57,296 nucleotides of DNA. Source: Pseudacidovorax intermedius. GTDB lineage: Bacteria > Pseudomonadota > Gammaproteobacteria > Burkholderiales > Burkholderiaceae_C. The DNA is taken from positions 1-57,296 of the forward strand of contig NZ_LDSL01000073.1 of the NCBI RefSeq assembly GCF_001476815.1, written 5' to 3'. The position numbers were made by a program, and so were the translations under genes. Below are positions 1-57,296 of the stretch, piece after piece. How positions within the stretch are numbered: the first letter of the stretch is position 1; each line of letters opens with the position of its first letter. The notes beneath the pieces are model-generated. The model ran no database searches. It was given only the letters and a program-made list of their open reading frames with translations, and was not told where the DNA came from.

Positions 1-162
1 GCCCAGCAGGCGCTGGCCGCCCGCTTCGGCATCCGCAGCATCCCGACGCTCGCGCTCTTCGTGGGTGGCCGCGAGGTGGCGCGCCAGCCGGGTGCGATGG
101 GGGCCGCGGACATCGTGCGCTGGACGCAGCAGGCGCTTCGACAGGCTCAGCGCGAACGGTGA
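1..162 (+). CDS. Thioredoxin (TrxC-like), C-terminal fragment
   Basis: The reading frame is open from base 1 and stops at 160-162, so only the last 53 residues are present. They contain the thioredoxin signature FGIRSIPTLALF with the conserved cis-proline, followed by a glycine pair and the final helix. The IRSIPTL wording resembles thioredoxin 2 (TrxC), a cytoplasmic disulfide reductase. The WCxxC active site and any N-terminal zinc ribbon lie outside the window, so TrxC versus TrxA cannot be settled. The last eight residues (LRQAQRER) are encoded by a dispersed repeat (136-159) that appears to have replaced the original 3' end of the gene. Confidence 0.8.
   Translation, partial: AQQALAARFGIRSIPTLALFVGGREVARQPGAMGAADIVRWTQQALRQAQRER
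136..159 (+). repeat. Dispersed 24-bp repeat, copy 1
   Basis: This begins CTTCGACAGGCTCAG and ends GAACGG. Near-identical copies occur at 28454-28477 (opposite orientation) and 49023-49046, always at a gene edge. It resembles a short dispersed element common in Comamonadaceae and other proteobacteria (from memory). Here it lies in frame at the 3' end of the thioredoxin gene. Confidence 0.75.
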
Positions 163-261
163 AGGGGCTTCAGCGCGAACGGCGATGTGGCGTTAGAGCG
201 AGCAGTGATGTCGCATCAGCGCGAACAGTGATGTCGCGTCAGCGCGAGCGGCAACGAGCGG
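147..261. repeat. Five 23-bp imperfect tandem repeats
   Basis: Five consecutive units of 23 bp start at 147, 170, 193, 216 and 239. Most begin TCAGCGCGAAC and several continue with a GATGT core. The first unit overlaps the dispersed repeat at 136-159 and contains the thioredoxin stop codon; the other four are intergenic. The array looks like local expansion of the dispersed element. Confidence 0.75.
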
Positions 262-293
262 CACCGAGCGGTGCGCGCAGCGCCGGCACCGGT

Positions 294-644
294 TCAGACG
301 ATCAGCAGCACCGCCATCGCCAGCGCCGCCGGCACGGTCTGCACGAACAGGATTTTGCGGCTCGAGGTGGCGGCGCCGTAGAGCCCCGCCACGGCCACGC
401 AGGCCAGGAAGAAGAGCTTGACCGCGAGGCCGGCGGCACCCAGCCACAGTCCCCAGAACAGGCCGGCCGCCAGGAAGCCGTTGTAGAGCCCCTGGTTGGC
501 CGCCAGCACGCGCGTGGCGAGGGCGAACTCCGGCGTCAGGCCGAAAGCCTTGTGGCCGCGCGGCGTGTCCCAGAAGAACATCTCCAGCGCCAGGATGTAG
601 ACGTGGATGAGCGCCACGAGGGCCGTCAGCAGGTTTCCGATCAT
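294..644 (-). CDS. DUF1304 family small membrane protein
   Basis: A 116-residue protein starting MIGNLLTALVALIHVYILALEMF. The ATG at 642-644 is preceded by a purine-rich GGAAAGAGAG and gives the usual family length; an in-frame ATG 15 codons upstream lacks this support. Four hydrophobic segments fill almost the whole chain, and the motif EMFFWDTPRGHKAFGL is typical of DUF1304 (COG3759), inner-membrane proteins of unknown function. It is convergent with the thioredoxin gene and divergent from the YigZ gene (83 bp between starts). Confidence 0.85.
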   Translation of the reverse strand: MIGNLLTALVALIHVYILALEMFFWDTPRGHKAFGLTPEFALATRVLAANQGLYNGFLAAGLFWGLWLGAAGLAVKLFFLACVAVAGLYGAATSSRKILFVQTVPAALAMAVLLIV

Positions 645-727
645 GTGGGTCTCTCTTTCCTCGGCCGCCCTTCGGGCCTGGGGCATCATCGCCGACTCGC
701 CCGCCGCCGCGCACGCACCGTTTCGCC

Positions 728-1309
728 ATGCCCTTCTCCCTCGCCGCGCCCGCCCACTTCGAACTGGAGGTGCGCAAGAGCCGCTTCCTCGCCTGCGTGC
801 AGCCGGTGCCCGACCGGCAGGCCGCCCAGGCCGTGGTGGCGCAACTGCGGGCCGCGCATCCGGACGCGGCGCATGTGTGCTGGGCCTTGATGGCGGGCGG
901 CCAGTCGGCCGCGGTGGACGACGGCGAGCCCGCCGGCACTGCCGGCCGGCCGATGCTGGAGGTGCTGCGCCACCACGACCTGGAGGGCGTGCTGGCCACC
1001 GTGGTGCGCTACTTCGGCGGCATCAAGCTGGGCGCGGGCGGCCTGGTGCGGGCCTACACCGACGCCGTGGCGCAGGCGCTGAAGGCGGCCGAGCCGGTGC
1101 CGCTGCAGCGCCGCGTGGCGCTGGCCTGCCAGGTGCCCTACGCGCTGGAGGGCACGCTGCGGCGCCTGCTGGCGCAGGCCGGCGCCGTGCTGCTGGAGGT
1201 GGCGCACGACAGCCTGGTCACGCTGCATTTCGAGGTGGTCGACACCGAGGCGGCGGCCCTGCGCACGCGCATCGACGATGCCGCCCAGGGCCGCGCCGGC
1301 TGGCCCTGA
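728..1309 (+). CDS. YigZ/IMPACT family protein (UPF0029)
   Basis: A 193-residue protein with the family hallmarks in order: an N-terminal KSRFLACVQPV segment, a DDGEPAGTAGRPMLEVL segment near residues 66-83, and VRYFGGIKLGAGGLVRAY near residues 95-112. These define the N-terminal domain shared by bacterial YigZ and eukaryotic IMPACT/YIH1. The C-terminal half (about 125-190) is a ferredoxin-like domain. Biochemical function is not settled for the family; a link to translation has been proposed for relatives. It is convergent with the EAL regulator gene, 57 bp away. Confidence 0.88.
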   Translation: MPFSLAAPAHFELEVRKSRFLACVQPVPDRQAAQAVVAQLRAAHPDAAHVCWALMAGGQSAAVDDGEPAGTAGRPMLEVLRHHDLEGVLATVVRYFGGIKLGAGGLVRAYTDAVAQALKAAEPVPLQRRVALACQVPYALEGTLRRLLAQAGAVLLEVAHDSLVTLHFEVVDTEAAALRTRIDDAAQGRAGWP

Positions 1310-1334
1310 GACCGTGCGACCGAAGCCGTCATGC

Positions 1335-1353
1335 CCGGCGGACGCGCCGCCGG
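1335..1353. terminator. Possible bidirectional hairpin between convergent genes
   Basis: CCGGCGG and CCGCCGG pair perfectly around a 5-base loop in the 57-bp gap between the convergent yigZ-like gene and the last gene of the 19-kb operon. There is no T-run on either side, so this is a weak terminator candidate supported by position and stem only. Confidence 0.3.
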
Positions 1354-1366
1354 CAGCGGCGGCACG

Positions 1367-3139
1367 TCAGCCCGTCAGTTGCCCAACGACCGTCATCGGC
1401 GTCGCCGCCATCGGCAGGTCGCCCGCCAGCAGCCGGCGCAGCGCCGGCTCCGTCACCGGCCGGCTGAACAGGAAGCCCTGCACCAGGTCGCAATCCAGGC
1501 GCTGCAGGCAGTCGAGCTGCGCCTGGGTTTCCACGCCTTCGGCCACCACCCGCATGCCCAGGCTGTGGCCCAGGTCGATCACGGTGCGCACCAGCGCGGT
1601 GTCGGCATGGGTGCCGGGCAGGTCCATGACGAAGCTGCGGTCCACCTTGAGCTCGTCCAGCGGAAACTGCTTGAGGTAGGACAGCGAGGAATAGCCGGTG
1701 CCGAAGTCGTCCAGCGACAGCGAGATGCCGGTGGCCTTGATCTCGTGCAGGGTACTCAGGCAGGCCGGCACCTCGTTCATCAGCATGCTCTCGGTCAGCT
1801 CCACCACCAGCTGGGCCGCGGGCAGGCCGCTGTCGGCCAGGGCGCGGCGCAGCACGCCTTCCAGGTCGCCGCCGATGATCTGCGGCTTGGCCACATTGAC
1901 CGACACCGACACCGCGCCCAGTCCGTCGGCCGCCCAGGCGGCGACGTCGCGGCAGGCATGCTCGATCACCCACTGGCCGACCTCCTGCACCAGGCCCATT
2001 TCTTCGGACAGGGGAATGAACTCGGCCGGCGGCACCAGGCCGCGCTCGGGATGCTGCCAGCGCACCAGTGCCTCCACGCCGGCGATGCGGCGGCTGCCGA
2101 CGTCCACCTTCGGCTGGTAGTGCAGCCGCAGCTCGCCGCGGGCGGCGGCGCCGCGCAGCTGCGCGCCGAGCAGGGTGCGCTGGTAGGACTGGGCGTTGAG
2201 CTGCGGCGAGGCGAAGCTCAGCGGCTGGCCGCTGCGCCGGCCCTCGGTCAGGGCCAGGTCGGCGCTCTGGCACAGGGCGCGGGCGCTGGTGCCGTCGTCG
2301 GGGGCCATGGCCGCGCCCAGCCAGGGCGTGGGCGCCACGTCCAGGCCGCGCATGCGCACCGGCTCGGCCAGCGCGGCGAGCACGGCCTTGGCCATGGCGG
2401 GCAGCGCCTGCGGGCCCGGCAGCGCATCGATCACCAGGGTGAAATGCTGCTCGTCTAGCCGGGCGGCACGCACGCCGCCGTCGCCCTCGCGCCGGGCGCC
2501 GAAGCGCTCTGCCAGGCGCTCCAGCCGGCGCGCGACCACGGTGGTCAGCAGCTCGGCGGCGGCCGGGTCCAGGCTTTCGCGCAGTTGCCGGCATTCGGGC
2601 ACGCCGATGCTGAACAGCGCCGTGCGCTCGTCCCGCGCCGCCGCCTTCGCCAGCAGCGCCTGCAGGCTCTTGCCGAACAGCGTGCCGTTGGGCAGGCCGG
2701 TGAGCTGGTCGTAATGGATCAGCCGCTCGTGGTAGTGGCGGAAGACCAGCGTGTTGCGCACCCGCAGCACCAGTTCGCTCGGATCCACCGGCTTGGCCAG
2801 GAAGTCGGTGGCGCCCAGCTGCAGGGCCCGCAGCTTGGACGCCGGGTCGCTGGCGGCGGTGAGCACGATCACCGGCAGATGGCGCAGCGCTTCGTCGGCG
2901 CGCACCTGCTCCAGGATCTCGAAGCCGGAGATGCCGGGCATGACCAGGTCCAGCAGCAGCAGCTCGGGACGGTGCTGGCGCAGCAGCGCGGCCGCGTCGG
3001 CGGGCTCCTGCGTGGCGATGAAGCGGGTGTAGCCCGCCTCCTCCAGGTAGGTCTGCACCAGGTCCGTCATCAGGGGATCGTCGTCCACCATCATCAGGGT
3101 GGACGACAGCAGGGGCGAAGGTGGCGGCACGCTGGGCAT
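1367..3139 (-). CDS. Response regulator with degenerate GGDEF and intact EAL domain
   Basis: A 590-residue protein. Residues about 15-135 are a receiver domain with the phospho-acceptor D64 in LLLLDLVMPG and a conserved lysine in DFLAKPV. Residues about 155-310 are GGDEF-like (YDQLTGLPN), but the signature position reads RLDEQ, so cyclase activity is unlikely. Residues about 330-575 are an EAL domain with its catalytic set: EAL (E356), SVNV, ELTES, DDFGTGYSSL, KVDRSFV and VAEGVET. It should act as a c-di-GMP phosphodiesterase gated by phosphorylation. The start at 3139 lies 7 bp after the upstream kinase stop, so the kinase-regulator pairing is strongly suggested. This is the last gene of the adhesin operon. 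It could instead sense c-di-GMP without hydrolysis, but no catalytic residue appears lost. Confidence 0.9.
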   Translation of the reverse strand: MPSVPPPSPLLSSTLMMVDDDPLMTDLVQTYLEEAGYTRFIATQEPADAAALLRQHRPELLLLDLVMPGISGFEILEQVRADEALRHLPVIVLTAASDPASKLRALQLGATDFLAKPVDPSELVLRVRNTLVFRHYHERLIHYDQLTGLPNGTLFGKSLQALLAKAAARDERTALFSIGVPECRQLRESLDPAAAELLTTVVARRLERLAERFGARREGDGGVRAARLDEQHFTLVIDALPGPQALPAMAKAVLAALAEPVRMRGLDVAPTPWLGAAMAPDDGTSARALCQSADLALTEGRRSGQPLSFASPQLNAQSYQRTLLGAQLRGAAARGELRLHYQPKVDVGSRRIAGVEALVRWQHPERGLVPPAEFIPLSEEMGLVQEVGQWVIEHACRDVAAWAADGLGAVSVSVNVAKPQIIGGDLEGVLRRALADSGLPAAQLVVELTESMLMNEVPACLSTLHEIKATGISLSLDDFGTGYSSLSYLKQFPLDELKVDRSFVMDLPGTHADTALVRTVIDLGHSLGMRVVAEGVETQAQLDCLQRLDCDLVQGFLFSRPVTEPALRRLLAGDLPMAATPMTVVGQLTG

Positions 3140-3146
3140 GGGTGGG

Positions 3147-5671
<2,525 letters not shown>

Positions 5672-5675
<4 letters not shown>

Positions 5676-8600
5676 GGGACGGCTCCCGCCGCGGGCGGCA
5701 GGCCCTGCGGCATGCCCGGGCCGGACGAGGCCGCCGCCGGGGTCGACGAGGCGGGCGAGGCGGGCGAGGCGGACGCCGGGGTGGCGCCGGAGGACCGGTC
5801 GAACAGCCGCTCGACCTCGCGCTCGCCGGGCGCCACCGGCCCGCGCTTCGGACGCTTGCGGTTGCGGCTCGCGGCCATCACCGGCAGCGGATCGATCATC
5901 TGCCAGGCCGGCAGGGCCGACAGCATGGCGCTCGCCAGCACGCCGCCGCGCAGCAACCAGAAGACGTAGCCGATCGACAGGCTGCTGGCCGCCAGCGTGC
6001 CCGTGCCGGCCACGGACAGGCGCAGCACGCCCGTCGACGCGCCGGCCTGGCGCGCCTCGTCGAGCAGGCGGCGGGCCTCGTCATGGCCTATGGCGCGCGC
6101 GTGGGGCGCCGCTTCGCCCGCCGGCAGGTCGGGCAGCACGGTCGCCAGCGCGTCGGGGCGATGGGCCGGGTCGCGCATCAGCCAGTGGGCGGCTTCCATC
6201 GGCAGGCGCAGCAGGGGCGGCGCGGCCTCGACGGCGCGCGCCGTCCAGCGCGCCACGCCGCCGAGTTGCTCGGCGTCGGCGATGGGCGAGCGCACGATCA
6301 GGGATGGGAAGGCTGCGTCGGGTGCGAGGGACGCCAAGGCCGGCGCGTTCGCCACTTGCGCATCCGCCGGGGCCAGCGGGTTGACGGCTGCCGCGGGCGT
6401 CCGCGGACTGGCCAGAGCGGGGACAAAGGGCTGCGGCTCGGCCGGCGAGGTCGCCATGGGCGGTGGCGGCTCGGCCGCGGCAGGCGCCACAGGCGGCGGC
6501 TCGGCGGGTGCAGGCGCCACGGCCGGGACGGGCACGGCCGTGACGTCCAGCGACATCATCGTATCGGCGTACAGGCCCTGCGGATCGGTCGCCCGCACGC
6601 GCACCAGCAGTTGCCCGGCCTGGGCCACGGGTGCCATGCCGCTGAAGCGGCCGGTGGCGGCATCGAAGCCCAGCCAGTCCGGCAGCGGCGCGCCGCTGGC
6701 CAGCGTCGCGCTGTAGCGCAGGCTGTCGCCGTCCGGGTCCACGAAGGCATCCGCCGGCATGGTGTAGCCGAAAGGGCTGCGGGCCGTGGCCTGTTGCGCG
6801 GGCAGCGCGGCGCCGGCGCGCGGGCCGTCGTTCACCGGCGCGATGGCGATGCGCACGGTGGCGCGCGTGCTGCCGCCCTGGCCGTCGCTCACGCGCACGT
6901 CGAAGCGGTCGTCGCCATAAAAGTCGGCGTCCGGCGTGTAGACGAAGCCGCCGTCGGGGGCCACCACCACCTTGCCGTGCAGCGGATCGCCGGCCTTGGC
7001 ATAGGTGAGCGTGTCGCCGTCCACGTCGGTGGCGGCCAGGCGACCGGCGAGCGGCGCGTCCTCGTCCGTGCCGGTGGCCATGTCGGCCATCACCGGCGCG
7101 TCGTTGACGGGGGTGACGGTGATGTCGAGCGTGCTGCCGGCGCCGGTGTTGGTGGTGTAGGCGATCTGCGGGACGCGGCCGTTCCAGTCGGCGTCGGGCG
7201 TGAACTGCCACTGCCCGTCGGCCGCCAGGGTGAAGCGGCCGACGCCGGCCACCGTGGCCGTGCCGCCGGCCGCCACCGTGGCGGACTGGCCCACCACCTG
7301 GAAGGAAACCACGCGCAGGGCGTCGTCCACGTCGCCGTCGTTGTCCAGCACATTGCCCGACGCCGGCGTGTCCTCGGGCGTGGTGGCGGTGTCGGGCCGC
7401 AGCACGCTGGGGTCGTCCACCGGCGTGACGGTGATGCGCACCGTGGCGACGGCCGTGCCGCCGTTGCCGTCGCTCACCACCACGGTGAAGCTGTCGCTGC
7501 CGTTGAAGTCCTGGTTCGGCGTGTACGTCCAGCGGCCGTCGGCGGCGACCACCGCCGTGCCGTTGCGCGGGTCGCTGGCCTTGGCATAGCTCAGCGCATC
7601 CCCGTCCACGTCCGACCCCTGCACCGCGCCGGAGACCGGCGTGTCCTCTGCCGTGGTCTGCGCATCGTCGCCCACCACCGGCGCGTCGTTGACGGCGCCC
7701 ACGTTGATGGTGACCGTGGACACCGCGGCGCCGCCCTGGCCGTCGCTCACGACGACGGTGAAGCGGTCGACGCCGTTGTAGTTCGACGACGGCGTGTAGA
7801 CGTAGAGCCCGGTCGCGGTGACGACCACGATGCCGTGCAGTGGATCGCTGCCCTTGGCGTAGCTCAGCGTGTCGCCGTCCACGTCGCCGCCGTTGACCTG
7901 GCCGGTGATGGCCAGGTTTTCACCCGTGCTGACGTTGTAGTCGGACACCGTCGGCGCATCGTTGACCGGCGTGACCGTGATGCGCACAGTCGAGGTCGCC
8001 ATGCCGCCCTTGCCGTCGCTGACGATGACCGTAAAGCTGTCGTTGCCGTTGAAGTCGCGGTTCGGCGTGTACGTCCAGCGGCCATCGGCGGCCACCACCG
8101 CCGTGCCGCTGCGCGGGTCGCTGCCCTTGGCGTAGCTCAGCGCGTCGCCGTCCACGTCGGCGCCCTGCACCTGGCCGGAGACCGGCGTGTCTTCCGCCGT
8201 CGTCGGCGCATAGTCGCCCACGGTCGGCGCGTCGTTCACCGGCGTGACGGTGATGCGCACCGTCGAGGTCGCCGTGCCGCCATTGCCGTCGTTGACGATG
8301 ACGGTGAAGCTGTCGTTGCCATTGAAGTTGCGGTTCGGCGTGTACGTCCACCGACCATCGGCGGCCACCACCGCCGTGCCGTTGCGCGGGTCGCCGCCCT
8401 TGGCGTAGCTCAACGCGTCGCCGTCCACGTCGGCGCCCTGCACCTGGCCGGCGACGGACGTGTCTTCGGCCGTGGCGACGTTGTCGTCGCCCACCGTCGG
8501 CGCGTCGTTCACCGGCGTGACGGTGAGGCGCACCGTCGAGGTCGCCGTGCCGCCCTTGCCGTCGCTGACGATGACCGTAAAGCTGTCGTTGCCGTTGAAG

Positions 8601-11600
8601 TCGCGGTTCGGCGTGTACGTCCACCGGCCATCGGCGGCCACCACTGCCGTGCCGTTGCGCGGATCGCTGCCCTTGCCGTAGCCCAGCGCGTCGCCGTCAA
8701 CATCGGCGCCCTGAACCTGGCCGGAGACCGGCGTGTCCTCGGCGGTGGTCTGCGCGGTGTCGCCCACTGTCGGCGCGTCGTTCACCGACGTGACCGTGAT
8801 GCGCACCGTCGAGGTCGCCGTGCCGCCATTGCCGTCGTTGACGATGACCGTGAAGCTGTCGTTGCCGTTGAAGTCGCGGTTCGGCGTGTACGTCCACCGA
8901 CCATCGGCGGCCACCACCGCCGTGCCGTTGCGCGGGTCGCTGCCCTTGGCATAGCTCAGCGCGTCGCCGTCCACGTCGGCGCCCTGCACCCGGCCGGAGA
9001 CCGGCGTGTCCTCGGCGGTGGTCTGCGCGGCGTCGGTGATCGTCGGCGCATCGTTCACCGGCGTGACGATGAGGCGCACCGTCGAGATGGCCGTGCCGCC
9101 ATTGCCGTCGCTGACGATGACGGTGAAGCTGTCGGTGCCATTGAAATCGCGGTTGGGCGTGTACGTCCAGCGGCCATCGGCGGCGACCACGACTGCGCCG
9201 TTTCGCGGATCGCTGCCCTTGCCGTAGCCCAGCGCGTCGCCGTCCACGTCGGCGCCTTGCACCTGGCCAGAGACCGGCGTGTCCTCGGCGGTGGTCTGCG
9301 CGGTGTCGCCCACCGTCGGCGCGTCGTTCACCGGCGTGACCGTGAGGCGCACCGTCGAGGTCGCCGTGCCGCCCTTGCCGTCGTTGACGATGACGGTGAA
9401 GCTGTCGTTGCCATTGAAGTTGCGGTTCGGCGTGTACGTCCACCGACCATCGGCGGCCACCACCGCCGTGCCGTTGCGCGGGTCGCTGCCCTTGGCATAG
9501 CTCAGCGCGTCGCCGTCCACGTCGGCGCCCTGCACCTGGCCGGCGACGGACGTGTCTTCGGCCGTGGCGACGTTGTCGTCGCCCACCGTCGGCGCGTCGT
9601 TCACCGGCGTGACCGTGAGGCGCACCGTCGAGGTCGCCGTGCCGCCCTTGCCGTCGTTGACGATGACCGTGAAGCTGTCGTTGCCGTTGAAGTCGCGGTT
9701 CGGCGTGTACGTCCACCGGCCATCGGCAGCCACCACCGCCGTGCCGCTTCGGGGATCGCTTCCCTTGGCGTAGCTCAGCGCATCGCCGTCCACGTCGGCG
9801 CCCTGCACCTGGCCCGACGCTGGCGTGTCCTCGGCGGTGGTCTGCGCGGTGTCGCCCACCGTCGGCGCATCGTTCACCGGCGTGACGGTGAGGCGCACCG
9901 TCGAGGTCGCCGTGCCGCCCTTGCCGTCGCTGACGATGACTGTGAAGCTGTCGTCGCCGTTGAAGTCGCGGTTCGGCGTGTACGTCCAGCGGCCATCGGC
10001 GGCCACCACCGCCGTGCCGTTGCGCGGATCGCTGCCCTTGGCGTAAGTCAGGGGGTCCCCATCCGCATCGCTGCCGGTCACTCGGCCCGACACCGGTGTG
10101 TCCTCCGCGGTGGCTTGCGCGGCGTCCGTCACCGCCGGCGCACGGTTCGATGCGCCGACCTGGACGGTGATGGTCGCGTTGACGACGCCGCCATTGCCAT
10201 CGCTCACGGCCACCACGAAGCGATCGGTACCGACGAAGTTGAGCAGCGGCATGTAGACGTACGCCCCGGACACCGCCACCACCAGCGTGCCGTGCAGCGG
10301 ATCGACGCCTTTGGCGTAGCTCAGCGCGTCGCCGTCGACATCGCTGCCGGTCACCTGGCCGGTCAGCACCGTGCCCTGCAGGATGTTGACCGTTTTGTCG
10401 TTCACCGTCGGCGCATCGTTGACCGGGTCGACGGTCAGCGTGAAGCGGGTGCTGGCGGCGTTGCCCTCGGGATCGCGCACAGTCACCGTGACGGCGCTGC
10501 GGCCATTGGCATTGGCGGCCGGTGTCAAGGTGAGGGTGCGCGCGCCGCCGTTGCCGCCCAGCACGACGCCAGAAGCCGGCAGCAGTTTGCCGTCGTCCGC
10601 CCGCACCTCGACCACCAGGTCGTCGACATTGGTGTCCGGGTCGCCGACGGTGAAATTGATCGCGCCAGTACTGCCGTCCTCGTCGATGCGCTGGTCGCCG
10701 ATGGTGCTGATGGTGGGCGGCTGCAACGCGAGTTCGTAGGCGCCGATGTCGGCGCGGCCGGACCGCGCCACGCCGCGCTGGTCGGTGGTCACGCCATCGT
10801 TGGGGTTGGCCGCATTGACGGCCGGATTGCCCGACGCTGTGGCCCGCGTGCGGCCGAAGCCGCCGTTGTCGGCCAGGCCCTGCAGGGCCACGCCCGTGTT
10901 GTTGCGGTCGCCCGGGCCCGACAGGCCCAGCGTGCCGTCGGTGCTGAGGTTGTAGCCGTTCGACGCCGCCACGCTGTGGCTGTTGCCGCCGCCATTGTTG
11001 GCAAACAGCGAATTGCCGGCCGTGAAGCCGTTGGCCGCATACACGCCGCCGGCGTCGGGTGCCGAGTTGTCGGCGACGGTGGCGTGGTCGAGCACGAAAG
11101 AACCGCTGGTCCAGGCCGCGCCACCGTACTGGCTGGCCGAGTTGCCGCTGAAGGTGATGTTGGTGCCGCTGAATGCGCCGAAGTTGTCGACGCCGCCGCC
11201 GAAGGTCGCGCTGTTGTCGGCGAGCGTGGCGCGCTGCAGGATGGCACTGGCGCCTGCATGCACGTAGATGCCGCCACCGTCGGTGTTGCCCGCCCTGTTC
11301 TGCGACAGCTCGGCATCGTTGGCGTTCAAGCTGCCATGCGTGTCCACGTAGATGCCGGCACCGTTGACGCGGGCGCTGCCGTCGCCGTTCTGCTGCACGC
11401 GCGTGCGGTTAAGCGCGAGGCGGCCGTCGGTGTAGATGCCGCCCCCCTTGCCTTGTCTGTTGTAGCCGTTGTTGTTCTGCACCACCGCGTCGTTCAGCGT
11501 CAACGCCGCGTTCTGCACGACGCGCACGCCGCCGCCCTGCGCGCTGGCACCGTTCTGGATGGTCATGCCCGACAACGTCACGCTGCCGCCGCGCACATCG

Positions 11601-12553
11601 AACACCCGGTCCTGGCCGCCGCCGTCGATGATCGTCCGACCAGCGCCGTTGCCCACGATCTCGACACTGTCGGTGATGTCGAGATCGCCGCTCGCATTGC
11701 CATCCTCGCTCTGCGAGGCAAGGAGAGGGAGGCCGGCGAGCGAGAAAGTACCGTCGACGGCGAAGACGATGGTGTCGGTGCCGGCCTGCGCGTTGGCCTG
11801 GTCGATGGCCCAGCGCAGCGTGCCGGGCACCACGCCCTGGTCGAGCACCGAGGTCACGGTGTAGGTGGCCATCAGCCCTTGCCAGCTCGCCTGCTCGGCG
11901 GCGCTGACGGCCGAGGCGGCGTGGATCGGGCCGCCCGTGGTGTATTCCAGCGTCCAGTCGCCGCCACGTTCCGCGGCGCCGGTGAGGTCGGTGCTGGCGG
12001 CGACGTCGGCGCCGGTGAGGTCGGCGATGTCCTGCACCAGCGACTGGCCGACCGTCGTCCCGGCCAGGTCGCAGCCGTAGAGCAGCAAGTCGGCGCCCGG
12101 CGCCAGTGCGGCGGACCAGCCGGCCACCTCGGGCGCGCGCTGCAGCAGCGCGGCGGCGTCGAGCACGCTGGTGCCCAGCTGCAGGCGGCCGTCGCTGCCG
12201 TGGGCCAGCACATGCACGGCGTCCAGCCCGCTGCGGCCGGCCAGGGCGCCGGACATCACGGCCAGGCCGTCCTCGTCGGCGCCGATGGTCACCACCTCGA
12301 TCGGCCGGCCGGCGGCCTGCTGCTGGCGCAGGTCGGCCACCATTCCGGCGGCGTCGGGCAGCGACAGATCGACGAAGGCGATTTCGTTGGCGCTCGCCTG
12401 CTGCGGCTGCGCCGCGAAGGCGGGCTGCAGCGCCCCCGTGGACAGCATGCCGGTGCCGACGGCCAGGCCGGCGAGGTCCGCGGAATGCAGGATGCGCTCC
12501 TCCATCGCTTCCACGACGGGACGGGCGAAGCCGGGGTCGGCAGGGCGGGCCAT
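5672..12553 (-). CDS. Giant LEPR-XLL/DUF4347 surface protein with tandem cadherin-like repeats
   Basis: A 2293-residue protein with no ordinary signal peptide. Residues about 15-30 carry a LEPR-XLL-type motif ([11 protein letters not shown]). Residues about 55-215 are DUF4347 ([29 protein letters not shown]). Residues about 225-605 form a parallel beta-helix of glycine-rich repeats closing with the DIGAYEL choice-of-anchor motif. From about 615 to 1908 there are Ig/cadherin-like domains, each starting near NDAP, most of 91 residues. A putative-Ig domain follows at about 1910-2010, then a Pro/Ala-rich linker. Near the C terminus a hydrophobic helix (about 2192-2216) is followed by the basic run RNRKRPKRG and a low-complexity tail. 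It lacks RTX nonapeptides. This is probably a surface adhesin or matrix protein exported by the five genes upstream; role and route are inferred. Confidence 0.88.
7400..10130. repeat. Array of 273-bp tandem repeats inside the giant adhesin gene
   Basis: Near-identical units recur every 273 bp (91 codons); for example the AEDT-coding segment recurs near 8460, 8733, 9006, 9279, 9552 and 9825. Each unit encodes a core such as [14 protein letters not shown], then [13 protein letters not shown], then [11 protein letters not shown]. Divergent units flank the core. Variants such as GDDNVAT and GYGKG recur at intervals of several units, suggesting block duplication or gene conversion. Boundaries are approximate. 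Confidence 0.85.
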
Positions 12554-12574
12554 GGCAGAGGTGGCGGTCGGGCG

Positions 12575-13573
12575 TCAGCGCGCGGCGGGTGCACCGGTCG
12601 TGACGGCGGTTGTGGCCGGCGCCGGCACGGGAGACGTGGCCGGGTTCCGGCCACCGGCCTGCGGCGGCGCGGAGACGGCGGCGGCGGGCCTCAGGGCGCC
12701 CGGCGTGCCGGCGGCCCCGGCCGCGGGCGGCAGCTCGGGCAGCTCGGCCTTGCAGCGCAGGCCAGCGGGCAGCCGGCCGCCCGGATTGGGCAAGGACAGC
12801 CGCACGCGGAAGCTGTTGCTGGCGGCGTCGAACACGCGGTCCATCCGGGTCACGGTGCCGGTCACCGGCCCCTGGTCGGGCAGTTCGGGCTGCACCGCCA
12901 GCCGGTCGCCCAGGTGCAGGCGTCCGTGCAGGGCCACGGGCACCATCAGTTCCACCCGCAGCGGATCGACCACCGCGATGCGCATGAGCGGTTTTTCCTC
13001 CACCCGTTCACCCGGGTTGACGAAGCGGTCCACCACCACGCCGGCGAAGGGACTGCGCACGGTGCGCTGGGCGAGCTGGGCATCGGCCACGCGGCGCTCC
13101 TCGCCGAGCACCCGGCGCTGGTCCTGCGCCTGGGCCAGCTTCTGGCTGGCCTGCTCCTGCTCGGCGGCGGCCTGGTCCACGGCCTGCTGCGAGATGAAGT
13201 TCTCCTGCAGCAGGCCTTTGGCGCGGCGCAGCTTCTGATTGGCGAAGTCCAGCGCGGCGCGGGCGGCCAGCACGTCGGCCTCGGTGCGGGCGCGGGCACC
13301 CGCGGCGCTGGCGCTGGCGCGCTCGACGTCGGCACGCAGCAGCAGCAGCACCTGGCCGGCGTGCACCTCGTCGCCGCGCTCGACGCGCAACTGGTCGACC
13401 ACGCCCACCACGGGCGTGCCGACGTCGGCCACGCGGTCGGGCTCGATCAGGCAGCCCAGCGGCCGGGCGGCCGGGGCGGCGGCGGCACCGGCGGCGGCCA
13501 GCAGCGCGAACGCCGCCGCCAGCGCGGCCCGGTCGGGACGCAGCGCGGCGACGGTGGCGGCGGCAGCGGCCAT
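12575..13573 (-). CDS. Periplasmic adaptor (membrane fusion) protein
   Basis: A 332-residue protein of the RND/HlyD adaptor class. The chosen ATG (13571-13573) overlaps the stop of the SecA-like gene in an ATGA, which settles the start. The N-terminal hydrophobic stretch at about 12-32 can act as signal peptide or anchor. Then come the lipoyl-like half GTPVVGVVDQLRVERGDEVHAGQVL, an alpha-hairpin coiled coil (about 75-150) rich in Ala, Gln and Arg, the second lipoyl half VRSPFAGVVVDRFVNPGERVEE, and a beta-barrel domain. The end is a Pro/Ala tail. It should bridge inner-membrane parts and the TolC-like channel. No RND pump is encoded nearby, so it probably serves the export locus. Confidence 0.88.
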   Translation of the reverse strand: MAAAAATVAALRPDRAALAAAFALLAAAGAAAAPAARPLGCLIEPDRVADVGTPVVGVVDQLRVERGDEVHAGQVLLLLRADVERASASAAGARARTEADVLAARAALDFANQKLRRAKGLLQENFISQQAVDQAAAEQEQASQKLAQAQDQRRVLGEERRVADAQLAQRTVRSPFAGVVVDRFVNPGERVEEKPLMRIAVVDPLRVELMVPVALHGRLHLGDRLAVQPELPDQGPVTGTVTRMDRVFDAASNSFRVRLSLPNPGGRLPAGLRCKAELPELPPAAGAAGTPGALRPAAAVSAPPQAGGRNPATSPVPAPATTAVTTGAPAAR

Positions 13574-15609
13574 CAGGCGGATGGGAAATGCCGTTCCCAT
13601 TGCCGCTCCTGCGCGAGCAGGGCGGCGCGCAAGCGCGCGCGCCGTCCTTCTTCGTGCCATTGCCACGCTCGGCGCTGCAACCATGTCGTCGACTCCCTGA
13701 TTCCGTTCAAACTTGTTACCAAATTGTTAATTAGCCCATCCAAACTGTCGAGGCCGACCCCGCTGAATTTGGGCTGAACCATGAACAACTGCGCACTTCC
13801 GGGCTCTCCGTGGCGCGCGGCGCGGCCGAAAAGCTGCCGGTCCAGCCGCTGCGACGGGTTGTGCTGGCAGCACAGGACGTGCAGCCCGCCCGCGGCGCGT
13901 GCGTCCGCGTCCAGCGCGATGTCGGTGCCGCGGCCCGCCATGCGGGTGGCGACGGTGACCTGCCCGGCGCGGCCGGCGCCGGCCACGATCTCGGCCTCCT
14001 GTGCGTCCTGCAGGGCATTCAGCACCCGGTGCGCGATGCCCGCCTGCCGCAGCACGGCCGACAGGGCCTGCGAGTCGGCCACGTCGTCGGTGCCGACCAG
14101 CACCGGGCGGCCGGCGGCCCGCAGCGCCGCCACCTCGGCCGCGACGGCCTGCCAGCGGGCCTCGGCGCTGGCGAACGCCCGCGGCGGCAGCCGGCGCAGG
14201 CGGCTGGGCGCATGCAGCGGCACGCGCACCACCTGCGCGCCGAACACCTGCCGCAACTCGTGCCGCGCCTGCCACAGCGTGCCGCTCAGGCCTGCGAGGC
14301 GCCAGTAGCGCAGGAAGAAGCGGGCAAAGCTGCTCTGCGCCACCACGTCGCTGTCGACCGCGGTGCGCAGCCCTTCCTTGAGCGCGACCAGCGTCTGCAG
14401 TCCGCGGGCCAGCACCCGTCCCTCGGCCGCGCGGCCGGTGACCTCGTCGAGCAGCACGATGGCGCCGTCGCGCACCAGGTAGTGGGCGTCGCGGCGCAGC
14501 AGGTGCTGAGCGACCAGGGCCAGGCAGACCGCCTCGCGCCGGTAGCGCGGCCAGCGCCAGCGGCCGGGCAGGCCGGCGGCCAGCTCGGCCAGGCGGGCTT
14601 CGCCGGCGGGCGTGAGTTCGGCCTCGCGCTCGGCCGGTCGCGTGTCGAAGTCGCGCCCCGGCTGCAGCTGGCGCGCCACCGCGAAGGCCTGCCACAGGAA
14701 GGCGCGGCGCGTGGCCTGCACCACGGGGCGCGACAGCACCAGCGGCAGGTCGGCCTCGTCCATCAGGATGCTGTCGGCCTCGTCGATGAGGGCCAGGCAC
14801 AGGCCGCGCTGGCCGGAATGGTGCGGTGCCGGTGCGTGGCGGCCTGGGGATGGCGCGGCCGCGTCTGCCGCAACAGTCGCGCCATGCTCGTAGGCCGGCA
14901 TGACCGCCGACGCCCCATCCCCGGCCTGCGCAAATCGGTCGCGCAGGAAGTCGAAGGCCAGCTCGCGCGCGGTGGTGTGCACCACGTCGTGGGCGTAGAG
15001 GCCCGGCCGGGTGGCGGGCGCATCGGCCGCCCGCAGCGCGCAGGCGCGCAGGCCGAGCGCCGCGTAGAAAGGCGCGAGCCAGGTGGCGTCCCGGCCCGCC
15101 AGGTAGTCGTTGGCCGTGACCACGTGCACCGGCATGCCGGCCAGCGCGCCGACGGCGGCCGCCAGGGCCAGGGCCAGGGTCTTGCCCTCGCCGGTGGCCA
15201 TTTCGGCGAAGCGGCCGTCGAGCAGCGCCGCGGCGGCCATGCGCTGGGTCTGGCGCGGCATCAGGCCCAGCGTCAGCGACGCGCAGCCGCTCGCCACGCC
15301 CAGGGCCTCGGCCAGGGCAGCGGGCTGCAGGCCATCACGACGCAGGCGCCGGCGCAGGACGGCGAGGGCCGCGGCACGCTCGCCGTCCGGCAGGGCCAGC
15401 CAGCGCTGCGCATGCGCCTGCGCGTCGCGGCCGATCCGGGCGGCGAAGCCGGCGGGCGTCCGGAGCAGACGTGCCACGCTGAGTCGACGCGCGGGCGGCG
15501 CCTCGGCCTCGGCACCACCCGGCCGCATCGGCCGCGCGCCCCACACCGGACCGGGCCGCGGCAGCAGGCGGGCGAGGTCGGTGGGCAGGGTCGAGGCGGC
15601 GGCGGGCAT
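13573..15609 (-). CDS. SecA-like translocase ATPase, shortened paralogue
   Basis: A 678-residue DEAD-type motor clearly related to SecA but shorter than housekeeping SecA (about 900). Motifs in order: Walker A MATGEGKTLA (about 137-146; SecA has TGEGKT), VTANDYLAGRDATW, Walker B region LIDEADSILMDEAD (about 272-285), LAGLSGTLWQA, VATRMAGRGTDIALD (about 553-567) and RQLFGRAARHGEPGS, matching the SecA helicase core. It ends soon after the second ATPase domain without the C-terminal zinc-binding tail, and much of the helical wing appears reduced. It starts 11 bp after the M50-HlyD stop and overlaps the adaptor gene. The likely role is energising export of the giant protein, perhaps with SecYEG or with the adaptors; this is inference. 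Confidence 0.88.
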   Translation of the reverse strand: MPAAASTLPTDLARLLPRPGPVWGARPMRPGGAEAEAPPARRLSVARLLRTPAGFAARIGRDAQAHAQRWLALPDGERAAALAVLRRRLRRDGLQPAALAEALGVASGCASLTLGLMPRQTQRMAAAALLDGRFAEMATGEGKTLALALAAAVGALAGMPVHVVTANDYLAGRDATWLAPFYAALGLRACALRAADAPATRPGLYAHDVVHTTARELAFDFLRDRFAQAGDGASAVMPAYEHGATVAADAAAPSPGRHAPAPHHSGQRGLCLALIDEADSILMDEADLPLVLSRPVVQATRRAFLWQAFAVARQLQPGRDFDTRPAEREAELTPAGEARLAELAAGLPGRWRWPRYRREAVCLALVAQHLLRRDAHYLVRDGAIVLLDEVTGRAAEGRVLARGLQTLVALKEGLRTAVDSDVVAQSSFARFFLRYWRLAGLSGTLWQARHELRQVFGAQVVRVPLHAPSRLRRLPPRAFASAEARWQAVAAEVAALRAAGRPVLVGTDDVADSQALSAVLRQAGIAHRVLNALQDAQEAEIVAGAGRAGQVTVATRMAGRGTDIALDADARAAGGLHVLCCQHNPSQRLDRQLFGRAARHGEPGSAQLFMVQPKFSGVGLDSLDGLINNLVTSLNGIRESTTWLQRRAWQWHEEGRRARLRAALLAQERQWERHFPSA

Positions 15610-15620
15610 GGCGTCTCGTC

Positions 15621-17819
15621 TCAGAACTGCGGGTTCAGGCGCTGCGACCAGCCGCGCCAGATCGCCTGCACCGTCCGCCAGCCCAGCGGCGCGAAGCCCA
15701 GGTCCAGCCGCACCCAGGCGCGCTCGCCCAGGCGGGCGGTGCCGGCGGCGGGCGGGCGGTCGAGCTGCACGTCGAGCAGCACGACCGGGCGCAGCGGCAC
15801 CAGGTCGTCGCCGTCCTTCGGATCGGTGGGCACCGGGCCGCCGTGGCGCTCGCTCAGGGCAGCGCTGGGCAGGCGGGCGACGGCGCCGAGGCTGTCGCGC
15901 ACCAGGCGGGCGTCGTGGGCGCGGCCGGGCGCGGCGGCCAGGCGCACGCCGGCCTCCGGCTGCGCCTCGGCCAGGGCGTCGGCCTCGGACTCGGGCAGCG
16001 CCACGCGCACCGTGGGCGGCGCGCCGCCCAGCACCTGGCCGACCAGCGCACCCTGCGCCAGCCAGCGGCCGGCCAGATCGCCGGCCTGCGGCTGCAGCAG
16101 GGCGACGCGGCCGGCGCTGCGGCTGCGCACCGCCAGCGCGGCGATGCGCTCGCGCAGCCGCGCCTGCGCATGGCGGGCGGCGGCCAACTCGGCCTGCAGG
16201 TCGCCGCTGCGGCGCTCCGGAGCGCCCGGCACCGGCAGCGCGCCGTCGCCGGGCAGGGACTGGACCAGCTCGGCCTCCAGCGCGGCGATGCGCCAGTCCT
16301 GCCGCTCCAGCTGGGTCTGCAGGGCCGGGTTCTCCAGCAGCAGGACCACCGCGCCGGCGGGCACCTCGGTGCCGTCGGCCACGCGCAGCTCGCGCACGAA
16401 GCCGGCCTCGTCGGCGCGCAGCTGGGCCTGCTCCGGCGGCCAGACCACGCCCTGCACGAGCGCATGCCGGGGCAGCGGCACGGCCAGCAGCGCCACGAGT
16501 GCCGCCACGCTGCCCAGCGCCAGCCGGCGCCAGCGTCGCGCGCTGGACGGCCGCGCCTGCGCCGCCGTGCGCAGCCGGCCCAGCAGCGCGAGCAGCGGCC
16601 GCAGCGCCATCTGCCAGCCCAGCAGAACGGCGCTGCCGACGCCCAGCAGCAGCGACACGCTGCCCAGCCAGAGCACCGTCCAGGCCACGATGGCCAGGCC
16701 GTAGAGCCAGGACAGCGGCGCGTAGGCGGCCAGCCAGGGCGCCTCGCCGGGCGTGGGGCGCAGGGCCTCGGCCTCTTCCTCGCGCCGCAGCAGGTGCCGG
16801 CGCAGTTGCGCCAGCCACCAGCCGCGGCTGCGCGTGGCCAGGTTGGGCAGGGCCAGCAGCTCGGTGGCGATGTGGTAGCCGTCCAGCCGCTGCAGCGGAT
16901 TGGCGTTGAACACCAGTGTGGACACGCCGGCCACGAAGAGGAGCACGAAGGCCAGGTCGCGCCCCGGCCCGTCGGGCAGCCAGAGCCACAGCGGCAGCGC
17001 CACGGCGGCGACGGCCAGCTCGGCCATCATGCCGGCCGCGGCCACCAGGATGCGCTGGCGGCGCCGCACGAACAGCGTGGAGGCAGAGGCGTCCATCCAC
17101 GGCAGCGGCAGGCCCATGACCAGCGTGACGCCGGCGTCGTGCACGGTGCCGCCCCAGCGCCGCACCGCCAGGCCGTGGGCCAGTTCGTGCACCAGCTTGA
17201 GCGGCAGATAGGCCAGCAGCGCCAGCAGCACGTAGCGCGGCGTGGCCAGCCATTCGCGGCCATGCGCCACCAGCTCGGGGCCGTGCTGCGCGGCCAGCAC
17301 CAGCAGCGCGGCGACCGCGGCGAGCCACAGCACGGCGCCGGCGGGCGAGAAGACGCGCTGCAGCGGCGCCAGCCGGTCGAGCAGCCGCGCCGGATCGGCC
17401 AGCCGCAGCCGCCAGGCGAGCAGGCTGCGCGGCGCGCGGGCGGTGGCGCCGTCGGCGCTCTCCTCGCCCGGGGCCGGCGCCTCGCCGGGGTCCAGCCGCA
17501 GCCGCGGCGCCTCGCCGTCGAAGCGCAGCAGGCCGGCGGCGTCCAGTCGGGCGAGCAGGTCCACCACCTCCTCCTGCGTGGGCGGCTCGCGGCGGCCTTC
17601 CAGCAGTTGCTCCCACACCGCCTGCACGCTGCGCCGGCCGTCGAGCCGGGCGGCGATGTCGTAGGCCGCGGCATTGAGCCGCACGCTGCGCCGCGCGCCG
17701 GTGTCGGCCAGCAGGAACCAGGTCTCGCCGCGCACCTGCTGGCGCCGCACGCACAGCTGGCGTGGCAGCCTCGGCCTGAGGGCCGCGACGCGGTGCCAGC
17801 GCGGGCTGTCGCCGCTCAT
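15621..17819 (-). CDS. PqqD-like / M50 site-2 protease / HlyD fusion protein
   Basis: A 732-residue membrane protein. Residues about 5-95 resemble a PqqD-type peptide-binding domain (RRQQVRGETWFLLADTG, then a winged-helix-like AAGLLRF end). Residues about 150-430 hold several membrane helices with the zinc protease motif H211-E-L-A-H215 and the distal NPLQRLDGY motif (D313), so the M50 active site looks complete. Residues about 445-730 form a HlyD-like adaptor with two half lipoyl domains and a short coiled coil. It sits 58 bp after the GAF-HlyD gene and 11 bp before the SecA-like gene. PqqD-M50-HlyD architectures are known in bacteriocin- and peptide-export loci. Here it may recognise, process or release the giant protein; that is inference. 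Confidence 0.87.
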   Translation of the reverse strand: MSGDSPRWHRVAALRPRLPRQLCVRRQQVRGETWFLLADTGARRSVRLNAAAYDIAARLDGRRSVQAVWEQLLEGRREPPTQEEVVDLLARLDAAGLLRFDGEAPRLRLDPGEAPAPGEESADGATARAPRSLLAWRLRLADPARLLDRLAPLQRVFSPAGAVLWLAAVAALLVLAAQHGPELVAHGREWLATPRYVLLALLAYLPLKLVHELAHGLAVRRWGGTVHDAGVTLVMGLPLPWMDASASTLFVRRRQRILVAAAGMMAELAVAAVALPLWLWLPDGPGRDLAFVLLFVAGVSTLVFNANPLQRLDGYHIATELLALPNLATRSRGWWLAQLRRHLLRREEEAEALRPTPGEAPWLAAYAPLSWLYGLAIVAWTVLWLGSVSLLLGVGSAVLLGWQMALRPLLALLGRLRTAAQARPSSARRWRRLALGSVAALVALLAVPLPRHALVQGVVWPPEQAQLRADEAGFVRELRVADGTEVPAGAVVLLLENPALQTQLERQDWRIAALEAELVQSLPGDGALPVPGAPERRSGDLQAELAAARHAQARLRERIAALAVRSRSAGRVALLQPQAGDLAGRWLAQGALVGQVLGGAPPTVRVALPESEADALAEAQPEAGVRLAAAPGRAHDARLVRDSLGAVARLPSAALSERHGGPVPTDPKDGDDLVPLRPVVLLDVQLDRPPAAGTARLGERAWVRLDLGFAPLGWRTVQAIWRGWSQRLNPQF

Positions 17820-17877
17820 GGCGCGGCCCCGGCGCGGGCGCCGCTGCGACGCGGCCTGGCCATGGGCATGCGGGCGC

Positions 17878-19272
17878 TCATCCCCACCACGCCCACAAGG
17901 CGACCCGCAGGCGCAGCAGTGCATGCCGCGTCCAGGCCCACAGCAGCGGCGCGCGGCCGGCATCGATGCTGGCGCGGCCGAGCAGGCCGGGGCGCAGCTC
18001 CGGCCGGGCGTCGAGCAGCCGGGCCTCGACCTCGAACACGTTGCGGCCCTCCACCGCGCGGGCCAGCGGCGCGATGCGCTCCACCCGCAGCGGCTCGCGC
18101 GCCCACAGCCAGGCCGACAGCGACAGCCAGCCGGCCTGGCCGGGCTGAACGCGGGCGATGTCCACCTCGTCCACGTCCACGATCACGCGCTGGCGGCGGT
18201 TGTCGGCCAGGGTCAGCAGCAGGTCGCCCTGGCGCACCGGCGCGCCGATGGACTGGGCCAGGTCGCCCTGAATGACGACGCCGTCGAAGGGCGCGACCAG
18301 CCGGCCGCGGGCGATCTGCGCGGCGATCAGCGCCAGCTGGGCCTGCGCCTCGCTGACGCGCGCCAGGCTGGTGGCGGCGGCCACGCGGTCGCGGTTGGCC
18401 ATGGCGGCGGCATAGGCGTTCTCGTGCTGGGCGAGCTGCTGGCTCCAGCGCTCCTGCTCGAGCCGCTGGTCGGCGTCGAGCAGGTCGACCAGCGGATCGC
18501 CGGCGCGCACGCGGTCGCCGGGGCGCACGTGCACCGTCTTGACGAAGCCGTCGGTAGGGGCGGAGATCTGCCGCTGCTCGGCGCCCTCGATGCGGGCGCG
18601 GCCACTCACGGTGTCGTCCAGCGGCACGGCGGTGGCGAAGGCCAGCACCAGCGCGCCGGCCAGCAGCAGGCGCCGCCGGCCGCGCTGGCCGGGCGCGCGC
18701 AGCCGCTGCCAGGCCTGTGCCAAGGCTTGCCGGGCGCGGCGCCGCCAGGGCAGCTGGGCGGCCTGCATCCAGTGCAGGGCCGGCGTGGCCGGAGCGAGCC
18801 AGGCGGCCAGGCGCTGCAGCTCGTCGGCACCGAAGGGCTGGCCGGCCGGGCGCTCGGCGCAGACGGCCGCCACCGGCACGCCGTGCAGGCCCAGCGGCAC
18901 GCAGGCGACGGCGGCCTGCAGGTGGGCCTGCAGCAGGCGGTGTTCGAGCAGGATGGCGTCGGTGGCACCGCCGGCCTCGGGCGCGGGGCAGGCCAGCGGC
19001 ACGCCCTGGTCCAGCGCCTCCTGCATGGCGCCGAGCAGCAGCGGGCGCAGGTCGGGCGGCAGGCCCTTGTCGTCGTGGGCGGAGCCGCCGGCGAAGCGCA
19101 GGCCGTCGGCCTGGTGCACGGCGATCCAGACGCGCTCGCAGCCGGCGAGGGCCGCCAGCCGCGTCGCCAGGCGCGCGGCGCCCTCGTCCACGCCGAGGGC
19201 GCCGAGCAGCTCGGCCGCCAGCTGGCCGGCCTGGGCCGCCGTCGCCGCGTCGCTGCCGGTCGCCTGCGCCAT
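17878..19272 (-). CDS. GAF-domain HlyD-like adaptor protein
   Basis: A 464-residue protein. Residues about 15-170 form a GAF-like domain (VWIAVHQADGLRF, then CVPLGLHGVPVAAVCAERP). A single membrane helix follows at about 203-220 (RRLLLAGALVLAFATAVP). The rest is a HlyD adaptor: SAPTDGFVKTVHVRPGDRVRAGDPL, a coiled coil at about 275-330, then RLVAPFDGVVIQGDLAQSIGAPVRQGDLL and a beta-barrel region. The GAF domain would face the cytoplasm and the adaptor the periplasm, so the conduit may respond to a small ligand. Its start is 10 bp after the TolC stop. Confidence 0.85.
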   Translation of the reverse strand: MAQATGSDAATAAQAGQLAAELLGALGVDEGAARLATRLAALAGCERVWIAVHQADGLRFAGGSAHDDKGLPPDLRPLLLGAMQEALDQGVPLACPAPEAGGATDAILLEHRLLQAHLQAAVACVPLGLHGVPVAAVCAERPAGQPFGADELQRLAAWLAPATPALHWMQAAQLPWRRRARQALAQAWQRLRAPGQRGRRRLLLAGALVLAFATAVPLDDTVSGRARIEGAEQRQISAPTDGFVKTVHVRPGDRVRAGDPLVDLLDADQRLEQERWSQQLAQHENAYAAAMANRDRVAAATSLARVSEAQAQLALIAAQIARGRLVAPFDGVVIQGDLAQSIGAPVRQGDLLLTLADNRRQRVIVDVDEVDIARVQPGQAGWLSLSAWLWAREPLRVERIAPLARAVEGRNVFEVEARLLDARPELRPGLLGRASIDAGRAPLLWAWTRHALLRLRVALWAWWG

Positions 19273-19282
19273 GCCGTGCGGC

Positions 19283-20752
19283 TCAGCGCGCGGACTGCGT
19301 CAGGCGCAGGCGGCGGATCAGTCCCGGATAGGCCGGTGCCGGCGCGGCCGCGGCCAGGGCGACGCCGGACGCCGCCGGGGCGAACAGGCCATCGATGCGG
19401 GCCAGGTCCTCCTCGCCCGCGGCGCCGGCGGCGGTCTTGAGGCGGAAGAACTGCGCCCAGGCCTCGTAGCCGGCGCGGGCCTTGTCGCGCCGCGTCTGGT
19501 ACAGCTGCGACTGGGCCGCCAGCACGTCGGCGCCGATGCGCACGCCCACCTCGTAGCCGCGGCGGTTGGCGGCCAGCGCGGTCTCGGCCGAGCGCTCGGC
19601 CGCCTGCAGCCCGCGGAACTGGGCGATGGCGCCCAGCGCCGCATAGAAGGCCTGGCGCACGGCGCCGCCGACCTGGCGGCGGGCGGCTTCCAGGTCGGCG
19701 GCGGCCTTGTCCTCCTGCGCCACGGCCTCGCGCACGCGGGCGTCGAGCCCGCCGCCGGCGTACAGCGGCACGTTGAGGTTGAGCCCCGCCTGCACGAAGC
19801 GGCCCGACTGCGGCAGCGCACTGACGGTGGTGGCGCCGGCCCGCACCGCCTGCTGGCTGAGGCTGAAGTCCAGCGTGGGCAGGCTGCCCGCCTGCATCTT
19901 GCGCACTTCGAGCTGCGCCACCGCCAGCGCAAGGCGTGCCTGGCGCACCACCGGGCTGCCGCTTTCGGCCAGGTCCAGCCAGCGCGTCAGGTCGGCCTCG
20001 CCCAGGTCGGGCGCCTCGGCTGGCGGCAGGCCGGCCCCCGGCACCTGCACCCGCTGGCCGACCACCTGCTCCAGCGCGGCCTCCTTGGCCTGGCGCTCCA
20101 TTTCGGCGGCGGCTTCCTGGGCAGTGACGGCGTCGAACTTCGCCTCGGCATCGCGCACGTCGACGATGGAGACGGTGCCGGCATCGAAGCTGCGCCGCGC
20201 CAGGGCCAGCTGCTCGGCCGTGGCCTGGCGCTGGCCGCGCAGCTGCACCAGGTCCGAACGCACGGCCTGCAGTTCGAAGAAGGCGCCGACCATGCGCTGC
20301 AGAAGGTCGGCATGCACGGCGTCGCGCTGGGCCTCCAGCGCATCGACGGCGACGCGGGACTGCTGCAGCGCCTGCCACGGCACCGGCCGGTAGAGCGGCT
20401 GGTTGAGCGACAGGGCGTACTGGCGGGTGGAGAAGTCGCGGTCGGGCGGCTGGGACAGGCCGGTGAGGTCGTGGTAGTCGGTGCGGCTGGCCGAGGCGCC
20501 CAGGCCCACGCTGGGCCGCAGCGCGGCGGCGGCCTGCTCGGCCCGTTCGGCGCCGGCGCGCTGCTGCGCCTCGGCGCCGGCCAGCGCCGGATCGCTGGCG
20601 ACGGCAGCGTCCTGCCATTGCCGCAGGCCCTGCGCAGCCGCCGGCAGCGCCAGCGCCGCGACCAGCGCGGCACCCAGCACGACGACTGGCGCAGCCCGCC
20701 CCCGGCGCGGCACGTTCCGGCCGCGAAGGCTGTGGCAACCCTTGCTTTCCAT
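19283..20752 (-). CDS. TolC family outer-membrane channel
   Basis: A 489-residue protein. The N terminus has a basic region then VVVLGAALVAALALPAAAQG, a good Sec signal peptide with cleavage after AAAQ or close by. The remainder shows the duplicated TolC architecture: long Ala/Gln/Glu-rich helices alternating with short beta segments such as YALSLNQPLYRPVPW and AGLNLNVPLYAGGGLDARVREA. It is the first gene of the eight-gene minus-strand unit, divergent from poxB. It should form the outer-membrane exit of the export apparatus. Confidence 0.9.
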   Translation of the reverse strand: MESKGCHSLRGRNVPRRGRAAPVVVLGAALVAALALPAAAQGLRQWQDAAVASDPALAGAEAQQRAGAERAEQAAAALRPSVGLGASASRTDYHDLTGLSQPPDRDFSTRQYALSLNQPLYRPVPWQALQQSRVAVDALEAQRDAVHADLLQRMVGAFFELQAVRSDLVQLRGQRQATAEQLALARRSFDAGTVSIVDVRDAEAKFDAVTAQEAAAEMERQAKEAALEQVVGQRVQVPGAGLPPAEAPDLGEADLTRWLDLAESGSPVVRQARLALAVAQLEVRKMQAGSLPTLDFSLSQQAVRAGATTVSALPQSGRFVQAGLNLNVPLYAGGGLDARVREAVAQEDKAAADLEAARRQVGGAVRQAFYAALGAIAQFRGLQAAERSAETALAANRRGYEVGVRIGADVLAAQSQLYQTRRDKARAGYEAWAQFFRLKTAAGAAGEEDLARIDGLFAPAASGVALAAAAPAPAYPGLIRRLRLTQSAR

Positions 20753-21026
20753 GGAACTCGACTCCCTGCAGCGGACTGCGCCGGCACTGCCGCCGTCGGC
20801 GGCCGGCCTTTCGTCAGTAAATGTTAACCAGTGTATTTAATTACTAAGCATTTGATGCAATGATGGGGGGTTTCGCGGGGCTTTTGATTCGAAAGTTCTC
20901 TTTTTTGCACCGCGATCATGAGCTCGGCATCAACAGGGGGTTCTGCTCCTACCTGGCACGCAGCCCAGGCGACATAGGATTTACGGAGTCCATTCGTGTT
21001 TACCCTATACCCATCCAGGAGTGCCC
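20753..21026. promoter_or_regulatory. AT-rich divergent promoter region between tolC-like gene and poxB
   Basis: This 274-bp gap separates the divergent starts. Bases about 20815-20870 are far richer in A and T than their surroundings. On the minus strand TTGCAT (20855-20860) and TACACT (20830-20835) are separated by 19 bp, a loose sigma-70-like pair that could drive the 19-kb operon. I find no convincing -35/-10 pair for poxB and no clear palindrome. Confidence 0.4.
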
Positions 21027-22751
21027 GTGCCCTTCACCGTCGCCGACCTGCTTGCCCACACCCTTGCCGACCTCGGCGTCCAGCGCATCTGGGGCGTCAC
21101 CGGCGACAGCCTCAACGGGCTGAACGACAGCCTGCGGCGGCTGGGCCGCATCGACTGGATGCACGTGCGCCATGAGGAAGCGGCCGCCTTCGCCGCCGGT
21201 GCCGAGGCCGCACTGACCGGCGAGCTGGCCGTGTGCGCCGGCAGTTGCGGCCCGGGCAACCTGCACCTGATCAACGGCCTGTTCGACTGCCAGCGCAACC
21301 ACGTGCCGGTGCTGGCCATCGCCGCGCACATCCCGTCGTCGGAGATCGGCCTGGGCTATTTCCAGGAAACGCATCCGCAGGAGCTGTTCCGCGAGTGCGC
21401 GGACTATGTGGAACTGGTGTCCAACCCGGCGCAGATGCCGGCGGTGCTGCATCGGGCCATCCAGACCGCCGTCGGGCGGCGCGGCGTGGCGGTGCTGGTC
21501 ATTCCCGGCGACGTGGCGCTGGCCGCCGCGCCGGTGGACAAGGCCCCGCGCCTGCCCCTGGCCCCGTCGCCCCGCATCGTGCCGCCCGAGCCGGCGCTGC
21601 GCGAACTGGCGGCCCACCTGAACGGGGCCCGCGCCATCACCCTCCTGGCCGGCAGCGGCTGCGCCGGCCACCACGATGCCGTCGTGGCGCTGGCCGAGCG
21701 GCTCAAGGCGCCCATCGTCCATGCCCTGCGTGGCAAGGAACACGTGGAATGGGACAACCCCTACGACGTCGGCATGACGGGCCTGATCGGCTTCGCTTCC
21801 GGCTACCACGCGATGGAGAAGGCCGACACGCTGCTGATGCTGGGCACCGACTTTCCCTACCGCAACTTCTATCCGACGGACGCGCACATCGTGCAGATCG
21901 ACCGCGACCCCGCCGCCCTGGGCCGCCGGGCCACGCTGGCGCAGGGCCTGGTCGGCGACGTGGGCGACACCATCGCCGCCCTGCTGCCGCTGCTGGAGGC
22001 GCACGAGGACCGCGGCTTCCTCGACGCCGCCCTCGCCCACTACGCCAAGGCGCGAACGGGCCTGGACGAGCTGGCGGTGCCCGCCGGCGCCGGCCGCCCG
22101 CTGCACCCCCAGTACGTGGCCGAGCGCATCAGTGCGCTGGCCGCCGACGACGCCGTCTTCACGGCCGACGTGGGCACGCCGACGGTCTGGGCGGCGCGCT
22201 ACCTGAAGATGAACGGCCGGCGCCGGCTGATCGGCTCCTTCAACCACGGCTCCATGGCCAACGCCATGCTGCAGGCCATGGGCGCCCAGGCGGCGGCGCC
22301 GGGGCGGCAGGTCGTCTCCCTGTCGGGCGACGGCGGCTTCACCATGATGATGGGTGACTTCCTCAGCTTGGTGCAGCTGGGCCTGCCGGTGAAGGTGGTG
22401 GTGTTCGACAACGGCAGCCTCGGCTTCGTCGCCATGGAGATGAAGGCCGGCGGCTACCTGGACACCGGCACCGACCTGCACAACCCCGACTTCGCCGCCA
22501 TGGCCGCCACCCTGGGCGTCGCCAGCTGGCGCGTGAACGACTCCGCCGAGCTCGACGGCGCCCTCGCCGCCGCCTTCGCCCACGACGGCCCCGCCCTGGT
22601 GGACGTGATCACGGCCAAGCAGGAACTGGTGCTGCCGCCCAGGATCCAGGCCGAGCAGGCCAAGGGCTTCAGCCTGTACCTGCTCAAGGCCATCATCAAC
22701 GGGCGAGGGGACGAGGTGGTGGAGTTGGCGCGGACGAATCTGTTTCGGTGA
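21027..22751 (+). CDS. poxB: Pyruvate:quinone oxidoreductase (pyruvate oxidase)
   Basis: A 574-residue thiamine-diphosphate enzyme that oxidises pyruvate to acetate and CO2 and passes electrons to ubiquinone at the membrane. Features: catalytic glutamate in [30 protein letters not shown]/Mg site [13 protein letters not shown] with FDNGSLGF, and a C-terminal membrane-recruitment segment [26 protein letters not shown] that closely matches what I recall of the end of E. coli PoxB. Two in-frame GTG codons (21021, 21027) lie close together; the second is chosen because AGGAG at 21017-21021 is well spaced from it but abuts the first. Confidence 0.93.
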
Positions 22752-22867
22752 AGCGGATGGCGCGGCACCGCATTCGCCGCGCGCCCGCTGGCGCCAGGGC
22801 CAGCGCGCCAGTCATCTACGGGTGGCCTGAAGGCCTCCAGCGGCCCGAGCCCTGGCAACGCCATGGC

Positions 22868-22881
22868 AATGCAATTGCATT
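22868..22881. promoter_or_regulatory. Perfect 14-bp palindrome upstream of prlF-yhaV
   Basis: AATGCAATTGCATT is a perfect inverted repeat 37 bp before the prlF start. Type II antitoxins of the AbrB/MazE fold, including PrlF, usually repress their own operon by binding such palindromes, so this is a candidate operator. Confidence 0.6.
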
Positions 22882-22918
22882 ACCATTCACGTCCGTTGTT
22901 TCGCCGGAAATCATGCTT

Positions 22919-23248
22919 ATGCCCGCCATCCTGCAAGCCCAATCCACGCTGACCGACCGCTACCAGACCACGGTGCCGGAATCCGTGCGCCGCGCGTTGC
23001 GGCTGGGCAAGCGCGACCGGATCCACTACACGATCCGTCCCGACGGCGAGGTGGTGCTCACGCGCGCCGCCGCCGACGAAGACGGCGATCCGGCGCTGGC
23101 ACCCTTCCTGGCGCTTTTGGCCCACGACATCGCCGCGCATCCCGAGCGGCTGCGTGCCGTCGACGAGGGACTGGTGCGGCGCATTCGGGACCTGGTCGGC
23201 ACCACCGACCTCGACCTCGACGCCCCCTTGTCGGCAGACGACGAATGA
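22919..23248 (+). CDS. prlF: Antitoxin, PrlF (SohA) family
   Basis: A 109-residue protein with an N-terminal SpoVT/AbrB-type swapped-hairpin DNA-binding domain (STLTDRYQTTVPESVRRALRLGKRDRIHY) and an acidic C terminus for toxin binding, like E. coli PrlF (about 111 residues). The ATG at 22919 is well spaced from GGAA at 22906; the ATG at 22913 would add two residues and is too close. The stop overlaps the toxin start (ATGA), so expression is coupled. Confidence 0.88.
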   Translation: MPAILQAQSTLTDRYQTTVPESVRRALRLGKRDRIHYTIRPDGEVVLTRAAADEDGDPALAPFLALLAHDIAAHPERLRAVDEGLVRRIRDLVGTTDLDLDAPLSADDE

Positions 23249-23763
23249 GCGACGACGCGCCGCTCGTTGTCCACGGCTGGACGGTCTTCGCGCACCCGGT
23301 TTTCCTTGACCAGCTCGAAACCCTGACGGCGCAGGTCGATGCGCTGCGGCGCAAGGACCCGGCCGGCTACACCGGCAAGAACGCCACGAAGCGCCTGGCG
23401 GCCATCGCCAGACTGGCCTTCGACGTCATCCCCCAGGACCCTGCACGGCCCGAGTACCGCCAGGGCGCCACGCTGGGCGACGCGCATAAGCACTGGTTCC
23501 GCGCCAAGTTCTTCCAGCAGTACCGGCTGTTCTTCCGCTTCCATGCGCAAGCCAGGGTGATCGTGTTCGCGTGGGTCAACGACGAGGACACGAAACGCGC
23601 CTACGAGCGCACCGACGACGCCTACCGCGTGTTCCGGCGCATGCTCGACAACGGCCGGCCGCCATCGGACTGGGCCCAGTTGCTGGCCGAGGCCCAGGCC
23701 GAGCAGGAGCGTCTGGGACGGCTGGGGCCGCGCGAGGTTCGAGCGGCGCCCGCTCCACCATAA
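23245..23763 (+). CDS. yhaV: Toxin, YhaV family ribonuclease
   Basis: A 172-residue protein of the YhaV family, RelE-superfamily ribonucleases paired with PrlF. Recognisable segments are the N-terminal [19 protein letters not shown], then [14 protein letters not shown], the [18 protein letters not shown] core, IVFAWVNDE and [18 protein letters not shown]. The length matches E. coli YhaV (about 154) plus an Arg/Ala/Pro-rich tail. Both halves of the module look intact. Confidence 0.9.
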
Positions 23764-23935
23764 TGTGCGACCCCGACGCGGCGCCTCCGCGCACACCGCT
23801 TGCTTCTCGCGCAGCGCGGGCGGTGCCCCGTCCTCGGCGACACATCTGGACGGCGCCCGCCCGCCGACCCCGGCCCGCCTCCCCGCGAAGGCCCACCTTT
23901 TCCGGCGAGACACCACTGACTTGGACACCACAGAC

Positions 23936-26593
<2,658 letters not shown>

Positions 26594-26628
26594 CGCCTTC
26601 GCGGCCGGTCCGCGGCCCGCGCACCACC

Positions 26629-27459
26629 ATGACGTACTGCGTAGGCATCAAACTCAACGCCGGCCTGGTCTTCCTGTCGGACTCCCGCACCAACGCGGGC
26701 GTGGACCACATCAGCACCTTCCGAAAGATGATCGTCTACGAGAAGGCCGGCGACCGCACGATGGTGCTGCTGTCGGCCGGCAACCTGTCGATCTCGCAGT
26801 CGGTGCGCGAGATCCTGCAGATCGAAGAACTGGAAGAGCGCGGCCGCGACGGCCCGCCCATCACGATCTGGAACGCCAGGAGCATGTTCGACGCCGCCCG
26901 CGTGCTGGGCTCGGCCGTGCGCCATGTCTACGACCGCGACGGCGAGGCGCTGAAGGCGGCCGGCGTGGACTTCAACGTCAGCTTCATCCTCGGCGGCCAG
27001 GTCAAGGGCGAGGGCATGCGGCTCTTCCTGGTCTATTCGGCCGGCAACTTCATCGAGGCCACGCCCGAGACGCCCTATTTCCAGATCGGCGAGGCCAAGT
27101 ACGGCAAGCCGGTGCTCGACCGCGTGCTCACGCCCGACACCCCGCTGGACGAGGCCGCCAAGTGCGCGCTGGTGTCGATGGACTCGACCATGAAGTCCAA
27201 CCTGTCCGTCGGCCTGCCGCTGGACCTGGTGGTCTACGAGGCCAACCGCCTGCAGACCGACAAGGTGATCTGCATCGACGCCGACAACCCCTACTTCCGC
27301 ATGATCCGCGACGGCTGGGGCCGCAAGCTGCGCGAGGTGTTCGACAGCCTGGAAGACCCGGTCTGGAACGACGACCAGTCCGCGCACCCGCTGAAGATGC
27401 CGGCCGGCCGCCACGGCGCGCTGCGCAAGATCTCGACGCGGGACGAGAAGCTCATCTGA
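26629..27459 (+). CDS. Anbu-type proteasome homologue (Ntn-hydrolase peptidase)
   Basis: A 276-residue member of the bacterial proteasome-like Anbu/BPH family. After Met removal the chain begins Thr-Tyr-Cys-Val-Gly, giving the N-terminal threonine nucleophile without a propeptide. GIKLNAGLVFLSDSRTNAG carries the conserved strand, Asp and Arg of proteasome beta subunits. The end is a charged tail. Anbu genes usually sit with circularly permuted ATP-grasp, alpha-E and transglutaminase genes; none is adjacent, and the neighbours are mutS and a hydrolase. It likely forms a cytoplasmic helical or ring assembly; the substrate is unknown. Confidence 0.88.
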   Translation: MTYCVGIKLNAGLVFLSDSRTNAGVDHISTFRKMIVYEKAGDRTMVLLSAGNLSISQSVREILQIEELEERGRDGPPITIWNARSMFDAARVLGSAVRHVYDRDGEALKAAGVDFNVSFILGGQVKGEGMRLFLVYSAGNFIEATPETPYFQIGEAKYGKPVLDRVLTPDTPLDEAAKCALVSMDSTMKSNLSVGLPLDLVVYEANRLQTDKVICIDADNPYFRMIRDGWGRKLREVFDSLEDPVWNDDQSAHPLKMPAGRHGALRKISTRDEKLI

Positions 27460-27585
27460 GAAGGCCAGTTTGCTCGGCCGCACCGGCGTCATCCGCACCT
27501 CGTGAGCCGAGCGCACGGCACTGCGCCAACCCGGTGCCTGCCTTTGCCGCCGCCCGATTCCCGCATCCATAGACTGCTGCCGACC

Positions 27586-28425
27586 GTGCCCGCCTCCGCG
27601 TCCCCGTCATCCGCCGCGGCCCCGCTGCCGCCCATCGTCTTCTCGCACGGCAACAGCTTTCCTGCCAGCACCTACCGGGTGATGCTCGACAGCCTGCGCG
27701 CCCGCGGCTTCGCGGTGCATGCCATCGAGAAGTTCGGCCATGACCCGCGCTTTCCGGTCACCGACAACTGGCCGCACCTGGTCGCGCAACTGGCCGAATT
27801 CGCCGCGCCCATCGCCGATGCGGCCGGCACCGCGCCCTTCCTCGTCGGCCATTCGCTGGGCGGCATCCTGAGCGTGATGTGCGCCTCGCAGCATCCGCTG
27901 CTGGCCCGCGGCGTGGTGATGATCGATTCGCCCATCATCGACGGCTGGCGCGCCGGCACGCTGGGGCTGGTCAAGCGCACGCCGCTGATGCGCCGCGTGT
28001 CGCCCGGCATGGTCAGCCGCAGGCGCCGCGACAGCTGGCAGGACCGAGAGGCCGTGTTCGAGCACTTCCGCCACAAGAAGGCTTTCGCGCGCTGGGACCC
28101 GCAGGTGCTGCACGACTACATCGACCACGGCACCTTCGTGCACGGCGATGCGCGCGCCCTCGCCTTCGACCGCGACGTCGAGACCGCGATCTACGACAAC
28201 CTGCCCGACAACATCGGCCGCCTGCTGCGCAGCAGGCCGCTGCAGTGCGCCTGCGCCTTCATCGGCGGCCGCCAGTCGGTGGAGATGAAGCGCGCCGGCA
28301 TGGCCGCGACGCTGCGGCTGACGCGTGGGCGCATCAGCATGCTGGACGGCACGCACCTGTTTCCGATGGAAAAGCCCATCGCGACCGCCGCCGCCATCGA
28401 GGCGACGCTGCGCAACCTGCTCTGA
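27586..28425 (+). CDS. Alpha/beta hydrolase
   Basis: About 279 residues from the GTG at 27586; an in-frame GTG at 27502 would add 28 low-complexity residues. Motifs: oxyanion-hole HGN (IVFSHGNSFPAS), nucleophile elbow GHSLGG, and catalytic histidine in MLDGTHLFPME near the C terminus. There is no signal peptide, so a cytoplasmic esterase or lipase-like enzyme is expected. Substrate unknown. It follows the Anbu gene after 126 bp. Confidence 0.82.
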   Translation: MPASASPSSAAAPLPPIVFSHGNSFPASTYRVMLDSLRARGFAVHAIEKFGHDPRFPVTDNWPHLVAQLAEFAAPIADAAGTAPFLVGHSLGGILSVMCASQHPLLARGVVMIDSPIIDGWRAGTLGLVKRTPLMRRVSPGMVSRRRRDSWQDREAVFEHFRHKKAFARWDPQVLHDYIDHGTFVHGDARALAFDRDVETAIYDNLPDNIGRLLRSRPLQCACAFIGGRQSVEMKRAGMAATLRLTRGRISMLDGTHLFPMEKPIATAAAIEATLRNLL

Positions 28426-28453
28426 GCCCTTCCGCGGGCCGATCGGCCCCAGA

Positions 28454-28477
28454 CCGTTCGGGCTGAGCCTGTCGAAG
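28454..28477 (-). repeat. Dispersed 24-bp repeat, copy 2
   Basis: This is the inverted-orientation copy of the element at 136-159, in the 93-bp gap between the convergent hydrolase and uppP genes. It differs from copy 1 at one base (GCCC in place of GCGC). Confidence 0.7.
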
Positions 28478-28518
28478 CCGGGACGCGATGCCCGGCCCCA
28501 GACCGAAGCGTCCGTTCC

Positions 28519-29343
28519 TCAATCCGCCCAGACGACCAGCCCGCTCCACGCCGTGCCCAGCACGATCAGGCCGAACACGATGCGGTACCAGGCGAAGGGA
28601 ATGAAGCTGTGGGTGGAGATGTAGCGCAGCAGCCAGCGCACGCACAGCCAGGCACTGATGAAGGAGAACACCAGGCCGACGGCGAACATCGGGATGTCCG
28701 CCACCGACAGCAGCGCCCGCTCCTTGTAGAGGCTGTAGACGCCGGCCCCGATCAGCGTCGGGATGGCCAGGAAGAAGGAGAAGTCGGTCGCCGCCTTGCG
28801 CGACAGGCCCAGCAGCATGCCGCCGATGATGGTGGAGCCGCTGCGGCTCGTGCCCGGGATCATGGCGAAGCACTGCACCAGGCCGACCTTGAGCGCGTCC
28901 AGGGGCGTCATGTCGTCCACGTGCTCCACGCGCACGGCGCCGGGCGGCCGCTTCTCGGCCCACAGGATGATGAAGCCGCCGATGATGAAGGTGCTGGCCA
29001 CCACCGTCGGAATGAACAGGTGCGCCTTGATCGCCTTGCCGAACAGCAGGCCCAGCACCACGGCCGGCAGGAAGCCGATGAACACGTTGAGCGCGAAGCG
29101 CTGCGCCTTGCGCTGGCGCGGCAGCGCCACCACGGTGGACTTGATCTTCTGCCAGTACACCAGGATCACCGCGAAGATCGCGCCCGTCTGGATGGCGATG
29201 TCGAAGACCTTGGCCTTGCCGTCATCGAAGCCCAGGAGCGAGCCCGCCAGGATCAGGTGGCCGGTCGACGAGATGGGAAGGAACTCGGTCAGCCCCTCCA
29301 CGATGCCCATGATGGCGGCTTTGGCCAGCAACACGATGTCCAA
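28519..29343 (-). CDS. uppP: Undecaprenyl-diphosphatase
   Basis: A 274-residue polytopic inner-membrane enzyme that dephosphorylates undecaprenyl diphosphate to recycle the lipid carrier for peptidoglycan and other envelope polymers; loss or gain affects bacitracin sensitivity. Signatures: [20 protein letters not shown] near the N terminus with the catalytic glutamate region, and [17 protein letters not shown] with the essential serine/arginine. Seven or eight hydrophobic helices fill the chain. It starts 81 bp downstream of the tRNA-Pro terminator. Confidence 0.95.
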
Positions 29344-29424
29344 GCGGTACTCCTTCTTTTTTCAGTTCGGGCCGCCTGCACACGGATGGGCAGCCCCACG
29401 GTCGACGACGGCGACCGGCGACAA

Positions 29425-29462
29425 ACAAAAAAGCCGCTGCGGACATGACTCCGCAGCGGCTT
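29425..29462 (-). terminator. Rho-independent terminator after tRNA-Pro
   Basis: On the minus strand a perfect stem GCCGCTGCGGA/TCCGCAGCGGC with a short loop is followed by a run of T (A-run at 29427-29432 on the plus strand). It lies 16 bp past the tRNA 3' end and separates the tRNA from uppP. Confidence 0.88.
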
Positions 29463-29477
29463 CCAGACTTTTGATAG

Positions 29478-29554
29478 TGGTCGGTGTGAAAGGATTCGAA
29501 CCTTCGACCCCTTGCACCCCATGCAAGTGCGCTACCAGGCTGCGCCACACACCG
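29478..29554 (-). tRNA. tRNA-Pro (anticodon GGG), 77 nt with encoded CCA
   Basis: Read on the minus strand the acceptor arm is CGGTGTG paired with CACACCG, then discriminator A and an encoded CCA. The D arm is GCGCAGCCTGGTAGCGC, the anticodon stem CTTGC/GCAAG encloses ATGGGGT with anticodon GGG, and the T arm contains GGTTCGAATCC. The pattern matches bacterial tRNA-Pro. Confidence 0.97.
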
Positions 29555-29563
29555 AAGCCATAA

Positions 29564-29569
29564 AGTATA
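29564..29569 (-). promoter_or_regulatory. Candidate -10 element for tRNA-Pro
   Basis: TATACT on the minus strand lies 9 bp before the mature 5' end of the tRNA, inside the AT-rich stretch 29559-29572. No good -35 hexamer is visible at 16-18 bp, so only the -10 is proposed. Confidence 0.5.
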
Positions 29570-29662
29570 TACCGGGATTGCTTTGCTGGACAGCGCCCCA
29601 CCGATAAATTGTGCGGTCGTCACGCGGCACACATCCGTGCACCGGCCATGCCTGCCGGGCGA

Positions 29663-30235
29663 TCAGTCGAGCGTCAGCAGCTCGCGGATCTCCACCAGTT
29701 CCCGGCGCAGCAGGGCCACCGGGTAGTCGCCGGAGATGAGGGGCAGCGGCGAGCCCATGACCAGTTCGGCCCCCGCCGACACGCGGTGCGCAGAACTGCG
29801 CGCGCTGGCCACGAACTCCGCCGCCTGGTCGGCCGCGATGTCTGCGGGCGCATCGCCCGGCAGCAGGTCGCCGAAGCCCTGCTCGTCGTCATCCGGCTGT
29901 TCGGCGAAGCCGGGCACGCCGCCGGCGGCCTCGTCCGCCAGAGCCTCGCCACCGCGCCGTCTGCGCTCGCGCTCGGCCTGCGCCAGTTCCTGCAGGCGGT
30001 TGCGCGCGCCGCTGATCGTGAAGCCCTGTTCGTAGAGCAGGTCGCGGATGCGCCGGATCATCAGCACCTCGTGGTGCTGGTAGTAGCGGCGGTTGCCCCG
30101 ACGCTTCATGGGACGCAGCTGCGTGAACTCCTGCTCCCAGTAGCGCAGCACGTGCGGCTTCACCCCGCACAGTTCCGCCACCTCACCGATGGTGAAGTAG
30201 CGCTTGACGGGAATCGGAGGGAGGCTGTTCTCCAT
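29663..30235 (-). CDS. MerR family transcriptional regulator
   Basis: A 190-residue protein with an N-terminal MerR-type winged helix (KRYFTIGEVAELCGVKPHVLRYWEQEF, then MKRRGNRRYYQHHEVLMI) and a basic helix. The C-terminal half is acidic and lacks effector-binding cysteines. The ATG at 30235 is chosen because relatives start at ME-x-x-LPPIP; an upstream ATG would add eight residues. This MerR protein conventionally follows ihfA in Burkholderiales, as here (159 bp after it). Its targets are unknown. Confidence 0.88.
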   Translation of the reverse strand: MENSLPPIPVKRYFTIGEVAELCGVKPHVLRYWEQEFTQLRPMKRRGNRRYYQHHEVLMIRRIRDLLYEQGFTISGARNRLQELAQAERERRRRGGEALADEAAGGVPGFAEQPDDDEQGFGDLLPGDAPADIAADQAAEFVASARSSAHRVSAGAELVMGSPLPLISGDYPVALLRRELVEIRELLTLD

Positions 30236-30394
30236 CGAAATCAACACGGTGCTGGGCAAACGTGCGAGGTTACTCCAGCGTCGGCAACGAAACCAGCCGG
30301 AGCCCGATCAAAGTGCAGCATGGTTGTCACGAGCGCTTCGAAGTGTCACCCGAAGGTACTCAGCCAGCACGGGCCGCGCACGCAACGACGTGGT

Positions 30395-30775
30395 TCAGCC
30401 GGCCTGCGGCACCACGGACTCGGGCGCGGCATCGTCCGCCTGCATGGACACCGCACCCTCCACACCTTCATGCAGCTGCTCCTTGAGCTTGGCACTGGCG
30501 TGGAAGATCGCGACCCGCCGCGGGCCGATGGGGATAGACTCGCCTGTGCGCGGATTGCGCCCCGGCCGGGCGGCCTTGGTGCGGATCTGGAAGTTGCCGA
30601 AGCCGGAGATCTTCACCTCGTCGCCCTCGATCAGCCGCTGGCCGATGACGTCGAAGAAGGCCTCGACCATGTCCTTGGCCTCGCGCTTGTTCAGGCCGAT
30701 CTGCTCGAACAGCAGCTCCGACAGCTGGGCCTTGGTGAGCGCCGGCGTCTCGATGGCGTCGATCTTGAATTCCAT
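30395..30775 (-). CDS. ihfA: Integration host factor subunit alpha
   Basis: A 126-residue nucleoid protein of the HU/IHF family that bends DNA as a heterodimer with IhfB. The signature GFGNFQIRTKAARPGRNPRTGE and the intercalating proline arm (RNPRTGESIPI) are intact, with LTKAQLSELLFEQIGLNKREAKDMVEAFF at the N terminus. About 20 acidic residues extend beyond the usual end. It follows pheT after 18 bp, as in most proteobacteria. Confidence 0.95.
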   Translation of the reverse strand: MEFKIDAIETPALTKAQLSELLFEQIGLNKREAKDMVEAFFDVIGQRLIEGDEVKISGFGNFQIRTKAARPGRNPRTGESIPIGPRRVAIFHASAKLKEQLHEGVEGAVSMQADDAAPESVVPQAG

Positions 30776-30793
30776 GTCGTCGTCGTCCCGGTT

Positions 30794-33223
30794 TCAGCCG
30801 CGCAGGCGGGCGCCCACCTGCTGCTGGGCCTTGGCCACGATGGCGGCCACGGCGGCATCGACCTGTTCGTCGGTCAGCGTGGCCTCGCCCAGGAAGGCCA
30901 GGCGCACGGCCATGCTCTTTTCGCCCGCCGCCAGTGCGCCGGGTGCGGCGGCCGTGGTCTCGGGCGCCGGCCGGTAGATGTCGAACAGCGCCGCATCGCG
31001 CAGCAGGCCGCCCGTGTCGGCGGCGCGCACGGCGTCCAGCAGCGCATCGTGGCTCACCGATTCGGCCACCACCACGGCGATGTCTCGCTCCACGGCCTGG
31101 TGGCGCGGCACCGGGCGCAGAGCCGGCATGGCCCGCGCCGTCACGGCGTCGAGCGACAGTTCGAACAGCATGGGCGCGAAGGGCAGCTCCCACTGCTGGC
31201 GCCAGCGCGGATGCAACTCGCCGATGAAGCCGGCCGGCTGGCCGTCCACGAGCACGCGGGCACAGCGGCCGGGGTGCAGCGCGGGATGCTCGGCCGATTC
31301 GAAGCGCACGGCGCGCGGCGCGAGCAGCGCCTCGACATCGCCCTTGGCGTCGTAGAAGTCCACGCGCTGCGGCCTGCCGTCCCAGCGGGCGGCTTCGTCG
31401 TCGCCCCAGGCCAGGCCGGCCACGTGCACCGGCTGGCGCACGCCCTTGACGCTGCTGTCGCCAGTCACGACGGTGTCGTCGCGCATGAACACGCGGCCCA
31501 CCTCGAACACCCGCACACGCGGTGCCTTCCGGTCCAGGTTGAACTTGAGCACGGCCAGCAGCGAGCCCACGAGCGACGAGCGCATCACGCTCATCTGGCT
31601 GGCGATGGGATTGAGCAGCTGCACCGGGTCGGCGTTGCCGGCCAGGTCGCGCTCCCACGCGGCTTCGACGAAGCTGAAGTTGATCGTCTCCTGGTAGCCC
31701 AGGTCGGCCAGCCGGTGGCGCACGGCGAAGCGGCTGCGCTGCGACTCGGACAGCACGCGGGCGCGGATCGGCGCCAGCGGCGGCGTGGACGGCAGGTTGT
31801 TGTAGCCGACCAGGCGCGCGACTTCCTCGATCAGGTCTTCCTCGATGGCGATGTCGAAGCGGTGCGGCGGCGGCGTGACGGTGAGCGTGCCCTCGCCTTG
31901 GGTGAAGTCGAGGTGCAGCTTGCGCAGCACGTCGGCGCACTGGGCCTGGGTGATCGGCATGCCGATCACGCGCTCGGCGCGGGCCACGCGCAGCGTGACG
32001 GGCGCGGCCTCGGGCGACCGCAGCACCTGGTCGTCGATGGGGCCGGCCTGGCCGCCGCAGATCTCCTGCACCAGTCGGGTGATGCGCTCGATCATGGCCA
32101 CGGTGCGGCTCGGATCCACGCCGCGCTCGAAGCGGTGGCCGGCGTCGGTCGAGAAGTTGAAGCGGCGCGAGCGGCCCTGGATGGCGGCGGGCCACCAGAA
32201 GGCGGCCTCGATGTAGATGCTCGAGGTGTCGTCGGAGACGGCGGTGGCGTCGCCGCCCATGATGCCGGCCAGGGACTCCACCTCGCGCTCATCCGCGATC
32301 ACACCCACCTGATCGTCGACCGTGACGGTGTTGCCGTTGAGCAGCTTGAGCGGCTCGCCGGGCTTGCCCCAACGCACCGTCAGGCCGCCATGGATCTTGT
32401 CCAGGTCGAAGATGTGCGAGGGCGAGCCGTACTCGAACATCACGTAGTTGGAGATGTCCACCAGCGGCGACACGCTGCGCTGGCCGCAGCGCGCCAGGCG
32501 GTCGACCATCCAGGCCGGCGTGGCCGCGCGCGTGTTCACGCCGCGCACGATGCGGCCGGAGAAACGGCCGCACAGGTCAGCGGCTTCGACGCGCACCGGC
32601 AGCGTGTCGTCCAGCTGCGGCTGCACCGGCTCGATGGCCGGCGTCTGCAGCGGCGCGCCGGTCAGCGCCGACAGCTCGCGCGCGATGCCGTAGACCGACA
32701 GGCCGTGCGCGAGGTTGGGCGTGAGCTTGATGGTGAGCAGCACGTCGTCCAGCTGCAGCAGTTCGCGCACGTCGGCACCGACGGGCGCGTCGCCGGCCAG
32801 CTCCAGCAGGCCGCCGTGGTCCTCGCTCAGGCCCAGCTCGCGGGCGGAGCACAGCATGCCCTGGCTTTCCACGCCGCGCAGCTTGCCCAGCTTGATCTTG
32901 AAGGGCTTGCCGTCCTCGCCGGGCGGCAGCTCGGCACCGACCAATGCGCAGGGCACCTTGATGCCCACGCGGGCATTGGGTGCGCCGCAGACGATGTTCA
33001 GCAGGGCGCCCTGGCCGGCGTCCACCTGGCACACGCGCAGGCGGTCGGCATTGGGATGCTGCACGGCCTCCTTGATCTCGCCGACGACGATCTTGGTGAA
33101 GGGCGGCGCGGCGGGACGGCGCTCCTCCACCTCGAAGCCGCCCATGGTCAGCGTGTCGGCCAGGGCTTCGGAGGACAGGGGCGGATTGCAGAAGGCACGC
33201 AGCCAGGATTCGGGGAATTGCAT
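30794..33223 (-). CDS. pheT: Phenylalanine--tRNA ligase beta subunit
   Basis: An 809-residue subunit of the alpha2-beta2 synthetase. It shows the N-terminal domain ([34 protein letters not shown]), the tRNA-binding OB fold ([26 protein letters not shown]), B3/B4 editing domain, B5 domain, catalytic-like core, and a C-terminal FDX-ACB domain ([21 protein letters not shown]). The length is normal. It begins 15 bp after the pheS stop. Confidence 0.96.
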
Positions 33224-33238
33224 CGGGTCGCCCTCGTC

Positions 33239-34282
33239 TTATTGGAATTGGTTCAGGAAGCGCAGGTCGCCGTCGAAGAAGAGGCGCAGGTCGCTCACGC
33301 CGTAGCGCAGCATGGCCAGGCGGTCGATGCCCGAACCGAAGGCGAAACCGATGTACTTCTCGGGATCCAGGCCCATGTTGCGCACCACCTGCGGATGCAC
33401 CTGGCCGGAGCCCGACACCTCCAGCCAGCGGCCGGCCAGCGGACCCTGCTCGAACATGATGTCGATCTCGGCGCTGGGCTCGGTGAAGGGGAAGTAGCTG
33501 GGACGGAAGCGCAGCTTGAGCGCGCTGGTCTCGAAGAAGGCCTGGATGAAGTCCAGGTACATCACCTTCAGGTCCTTGAAGCTGACGTTCTGGCCGATCC
33601 ACAGGCCTTCGACCTGGTGGAACATGGGCGAGTGCGTGGCGTCGCTGTCCACCCGGTAGGTGCGGCCCGGCGCGATCACGCGGATGTCGGGCATGGTCTC
33701 CTGGCCGGCGTACTGGCGTGCATGGGCCTGGGCATAGCGCACCTGCATCGGCGAGGTGTGGGGCCGCAGGTTGAACAGCTGGCCGTCGTCGTCCTTCATG
33801 TCGACGTAGAAGGTGTCCTGCATCGAGCGGGCCGGATGGTTCGGCGGGTTGTTCAGCGAGGTGAAGCTGAACCAGTCGGTCTCGATCTCCGGGCCGTCGG
33901 CCACGTCGAAGCCCATGCTGGCGAAGATGGCCTCGATGCGCTCCTGCGCGCGCGCCACCGGGTGCAGGCCGCCCCCGGCGCGGCGCCGGCCGGGCAGCGT
34001 GACGTCGAGCGCCTCGGCCTGCAGTTGGGCATTGAGCTCGGCATCGGCCAGTTCCTGGCGGCGGGCCGTGAGCGCGGCCTCGATGGCCTGCTTGGCCACG
34101 TTGATGGCGGCCCCGCGGCTCTTCTTCTCGTCGACCGGCAACTGGGCCAGGCCCTTCATCAGTTCCGTGACGCGGCCGGACTTGCCCAGGAACTGCGCCT
34201 TCGCGTTCTCGAGCTCAGCGGGTGCCCGGGCGCCGGCGAAGGCGGCACGGGCTTGGTCGACCAGGGTGTCCAGTTCGTTCAT
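33239..34282 (-). CDS. pheS: Phenylalanine--tRNA ligase alpha subunit
   Basis: A 347-residue catalytic subunit. The N-terminal coiled coil begins [18 protein letters not shown] and is followed by [14 protein letters not shown]. Class II motifs are visible: motif 2 around [20 protein letters not shown] and motif 3 [22 protein letters not shown]. The ATG at 34282 gives the normal length; the frame is open further upstream into the rplT-pheS gap. Confidence 0.96.
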
Positions 34283-34426
34283 GGAATGCGTGCGATGCGG
34301 AGAAATGGAGAGGGCCGGCACGGCGGGCATCGGCGCACCGGTCGGGCGGCGATGCAGCGGCGGCAGGCCCAGGAAAAACTGCCCACGGCTCCCACTGCGG
34401 GGGATCGCGCCCCGGGAGGGACGCCC

Positions 34427-34472
34427 TTCATCGCGGGACGGTCCGGCGATGAAAAAGGGCCGGAGCTTTTTC
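34427..34472 (-). promoter_or_regulatory. Overlapping hairpins in the rplT-pheS gap
   Basis: On the minus strand GAAAAAG/CTTTTTC (34466-34472 with 34451-34457) and TTCATCGC/GCGATGAA (34446-34453 with 34427-34434) can each form a stem. They share three bases, so they are mutually exclusive. They lie in the 254-bp stretch between rplT and pheS and could be part of a pheST leader. No phenylalanine-rich leader peptide is evident. Confidence 0.35.
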
Positions 34473-34536
34473 AAGCGCCAGCCCTGGAACCGTTGACGTG
34501 CGCGGCTCCGCCGGAGCGGGCGCGCACTGTGCGGAA

Positions 34537-34896
34537 TCAAGCAGCCAGCTTGGCCTTGACCTGCTCCACGATGCCGGCGAAAGCGGCCTTGTCGTGCACG
34601 GCGATGTCGGCGAGGACCTTGCGGTCGATCTCGATGCCGGCCTTGCGGATGCCGTTGGCGAACTGGCTGTAGGTCAGGCCCAGTTCACGGGAGGCGGCGT
34701 TGATACGCGCAATCCACAGCTGGCGGAACACGCGCTTCTTGGTGCGGCGATCGCGGTAGGCGTATTGGCCTGCCTTCATCACCGCCTGCTTGGCGATGCG
34801 GAAGACATTGCCGCGACGACCGCGGAAGCCCTTGGCCAGGGCGAGAACCTTCTTGTGGCGGGCGCGAGCGGTTACACCACGTTTGACGCGAGGCAT
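34537..34896 (-). CDS. rplT: 50S ribosomal protein L20
   Basis: A 119-residue basic 23S-rRNA-binding protein, essential early in 50S assembly. It starts [20 protein letters not shown] and includes the conserved [26 protein letters not shown] and [14 protein letters not shown] segments. It lies 28 bp after rpmI. In E. coli L20 represses rpmI-rplT translation. Confidence 0.97.
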
Positions 34897-34924
34897 ATTG
34901 AATCCTTCCTAGTTCGTCGGTTGA

Positions 34925-35128
34925 TCAAATGCCTTGGCCGGGCAGCATGGCGGCCATCGAAACCATGTTGGTCTCGTGAACCGACACCGCACCGCGCAGG
35001 TGGCGCTTGTTCTTGGTGGTCTTCTTGGTCAGGATGTGACGCTTGAAGGCTTGACCGCGCTTGACGGTGCCACCGGGACGAACGCGAAAACGTTTCTTCG
35101 CGCTGCTCTTGGTCTTCATCTTGGGCAT
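34925..35128 (-). CDS. rpmI: 50S ribosomal protein L35
   Basis: A 67-residue basic protein with the family start [20 protein letters not shown] and [13 protein letters not shown]. An AAAAGGAG Shine-Dalgarno sequence precedes the ATG. It sits between infC and rplT in the standard order. Confidence 0.97.
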
Positions 35129-35161
35129 GTGAATGCTCCTTTTACTTGTGCTCGCAAGGCG

Positions 35162-35178
35162 CCGGGAATCCTTCCCGG
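35162..35178 (-). promoter_or_regulatory. Hairpin in the infC-rpmI gap
   Basis: CCGGGAA/TTCCCGG pair perfectly around a 3-base loop, 34 bp upstream of rpmI. In E. coli the infC-rpmI region carries the translational operator for L20, so this stem is a candidate part of such a control element. The resemblance is positional only. Confidence 0.4.
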
Positions 35179-35270
35179 ACTTGTTGGCCTCCGAGGCACT
35201 TCTTCATCCCGCCACCCGCGCCTTGCGGCGCCAGCGGCGAAATCCTTTGCAGGCAGGCGAAGCTCGCGCT

Positions 35271-35867
35271 TCAGGCCTGGCCGGACGTCGCCGGCTCGGC
35301 GGCCTTGGGAGCCGCCCCACCCTTCTTGCGGCCCGGCGCGATCATCATGATCATCTGCCGGCCTTCCAGCTTGGGGAACTGCTCGACCACGATGGCGTCG
35401 CCCAGTTCGTCCCGGATGCGCTGAAGCAGGGCCAGGCCCAGCTCCTGGTGCGTGATCTCGCGGCCGCGGAAGCGCAGCGTGATCTTGCACTTGTCGCCGT
35501 CGTCCAGAAAACGACGGATGTTGCGCATCTTGATGTTGTAGTCGCCATCGTCGGTACCGGGCCGGAACTTGACTTCCTTGACCTCGATGACCTTCTGCTT
35601 CGACTTCGCCTCGGCAGCCTTCTTCTGTTCGAGGAACTTGAACTTGCCGTACTCGATCAACCGGCAGACCGGCGGATTGGCGGCCGCGACCACCTCGACC
35701 AGGTCCACGTCGTGCTCACCGGCAAGACGCAGGGCCTCGGACAGACTCACGACGCCCAGGGCCTCGTTTTCGGGTCCGAACAGGCGAACTTCCGGGGCCA
35801 TGATTTCCCGGTTCAGGCGGTGTTGGCGTTCCTCGCGTTGGCGACGGTCGCGAAATGCAGTAGCGAT
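35271..35867 (-). CDS. infC: Translation initiation factor IF-3
   Basis: A 198-residue factor that discriminates initiator tRNA and start codons on the 30S subunit. The N-terminal domain reads [25 protein letters not shown], with [21 protein letters not shown]; the C-terminal domain carries [28 protein letters not shown]. No ATG precedes the conserved N terminus. The best start is ATC at 35865-35867, preceded by AAGGA at about 8 bases. AUU/AUC/AUA starts are the rule for infC and underlie its autoregulation. The first ATG (35801) would delete 22 conserved residues. Confidence 0.95.
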
Positions 35868-35973
35868 GGCTTCAGTCCTTCATCAGATGCTACAAATTTT
35901 GTAGCTAAAACCGCTTTGGCGCGCGTCCAAGCGAAGCGCAGGACCGGACGGTGAAGCCCGGCCCTGACCGTTG

Positions 35974-37881
35974 TCAACGCTTGTTGGAGATGTCGTCGGC
36001 GATCTTTTGGGAGAACGCCTCCACCGACATGACACCGAGGTCGACATTGCCCCGGGCGCGCACCGCGACGGCACCCGCTTCCCGCTCCTTGTCGCCGACG
36101 ACGAGGATGTAAGGAAGCTTTTGCAGCGAATGCTTTCGTATTTTATACGTGATCTTTTCGTTGTGCAGATCAAGCTGCACCCTAAGCCCTTGATGGCGCA
36201 GCGTTTTCGCAACTTCCGCCGCGTAGTCGGCCTGTGCGTCCGTGATGTTGAGCACCGAAACCTGCACCGGCGCGAGCCAGGCGGGCATGGCGCCGGCGTG
36301 GTGTTCGATGAGCATGCCGATGAAGCGCTCGAGGCTGCCGACGATGGCGCGGTGCAGCATCACCGGGTGGGCACGGCCGCTCGACTCCGTCACGTATTCG
36401 GCGCCCAGGCGCTCGGCCATGTTGAAGTCCACCTGCATCGTGCCGCACTGCCACTGGCGGCCGATGGCGTCGCGCAGCGTGTACTCGATCTTGGGGCCGT
36501 AGAAGGCGCCATCGCCCGGCGCGATGACGAAGTCCACGCCCGAGCGGCGCAGCGCTTCCATCAGCGCGCTTTCGGCCTTGTCCCAGAGCTCGTCCGAGCC
36601 GATGCGGTGCTCGGGCCGCGTGGCGACCTTGTAGAGGATGTCCGTGAAGCCGAAGTCCGAATACACCTTGAGCAGCTGCGACGTGTACGCCACGCATTCC
36701 TCGAGGATGTGGTCTTCCGTGCAGAAGATGTGGCCATCGTCCTGCGTGAAGCCGCGCACACGCATGATGCCGTGCAAGCCGCCGGAGGGTTCGTTGCGGT
36801 GGCACTGGCCGAACTCGCCGTAGCGCAGCGGCAGCTCGCGGTAGCTTCGCAGGTCGCTCTTGAAGATGAGCACGTGGCCCGGGCAGTTCATCGGCTTGAG
36901 CGCGTAGTCGCGCTTCTCCGATTCCGTGACGAACATGTTCTCGCGGTAGTTCTGCCAGTGGCCCGTCTTCTCCCACAGGCTCTTGTCGAGGATCTGCGGG
37001 CCCTTCACTTCCTGGTAGCCCGTGTCCTTGTAGACCTGGCGCATGTACTGCTCCACGGCCTGCCACAGCGCCCAGCCCTTGGGATGCCAGAAGACCACGC
37101 CGGGCGCGACGTCGTCGATGTGGAACAGGTCGAGTTCCTTGCCCAGCTTGCGGTGGTCGCGCTTCTCGGCTTCCTCGATGCGCTGGATGTACTGGTCGAG
37201 CTGCTTCTTGTCGGCCCAGGCCGTGCCGTAGATGCGCTGCAGCTGCTCGTTCTTGGCATCGCCGCGCCAGTAGGCGCCGGCCAGCTTCGTCAGCCGGAAG
37301 ACCTTCAGGAAGCGCGTGTTGGGCACGTGCGGGCCGCGGCACATGTCCACGTATTCCTGGTGGTAGTACAGGCCCATGGCCTGCTCGTCGGGCATGTCCT
37401 CGACCAGGCGCAGCTTGTAGTCCTCGCCGCGGGACTTGAACACCTCGATCACCTCGGCGCGGGGCGTCATCTTCTTGATGACGTCGTAGTCCTGCGCGAT
37501 CAGCTCCTTCATGCGCTGCTCAATGGCGGCCATGTCTTCGGGCGTGAAGGGGCGCTCGTACGAGATGTCGTAGTAGAAGCCCTCGTCGATCACCGGACCG
37601 ATCACCATCTTGGCCGTGGGATAGAGCTGCTTGACCGCATGGCCGACCAGGTGGGCGCAGGAGTGGCGGATGATCTCCAGCCCTTCATCGTCCTTGGGCG
37701 TGATGATCTGCAGGCGGGCGTCGTGGTCGATGACGTCGCTGGCGTCCACCAGCTTGCCGTCCACCTTGCCGGCCACCGTGTTCTTGGCGAGGCCGGGGCC
37801 GATGGACTGGGCCACCTCGGCCACCGTCACGGGGCCGGGGTATTCGCGGCGGGAGTTGTCGGGAAGCGTGATCTGGATCAT
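35974..37881 (-). CDS. thrS: Threonine--tRNA ligase
   Basis: A 635-residue class II synthetase. It has an N-terminal TGS domain ([24 protein letters not shown]), a second editing domain with [16 protein letters not shown] (the HxxxH zinc/editing site), the catalytic core with [35 protein letters not shown] and [15 protein letters not shown], and the anticodon-binding domain (QVSVLNITD onwards). The start at 37881 is preceded by AGGTTT; an ATG eight codons earlier would add an unconserved extension. A leader peptide and terminator-like hairpin lie just upstream. Confidence 0.97.
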
Positions 37882-37903
37882 GGGAAACCTCGGGGCGGAA
37901 AAC

Positions 37904-37930
37904 AAAAAAGCGCGGGGGTGAGCCGCGCTT
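37904..37930 (-). terminator. Attenuator-like terminator in the thrS leader
   Basis: On the minus strand the stem AAGCGCGG/CCGCGCTT with a 7-base loop is followed by TTTTTTGTTTT, ending 22 bp before the thrS start. Its left arm can alternatively pair with an upstream CCGCGC (37965-37970), giving a possible antiterminator. It lies downstream of a threonine-rich leader ORF, so attenuation of thrS is the likely function. Confidence 0.75.
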
Positions 37931-37972
37931 GGTGCTGGATGAGCGAGCCGGACCTGCCGGCGCTGCGCGGGC

Positions 37973-38035
37973 CTACCGGCCGCTCCCCTCGGGAAGCGGA
38001 CCGAACGATGCGGTGCCAGTAGTTCGCGGTGTCAT
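37973..38035 (-). CDS. Putative thrS leader peptide, threonine-rich
   Basis: A 20-codon frame begins MTPRTTGTA: four threonines in the first eight codons. The ATG (38033-38035) has AAAGG about 10 bases upstream, and the stop TAG lies at 37973-37975. It ends 42 bp before the left arm of the terminator stem. Ribosome stalling at the Thr codons when charged tRNA-Thr is scarce would favour readthrough into thrS. This role is inferred from architecture. Confidence 0.7.
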
Positions 38036-38084
38036 AACCAGGTTGCCTTTCTCGCCCTTGTTGGTGGACAGACGTGAGCCGTGG

Positions 38085-38090
38085 ATTGTA
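38085..38090 (-). promoter_or_regulatory. Candidate -10 of the thrS leader transcript
   Basis: TACAAT on the minus strand lies about 50 bp upstream of the leader-peptide ATG, well placed to start a leader transcript near 38078. No good -35 is visible at 16-18 bp. Confidence 0.45.
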
Positions 38091-38215
38091 GCGGGCGCCT
38101 GCCTAAAGGCCTGCCGCGCCTGCCGACGCACAACGCGCTGTCGATGCAGATGAAGGCGGCGCCTGCGGATCGCAAGGGCCATCTCCGCCGAGTGCGCCGT
38201 CGAGCGCGCGAAAAG

Positions 38216-38244
38216 CAAAAAGGGCCCGGCCATCGGCCGAGCCC
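38216..38244 (-). terminator. Rho-independent terminator after aceA
   Basis: On the minus strand GGGCTCGGCC/GGCCGGGCCC pair over ten positions (one G-T) around the loop GAT, followed by TTTTTGC. It begins 21 bp after the aceA stop and separates aceA from the thrS leader. Confidence 0.87.
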
Positions 38245-38264
38245 TGCTCTACGTTGCTGAGCGA

Positions 38265-39596
<1,332 letters not shown>

Positions 39597-39945
39597 GGTG
39601 CTGGACTCCAAGGTTGCAATGAGTTGTCGGAAGACGGGGCAGCAAGCTCGCTGCTTGGCCTCTACTTTATGAGCATCTCTTGTGTCTTATGTCTTATATA
39701 AGACTTTTTTTAGTCTTTGATTTTCAATGACTTGGGCGCGTCATTCCGTAATGCGGAAGGCATTTTTTTGTGCCGCAATGCGGGAGTCGCCACTTTTCCC
39801 GTGTTTTTTCACACTATGGAAAGGCTTTTCCGTGCATGGAAGCAAGGAGGCACGACGCGACAGGGCCACGCTGCGCTGCCTTCTGCACGGGCCCAACAGC
39901 AGGCGCCGGCGCCGCTTCCCGGACGCGCTTCGCGCGACGCTGCGC
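39597..39945 (-). promoter_or_regulatory. aceA upstream region with several palindromes
   Basis: This 349-bp gap has no credible gene. It holds a perfect 14-bp palindrome GTCTTATATAAGAC (39691-39704) with an extra GTCTTAT half-site at 39683-39689. Two related dyads follow, CCGTAATGCGG (39746-39756, inside TTCCG/CGGAA) and CCGCAATGCGG (39773-39783), 27 bp apart. A further dyad GGAAA/TTTCC lies near 39818. The first could bind a GntR-type repressor and the second pair an IclR-type regulator; both assignments are guesses. Confidence 0.55.
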
Positions 39946-40398
39946 TCAGACCGCAGGTGGCCGCCGGTCCGCCACATGCGCCAGCCAGTCGCCACCGCCG
40001 ATCACAGGGCGGCCGGCAATGCGCGACGGATGGATTTCGTACACCAGGCAGTCCAGCGTGCCGCCGGCCTCCGTGCGCACGGCCACGCGGCGGCGCCGGT
40101 ATTCGCCGTCGTCGTCCTCCCGCACCTCCTCGAGCCGGTCCAGTTGCCGTTCCAGCTCGGCCGTGACCGCATGCACCTCGCCGCGCACCGGGCCGCCGCC
40201 GCCCAGCACCAGGCCTGGGTAAGCACCCAGGTCATACAGCACGCCGTCCACCACGCCGTCGGCCACGTGTCGTGCTGGCGGCGGCCCGAAGCGGCGGATG
40301 TCGTTGCTGCCGCCCCGGCGCAACGTGCCGTAGACGAAGACCCGCCGCTCGGGCGCGGCGGCGAAGCAAGGTTCGGGAGGCGTGCTGGGCTCAGGCAT
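39946..40398 (-). CDS. Gamma-glutamylcyclotransferase-like protein (GGCT/AIG2 fold)
   Basis: A 150-residue protein with the AIG2/GGCT signature RRVFVYGTLRRGGSN near the N terminus and a conserved acidic segment LDRLEEVREDDDGEYRRRRV carrying the catalytic-type glutamate. The start ATG (40398) lies 62 bp from the divergent EamA transporter start. Family members cyclise gamma-glutamyl dipeptides or gamma-glutamylamines; the substrate here is unknown. Confidence 0.83.
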   Translation of the reverse strand: MPEPSTPPEPCFAAAPERRVFVYGTLRRGGSNDIRRFGPPPARHVADGVVDGVLYDLGAYPGLVLGGGGPVRGEVHAVTAELERQLDRLEEVREDDDGEYRRRRVAVRTEAGGTLDCLVYEIHPSRIAGRPVIGGGDWLAHVADRRPPAV

Positions 40399-40460
40399 GA
40401 TCGACGGCCCGCGCGCCATGGCGGCGGGCCCGGCAAGGTCCGGGAAGAAGGAAGAGTCTA

Positions 40461-41417
40461 GTGACGCCGACGTCCACCGCATCGCCCACCGCCCCCCGCC
40501 TGATCTCCTATGCCTGCCTGGCGTTGAGCATGACGCTGGTGGGCTGCTACGTGGCCCTGTCCAAGCCGCTCGCCGCCACCTTCCCGGTGCTCCTGCTCGC
40601 CTGGCTGCGCTTCGGCATCGCGGCGCTCGCCATGCCGCACTGGCTGCGCAAGCCGCCCGACGAGCCGCCGATGACGGCGCGCACGCGCTTCCTGGTGTTC
40701 CTGGAATCCTTTCTCGGCAACTTCCTGTTCTCGATCTTCATGCTGTTCGGCGTGCGCATGACCAGCGCCGTGTCGGCGGGCGTGATCATGGCCGCGATAC
40801 CGGCCGTCGTCGCCATCGGCAGTTGGCTCTTCCTGCGCGAGCGCGTCGGCACGCGCGTGGTGCTGGCCATCGGCTGCGCCGCTGCGGGCATCGGGCTGCT
40901 CGCGCTGGCGCCGCACCCCACCCATGCCAGTGGCGCAGGCGCCGCGCCGGCCCTGCCCTGGCTGGGCAACCTGTTGGTGTTCTGCGCCGTGGTGTGCGAA
41001 GCCGCCTATGCCGTCATCGGCAAGTCGCTCACCGGCCGGCTCGGGCCGCGGCGCATCTCGGCGCTGATCAACCTGTGGGGCTTCGTCCTGAGCCTGCCCT
41101 TCGGCGTGGTGCTGGCCTGGCACTTCGACTTCGCGGCCGTGCCGCTCGCGATGTGGGCGCTGCTGGTGGTGTATGCACTGGCCGCGAGCATCTGGACCGT
41201 GTGGCTCTGGATGACGGGCCTCAAAGGCGGCGTGCCCGCATCGCAGGCCGGCGTGTTCACGGTGATGCTGCCGGTGTCGGCCGCGCTCGTGGGCGTGTTC
41301 GTGCTGGGCGAGTCGCTGTCGTGGCTGCAGTCGATGGCCTTCGCCGCGGCACTCGCCGGCGTCGTGCTCGCGACATGGCCCGCGCGCGGCACGCCGCAGC
41401 CCCGGCGCACAGAGTGA
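40461..41417 (+). CDS. EamA (DMT superfamily) transporter
   Basis: A 318-residue inner-membrane protein with ten hydrophobic helices in two EamA halves (about 15-150 and 165-305). Typical segments are PVLLLAWLRFGIAALAM, MTSAVSAGVIMAAIPAVVAIGSWLFLRERV and GVFTVMLPVSAALVGVFVLGESLSW. The start is GTG at 40461, with AAGGAAGAG upstream. These carriers export amino acids or other metabolites; the substrate cannot be told. Confidence 0.87.
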   Translation: MTPTSTASPTAPRLISYACLALSMTLVGCYVALSKPLAATFPVLLLAWLRFGIAALAMPHWLRKPPDEPPMTARTRFLVFLESFLGNFLFSIFMLFGVRMTSAVSAGVIMAAIPAVVAIGSWLFLRERVGTRVVLAIGCAAAGIGLLALAPHPTHASGAGAAPALPWLGNLLVFCAVVCEAAYAVIGKSLTGRLGPRRISALINLWGFVLSLPFGVVLAWHFDFAAVPLAMWALLVVYALAASIWTVWLWMTGLKGGVPASQAGVFTVMLPVSAALVGVFVLGESLSWLQSMAFAAALAGVVLATWPARGTPQPRRTE

Positions 41418-41578
41418 CGCGGCCGGGCCACATCCCCTCTGAAAAAGTGCGCAGCGCCCCTCGGAAAAGGCGTGTTCTCCCTTGGAAAGCCGTTTCTTCT
41501 CCATTAGCATCAGCGACACCCAGGAAGACACCGTTTTCATTGGGAAGACTGCATCCATCCAACGACAAGGACTCAATC

Positions 41579-41965
41579 ATGGCAACTGCAAAGAAAGCGC
41601 CGGCGAAAGCCCCGGCGAAGAAGGCCGCGGCACCCGCCAAGAAGGCGGCACCGGCGAAGAAGGCGGCAGCCCCCGCCAAGAAGGCCGCGCCGGCCAAGAA
41701 GGCAGCCGCTGCCAAGCGCACGCCCAACGCCGCCTTCATGAAGGCCCTGACCCCCAGCCCCGCTCTGGCCGCCGTGGTCGGCAGCACGCCGCTGCCGCGC
41801 ACCGCCGTGGTCAGCAAGCTGTGGGACTACATCAAGAAGAACAACCTGCAGGACAAGGACAACAAGCGCATGATCAACGCCGACGCCAAGCTGAAGGAAA
41901 TCTTCGGCAAGTCGCAGGTGTCCATGTTCGAACTGGCGTCGCTGATCGGCGCGCACGTCAAGTAA
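41579..41965 (+). CDS. Histone H1-like/SWIB-domain chromatin protein
   Basis: A 128-residue protein. Residues 1-48 are a lysine/alanine/proline tail built from AAPAKKA-type repeats like bacterial H1 homologues. Residues about 50-128 are a SWIB/MDM2 domain (PLPRTAVVSKLWDYIKKNNLQDKDNKRMINADAKLKEIFG, then MFELASLIGAHV). SWIB folds are also known in chlamydiae and plant organelles; this tail-plus-SWIB arrangement recurs in Burkholderiales. A nucleoid-associated role is likely but unproven. A strong terminator follows. Confidence 0.88.
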   Translation: MATAKKAPAKAPAKKAAAPAKKAAPAKKAAAPAKKAAPAKKAAAAKRTPNAAFMKALTPSPALAAVVGSTPLPRTAVVSKLWDYIKKNNLQDKDNKRMINADAKLKEIFGKSQVSMFELASLIGAHVK

Positions 41966-41993
41966 GACGACGCGGCCTGCGGCCAACACACGA

Positions 41994-42020
41994 AGGGACG
42001 TGCGGTGCACGTCCCTTTTT
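41994..42020 (+). terminator. Rho-independent terminator after the SWIB gene
   Basis: AGGGACGTGC/GCACGTCCCT form a perfect 10-bp stem around GGT, followed by TTTT, 29 bp past the stop codon. Confidence 0.92.
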
Positions 42021-42075
42021 CATTGCGCGGCGCGAACGCTGGGGAGATCCAGACCGGCGATCGCGCCCTTGCGCG

Positions 42076-43788
42076 TCATCGGCCGGCGTCGGCCGCAGGC
42101 CGGGCCATCGCGGCTTCCCGGATCGCGGCCAGCGTCGTGCGGGTGGTGATCACCTCCGGGTCCAGCGGGATCTCGATCAGCGTGCCGGTGGGCGCCGCGA
42201 GCGCGCGCAGCAGCGCGGCCTCGAAGTCCTCCGTGCGTTCCACGCGCTCGGCGGCGTAGCCGTAGGCCCGCGCCAGCGCACAGAAGTCCGGGTTGCCGAG
42301 CGCGGTGCCGCTGATGCGCGCCGGGTACTCGCGCTCCTGGTGCATGCGGATGGTGCCGAACATGCCGTTGTTGAGCAGCAGCACGATGCTGCGCCCGCCA
42401 TGCTGCATGGCCGTGGCCAGTTCCTGGCCGTTCATCAGGAAGTCGCCGTCGCCGGCCACGGTGAAGGCCGTGCGGCCCGTCGCGATGCTGGCCGCGATGC
42501 CGGCCGGCACGCCGTAGCCCATGGCGCCGCTGGTGGGCGCGAGCTGCGTCTTGAAGCCCTTGGCCAGCCCATGGTGGCGGAAGAAGCGGTGCATCCAGCT
42601 GGCGAAGTTGCCGGCGCCGTTGGTCACCACCGCATCGGCCGGCAGATGCTTCTGCACCATACCGACGACGGCCGCCATGTCGACGGGGCCGGGCAGCGGC
42701 TGCGGCGCCAGGTTGGCTTCGTAGCCGGCATGCACCTGCTGCGCCCAGCCGGCCCAGGGCACTTCGGGCGGGGCCGTGAGCACTTCCAGCGCGCGGGCCG
42801 CGGCGTTCATGGTGGTGTTGAAGGCCAGGTCCGCCTGGTAGACGCGGTTCAGCTCTTCCGCACTGGCATGGAAGTGCACGAGCTTCTGCCGGCTGCGCGG
42901 CGCCTGCAGCAGGGTGTAGCCGCCGGTGGTCATCTCGCCCAGGCGCGGGCCAATGGCGATGACCAGGTCGCTCTCGCGCACATGGGCCGCGAGCCGCGGA
43001 TTGATGGCGATGCCCACGTCGCCCGCGTAGAGCGGATGATGGTTGTCGAAGGTGTCCTGGAAGCGGAAGGCGTTGGCCACCGGCAGTTGCCAGTTCTCGG
43101 CGAAGCGTTGCAGCGCCTGCGCGGCCTGCGGCGTCCAGCCGCCGCCGCCCGCGATGACGATGGGCCGCTCGGCCGCCAGCAGCAGGGTGCGCAGGCTGCG
43201 CAGGCCGCCGGGGTCGGCCCAGGCCTGCGGCGGCTCGACGCGCGGCAGGGCTTGGGCGTCCGTGGCGGCACGCAGCATGTCTTCCGGCAGCACCAGCACC
43301 ACCGGGCCTGGGCGGCCGCTCATGGCGGTGGCGAAGGCGCGGGCCAGGTACTCGGGCAGGCGGTCCGCATCGTCCACGCGTTCGACGCGCTTGGCGAAGC
43401 CCTTGGTGCTGGGGCCGAAGAAACTGCCGAAGTCCACCTCCTGGAAGGCTTCGCGGTCGCGGAAGTCGCTACCCACGTCGCCCACCAGCAGCACCATCGG
43501 CGTCGAGTCCTGGAAGGCGGTGTGCACGCCGATGGAGGCGTTGGTGGCGCCGGGGCCGCGCGTGACGAAGCACACGCCGGGCCGCCCGCTCAGCTTGCCG
43601 TGCGCCTCGGCCATGAAGGCCGCGCCGCCCTCCTGCCGGCAGGCCACGAAGCGGATCTGCGACACATGGTCGTGGAAGCCGTCGAGCGCGGCCAGGAAGC
43701 TTTCGCCCGGCACGCCGAACACGTGGGTGACGCCTTGGGCGACGAGGCACTCGACCAGCAGGTGGCCGGCAGGACGGGAAGCGGTCAT
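42076..43788 (-). CDS. Thiamine-diphosphate-dependent enzyme, acetolactate synthase-like
   Basis: A 570-residue enzyme with the three-domain AHAS/POX fold. The catalytic glutamate sits in VACRQEGGAAFMAEA. The central domain includes VLVLPEDMLRAATD and PIVIAGGGGWTP. The TPP/Mg motif is TVAGDGDFLMNGQELATAM with NNGMFGTIRMHQE. The start at 43788 removes 25 unconserved residues. It is monocistronic, divergent from the TetR gene (95 bp). No small AHAS subunit is nearby, so a catabolic decarboxylase or lyase is as likely as acetolactate synthase. Confidence 0.85.
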   Translation of the reverse strand: MTASRPAGHLLVECLVAQGVTHVFGVPGESFLAALDGFHDHVSQIRFVACRQEGGAAFMAEAHGKLSGRPGVCFVTRGPGATNASIGVHTAFQDSTPMVLLVGDVGSDFRDREAFQEVDFGSFFGPSTKGFAKRVERVDDADRLPEYLARAFATAMSGRPGPVVLVLPEDMLRAATDAQALPRVEPPQAWADPGGLRSLRTLLLAAERPIVIAGGGGWTPQAAQALQRFAENWQLPVANAFRFQDTFDNHHPLYAGDVGIAINPRLAAHVRESDLVIAIGPRLGEMTTGGYTLLQAPRSRQKLVHFHASAEELNRVYQADLAFNTTMNAAARALEVLTAPPEVPWAGWAQQVHAGYEANLAPQPLPGPVDMAAVVGMVQKHLPADAVVTNGAGNFASWMHRFFRHHGLAKGFKTQLAPTSGAMGYGVPAGIAASIATGRTAFTVAGDGDFLMNGQELATAMQHGGRSIVLLLNNGMFGTIRMHQEREYPARISGTALGNPDFCALARAYGYAAERVERTEDFEAALLRALAAPTGTLIEIPLDPEVITTRTTLAAIREAAMARPAADAGR

Positions 43789-43862
43789 GAGAAACGGGCG
43801 CGCACGCCGATAGCCACGGAAAGTTGGGCGATTATCGGGAGCAGCGGCGATGAGCGGCGACA

Positions 43863-43880
43863 ATTAACCAATCAGTGAAT
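43863..43880. promoter_or_regulatory. Candidate TetR operator 1
   Basis: This 18-bp site overlaps the start region of the tetR gene. Read on the minus strand as ATTCACTGATTGGTTAAT, it matches the site at 44670-44687 at 15 of 18 positions, consistent with autoregulation and possible control of the divergent TPP-enzyme gene. Confidence 0.6.
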
Positions 43881-43883
43881 TCA

Positions 43884-44528
43884 ATGACCGACGAGACCGC
43901 CCTTCCCGAAACGCGCCAGCGCGATGCCGACCGCTCCCAGGCCGCGATCCTGCAGGCCGCGCGGGAGGAATTCGCCTCCCACGGCCTGGCCGGCGCGCGC
44001 ATGGACCGGATCGCCGAACGGGCCGAGCTGAACAAGCGCCTCATCTACTACTACTTCGGCAGCAAGGACGACCTCTTCCTGGCCGTGCTGGAACGCGCCT
44101 ACGCCGACATCCGCGAGGCCGAGCAGGCGCTGCACCTGGACGAGATCGAGCCGGTGGAGGCGATCCGCCAACTGGTGTCCTTCACCTGGCACTACTACCT
44201 GGCGCACCCGGAATTCATCACGCTGCTCAACAGCGAGAACCTGCACCGCGCGGAGCACCTGAAGCGCTCCGACGGCATCCAGCAGATGAATTCGCCGCTG
44301 GTCCAGCTGCTGGACGGCGTGCTGGAACGGGGCCGCCGCGACGGCGTCTTCCGCGCCGGCGTGGACCCGATCCAGCTCTACATCTCGATCGCGTCGCTGT
44401 GCTACTTCTACCTGTCGAACAGCCACACGCTGTCCGCCGTCTTCGGCCGTGACCTGCGCGCACCCAAGGCCATGGCGCAGCGGCTGTCGCACATGACCGA
44501 ACTGGTGCTGGGCTACCTGCTGCACTGA
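43884..44528 (+). CDS. TetR family transcriptional regulator
   Basis: A 214-residue repressor-type protein. The N-terminal HTH reads ILQAAREEFASHGLAGARMDRIAERAELNKRLIYYYFGSKDDLFLAVL, close to the RutR/TetR_C group. The C-terminal ligand domain is helical (IRQLVSFTWHYYLAHPEFITLLNSEN). The ATG at 43884 is preferred over a GTG at 43875. Matching palindromes at its own start and before the Bug-receptor operon make both likely targets. Confidence 0.9.
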   Translation: MTDETALPETRQRDADRSQAAILQAAREEFASHGLAGARMDRIAERAELNKRLIYYYFGSKDDLFLAVLERAYADIREAEQALHLDEIEPVEAIRQLVSFTWHYYLAHPEFITLLNSENLHRAEHLKRSDGIQQMNSPLVQLLDGVLERGRRDGVFRAGVDPIQLYISIASLCYFYLSNSHTLSAVFGRDLRAPKAMAQRLSHMTELVLGYLLH

Positions 44529-44669
44529 ACCGCACCGGCACGCCGGCGCCGCACCTGCCGGCGCCCGCGCCGGACGCCGGCGCGGCAGGCCCTCCTCCGG
44601 GATTCCACCGAGGCCGCTTCGCACCGCCTGCGTTGACGCGCGCCGCCCCTGCGCACAGAATCGCCTTCA

Positions 44670-44687
44670 ATTCACCTATTGGTGAAT
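44670..44687. promoter_or_regulatory. Candidate TetR operator 2, before the Bug-receptor operon
   Basis: ATTCACC and GGTGAAT form perfect 7-bp arms around TATT, 18 bp before the receptor start codon, overlapping the likely transcript start. It is the symmetric relative of the site at 43863-43880. Confidence 0.7.
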
Positions 44688-44705
44688 AAAACAGGAGACA
44701 TCGAC

Positions 44706-45683
44706 ATGCGCCTCTTCACCCGTGCGGCCACCGCCGCCGCTTTTGCCCTGTCGGCCATGGCCGCGCCCGCGCTGGCCGACACGGCCTATCCCAGCAAGCC
44801 GATCCGCGTGATCGTGCCCTTCGCGGCCGGCAGCACCACGGACATCATTGCCCGCGCCATCACCGACAAGATGAGCCAGAGCATGGGCCAGCAGCTGGTG
44901 ATCGAGAACCGCGGCGGCGCCAGCGGCACCATCGGCCAGGCGGCCGTGGCCTCGGCCGCGCCGGACGGCTACACGGTGATGATCCATTCGTCCTCGCACA
45001 CCGTCAGCCCCTCGACCTTCGCCAAGCTGCCCTTCGACACAGTGCGCGACTTTGCGGGCGTGACGCCGATTTCCTCGCTGTCGAACGCGCTGGTGGTGTC
45101 GCCGCAGAAGGGCTACCGCACGCTCAAGGACCTGCTGGCGGCGGCGCGGGCACAGCCCGGCAAGCTGAACTTCGCGTCGGCGGGCCAGGGCAGCGCCACG
45201 CATCTGAATGCCGAGAAGTTCAAGCTGGCGGCCCGCATCGATGCGACCAACATCCCCTTCAAAGGCTCGGCCGAGGCCGTGACCGAGGTGCTGGCCGGCC
45301 GCGTGGACTACTACTTCTCGCCCATCGCGCCGGTGATCGGCCAGATCCGCGAAGGCCAGCTGCTGGCCCTGGCCGTCGGCTCGCCGCAGCGCGCGAGCGC
45401 CCTGCCCGACGTGCCGACCACGGCCGAAGCGGGCGTGCCCGGCTCCGAATTCAACTTCTGGATCGGCATGATGGCCCCGGCGAAGACGCCGCGCCCGGTC
45501 ATCGAGCGGCTGCATGCCGAGGTGCTCAAGGCCCTGGCCACGACCGAGGTGAAGGAGCGTTTCGCCAAGCTGGGCGCCGATGCGTGGACGCTCAAGCCCG
45601 AGCAGTTCGACGCCTACATCAAGGACGAGATCGTCAGCAACGCGGCGGTGGTCAAGGCCGCCGGCCTGTCCGCGCAGCAGTGA
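44706..45683 (+). CDS. Tripartite tricarboxylate transporter receptor (Bug family)
   Basis: A 325-residue periplasmic solute-binding protein. The N terminus MRLFTRAATAAAFALSAMAAPALAD is a Sec signal peptide with cleavage at ALA-D. YPSKPIRVIVPFAAGSTTDIIAR and GQQLVIENRGGASGTIG are the Bug/TctC hallmarks. AGGAG precedes the ATG at 44706. It is the first gene of a four-gene operon and probably captures its substrate. No TctA/TctB membrane genes are adjacent, which is common for orphan Bug receptors. Confidence 0.93.
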   Translation: MRLFTRAATAAAFALSAMAAPALADTAYPSKPIRVIVPFAAGSTTDIIARAITDKMSQSMGQQLVIENRGGASGTIGQAAVASAAPDGYTVMIHSSSHTVSPSTFAKLPFDTVRDFAGVTPISSLSNALVVSPQKGYRTLKDLLAAARAQPGKLNFASAGQGSATHLNAEKFKLAARIDATNIPFKGSAEAVTEVLAGRVDYYFSPIAPVIGQIREGQLLALAVGSPQRASALPDVPTTAEAGVPGSEFNFWIGMMAPAKTPRPVIERLHAEVLKALATTEVKERFAKLGADAWTLKPEQFDAYIKDEIVSNAAVVKAAGLSAQQ

Positions 45684-45736
45684 CCCGGCGCGCCTCCCCG
45701 CCTTCCTATTTCCCGAACTGAGAGAAGCCTCCCTCC

Positions 45737-46912
45737 ATGGCCACACAACGACTCGGACTGATCATGCACGGCGTCACCGGACGCATGGGCATGAACCAGC
45801 ACCTGATCCGCTCCATCTGCGCGATCCGCGCCCAAGGCGGCGTGCCGCTCGCCAACGGCGACCGGGTGATGCCCGACCCCATCCTCATCGGCCGCAATGC
45901 CGACAAGATCGCGGCCCTGGCGCGCGCCCACGGCATCGAGCGCTGGGGCACCGACCTGGACGCGGCGCTGGCCAATCCAGAAGACACCGTCTTCTTCGAC
46001 GCCGGCACCACGCAGATGCGCCCGCAGCTGCTGGCCAAGGCCATCCGCGCCGGTAAGCACGTGTACTGCGAGAAGCCCATCGCCACCAACCTCAACGAGG
46101 CGGTGGAGATCGCGCGCCTGGCCGACGAGGCCGGGCGCACCCAGGGCATCAAGCACGGTGCCGTGCAGGACAAGCTCTTCCTGCCCGGCCTGCGCAAGCT
46201 GGACATGCTGCGCCGCGCCGGCTTCTTCGGCCGCATGCTGTCGGTGCGGCTGGAGTTCGGCTACTGGGTGTTCGAAGGCGACCTGCAGCCCATCCAGCGC
46301 CCCAGCTGGAACTACCGCAAGGAAGACGGCGGCGGGATGATCCTGGACATGATGTGCCACTGGCGCTACGTGCTCGACAACCTGTTCGGCGAGGTGAAGT
46401 CGGTCAGCTGCCTGGGCACCACGCACATCCCCAAACGCTGGGACGAGGCCGGCAAGCCCTACGAGGCCACGGCCGACGACGCGGCCTACGCCACCTGCGA
46501 ACTCACCGGCCACAACGGCGAGCCGGTGATCGCGCAGATCAACATGAGCTGGGTGACGCGCGTGCGCCGCGACGACCTGGTGACCTTCCACGTCGACGGC
46601 ACTGAGGGCTCGGCCGTCGCCGGCCTGCAGAGCTGCCGCGCCCAGTCGCGCGTGGCCACGCCGCGGCCGGTGTGGAACCCCGACATCCAGCAGACGATGA
46701 ACTTCTTCGACCAGTGGCAGGAGATTCCGGACGTCGAGACCTATGACAACGGCTTCAAGATCCAGTGGGAACACTTCATCCGCCACGTGGTGGAAGACGC
46801 ACCCTACAAGTGGACGCTGCCCGAGGGCGCCAAGGGCGTGCAGCTGGTGGAGGCCGCGCTGGACTCCTGGAAGGAGCGGCGCTGGATCGACGTGCCGCCG
46901 CTCGAGGTCTGA
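45737..46912 (+). CDS. Gfo/Idh/MocA family oxidoreductase
   Basis: A 391-residue NAD(P)-dependent dehydrogenase. The N-terminal Rossmann part includes LGLIMHGVTGRMGMNQHLIRS, and GKHVYCEKPIATN is the classic catalytic-lysine EKP motif. The C-terminal alpha/beta domain carries GGGMILDMMCHWRYVLDNLFGEV, with a histidine at the usual catalytic place. It begins 53 bp after the receptor gene and should oxidise the imported polyol or sugar derivative; the exact substrate is unknown. Confidence 0.9.
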   Translation: MATQRLGLIMHGVTGRMGMNQHLIRSICAIRAQGGVPLANGDRVMPDPILIGRNADKIAALARAHGIERWGTDLDAALANPEDTVFFDAGTTQMRPQLLAKAIRAGKHVYCEKPIATNLNEAVEIARLADEAGRTQGIKHGAVQDKLFLPGLRKLDMLRRAGFFGRMLSVRLEFGYWVFEGDLQPIQRPSWNYRKEDGGGMILDMMCHWRYVLDNLFGEVKSVSCLGTTHIPKRWDEAGKPYEATADDAAYATCELTGHNGEPVIAQINMSWVTRVRRDDLVTFHVDGTEGSAVAGLQSCRAQSRVATPRPVWNPDIQQTMNFFDQWQEIPDVETYDNGFKIQWEHFIRHVVEDAPYKWTLPEGAKGVQLVEAALDSWKERRWIDVPPLEV

Positions 46913-46937
46913 TGGCCGCGCCGACAAGGAACACGCC

Positions 46938-48125
46938 ATGGCCCTGACCCTCCGCCTGCCCGACGCCGACGGCCGCCTGGCCCCCTACACGCTCAGCGGC
47001 GCCACGCCGATGCAGCCGAAGCCGGGCGCGCGCTTCGACCGCATCGCCTACTCGGCCGCCCACGTGGTGGCCGACCCGCTGGCCGCCATCGACCCCTGGC
47101 TGCAATGCGCCGTCGACTGGGATGCCACCCTGGCCTACCGCCGCCACCTGTGGTCCCTGGGCCTGGGCGTGGCCGAGGCCATGGACACCGCCCAGCGCGG
47201 CATGGGCCTGGACTGGCCCACCTCGCTGGAACTCATCCGCCGCTCCATCGACGCGTCACGCGACGTGCCGGGCGCCTTCCTCGCCTCGGGCTGCGGCACC
47301 GACCACCTGGACCTGGCCGAGGTGCGCAGCGTGGACGACGTGATCCGCGGCTACGAGACGCAGATGGCCGCCATCGAGGCCCTGGGCGGCAAGCTGATCG
47401 TGATGGCCAGCCGCGCCCTGGCCCGCGTGGCGACAAGCCCGGCCGACTACGAGCGCGTGTACGACCGGGTGCTGAGCCAGGCGAAGCAACCGGTCGTGCT
47501 GCACTGGCTGGGCGACATGTTCGACCCGGCGCTGGCCGGCTACTGGGGCACCACCGACGTGGACGCCGCCATGGACACGGCCCTGGGCATCATCGCCGCG
47601 CATCCGCACAAGGTGGACGGCATCAAGATCTCGCTGCTCGACAAGGACAAGGAGATCGCCATGCGCCGCCGCCTGCCTGCGGGCGTGCGCATGTACACCG
47701 GCGACGACTTCAACTATGCCGAGCTGATCGCCGGCGACGGCGCGGGCACCGAGCCCACGCATGGCAAGAGCGATGCGCTGCTGGGCATCTTCGACGCCAT
47801 CGCGCCCGCGGCGAGTGCGGCGCTGGCGGCGCTGGCGCAGGGCGACACGGCGCGCTTCCACGAGATCCTGACGCCGACGGTGCCGCTGTCGCGCCACATC
47901 TTCCGGGCGCCCACGCGCTTCTACAAGACGGGCGTGGTCTTCATGGCCTGGCTCAACGGCCACCAGCCGCACTTCACCATGGTGGGCGGCCAGCAGAGCA
48001 CGCGCTCGCTGCCGCACCTGGCCGAGCTGTTCCGCCTGGCCGACGCCGCGCACCTGCTGACCGATCCGGAACTGGCGGTGCGGCGCATGCGGGCGCTGCT
48101 GGCCACGCACGGGGTGGAGGGCTGA
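46938..48125 (+). CDS. DUF993 family protein (dihydrodipicolinate synthase-like)
   Basis: A 395-residue protein matching the DUF993/DHDPS-like TIM-barrel family, for example in GKLIVMASRALARVA, QPVVLHWLGDMFDPALAGYWG, VDGIKISLLDKDKEIAMRRRLP and a C-terminal TGVVFMAWLNGHQPHFTMVGG. The lysine in GIKIS is a candidate Schiff-base residue. An aldolase or dehydratase step after the oxidoreductase is plausible; no activity is established that I know of. Its stop overlaps the next start (TGATG). Confidence 0.86.
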   Translation: MALTLRLPDADGRLAPYTLSGATPMQPKPGARFDRIAYSAAHVVADPLAAIDPWLQCAVDWDATLAYRRHLWSLGLGVAEAMDTAQRGMGLDWPTSLELIRRSIDASRDVPGAFLASGCGTDHLDLAEVRSVDDVIRGYETQMAAIEALGGKLIVMASRALARVATSPADYERVYDRVLSQAKQPVVLHWLGDMFDPALAGYWGTTDVDAAMDTALGIIAAHPHKVDGIKISLLDKDKEIAMRRRLPAGVRMYTGDDFNYAELIAGDGAGTEPTHGKSDALLGIFDAIAPAASAALAALAQGDTARFHEILTPTVPLSRHIFRAPTRFYKTGVVFMAWLNGHQPHFTMVGGQQSTRSLPHLAELFRLADAAHLLTDPELAVRRMRALLATHGVEG

Positions 48126-49003
48126 TGCGCGACCTGTCGCAGGACAGCCGCTGGCTGTCGATCAACACCGCCACCGTCCGCCGCCAGCGCGGCGCGGAGG
48201 TGCCGCTGGCGCGCATCATCGACCAGTGCGCCGAGCACGGCATCCGCGCCATCAGCCCCTGGCGCGACCAGGTGGCCGCCGCCGGCCTGGACGCGGTGGC
48301 GCGCCAGCTGCGCGCGCTGGACATGCAGCTGTCCGGCTACTGCCGCGGCGGCTTCTACCCCGCCGCCGATGCGGCCGGCCTGCGCGCCGCGCTGGACGAC
48401 AACCGCCGCGCCATCGACGAGGCCAAGGCGCTGGATGCACCCTGCCTGGTGCTGGTGGTCGGTGCGCTGCCCGGCGCATTGGAGGGCAAGCCGGCCTACA
48501 AGAGCATAGCCCGCGCCCGCGGCGAGGTGCGCGACGGCATCGCCGCCTCGCTGGAGTACGCCCGCAGCGTGGGCATGCCACTGGCCATCGAACCGCTGCA
48601 TCCCATGCAGGCCGCCGACCGCGCCTGCATCAACACGCTGGAACATGCGCTGGACCTGTGCGACGAACTCGACCCGGACCGCACCAGCATGCTGGGCGTG
48701 GCCCTCGACGCCTACCACTGCTGGTGGGATCCGAAGCTGGAGGCCCAGACCGCCCGCGCCGGCCGCGACCGGCTGCTGGCCTACCACGTGTGCGACTGGC
48801 TCACGCCCACGCGCGACCTGCTCAGCGACCGCGGCATGATGGGCGACGGCGTGATCGAGCTGCGGCAGCTGCGCGGCTGGGTGGAGGCCGCGGGCTATGC
48901 GGGCCACTGCGAGGTGGAGATCTTCTCCACGCTGGACTGGTGGCAGCGCGACGGCGACGAAACGCTGCGCATCTGCATCGAGCGGCACCGCAGCGTGGTG
49001 TGA
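48125..49003 (+). CDS. Sugar phosphate isomerase/epimerase family protein
   Basis: A 292-residue AP-endonuclease-2-like TIM barrel. Metal-binding blocks visible include PLAIEPLHPM, LGVALDAYHCWWDP, LLAYHVCDW and CEVEIFSTLDWW, giving the Glu-Asp-His-Glu set of the xylose-isomerase-like superfamily. One-base overlap with the DUF993 gene shows translational coupling. It likely interconverts a keto/aldo sugar or inositol-type intermediate in the same pathway. Confidence 0.88.
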   Translation: MRDLSQDSRWLSINTATVRRQRGAEVPLARIIDQCAEHGIRAISPWRDQVAAAGLDAVARQLRALDMQLSGYCRGGFYPAADAAGLRAALDDNRRAIDEAKALDAPCLVLVVGALPGALEGKPAYKSIARARGEVRDGIAASLEYARSVGMPLAIEPLHPMQAADRACINTLEHALDLCDELDPDRTSMLGVALDAYHCWWDPKLEAQTARAGRDRLLAYHVCDWLTPTRDLLSDRGMMGDGVIELRQLRGWVEAAGYAGHCEVEIFSTLDWWQRDGDETLRICIERHRSVV

Positions 49004-49022
49004 GGGGGCGCGCCGTTCCGCC

Positions 49023-49046
49023 CTTCGACAGGCTCAGGGCGAACGG
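49023..49046 (+). repeat. Dispersed 24-bp repeat, copy 3
   Basis: This lies 19 bp after the stop of the isomerase gene, same orientation as copy 1, with GGGC where copy 1 has GCGC. An alternating inverted CCGTTCG-type arm is absent here, so it is a single unit. Confidence 0.7.
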
Positions 49047-49172
49047 ATTCGGGGTCCGGCGCCTTGCCATGCGCAAGCCACGGCGCCCTGCCACGATCAA
49101 GCCAAAGTGATTTGGCCTCCTCAGGCCACGCGCAGGGCGAGCGGATTGGAAGCCGCGTTACCCTCGTCCTCC

Positions 49173-50087
49173 GTGCCCTCCCTTTCCCTCCCCGATCCGG
49201 CCCGCCGCGGCCGCCACGCCATCGGCTGCATGCTCGGCGCCATGGCCTGCTTCGTCGTCAACGACGCCCTCAGCAAGTTCGTCAGCCAGGGCATGCCGGC
49301 CGGGCAACTCATCTTCCTGCGCGGGCTCATGGCCTCGCTGCTGGTGCTGGCCGTGGCCGTCGCGCTCGGCGCGCACCGGCGCCTGGGCAGCATGGGCCAT
49401 CCGCGCGTGCTGCTGCGCGCCGGGGTGGATGCCTGCGCGACCGTGCTGTACCTGCTGTCGCTGTTCCGCCTGCCGCTGGGCAATGCAACGGCCATCAACC
49501 TGACGGCGCCGCTCTTCATGACGGTGTTCGCGGCGATCTTCCTGCGCGAGCGGCCCGGCGCCGCGCGCGGCTGGGCCGTGGCCATCGGCTTCGTCGGCGT
49601 GCTGCTGGTGGTGCAGCCGCGCGGCGACGGCTTCAATGCCTGGGCGCTGCTGTGCCTGGCGGCCACGCTGTTCCACGCCACGCGCGACCTGCTCACGCGC
49701 GGCCTGGACCCGGCCATTCCCTCCATCGTGGTCACGCTCTCCACGGCGCTCGCCGTCACGCTGCTGTCGGGCGCGCTGTCGGTGGTGGAGGGCTGGCAGC
49801 CAGCGACGGCCGGGCAACTCGGCCTGCTGGCCCTGTCCTCCGCCTTCCTGGCGACCGCCTATTTCCTGCTCATCCAGTGCATGCGCCAGGGCGAGGTGTC
49901 GCTCACGGCGCCCTTCCGCTATTCGGCCCTGCTGTTCGCGGTCGGGCTGGGCTACGCGGTGTGGGGCGACGTGCCCAATGCCTGGGCCTGCGCCGGCATC
50001 GCGCTCTTGGTGGGCTCGGGCCTGCAGGTGCTGCGCAGCGAACGCAACCGCCAGCCGCTGCGCACGCTGGAGGCGCAGGCGGAATGA
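49173..50087 (+). CDS. EamA (DMT superfamily) transporter
   Basis: About 304 residues with ten membrane helices. Typical blocks are HAIGCMLGAMACFVVNDALSKF, PAGQLIFLRGLMASLLVLAV, NATAINLTAPLFMTVFAAIFLRERP and QGEVSLTAPFRYSALLFAVGLGYAVWGDVP. There is no nearby ATG; GTG at 49173 gives a normal length, TTG at 49146 would add nine residues. It is probably an exporter; the substrate is unknown. It precedes the FMN riboswitch but belongs to a separate unit. Confidence 0.85.
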   Translation: MPSLSLPDPARRGRHAIGCMLGAMACFVVNDALSKFVSQGMPAGQLIFLRGLMASLLVLAVAVALGAHRRLGSMGHPRVLLRAGVDACATVLYLLSLFRLPLGNATAINLTAPLFMTVFAAIFLRERPGAARGWAVAIGFVGVLLVVQPRGDGFNAWALLCLAATLFHATRDLLTRGLDPAIPSIVVTLSTALAVTLLSGALSVVEGWQPATAGQLGLLALSSAFLATAYFLLIQCMRQGEVSLTAPFRYSALLFAVGLGYAVWGDVPNAWACAGIALLVGSGLQVLRSERNRQPLRTLEAQAE

Positions 50088-50155
50088 AGGCGACAGCAAG
50101 GGTCTTGCGCCGCTCCTAGAATCCCGCCCGCGGCCGCCTCCGGGTGGCCGCCAAG

Positions 50156-50322
50156 CGTTCTCAGGGCAGGGTGCAATTCCCTACCGGCGGTCATGGTGGA
50201 AGGCGACTTCCGCACGAGCCCGCGAGCGCCCGCCGCCGCAGCCTTCGGACCGCGGTGGCGGGGTCAGCAGATTTCGGTGCGATTCCGAAGCCGACGGTCA
50301 CAGTCCGGATGAAAGAGAGCGC
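50156..50322 (+). ncRNA. FMN riboswitch (RFN element)
   Basis: All conserved RFN blocks occur in order: CAGGGCAGGGTGCAATTCCC, TACCGGCGGT, AGCCCGCGAGCG, then GTCAGCAGATTTCGGTGCGA, CCGAAGCCGACGGT and CACAGTCCGGATGAAAGAGA. The aptamer binds FMN and lies 129 bp upstream of ribH2. Downstream, a hairpin GCGGCCA/TGGCCGC (50328-50347) and further GC-rich stems ending in a T-run near 50400 form the expression platform. Confidence 0.97.
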
Positions 50323-50327
50323 GAGAT

Positions 50328-50347
50328 GCGGCCAGGCTCCTGGCCGC
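50328..50347 (+). promoter_or_regulatory. Expression-platform hairpin of the FMN riboswitch
   Basis: GCGGCCA/TGGCCGC is a perfect 7-bp stem with a 6-base loop directly after the aptamer. A second GC-rich stem and a six-T run near 50400-50406 follow, so FMN-dependent termination before ribH2 is plausible. Confidence 0.5.
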
Positions 50348-50450
50348 GCGCGGCGTCATGCCGTGCGCGGCCGGCGGGCCGGGCGCGGCTTTTCGTGCGT
50401 TTTTTCGAAGCCCTGATTCAGGCCCACCCTTTGTTCAAAAAGGCAACACC

Positions 50451-50954
50451 ATGAGTCAGCTCAACGACCTTCCCCTCCAGATCCTGCCCGCCCTGGGCGA
50501 CCGGCGCATCGCGCTGGTCGAGGCCCAGTGGCATGCGGACATCGTCCACCAGGCGCGCGACGCCTTCCTCGCCGAGATGGAACGCCTGGGCGTGCCCGCC
50601 TCGCAGATCGACATCTTCGACGTGCCCGGCGCCTTCGAGATCCCGCTGCATGCCAAGCGCCTGGCCCGCAGCGGCCGCTATGCCGCCGTGGTGTGCTGCG
50701 CGCTGGTGGTCGACGGCGGCATCTACCGCCACGAGTTCGTGGCCAGCACCGTGGTCGAGTCGCTGATGCAGGTGCAGCTGGAGACCGAGGTGCCGATGAT
50801 CTCGGCCGTGCTCACGCCGCACCACTTCCACGAGCACATCGAGCACCGCAAGTACTTCCATCGCCATTTCGCGGTGAAGGGCGCCGAGGCGGCCGAGGCC
50901 TGCGTCAAGACCATCGCGGGACTGTCGCGGCTGGACGCGCTGCTCGCCGCCTGA
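50451..50954 (+). CDS. ribH2: 6,7-dimethyl-8-ribityllumazine synthase, RibH2 type
   Basis: A 167-residue riboflavin-pathway enzyme that condenses ribitylaminouracil with dihydroxybutanone phosphate. The segments VEAQWHADIV, FDVPGAFEIPLHAKRLARSGRYAAVVC, DGGIYRHEFVA with the catalytic histidine, and LETEVPMISAVLTPHHFHEH closely follow the type II (Brucella RibH2-like) enzymes rather than the housekeeping type I form. It stands alone under an FMN riboswitch, so it should be induced when FMN is low. Confidence 0.93.
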   Translation: MSQLNDLPLQILPALGDRRIALVEAQWHADIVHQARDAFLAEMERLGVPASQIDIFDVPGAFEIPLHAKRLARSGRYAAVVCCALVVDGGIYRHEFVASTVVESLMQVQLETEVPMISAVLTPHHFHEHIEHRKYFHRHFAVKGAEAAEACVKTIAGLSRLDALLAA

Positions 50955-51008
50955 GCAGGTCGCCGCATCGAGAGCCGGCCTCGGCGATGGGCCGGTCCCG
51001 CCGGCGAT

Positions 51009-51476
<468 letters not shown>

Positions 51477-51522
51477 CGGCGCATTGTCCAGGCTGATCGC
51501 GAGGCCGGGGCGGGCCTCGGCC

Positions 51523-52344
51523 TCATGCCGGGCAGCCGGCGGCCGGGCGGCGCGTGAGGCGGATGCCGTCGGGCAGGCCCGGGATGCCGCGCCGCACGAG
51601 CAACTGGCCGTCGCTCCAGATCAGCCAGGGCCGCAGCCGCCCCACGGCCGGCGGCGGCAGGTTGGCGCCCTCGATGCGGCCGCGCCATTGCGCCGCGACC
51701 GCGTCGCCGCGCCCCAGGGTGGCGCGGTAGTCGCGCATCGATTGCCGGAAGGCCAGTTGCAGGCCGCCCGGCGCGCACCAGGCGCCATCGACCGGCGCCG
51801 GCACGCGCCAGAGGTAGAGGCGCTGCGACCGCAGGCGGCCGAGGCTGCGGTCGGGCAGTTCCACCGTCTGCGTCTGCTCCGGCGGCCAGCCGGGCAGGCC
51901 GTCGATGTCGGAAATCACCCGCGTGCCCGGCGCCAGGCGCAGCAAGGCCGGGCGCAACTGCTCCTGCGACTCGGCCGGCAGGTGCATGACGACCACGCTG
52001 GCGCCGGTGAGCCGGGTGCGCAGGATGTCTTCCTCGCGGAACTCCACCCTGTCGGCCACCCGCGCCTCGGCCGCGCGCCGCCGGGCGCGGTTCAGCAGCT
52101 CGGGCTCGGTCTCCACACCCGTGGCCCGGGCGCCGGCCAGCGCCGCCGCCACCGGCACGCGGCCTTCGGCGGTGCCCAGGTCGAGCAGGTGGTCGTCACT
52201 GCGCAGGGCGGCCAGCCGCACCATGGCCTGCGCCAGCCGCTCGGCGGCGACCAGGGCCTCCGCTTCGCCGCGCGGCGCCGCCGGCTGCGCCCCGGCCGCG
52301 CCGGCCCCGAGCAGCAGCAACGACAAAGGCAGGTGGCGGCGCAT
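51523..52344 (-). CDS. Exported class I SAM-dependent methyltransferase-like protein
   Basis: A 273-residue protein beginning MRRHLPLSLLLLGAGAAGAQPAAP, a good Sec signal peptide, followed by a Rossmann methyltransferase-like core: DHLLDLGTAEGRVPVAAALAGARATGVETEPELL and FREEDILRTRLTGASVVVMHL. Motif I (DLGTAEGR) is close to the classical GxGxG form. The C-terminal 90 residues are a separate beta-rich part. A SAM-type fold outside the cytoplasm is puzzling because SAM is not expected in the periplasm. It diverges from arsC-like with 29 bp between starts. Confidence 0.75.
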   Translation of the reverse strand: MRRHLPLSLLLLGAGAAGAQPAAPRGEAEALVAAERLAQAMVRLAALRSDDHLLDLGTAEGRVPVAAALAGARATGVETEPELLNRARRRAAEARVADRVEFREEDILRTRLTGASVVVMHLPAESQEQLRPALLRLAPGTRVISDIDGLPGWPPEQTQTVELPDRSLGRLRSQRLYLWRVPAPVDGAWCAPGGLQLAFRQSMRDYRATLGRGDAVAAQWRGRIEGANLPPPAVGRLRPWLIWSDGQLLVRRGIPGLPDGIRLTRRPAAGCPA

Positions 52345-52358
52345 CCGGCAAGTATGGT

Positions 52359-52371
52359 GGGAATAATTCCC
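52359..52371. promoter_or_regulatory. Perfect 13-bp palindrome between divergent genes
   Basis: GGGAATAATTCCC lies between the methyltransferase and arsC-like start codons and ends two bases before the arsC ATG. It is a candidate shared operator; AATAAT within it could also be a -10 for a leaderless arsC transcript. Confidence 0.45.
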
Positions 52372-52373
52372 GC

Positions 52374-52730
52374 ATGCCAAGCACCGACACCACGATCTAC
52401 CACAACCCCGCCTGCGGCACCTCCCGCAACACGCTGGCCCTGCTGCGCGAGCGCGGCATCGAGCCCACCGTCATCCAGTACCTGAAGACGCCCCCCGACC
52501 GCGCGACGCTGCAGCGCCTGTGCACGGACAGCGGCATCGGCGTGCGCGGCGTGCTGCGCGAGAAGGAGGCACTGGCCACCGAACTCGGCCTGCTCGATCC
52601 CGCTTGCAGCGACGCGGAACTGCTCGACGCCATGCTGGCCCATCCGGTGCTCATCAACCGACCGCTGGTGGTCACGCCCAAGGGCACGCGGCTGTGCCGG
52701 CCGAATGAGGTGGTGCTGGAGATCCTCTGA
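52374..52730 (+). CDS. arsC: Arsenate reductase (ArsC, glutaredoxin-coupled type)
   Basis: A 118-residue thioredoxin-fold protein. The catalytic cysteine is in NPACGTSRNTLALL, followed by YLKTPPDRATLQRL, and LINRPLVVTPKGTRLCRP provides the conserved arginine and cis-proline. This is the ArsC/YffB-like form that uses glutaredoxin and reduces arsenate to arsenite. There are no ars operon genes nearby, so the physiological role may be housekeeping. No Shine-Dalgarno sequence is evident. Confidence 0.88.
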   Translation: MPSTDTTIYHNPACGTSRNTLALLRERGIEPTVIQYLKTPPDRATLQRLCTDSGIGVRGVLREKEALATELGLLDPACSDAELLDAMLAHPVLINRPLVVTPKGTRLCRPNEVVLEIL

Positions 52731-52828
52731 GCCCCGCCGGACGGGCCCGCCCGGCGACGGCCGCAGCCGGCGGGCACGGCGCCCGGCGTCGCATCGCGTC
52801 GCACGCGGCCATGGGCAGGCCGCGGCGT

Positions 52829-54082
52829 TCAGGCCGAAGCCGAGGCCGGCGTCAGCAGTTCGCGCCGCGCCCGGCGCACGTTGAAGGCACTGGCGATCAG
52901 CACCGCCTGCACCACGGCCAGGCCGAGGATGACGCTGGCGTACTGGCCGGCATCCATCAGGCGGCCGAAGATCAGCGGCGCCACCGCCTGGCCGATGTCC
53001 AGGCCCGCATACACCACGCCATAGACCCGCCCGCTGGCATTGGCCGGCGTGGAGCGCTTGACGATCAGGTCGCGCGACGGCCCGGCGATGCCCGAGGCGA
53101 AGCCCATGGCGCCGAACAGCACCGGCACCACCGCCGGCGGAAAGCTCGCCAGGCCGAGCACCAGCGCCAGCACGGCGGCGATGCCGAAGCCGGCGCCCAC
53201 GATGCGTTCGCAGCGCGCCGGGTCCGAGGCCAGGAAGCCGCCCAGCACCATGCCCACCGAACTGGCCACCATGTAGACCGTCACGCAGATCGCGACCAGC
53301 GCCACCGGCACCTCGTGCAGCCGGCCGGCGGCCTGCGGCGCGAAGGTCTGCACCACGCTGATGACCATGGCGTAGAAAAAGAAGAAGCCGAAGCACATCC
53401 ACACCGCCGGGATGCGCAGGAAGGCGAAGGCACCTTCGCTGCCCGGGCCCTGGCCGGTGGCCTTCTGCACCGCCTTCACGTCCAGCGCCAGCGCGGCGCG
53501 GCCGAACCACAGCACCACCAGCACCACGAGCGCCAGCGCGCCCGCGCTGGCCAGCGCCACGCGCCAGGAGAAGGCGATGGCCAGCGGCACCACGAAGGCC
53601 GGCGCCAGCGCCCAGCCCAGGCTGCCGGTGATGCCGTGCACGCTGTAGGCATGGCCCAGGCGCGTGGGCGCCACCTTGCGGTTGAACAGGGTGTAGTCCA
53701 CCGGATGGAACACGCCGTTGCCCACGCCCGCCACGACGGCGCTCGCCACCAGGCCCCAGTAGTTGGACGCCATCGCATAGCCGAAGGCCGCCAGCCCCAG
53801 GCAGCCCAGGCCCACGAACAGCACCGGCCGCGGCCCCAGCTTGTCGACGATGAAGCCCGAGCCCGCCTGCACCGCGCAGGAGGTGACGAAGAACACGGTC
53901 AGCACCGCGCCCAGCTCGGTGTAGCTGACGCCGAAGGCATCCTTCAGCCAGGGAAAGAGCGGCGGCAGGATCAGTTGGCTGAAATGGCTGATGGCATGCG
54001 CCAGGCCCACCAGGCCGATGAGCGTGGCGTCGGAACGCAGGGACGAGGAAGCGCCCGGGGGCGAGGAAGAAGCAGTGGTCAT
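52829..54082 (-). CDS. MFS transporter
   Basis: A 417-residue major-facilitator protein with twelve predicted helices. LIGLVGLAHAISHFSQLILPPLFPWLKDAFGVSYTELGAVLTVFF resembles the fosmidomycin-resistance-like (Fsr) and related branch. The motif A region is GSGFIVDKLGPRPVLF. The ATG at 54082 is chosen to drop an unconserved basic extension. The substrate is unknown. It is divergent from the AraC gene (155 bp). Confidence 0.87.
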   Translation of the reverse strand: MTTASSSPPGASSSLRSDATLIGLVGLAHAISHFSQLILPPLFPWLKDAFGVSYTELGAVLTVFFVTSCAVQAGSGFIVDKLGPRPVLFVGLGCLGLAAFGYAMASNYWGLVASAVVAGVGNGVFHPVDYTLFNRKVAPTRLGHAYSVHGITGSLGWALAPAFVVPLAIAFSWRVALASAGALALVVLVVLWFGRAALALDVKAVQKATGQGPGSEGAFAFLRIPAVWMCFGFFFFYAMVISVVQTFAPQAAGRLHEVPVALVAICVTVYMVASSVGMVLGGFLASDPARCERIVGAGFGIAAVLALVLGLASFPPAVVPVLFGAMGFASGIAGPSRDLIVKRSTPANASGRVYGVVYAGLDIGQAVAPLIFGRLMDAGQYASVILGLAVVQAVLIASAFNVRRARRELLTPASASA

Positions 54083-54237
54083 GGCAGCGGCGCCACGCGC
54101 CCGAAGGCGCGGCAGGCGGGGTGTCTTGTCGTTGGAGGAATCCGCCGCGCCGCCCGACCCGGGCTGCGCAACGCCCCGCCATCGTAGGCGCCGGAAAACG
54201 GCAGAATGCCGACAGCCTGCCAACCTCTGTCGAGAAC

Positions 54238-55155
54238 ATGCCAGACCTTGCCCCGCCTGCCGACCCGTCCCCGGCTGCCGACCCCGCCACGCCTGGACGG
54301 CGTGCGCCCGCCACGCGCCGGCCGCCGCACGCCCCGGTGCCGGCCCTGGCCGCGCTGGCCCACAGCGTGGGGCCGCTCACGCCGCACCTCTATGCGCCCG
54401 ACGCCGTGCGGCCGCTGCGGGCCAAGGAGCATTTCCTCTCGGCCGACACGCAGGTCGAGCCCCACACCCATCCGTGGCCGCAGCTGACCTTCTCCACCCG
54501 CGGCGTGATCCGCCTGTCCACCCGCGACGGCAGCTACATCATTCCGCCCTCGCGCGCGCTCTGGGTGCCGGCGGACGTGCCGCACAGCATCACGCTGGTG
54601 GAAGACGCCGAGCTGCGCACCGTCTACCTGCACCGCTGGCTGGGCCCCGACTGGGCGCGCTGCGAGGTGCTGGAGATCAGCCCGCTGCTGCGCGCGCTGA
54701 TGCTGGCGCTGGACACCACGCCCGACGGCCTGCCGCCCGCCGACCCCGCCTCGCCGCAGCGCGAGCGCTGGATCGCGCCGCTGCTGGTGGACGAACTGGA
54801 GCGCGCGCAGCAGATCCGCATCGACGTGCCGCTGCCGCAGGACAAGCGCCTGCGCCAGCTGTGCGAGGCCGTTCTGCGCGCCCCCGACGACCGCGCCACC
54901 CTGGCCGAGCGCGCCCGCGGCATCGGCGCCAGCGAGCGCACCGTGGCACGCCTGTTCCGCGACCAGCTGGGCATGAGCTGGCAGGCCTGGCGCCAGCAGG
55001 CGGTGCTGGCCCATGCACTGCCGCTGCTGGCCCGTGGCATGGCCGTGAGCCAGGTGGCCACCGCCTGCGGCTACGCCACCGACAGCGCCTTTTGCGCCAT
55101 GTTCAAGCAGGCCACGGGGAAGTCGCCGACGGCCTTCCAGCATCGGCGGCGCTGA
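54238..55155 (+). CDS. AraC family transcriptional regulator
   Basis: A 305-residue regulator. An N-terminal cupin domain spans about 60-155 (EPHTHPWPQLTFSTRGVIRLST, then ALWVPADVPHSI). Two C-terminal HTH motifs follow: ARGIGASERTVARLFRDQLGMSWQAWRQQ and MAVSQVATACGYATDSAFCAMFKQATGKSPTAF. It may control the divergent MFS gene. Its last 53 bp overlap the 3' end of the convergent LysR gene. Confidence 0.9.
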   Translation: MPDLAPPADPSPAADPATPGRRAPATRRPPHAPVPALAALAHSVGPLTPHLYAPDAVRPLRAKEHFLSADTQVEPHTHPWPQLTFSTRGVIRLSTRDGSYIIPPSRALWVPADVPHSITLVEDAELRTVYLHRWLGPDWARCEVLEISPLLRALMLALDTTPDGLPPADPASPQRERWIAPLLVDELERAQQIRIDVPLPQDKRLRQLCEAVLRAPDDRATLAERARGIGASERTVARLFRDQLGMSWQAWRQQAVLAHALPLLARGMAVSQVATACGYATDSAFCAMFKQATGKSPTAFQHRRR

Positions 55156-56047
55156 CCTCCGCGAAGGCCTCGATCAGGTATTCGACGCAGACCCGCACCT
55201 TGGCCGAGCTGGCCAGGCGCTCGGGGTAGACGGCCCACACGTTGGCCTCCTGCCGCCAGTCGGGCAGCACCGGCACCAGCCGGCCGTCGGCCAGCAGCGG
55301 TGCCACGTCCCACAGCGAGCGCAGCACCACGCCGTGGCCGTCCACGGCCCACTGCACCGCCACCTCGCCATGGTTGGACGACAGCGGGCCGGTGACCTTC
55401 ACCGCCTCTTCCTGCGCGCCGGCGCGCAGCCGCCACACGCCGAAGGGATGGTCGCGCTCCTTGATGACCAGGCAGTCGTGGCTGGCCAGGTCCTGCAGCG
55501 TGCGCGGCGCCTCGCGGCGCGCCAGGTAGGCGGGCGCGGCGCACAGCACGCGGTGGTTGGCCGCCAGCCGCCGGGCGATGAGGTGCGGCGCGATCTCGTC
55601 GCCGACCCGCACGTCCACGTCGTAGCCCTCGGCCGCCACGTCCACCAGCCGGTCCAGCACCTCCAGCCGCACCTGCAGGCCGGGATGGCGGCGCGCCATG
55701 GCCGACAGCATGGGCGCCACCACGCGGCGGCCGAAGCCGAAGCTGCTGCTGATGCGCAGCAGCCCGCGCGGCTCGCCGCGGGTGACGGCCACTTCCTGCA
55801 TGAGCTGCTCCACGTCGTCGAGCACGCGCTGCGCCCAGTGGAAGACGCGCTCGCCCTGGTCGGTCACGCTCACGCGGCGCGTCGTGCGGTGCAGCAGGCG
55901 CACGCCCAGCGTCTCCTCCAGCACGCGGATGCGCTTGCTGACGTAGGCGGTGGACACGCCCAGGTGCTCCGCTGCGGCGGCGAAGCTGGACTGGCGGGCC
56001 ACGATGAGGAAGACGCGCAGGTCGTCGTTGGCGGGGATATTGCTCAC
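55103..56047 (-). CDS. LysR family transcriptional regulator (DmlR-like)
   Basis: A 314-residue regulator with the N-terminal winged HTH (LRVFLIVARQSSFAAAAEHLGVSTAYVSKRIRVLEETLGVRLLHRTTRRVS) and a periplasmic-binding-protein-like effector domain. It is divergent from the dehydrogenase gene (99 bp), the arrangement of dmlR-dmlA, so it probably activates it in response to malate or tartrate. Confidence 0.9.
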   Translation of the reverse strand: MSNIPANDDLRVFLIVARQSSFAAAAEHLGVSTAYVSKRIRVLEETLGVRLLHRTTRRVSVTDQGERVFHWAQRVLDDVEQLMQEVAVTRGEPRGLLRISSSFGFGRRVVAPMLSAMARRHPGLQVRLEVLDRLVDVAAEGYDVDVRVGDEIAPHLIARRLAANHRVLCAAPAYLARREAPRTLQDLASHDCLVIKERDHPFGVWRLRAGAQEEAVKVTGPLSSNHGEVAVQWAVDGHGVVLRSLWDVAPLLADGRLVPVLPDWRQEANVWAVYPERLASSAKVRVCVEYLIEAFAEVSAADAGRPSATSPWPA

Positions 56048-56146
56048 GCTTCGTGGCCAATGTCTTCACGGAAGCGGGATTGTATGAACGGCGTGCGCAA
56101 CGAGAATGCAGCCCATCCTGTTCTTTCGCTTATCCGGAGACCGCCC

Positions 56147-57247
56147 ATGTCCGCAGCCAGCCCCAACCGCCCCTTCCGCATCGCCGTCCTGCCCGGCGAT
56201 GGCATCGGCAAGGAAGTCATGCCCGAGGGCCTGCGCGCCCTGGACGCCGCGACCAAGCGCTTCGGCATCGCCATCGAATACCGCCACTTCGAGTGGGCCA
56301 GCTGCGATTACTACGCCGCCCACGGCAAGATGATGCCGGACGACTGGAAGGCCCAGCTGCAGGGCATGGACGCCCTGTTCTTCGGCGCCGTGGGCTGGCC
56401 GGCCACCGTGCCGGACCATGTGTCGCTGTGGGGCTCGCTGCTGAAGTTCCGCCGCGAGTTCGACCAGTACGTCAACCTGCGCCCGGTGCGCCTGTTCGAG
56501 GGCGTGCCCTGCCCGCTGGCCGGCCGCAAGCCGGGCGACATCGACTACTTCGTGGTGCGCGAGAACACCGAAGGCGAGTACACCTCGCTGGGCGGCGTGA
56601 TGTACGAGGGCACGGAGCGCGAGATGGTGATCCAGGAATCGGTGTACTCCCGCGTCGGCGCGCAGCGGCTGCTGAAGTTCGCCTTCGAGCTGGCGCAGTC
56701 GCGGCCGCGCAAGCACGTCACGCTGGCCACCAAGAGCAACGGCATCGCCATCAGCATGCCCTGGTGGGACAGGCAGGCCGACGAGGTCAAGAAGGCCTAC
56801 CCGGACGTGGCGCTGGACAAGCAGCACATCGACATCCTGTCCGCGCGCTTCGTGCTGCAGCCGGGCCGCTTCGACGTGGTGGCAGCCACCAACCTGTTCG
56901 GCGACATCCTGTCCGACCTGGGCCCGGCCACCACCGGCACCATCGGCCTGGCGCCCTCGGGCAACCTGAACCCGGACCGCACCTTCCCCTCGCTGTTCGA
57001 GCCGGTGCACGGCTCGGCGCCGGACATCTATGGCCAGAACATCGCCAACCCCATCGCCATGATCTGGTCGGGTGCGATGATGCTGGACTTCCTCGGCCGC
57101 GGCGAAGGCGCCTGCCGCCAGGCGCACGACGCCATCCTGGCCGCCATCGAGGCGGTGCTGCGCGACGGCCCGCGCACGCCGGACCTGGGTGGCAAGGCGA
57201 GCACAACGGAGCTGGGCGAGGCGGTCGCGCGGAACATCGCCAGCTGA
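56147..57247 (+). CDS. D-malate/tartrate dehydrogenase (decarboxylating)
   Basis: A 366-residue beta-decarboxylating dehydrogenase of the isocitrate/isopropylmalate family. Visible blocks: VLPGDGIGKEVMPEGLRAL, FGAVGWPATVPDHVSLWGSLLKFRREFDQYVNLRPVRLF, VVRENTEGEYTSLGG, LATKSNGIAISM, and LFEPVHGSAPDIYGQNIANPIAMIWS. The substrate-specificity region fits D-malate or tartrate dehydrogenase (DmlA/TtuC) rather than LeuB. CGGAGA precedes the ATG. Regulated by the adjacent LysR protein, by inference. Confidence 0.9.
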   Translation: MSAASPNRPFRIAVLPGDGIGKEVMPEGLRALDAATKRFGIAIEYRHFEWASCDYYAAHGKMMPDDWKAQLQGMDALFFGAVGWPATVPDHVSLWGSLLKFRREFDQYVNLRPVRLFEGVPCPLAGRKPGDIDYFVVRENTEGEYTSLGGVMYEGTEREMVIQESVYSRVGAQRLLKFAFELAQSRPRKHVTLATKSNGIAISMPWWDRQADEVKKAYPDVALDKQHIDILSARFVLQPGRFDVVAATNLFGDILSDLGPATTGTIGLAPSGNLNPDRTFPSLFEPVHGSAPDIYGQNIANPIAMIWSGAMMLDFLGRGEGACRQAHDAILAAIEAVLRDGPRTPDLGGKASTTELGEAVARNIAS

Positions 57248-57255
57248 TGCACGAG

Positions 57256-57280
57256 CCCCTCTCCCCTCGCGGGAGAGGGG
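57256..57280 (+). terminator. Hairpin after the dehydrogenase gene
   Basis: CCCCTCTCCC/GGGAGAGGGG form a perfect 10-bp stem around CTCGC, 8 bp after the stop codon. There is no T-run; a further GGGGAGAGG follows. It may be a terminator-like hairpin or a dispersed palindromic repeat unit cut off by the window end. Confidence 0.55.
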
Positions 57281-57296
57281 TTGGGGAGAGGGGGGG

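Follow-up and report, generated by a model that had tools for sequence, protein, structure and literature searches.

A Locus of Pseudacidovorax intermedius Probably Belonging to a Family of ABC-Free Exporters of Giant Proteins with a LEPR-XLL Tag

Organization of the Locus

The window, a stretch of 57,296 nucleotides from Pseudacidovorax intermedius, carries eight genes between positions 1367 and 20752, all of them open reading frames on the minus strand, as established by an ORF check and a profile search. Each of the eight genes named in the original prediction is present and matches its named family, or a close one, in Pfam or NCBIfam:

19283..20752, minus strand: TolC-family outer-membrane channel, 489 aa (OEP 154 bits; TIGR01844 245.6 against a cut-off of 225)
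17878..19272, minus strand: GAF-HlyD adaptor, 464 aa, GAF followed by an HlyD barrel-sandwich (HlyD_3, HlyD_D23, GAF)
15621..17819, minus strand: PqqD-M50-HlyD fusion, 732 aa (PqqD 25.0 against 23.4; M50 19.3; HlyD)
13573..15609, minus strand: truncated SecA-like ATPase, 678 aa (SecA_DEAD 213.7, P-loop_SecA 135, SecA_PP_bind 56)
12575..13600, minus strand: plain HlyD/RND-type periplasmic adaptor, about 341 aa, start at 13600 or 13573 (TIGR01730 122.7 against 94.9)
5672..12553, minus strand: cargo, 2,293 aa (LEPR-8K, DUF4347, Big_9/tandem-95 repeats)
12455..12517, minus strand: LEPR-XLL motif of the cargo, proposed address tag (NF012209, 25.8 bits here)
11873..12382, minus strand: DUF4347 of the cargo, predicted clan-CD cysteine-protease fold with the dyad H118/C161
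7412..10141, minus strand: ten 273-bp tandem repeats within the cargo gene (TRF score 3683)
3147..5675, minus strand: hybrid kinase PAS-HisKA-HATPase-REC-Hpt, 842 aa (profile matches)
1367..3139, minus strand: REC-GGDEF-EAL regulator, 590 aa (profile matches)

With the likely starts corrected to 17819 for the M50 gene (from 17963) and to 3139 for the EAL gene, the gaps amount to 10, 58, 11, 21 and 7 bp, within the stated limit of 58 bp. Two ATGA overlaps had also been noted, of which the one between the cargo and kinase genes exists (5672-5675), whereas at the SecA/HlyD junction the genes share a single nucleotide (TGATG) or, with the HlyD start at 13600, 28 nt. The same gene order was found again in dozens of genomes.

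The cargo consists of the LEPR-XLL motif (20.4 and 25.8 bits with a cut-off of 17; NF012209/LEPR-8K), DUF4347 (158.6), about 14 Big_9/tandem-95 repeats of the bacterial Ig/cadherin-like kind and a hydrophobic C-terminus. This C-terminus is conserved among window-like cargoes, and the cargoes shown for type B (types A and B are subtype names coined in this analysis) are without such an end. A simple hydropathy scan of the cargo's first 120 residues revealed no hydrophobic stretch resembling a signal peptide, and no RTX or T1SS-target family of Pfam or NCBIfam was matched at E 0.001, such signals being poorly modelled. VCBS repeats are common in type I adhesins, and the VCBS profile matches the cargo repeats with 114.9 bits against 15.5. 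A shared [RK][IV]xW motif was picked out by eye.

In the DUF4347 alignment a His-Cys pair is invariant, and the domain has a predicted caspase/CHAT-like fold, making it a putative cysteine protease. Tce1, a solved DUF4347 protein, is likewise called a putative cysteine protease in its authors' report (PMC13323088).

Of the two regulatory genes, the kinase directly follows the cargo in all six window-like loci checked (the window, L150, L151, L155, L216 and G165), with or without SecA. According to its translation, the EAL regulator retains the EALVRW and DDFGTG motifs, while its GGDEF motif is degenerate. It scores 97 against a cut-off of 1020 with the LapD model and is therefore not LapD.

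The Conserved Core and Its Distribution

On sequence comparison, the fusion protein is a constant core part of the system. Among 299 genomes sampled from the phylum, at least 72 have a match to it; at most three candidates were scored per genome, so that this count and that of the SecA-like protein below are lower bounds. Although the M50 domain scores 19.3 in Pfam, below its cut-off of 27.2, the window's protein contains both HELAH (residues 211-215) and NPxxxxD (307-313), and H211, E212, H215, N305, P308 and D313 are invariant across 25 fusion sequences of both subtypes. When compared with the PDB, the fusion profile matches PqqD (3g2b), a site-2 protease (3b4r) and MacA-type adaptors. Of the 33 type-A loci, 30 contain a match to the GAF-HlyD profile. 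TolC is frequently non-adjacent to the other system genes, both in the type-A loci and in the 80 best named loci, which were taken from a longer list and are skewed to the window's subtype; the carriers listed there include Aquabacterium soli and Ramlibacter. Judged by conservation, the core is the inner-membrane PqqD-M50-HlyD fusion, the GAF-HlyD protein, the plain HlyD, TolC in some loci and a LEPR cargo lacking an evident Sec signal.

The conserved gene blocks recur across many families, and no ABC, RND or MFS pump is found among their conserved genes. The predicted absence of an ABC transporter holds for the eight genes of the locus, but not for the genome, which encodes a full LapB/LssB-type ABC on contig C31 (994 bits against 693). 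Within the fetched stretches, ABC matches occur in 3 of 33 type-A loci (G233, G155 and contig C44 of G000), in 2 of 20 type-B loci (L113 and L117) and in 5 of the 80 best named loci. A hidden ATPase in type-B loci was rejected on the neighbours examined: ten picked by hand gave, in Pfam, five TolC, two Collar, two sulfotransferases, one of which falls short of its cut-off, and a single regulator of the Crp type, and a further three were TolC. A strong tie to the giant proteins of Omnitrophota was also rejected, the fusion gene being present in 1 of 14 genomes around G301.

A Truncated SecA in One Subtype

The SecA-like protein is built from NBD1, PPXD and NBD2 together with the first part of the helical scaffold, so that the DEAD motor, the PPXD clamp and the second P-loop domain of the SecA superfamily are all present. 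Its alignment with the housekeeping SecA of its own genome stops before the HWD, the two-helix finger and the C-terminal linker, on the usual domain borders, and the catalytic motifs are kept in 21 aligned sequences, save single exceptions. The protein thus lacks the SecY-engaging end, while its ATPase motifs and the clamp for preproteins are kept. With TIGR00963 it scores 383.6 against a cut-off of 800, below the level of housekeeping SecA, and with the SecA2 models 257-362 against cut-offs of 725-1100 (TIGR03714, 320 against 930). In a tree with 13 housekeeping SecAs, the SecA-like proteins form one side of a fully supported branch. They were found at at least 35 places in the 299 genomes, 34 of which adjoin the fusion gene; at the remaining place, in G081, the fusion gene lies at the end of a different contig. 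Furthermore, over the 61 loci, out of 114, in which all four genes are present, the distances of the SecA-like protein track those of the fusion protein with r = 0.91, those of the HlyD only with 0.55.

The SecA-like protein had been proposed as the motor of the system. Clade and adjacency uphold it as a machine part in the window's subtype, but not as a general motor: all 20 type-B loci have the same core without a SecA-like gene, and in a scoring of 129 rows 27 are SecA-minus, comprising every type-B row and six of type A, so that SecA cannot be the universal motor. Twelve type-B genomes with the system hold a single housekeeping SecA, and carriers with no other SecA include complete genomes and Marinobacter sp. 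F3R11 (L216). Presence and absence over the 129 rows require at least seven changes, five of them forced. A universal SecA motor was therefore rejected, since type B and scattered close relatives run the same machine with no dedicated SecA; by its distribution, SecA is a subtype part. Cargoes beside a SecA-like gene are longer, with a median of 7,477 aa (n = 14) against 2,464 aa (n = 15; p 0.0024), a comparison of hand-listed complete cargoes whose statistic ignores shared ancestry. However, cargoes of 1,383-2,293 aa also occur in SecA-bearing loci, so length alone does not explain SecA.

LEPR-XLL as a Candidate Address Tag

The proposal that LEPR-XLL is the tag of a dedicated system was borne out in the sampled genomes as far as its association with the fusion gene is concerned. 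The motif occurs in 44 of 45 DUF4347 proteins adjoining a fusion gene, the sole exception (L152) being a fragment of a broken frame, but in none of 14 DUF4347 proteins from 13 genomes without the fusion gene, and it is also missing from four non-adjacent DUF4347 copies in the fusion-bearing genomes G165, G102 and G233. In all 63 rows of this count the N-terminus lies within the examined stretch; the regular expression was widened after variants had been seen, 14 of the 18 unlinked loci were chosen for genomes giving no fusion-gene match, and the rows are non-independent. In a set of 24 genomes, the NCBI LEPR model scores above its cut-off in 12, every one of which has the system, and in none of the 9 that are without it.

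LEPR-XLL proteins lacking these neighbours, which would speak against a dedicated tag, were partly seen locus by locus, but only in genomes that have the system. Among the best 30 DUF4347 loci (one per genome) 28 proteins are tagged, and 16 of these lie on contigs without a fusion match, many of the contigs being short. Clear tagged orphans are found on G053:C66, G061:C1 and G077:C28, in addition to a 12,249-aa protein in G019, and every genome with a seen tagged orphan carries the system elsewhere. Strict adjacency of tag and fusion gene was thus rejected as unnecessary, and the rule is claimed at the level of the genome, where LEPR-XLL behaves like an address tag. DUF4347 itself was rejected as the tag, since 18 DUF4347 proteins away from the fusion gene are without LEPR, three of them (L237-L239) beside an ABC gene. 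Three DUF4347 loci away from the fusion gene end in a hydrophobic C-terminus, read here as sorting-tail-like.

Proposed Mechanism and Alternative Explanations

We consider it somewhat probable that the locus belongs to a widespread family of ABC-free exporters serving giant proteins with a LEPR-XLL tag, working as follows. The PqqD domain, a binder of peptide leaders in known relatives, would hold the LEPR leader, and the intramembrane protease would trim or gate it, while the three HlyD-type proteins and TolC would form the conduit. In the window's subtype, the cut-down SecA may work with the fusion protein in place of SecYEG and use ATP hydrolysis to thread the long chain. The DUF4347 domain, by prediction a cysteine protease, would then process the cargo, which in window-like loci may be kept in the envelope through its conserved hydrophobic C-terminus. 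Phosphate could pass from the kinase via its Hpt domain to the REC-EAL protein, tying the system to c-di-GMP.

The role of SecA leaves most room for another reading, in which the SecA-like ATPase would serve the quality control, unfolding or gating of very long cargoes and export in both subtypes would be driven by the proton-motive force, by folding outside the cell or by general Sec. The SecA-free type-B core, the single housekeeping SecA of its carriers and the longer cargoes beside SecA-like genes all suit such a helper, although the protein retains its ATPase motifs and its clamp for preproteins and short cargoes occur beside SecA as well; this reading is possible, if doubtful. Alternatively, the fusion might mainly be a device for processing and release that makes a LapG-like intramembrane cut at the hydrophobic C-terminus of a cargo using ordinary Sec. 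The invariant M50 catalytic residues and the conserved C-terminus of window-like cargoes are consistent with this, but the type-B cargoes shown lack that end, and the listed LEPR cargoes lack a signal-peptide-like N-terminus, whereas this rough scan does pick one up in the two-partner protein next to the locus in G250; we regard such a device as unlikely.

A scattered type I secretion system, with an ABC exporter encoded elsewhere energizing the conduit, would find its ABC in the genome itself. ABC matches near a minority of loci and DUF4347 proteins beside ABC genes also point this way, and the orphan tagged cargoes indicate that parts can act in trans. Against this, the ABC-linked DUF4347 proteins are untagged and the blocks hold no conserved ABC, which leaves this explanation improbable. 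That unrelated efflux, Sec and adhesin genes came together by chance could be entertained from the single window alone, but is refuted by the recurrence of the same order across many families and by the adjacency of SecA-like and fusion genes (34 of 35), and we give it practically no credence.

Returning to export by the fusion-based machine, the wider proposal of a new secretion class is tentative: a PqqD-intramembrane protease-HlyD protein would replace the ABC transporter in a TolC conduit and read the N-terminal LEPR leader, and one large branch would have taken on a SecA without the parts that engage SecYEG, as the motor that threads chains up to about 15,000 residues long.

Comparison with Known Systems

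A search of the open full-text literature (titles and abstract openings; most subscription journals and all preprints lie outside it) found no description of such an export system, which is apparently undescribed so far. If the proposal is true, SecA is able to function apart from SecYEG, LEPR-XLL can be used as an address tag for many giant proteins whose route has been obscure, and the way in which proteins of 10,000-15,000 residues are exported can be probed by deleting single genes. To our knowledge, every known tripartite exporter is defined by an energized inner-membrane pump of the ABC, RND or MFS type; here the protease-adaptor fusion would occupy the place of the pump, together with a SecA-derived motor or with no visible motor.

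Type I secretion systems (LapBCE-LapA, HlyBD-TolC) share with the locus the HlyD-type adaptors, TolC, one giant repeat protein in which no Sec signal is apparent and a nearby regulator of the c-di-GMP type, but the block has no ABC transporter, its tag is N-terminal and a protease-adaptor fusion stands in place of the ABC. A second SecA adjoining a large surface protein is also seen in SecA2/accessory Sec systems, whereas the present protein scores far under all SecA2 models, is missing the C-terminal part and is not accompanied by a SecY2 in the eight-gene set. With clan-CD cysteine proteases (CHAT, caspase, legumain, Tce1) DUF4347 shares the fold and the His-Cys pair, but it differs in its place behind the LEPR tag in the N-terminal part of a giant adhesin-like protein, and its protease activity is a prediction. 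Finally, daptide/RiPP proteases with a PqqD-like domain (NF041824) likewise join PqqD to an intramembrane metalloprotease, but the fusion protein scores 112 against a cut-off of 300 with this model, is additionally fused to an HlyD adaptor and would serve a giant protein.

Gene content of the cluster

The cluster is a real, widespread gene system specific for proteins with the LEPR-XLL tag, a motif near the cargo N-terminus, and is regarded here as a putative export system. All eight minus-strand genes of the original prediction are open, running from 20752 down to 1367, and the families named are present, while of its two ATGA overlaps one stood and the other had to be corrected. Starts were moved to 17819 for the M50 gene and to 3139 for the EAL gene. 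The GC content of ~70–78% across the cluster makes long chance frames common; gene identity in the window was set by family scores rather than frame length. Ten 273-bp repeats lie inside the cargo gene, and an ordinary thiamine-pyrophosphate enzyme gene (21021–22751, plus strand) adjoins the cluster.

The kinase comes after the cargo in all six window-like loci checked (the window, loci L150, L151, L155 and L216, and genome G165), and a REC-GGDEF-EAL match is next in order in the window, G165 and L216. Given an Hpt domain at the C-terminus of the window kinase and a receiver at the N-terminus of the EAL protein, a phosphorelay from one to the other, leading to c-di-GMP breakdown, would be the natural reading.

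In the PqqD-M50-HlyD fusion protein, HExxH and residues N305, P308 and D313 of the second motif are invariant among 25 sequences of both subtypes. Against solved structures, its profile matched MacA/MexA/HlyD-type adaptors, PqqD (E 0.0014) and the site-2 protease 3b4r (E 0.003). PqqD-like domains bind leader peptides in RiPP systems, which by analogy suggests that this domain may read the LEPR leader.

Recurrence and the role of SecA

A profile search found the fusion protein in 72 of 299 genomes of the phylum, a lower bound with three candidates scored per genome. Carriers among the loci listed include Rubrivivax, Aquabacterium, Zoogloea, Ramlibacter, Accumulibacter and Bradyrhizobium, as well as Marinobacterium, Desulfobulbaceae, one Nitrospiraceae bin and one Omnitrophota bin. 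Among the strongest long fusion matches, some on small contigs being skipped, a SecA-like gene adjoins at 19 of 20 loci. Of the 33 loci with stronger fusion-gene matches (type A), 31 have a SecA-like match, weak or cut in four (G000 C44, G010, G002, G117b), and it is absent at G165 and G278. In a capped list from a collection of 84,980 species, 71 of the best 80 named loci exceed 60 bits for a SecA-like match, with a cut fragment of 56 bits at L187. The fusion matches at G034:C32 and G061:C30 begin at profile position 117, next to a SecA-like gene, and possibly do not include the PqqD part. In the genome of the window itself, GAF-HlyD, the fusion gene and the start of a SecA-like gene are found at a contig end (C44:464–2596), and a SecA-like gene and a LEPR start (38.7 bits) on contig C137 (L069: 3–695 and 3570–4985, minus strand); these are probably a second copy split by contig ends.

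Conversely, the SecA-like profile gave 37 places above threshold in the same 299 genomes. Two (G056, G114) were rejected as housekeeping SecAs by match extent; 34 of the remaining 35 adjoin a fusion gene, and in the 35th (G081) the fusion gene lies at the end of another contig. In a tree, one branch with support of 100 splits 91 SecA-like proteins from 13 housekeeping SecAs. For the 61 of 114 loci that have the complete set of four genes, the correlation of SecA-like distances is r = 0.91 with the fusion protein (at most 0.10 after shuffling), 0.84 with GAF-HlyD and 0.60 with HlyD. The split and the correlations argue that the SecA-like proteins form a single old branch specific to the system. 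In 21 sequences the Walker A, DEAD, AGRGTDI and GRxxRxGxPG motifs are conserved with single exceptions, and the window protein has the PPXD and second P-loop domains. Its alignment with the 923-aa housekeeping SecA of the same genome ends just past the start of the helical-scaffold helix; the missing parts, which we take to be the wing domain, two-helix finger and zinc-bearing tail, argue against ordinary docking to SecYEG.

Weaker fusion-gene matches (type B) likewise adjoin DUF4347 proteins. In 20 such loci, mostly chosen because the contig also had a DUF4347 match, the fusion gene was always accompanied by two HlyD-type genes, DUF4347 was found in 15 (the others having a cut or large frame), and SecA in none. 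Eight of the neighbouring frames scanned belong to the TolC family, and an LssB-type ABC protein matched weakly at two of the 20 loci (L113, 84 bits; L117, 65 bits). Only housekeeping SecA was found in 12 type-B genomes and in type-A genomes G165, G278, G300 (L216) and G302 (L210; a 2.1-Mb bin, where absence is weak evidence), while SecA-like genes lie elsewhere in the genomes of L158 and L163, and partial ones in that of L226. On a tree of 138 fusion proteins (102 with SecA, 27 without, nine not scorable) the SecA label changes at least seven times, five changes being forced by well-supported branches, which argues for repeated gain or loss of SecA around a constant core. The main correction thus concerns the proposal of SecA as the motor of the system in general, which does not hold for the type-B sample; SecA is a subtype part, likely serving as motor in the subtype of the window. 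Among the conserved core genes no recognisable pump was found.

The LEPR tag and the cargoes

A LEPR-like motif ([LFMIV]E.[RK].[LMFIVA][FLYHM][SDAG][ADSGE]) was found in 44 of 45 DUF4347 proteins beside a fusion gene, and in none of 18 whose stretch contained no fusion gene. Of these 18, 14 belong to 13 genomes in which the fusion gene had no match, and four are additional copies in G165, G102 (two) and G233, whose system lies elsewhere in the genome. The three untagged DUF4347 proteins of L237–L239 precede an ABC protein and further frames whose size suits type I secretion. Others (L233, L234, L243) have a C-terminal hydrophobic stretch and basic tail that look like a surface-sorting signal, and that of L234 has a signal-like N-terminus. 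The NCBI LEPR model exceeded its cut-off in 12 of 24 genomes, all with the system, fell below it in three system-bearing genomes (G062, G167, G148), and exceeded it in none of nine genomes without the system and in one of 14 controls.

Of the best 30 DUF4347 loci (one per genome), 28 are tagged. The fusion gene is near on the same contig in 11 and ~36 kb away in L098; the other 16 are on contigs without a fusion match, with the fusion gene elsewhere in each genome. Most of these contigs end too early to judge neighbours; two have HlyD-type neighbours (G085:C46, G105:C168), and at G053:C66, G061:C1 and G077:C28 the flanks lack system genes for ~9 kb or more in both directions. An orphan of 12,249 aa (G019:C1:2506229) likewise has no system gene in the flanking stretches fetched, the system being elsewhere in the genome. 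In G016, the cut-off was also exceeded at two places that do not adjoin a fusion gene: a short frame and a broken DUF4347 gene. Orphans were thus seen only in genomes with the system elsewhere, so that the association of LEPR-XLL, the proposed targeting tag, with the system holds genome by genome, but not as strict adjacency to the fusion gene; a system acting in trans would have to serve the orphan cargoes. Two HlyD-type genes each at L291:6223–8630 and L286:7030–9425 (both plus strand) have a tagged DUF4347 cargo in their vicinity; neither stretch showed a fusion gene.

The longest tagged protein with the whole frame read has 14,916 aa; by open frame the maximum is 15,251 aa. DUF4347 is not universal in cargoes, as its profile did not match the tagged giants from G233, G019 and G149. 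A simple hydropathy scan of the first 120 residues found nothing resembling a signal peptide in those of the tagged cargoes scanned whose N-terminus was readable. Five window-like cargoes (window, L151, L155, L216, G165) share a hydrophobic GYVxWLxRxG...PxWxxxDPLPVL-like end, with or without SecA at the locus, and the candidate motif [RK][IV]xW forms the end of 10 of 19 further large frames that adjoin type-A fusion genes. In one subtype, a conserved DUF3467 protein of ~100 aa lies between giant cargo and GAF-HlyD, for example:

L051:13589–13891, minus strand, DUF3467 protein
L053:12855–13154, minus strand, DUF3467 protein of the same family

Adjoining several [RK][IV]xW giants, this small protein starts with KIVWDD, similar to the giants' end, as if both might fit one groove. 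At the G065, G105, G097, G006, G014 and G026 loci, the exporter genes are succeeded by a ~680–700-aa frame (ShlB/POTRA in G097, the one scanned) and a haemagglutinin-like giant, so that two giant-export routes would share a neighbourhood.

Comparison with known systems

No description of such a system was found in the open literature, as far as titles, the starts of abstracts and passages of PMC3482391, PMC8262886 and PMC13323088 reveal. The cluster does not qualify as a SecA2 system. Its gene block contains no ABC protein, which sets it apart from type I secretion, although it probably works like the conduit of that system.
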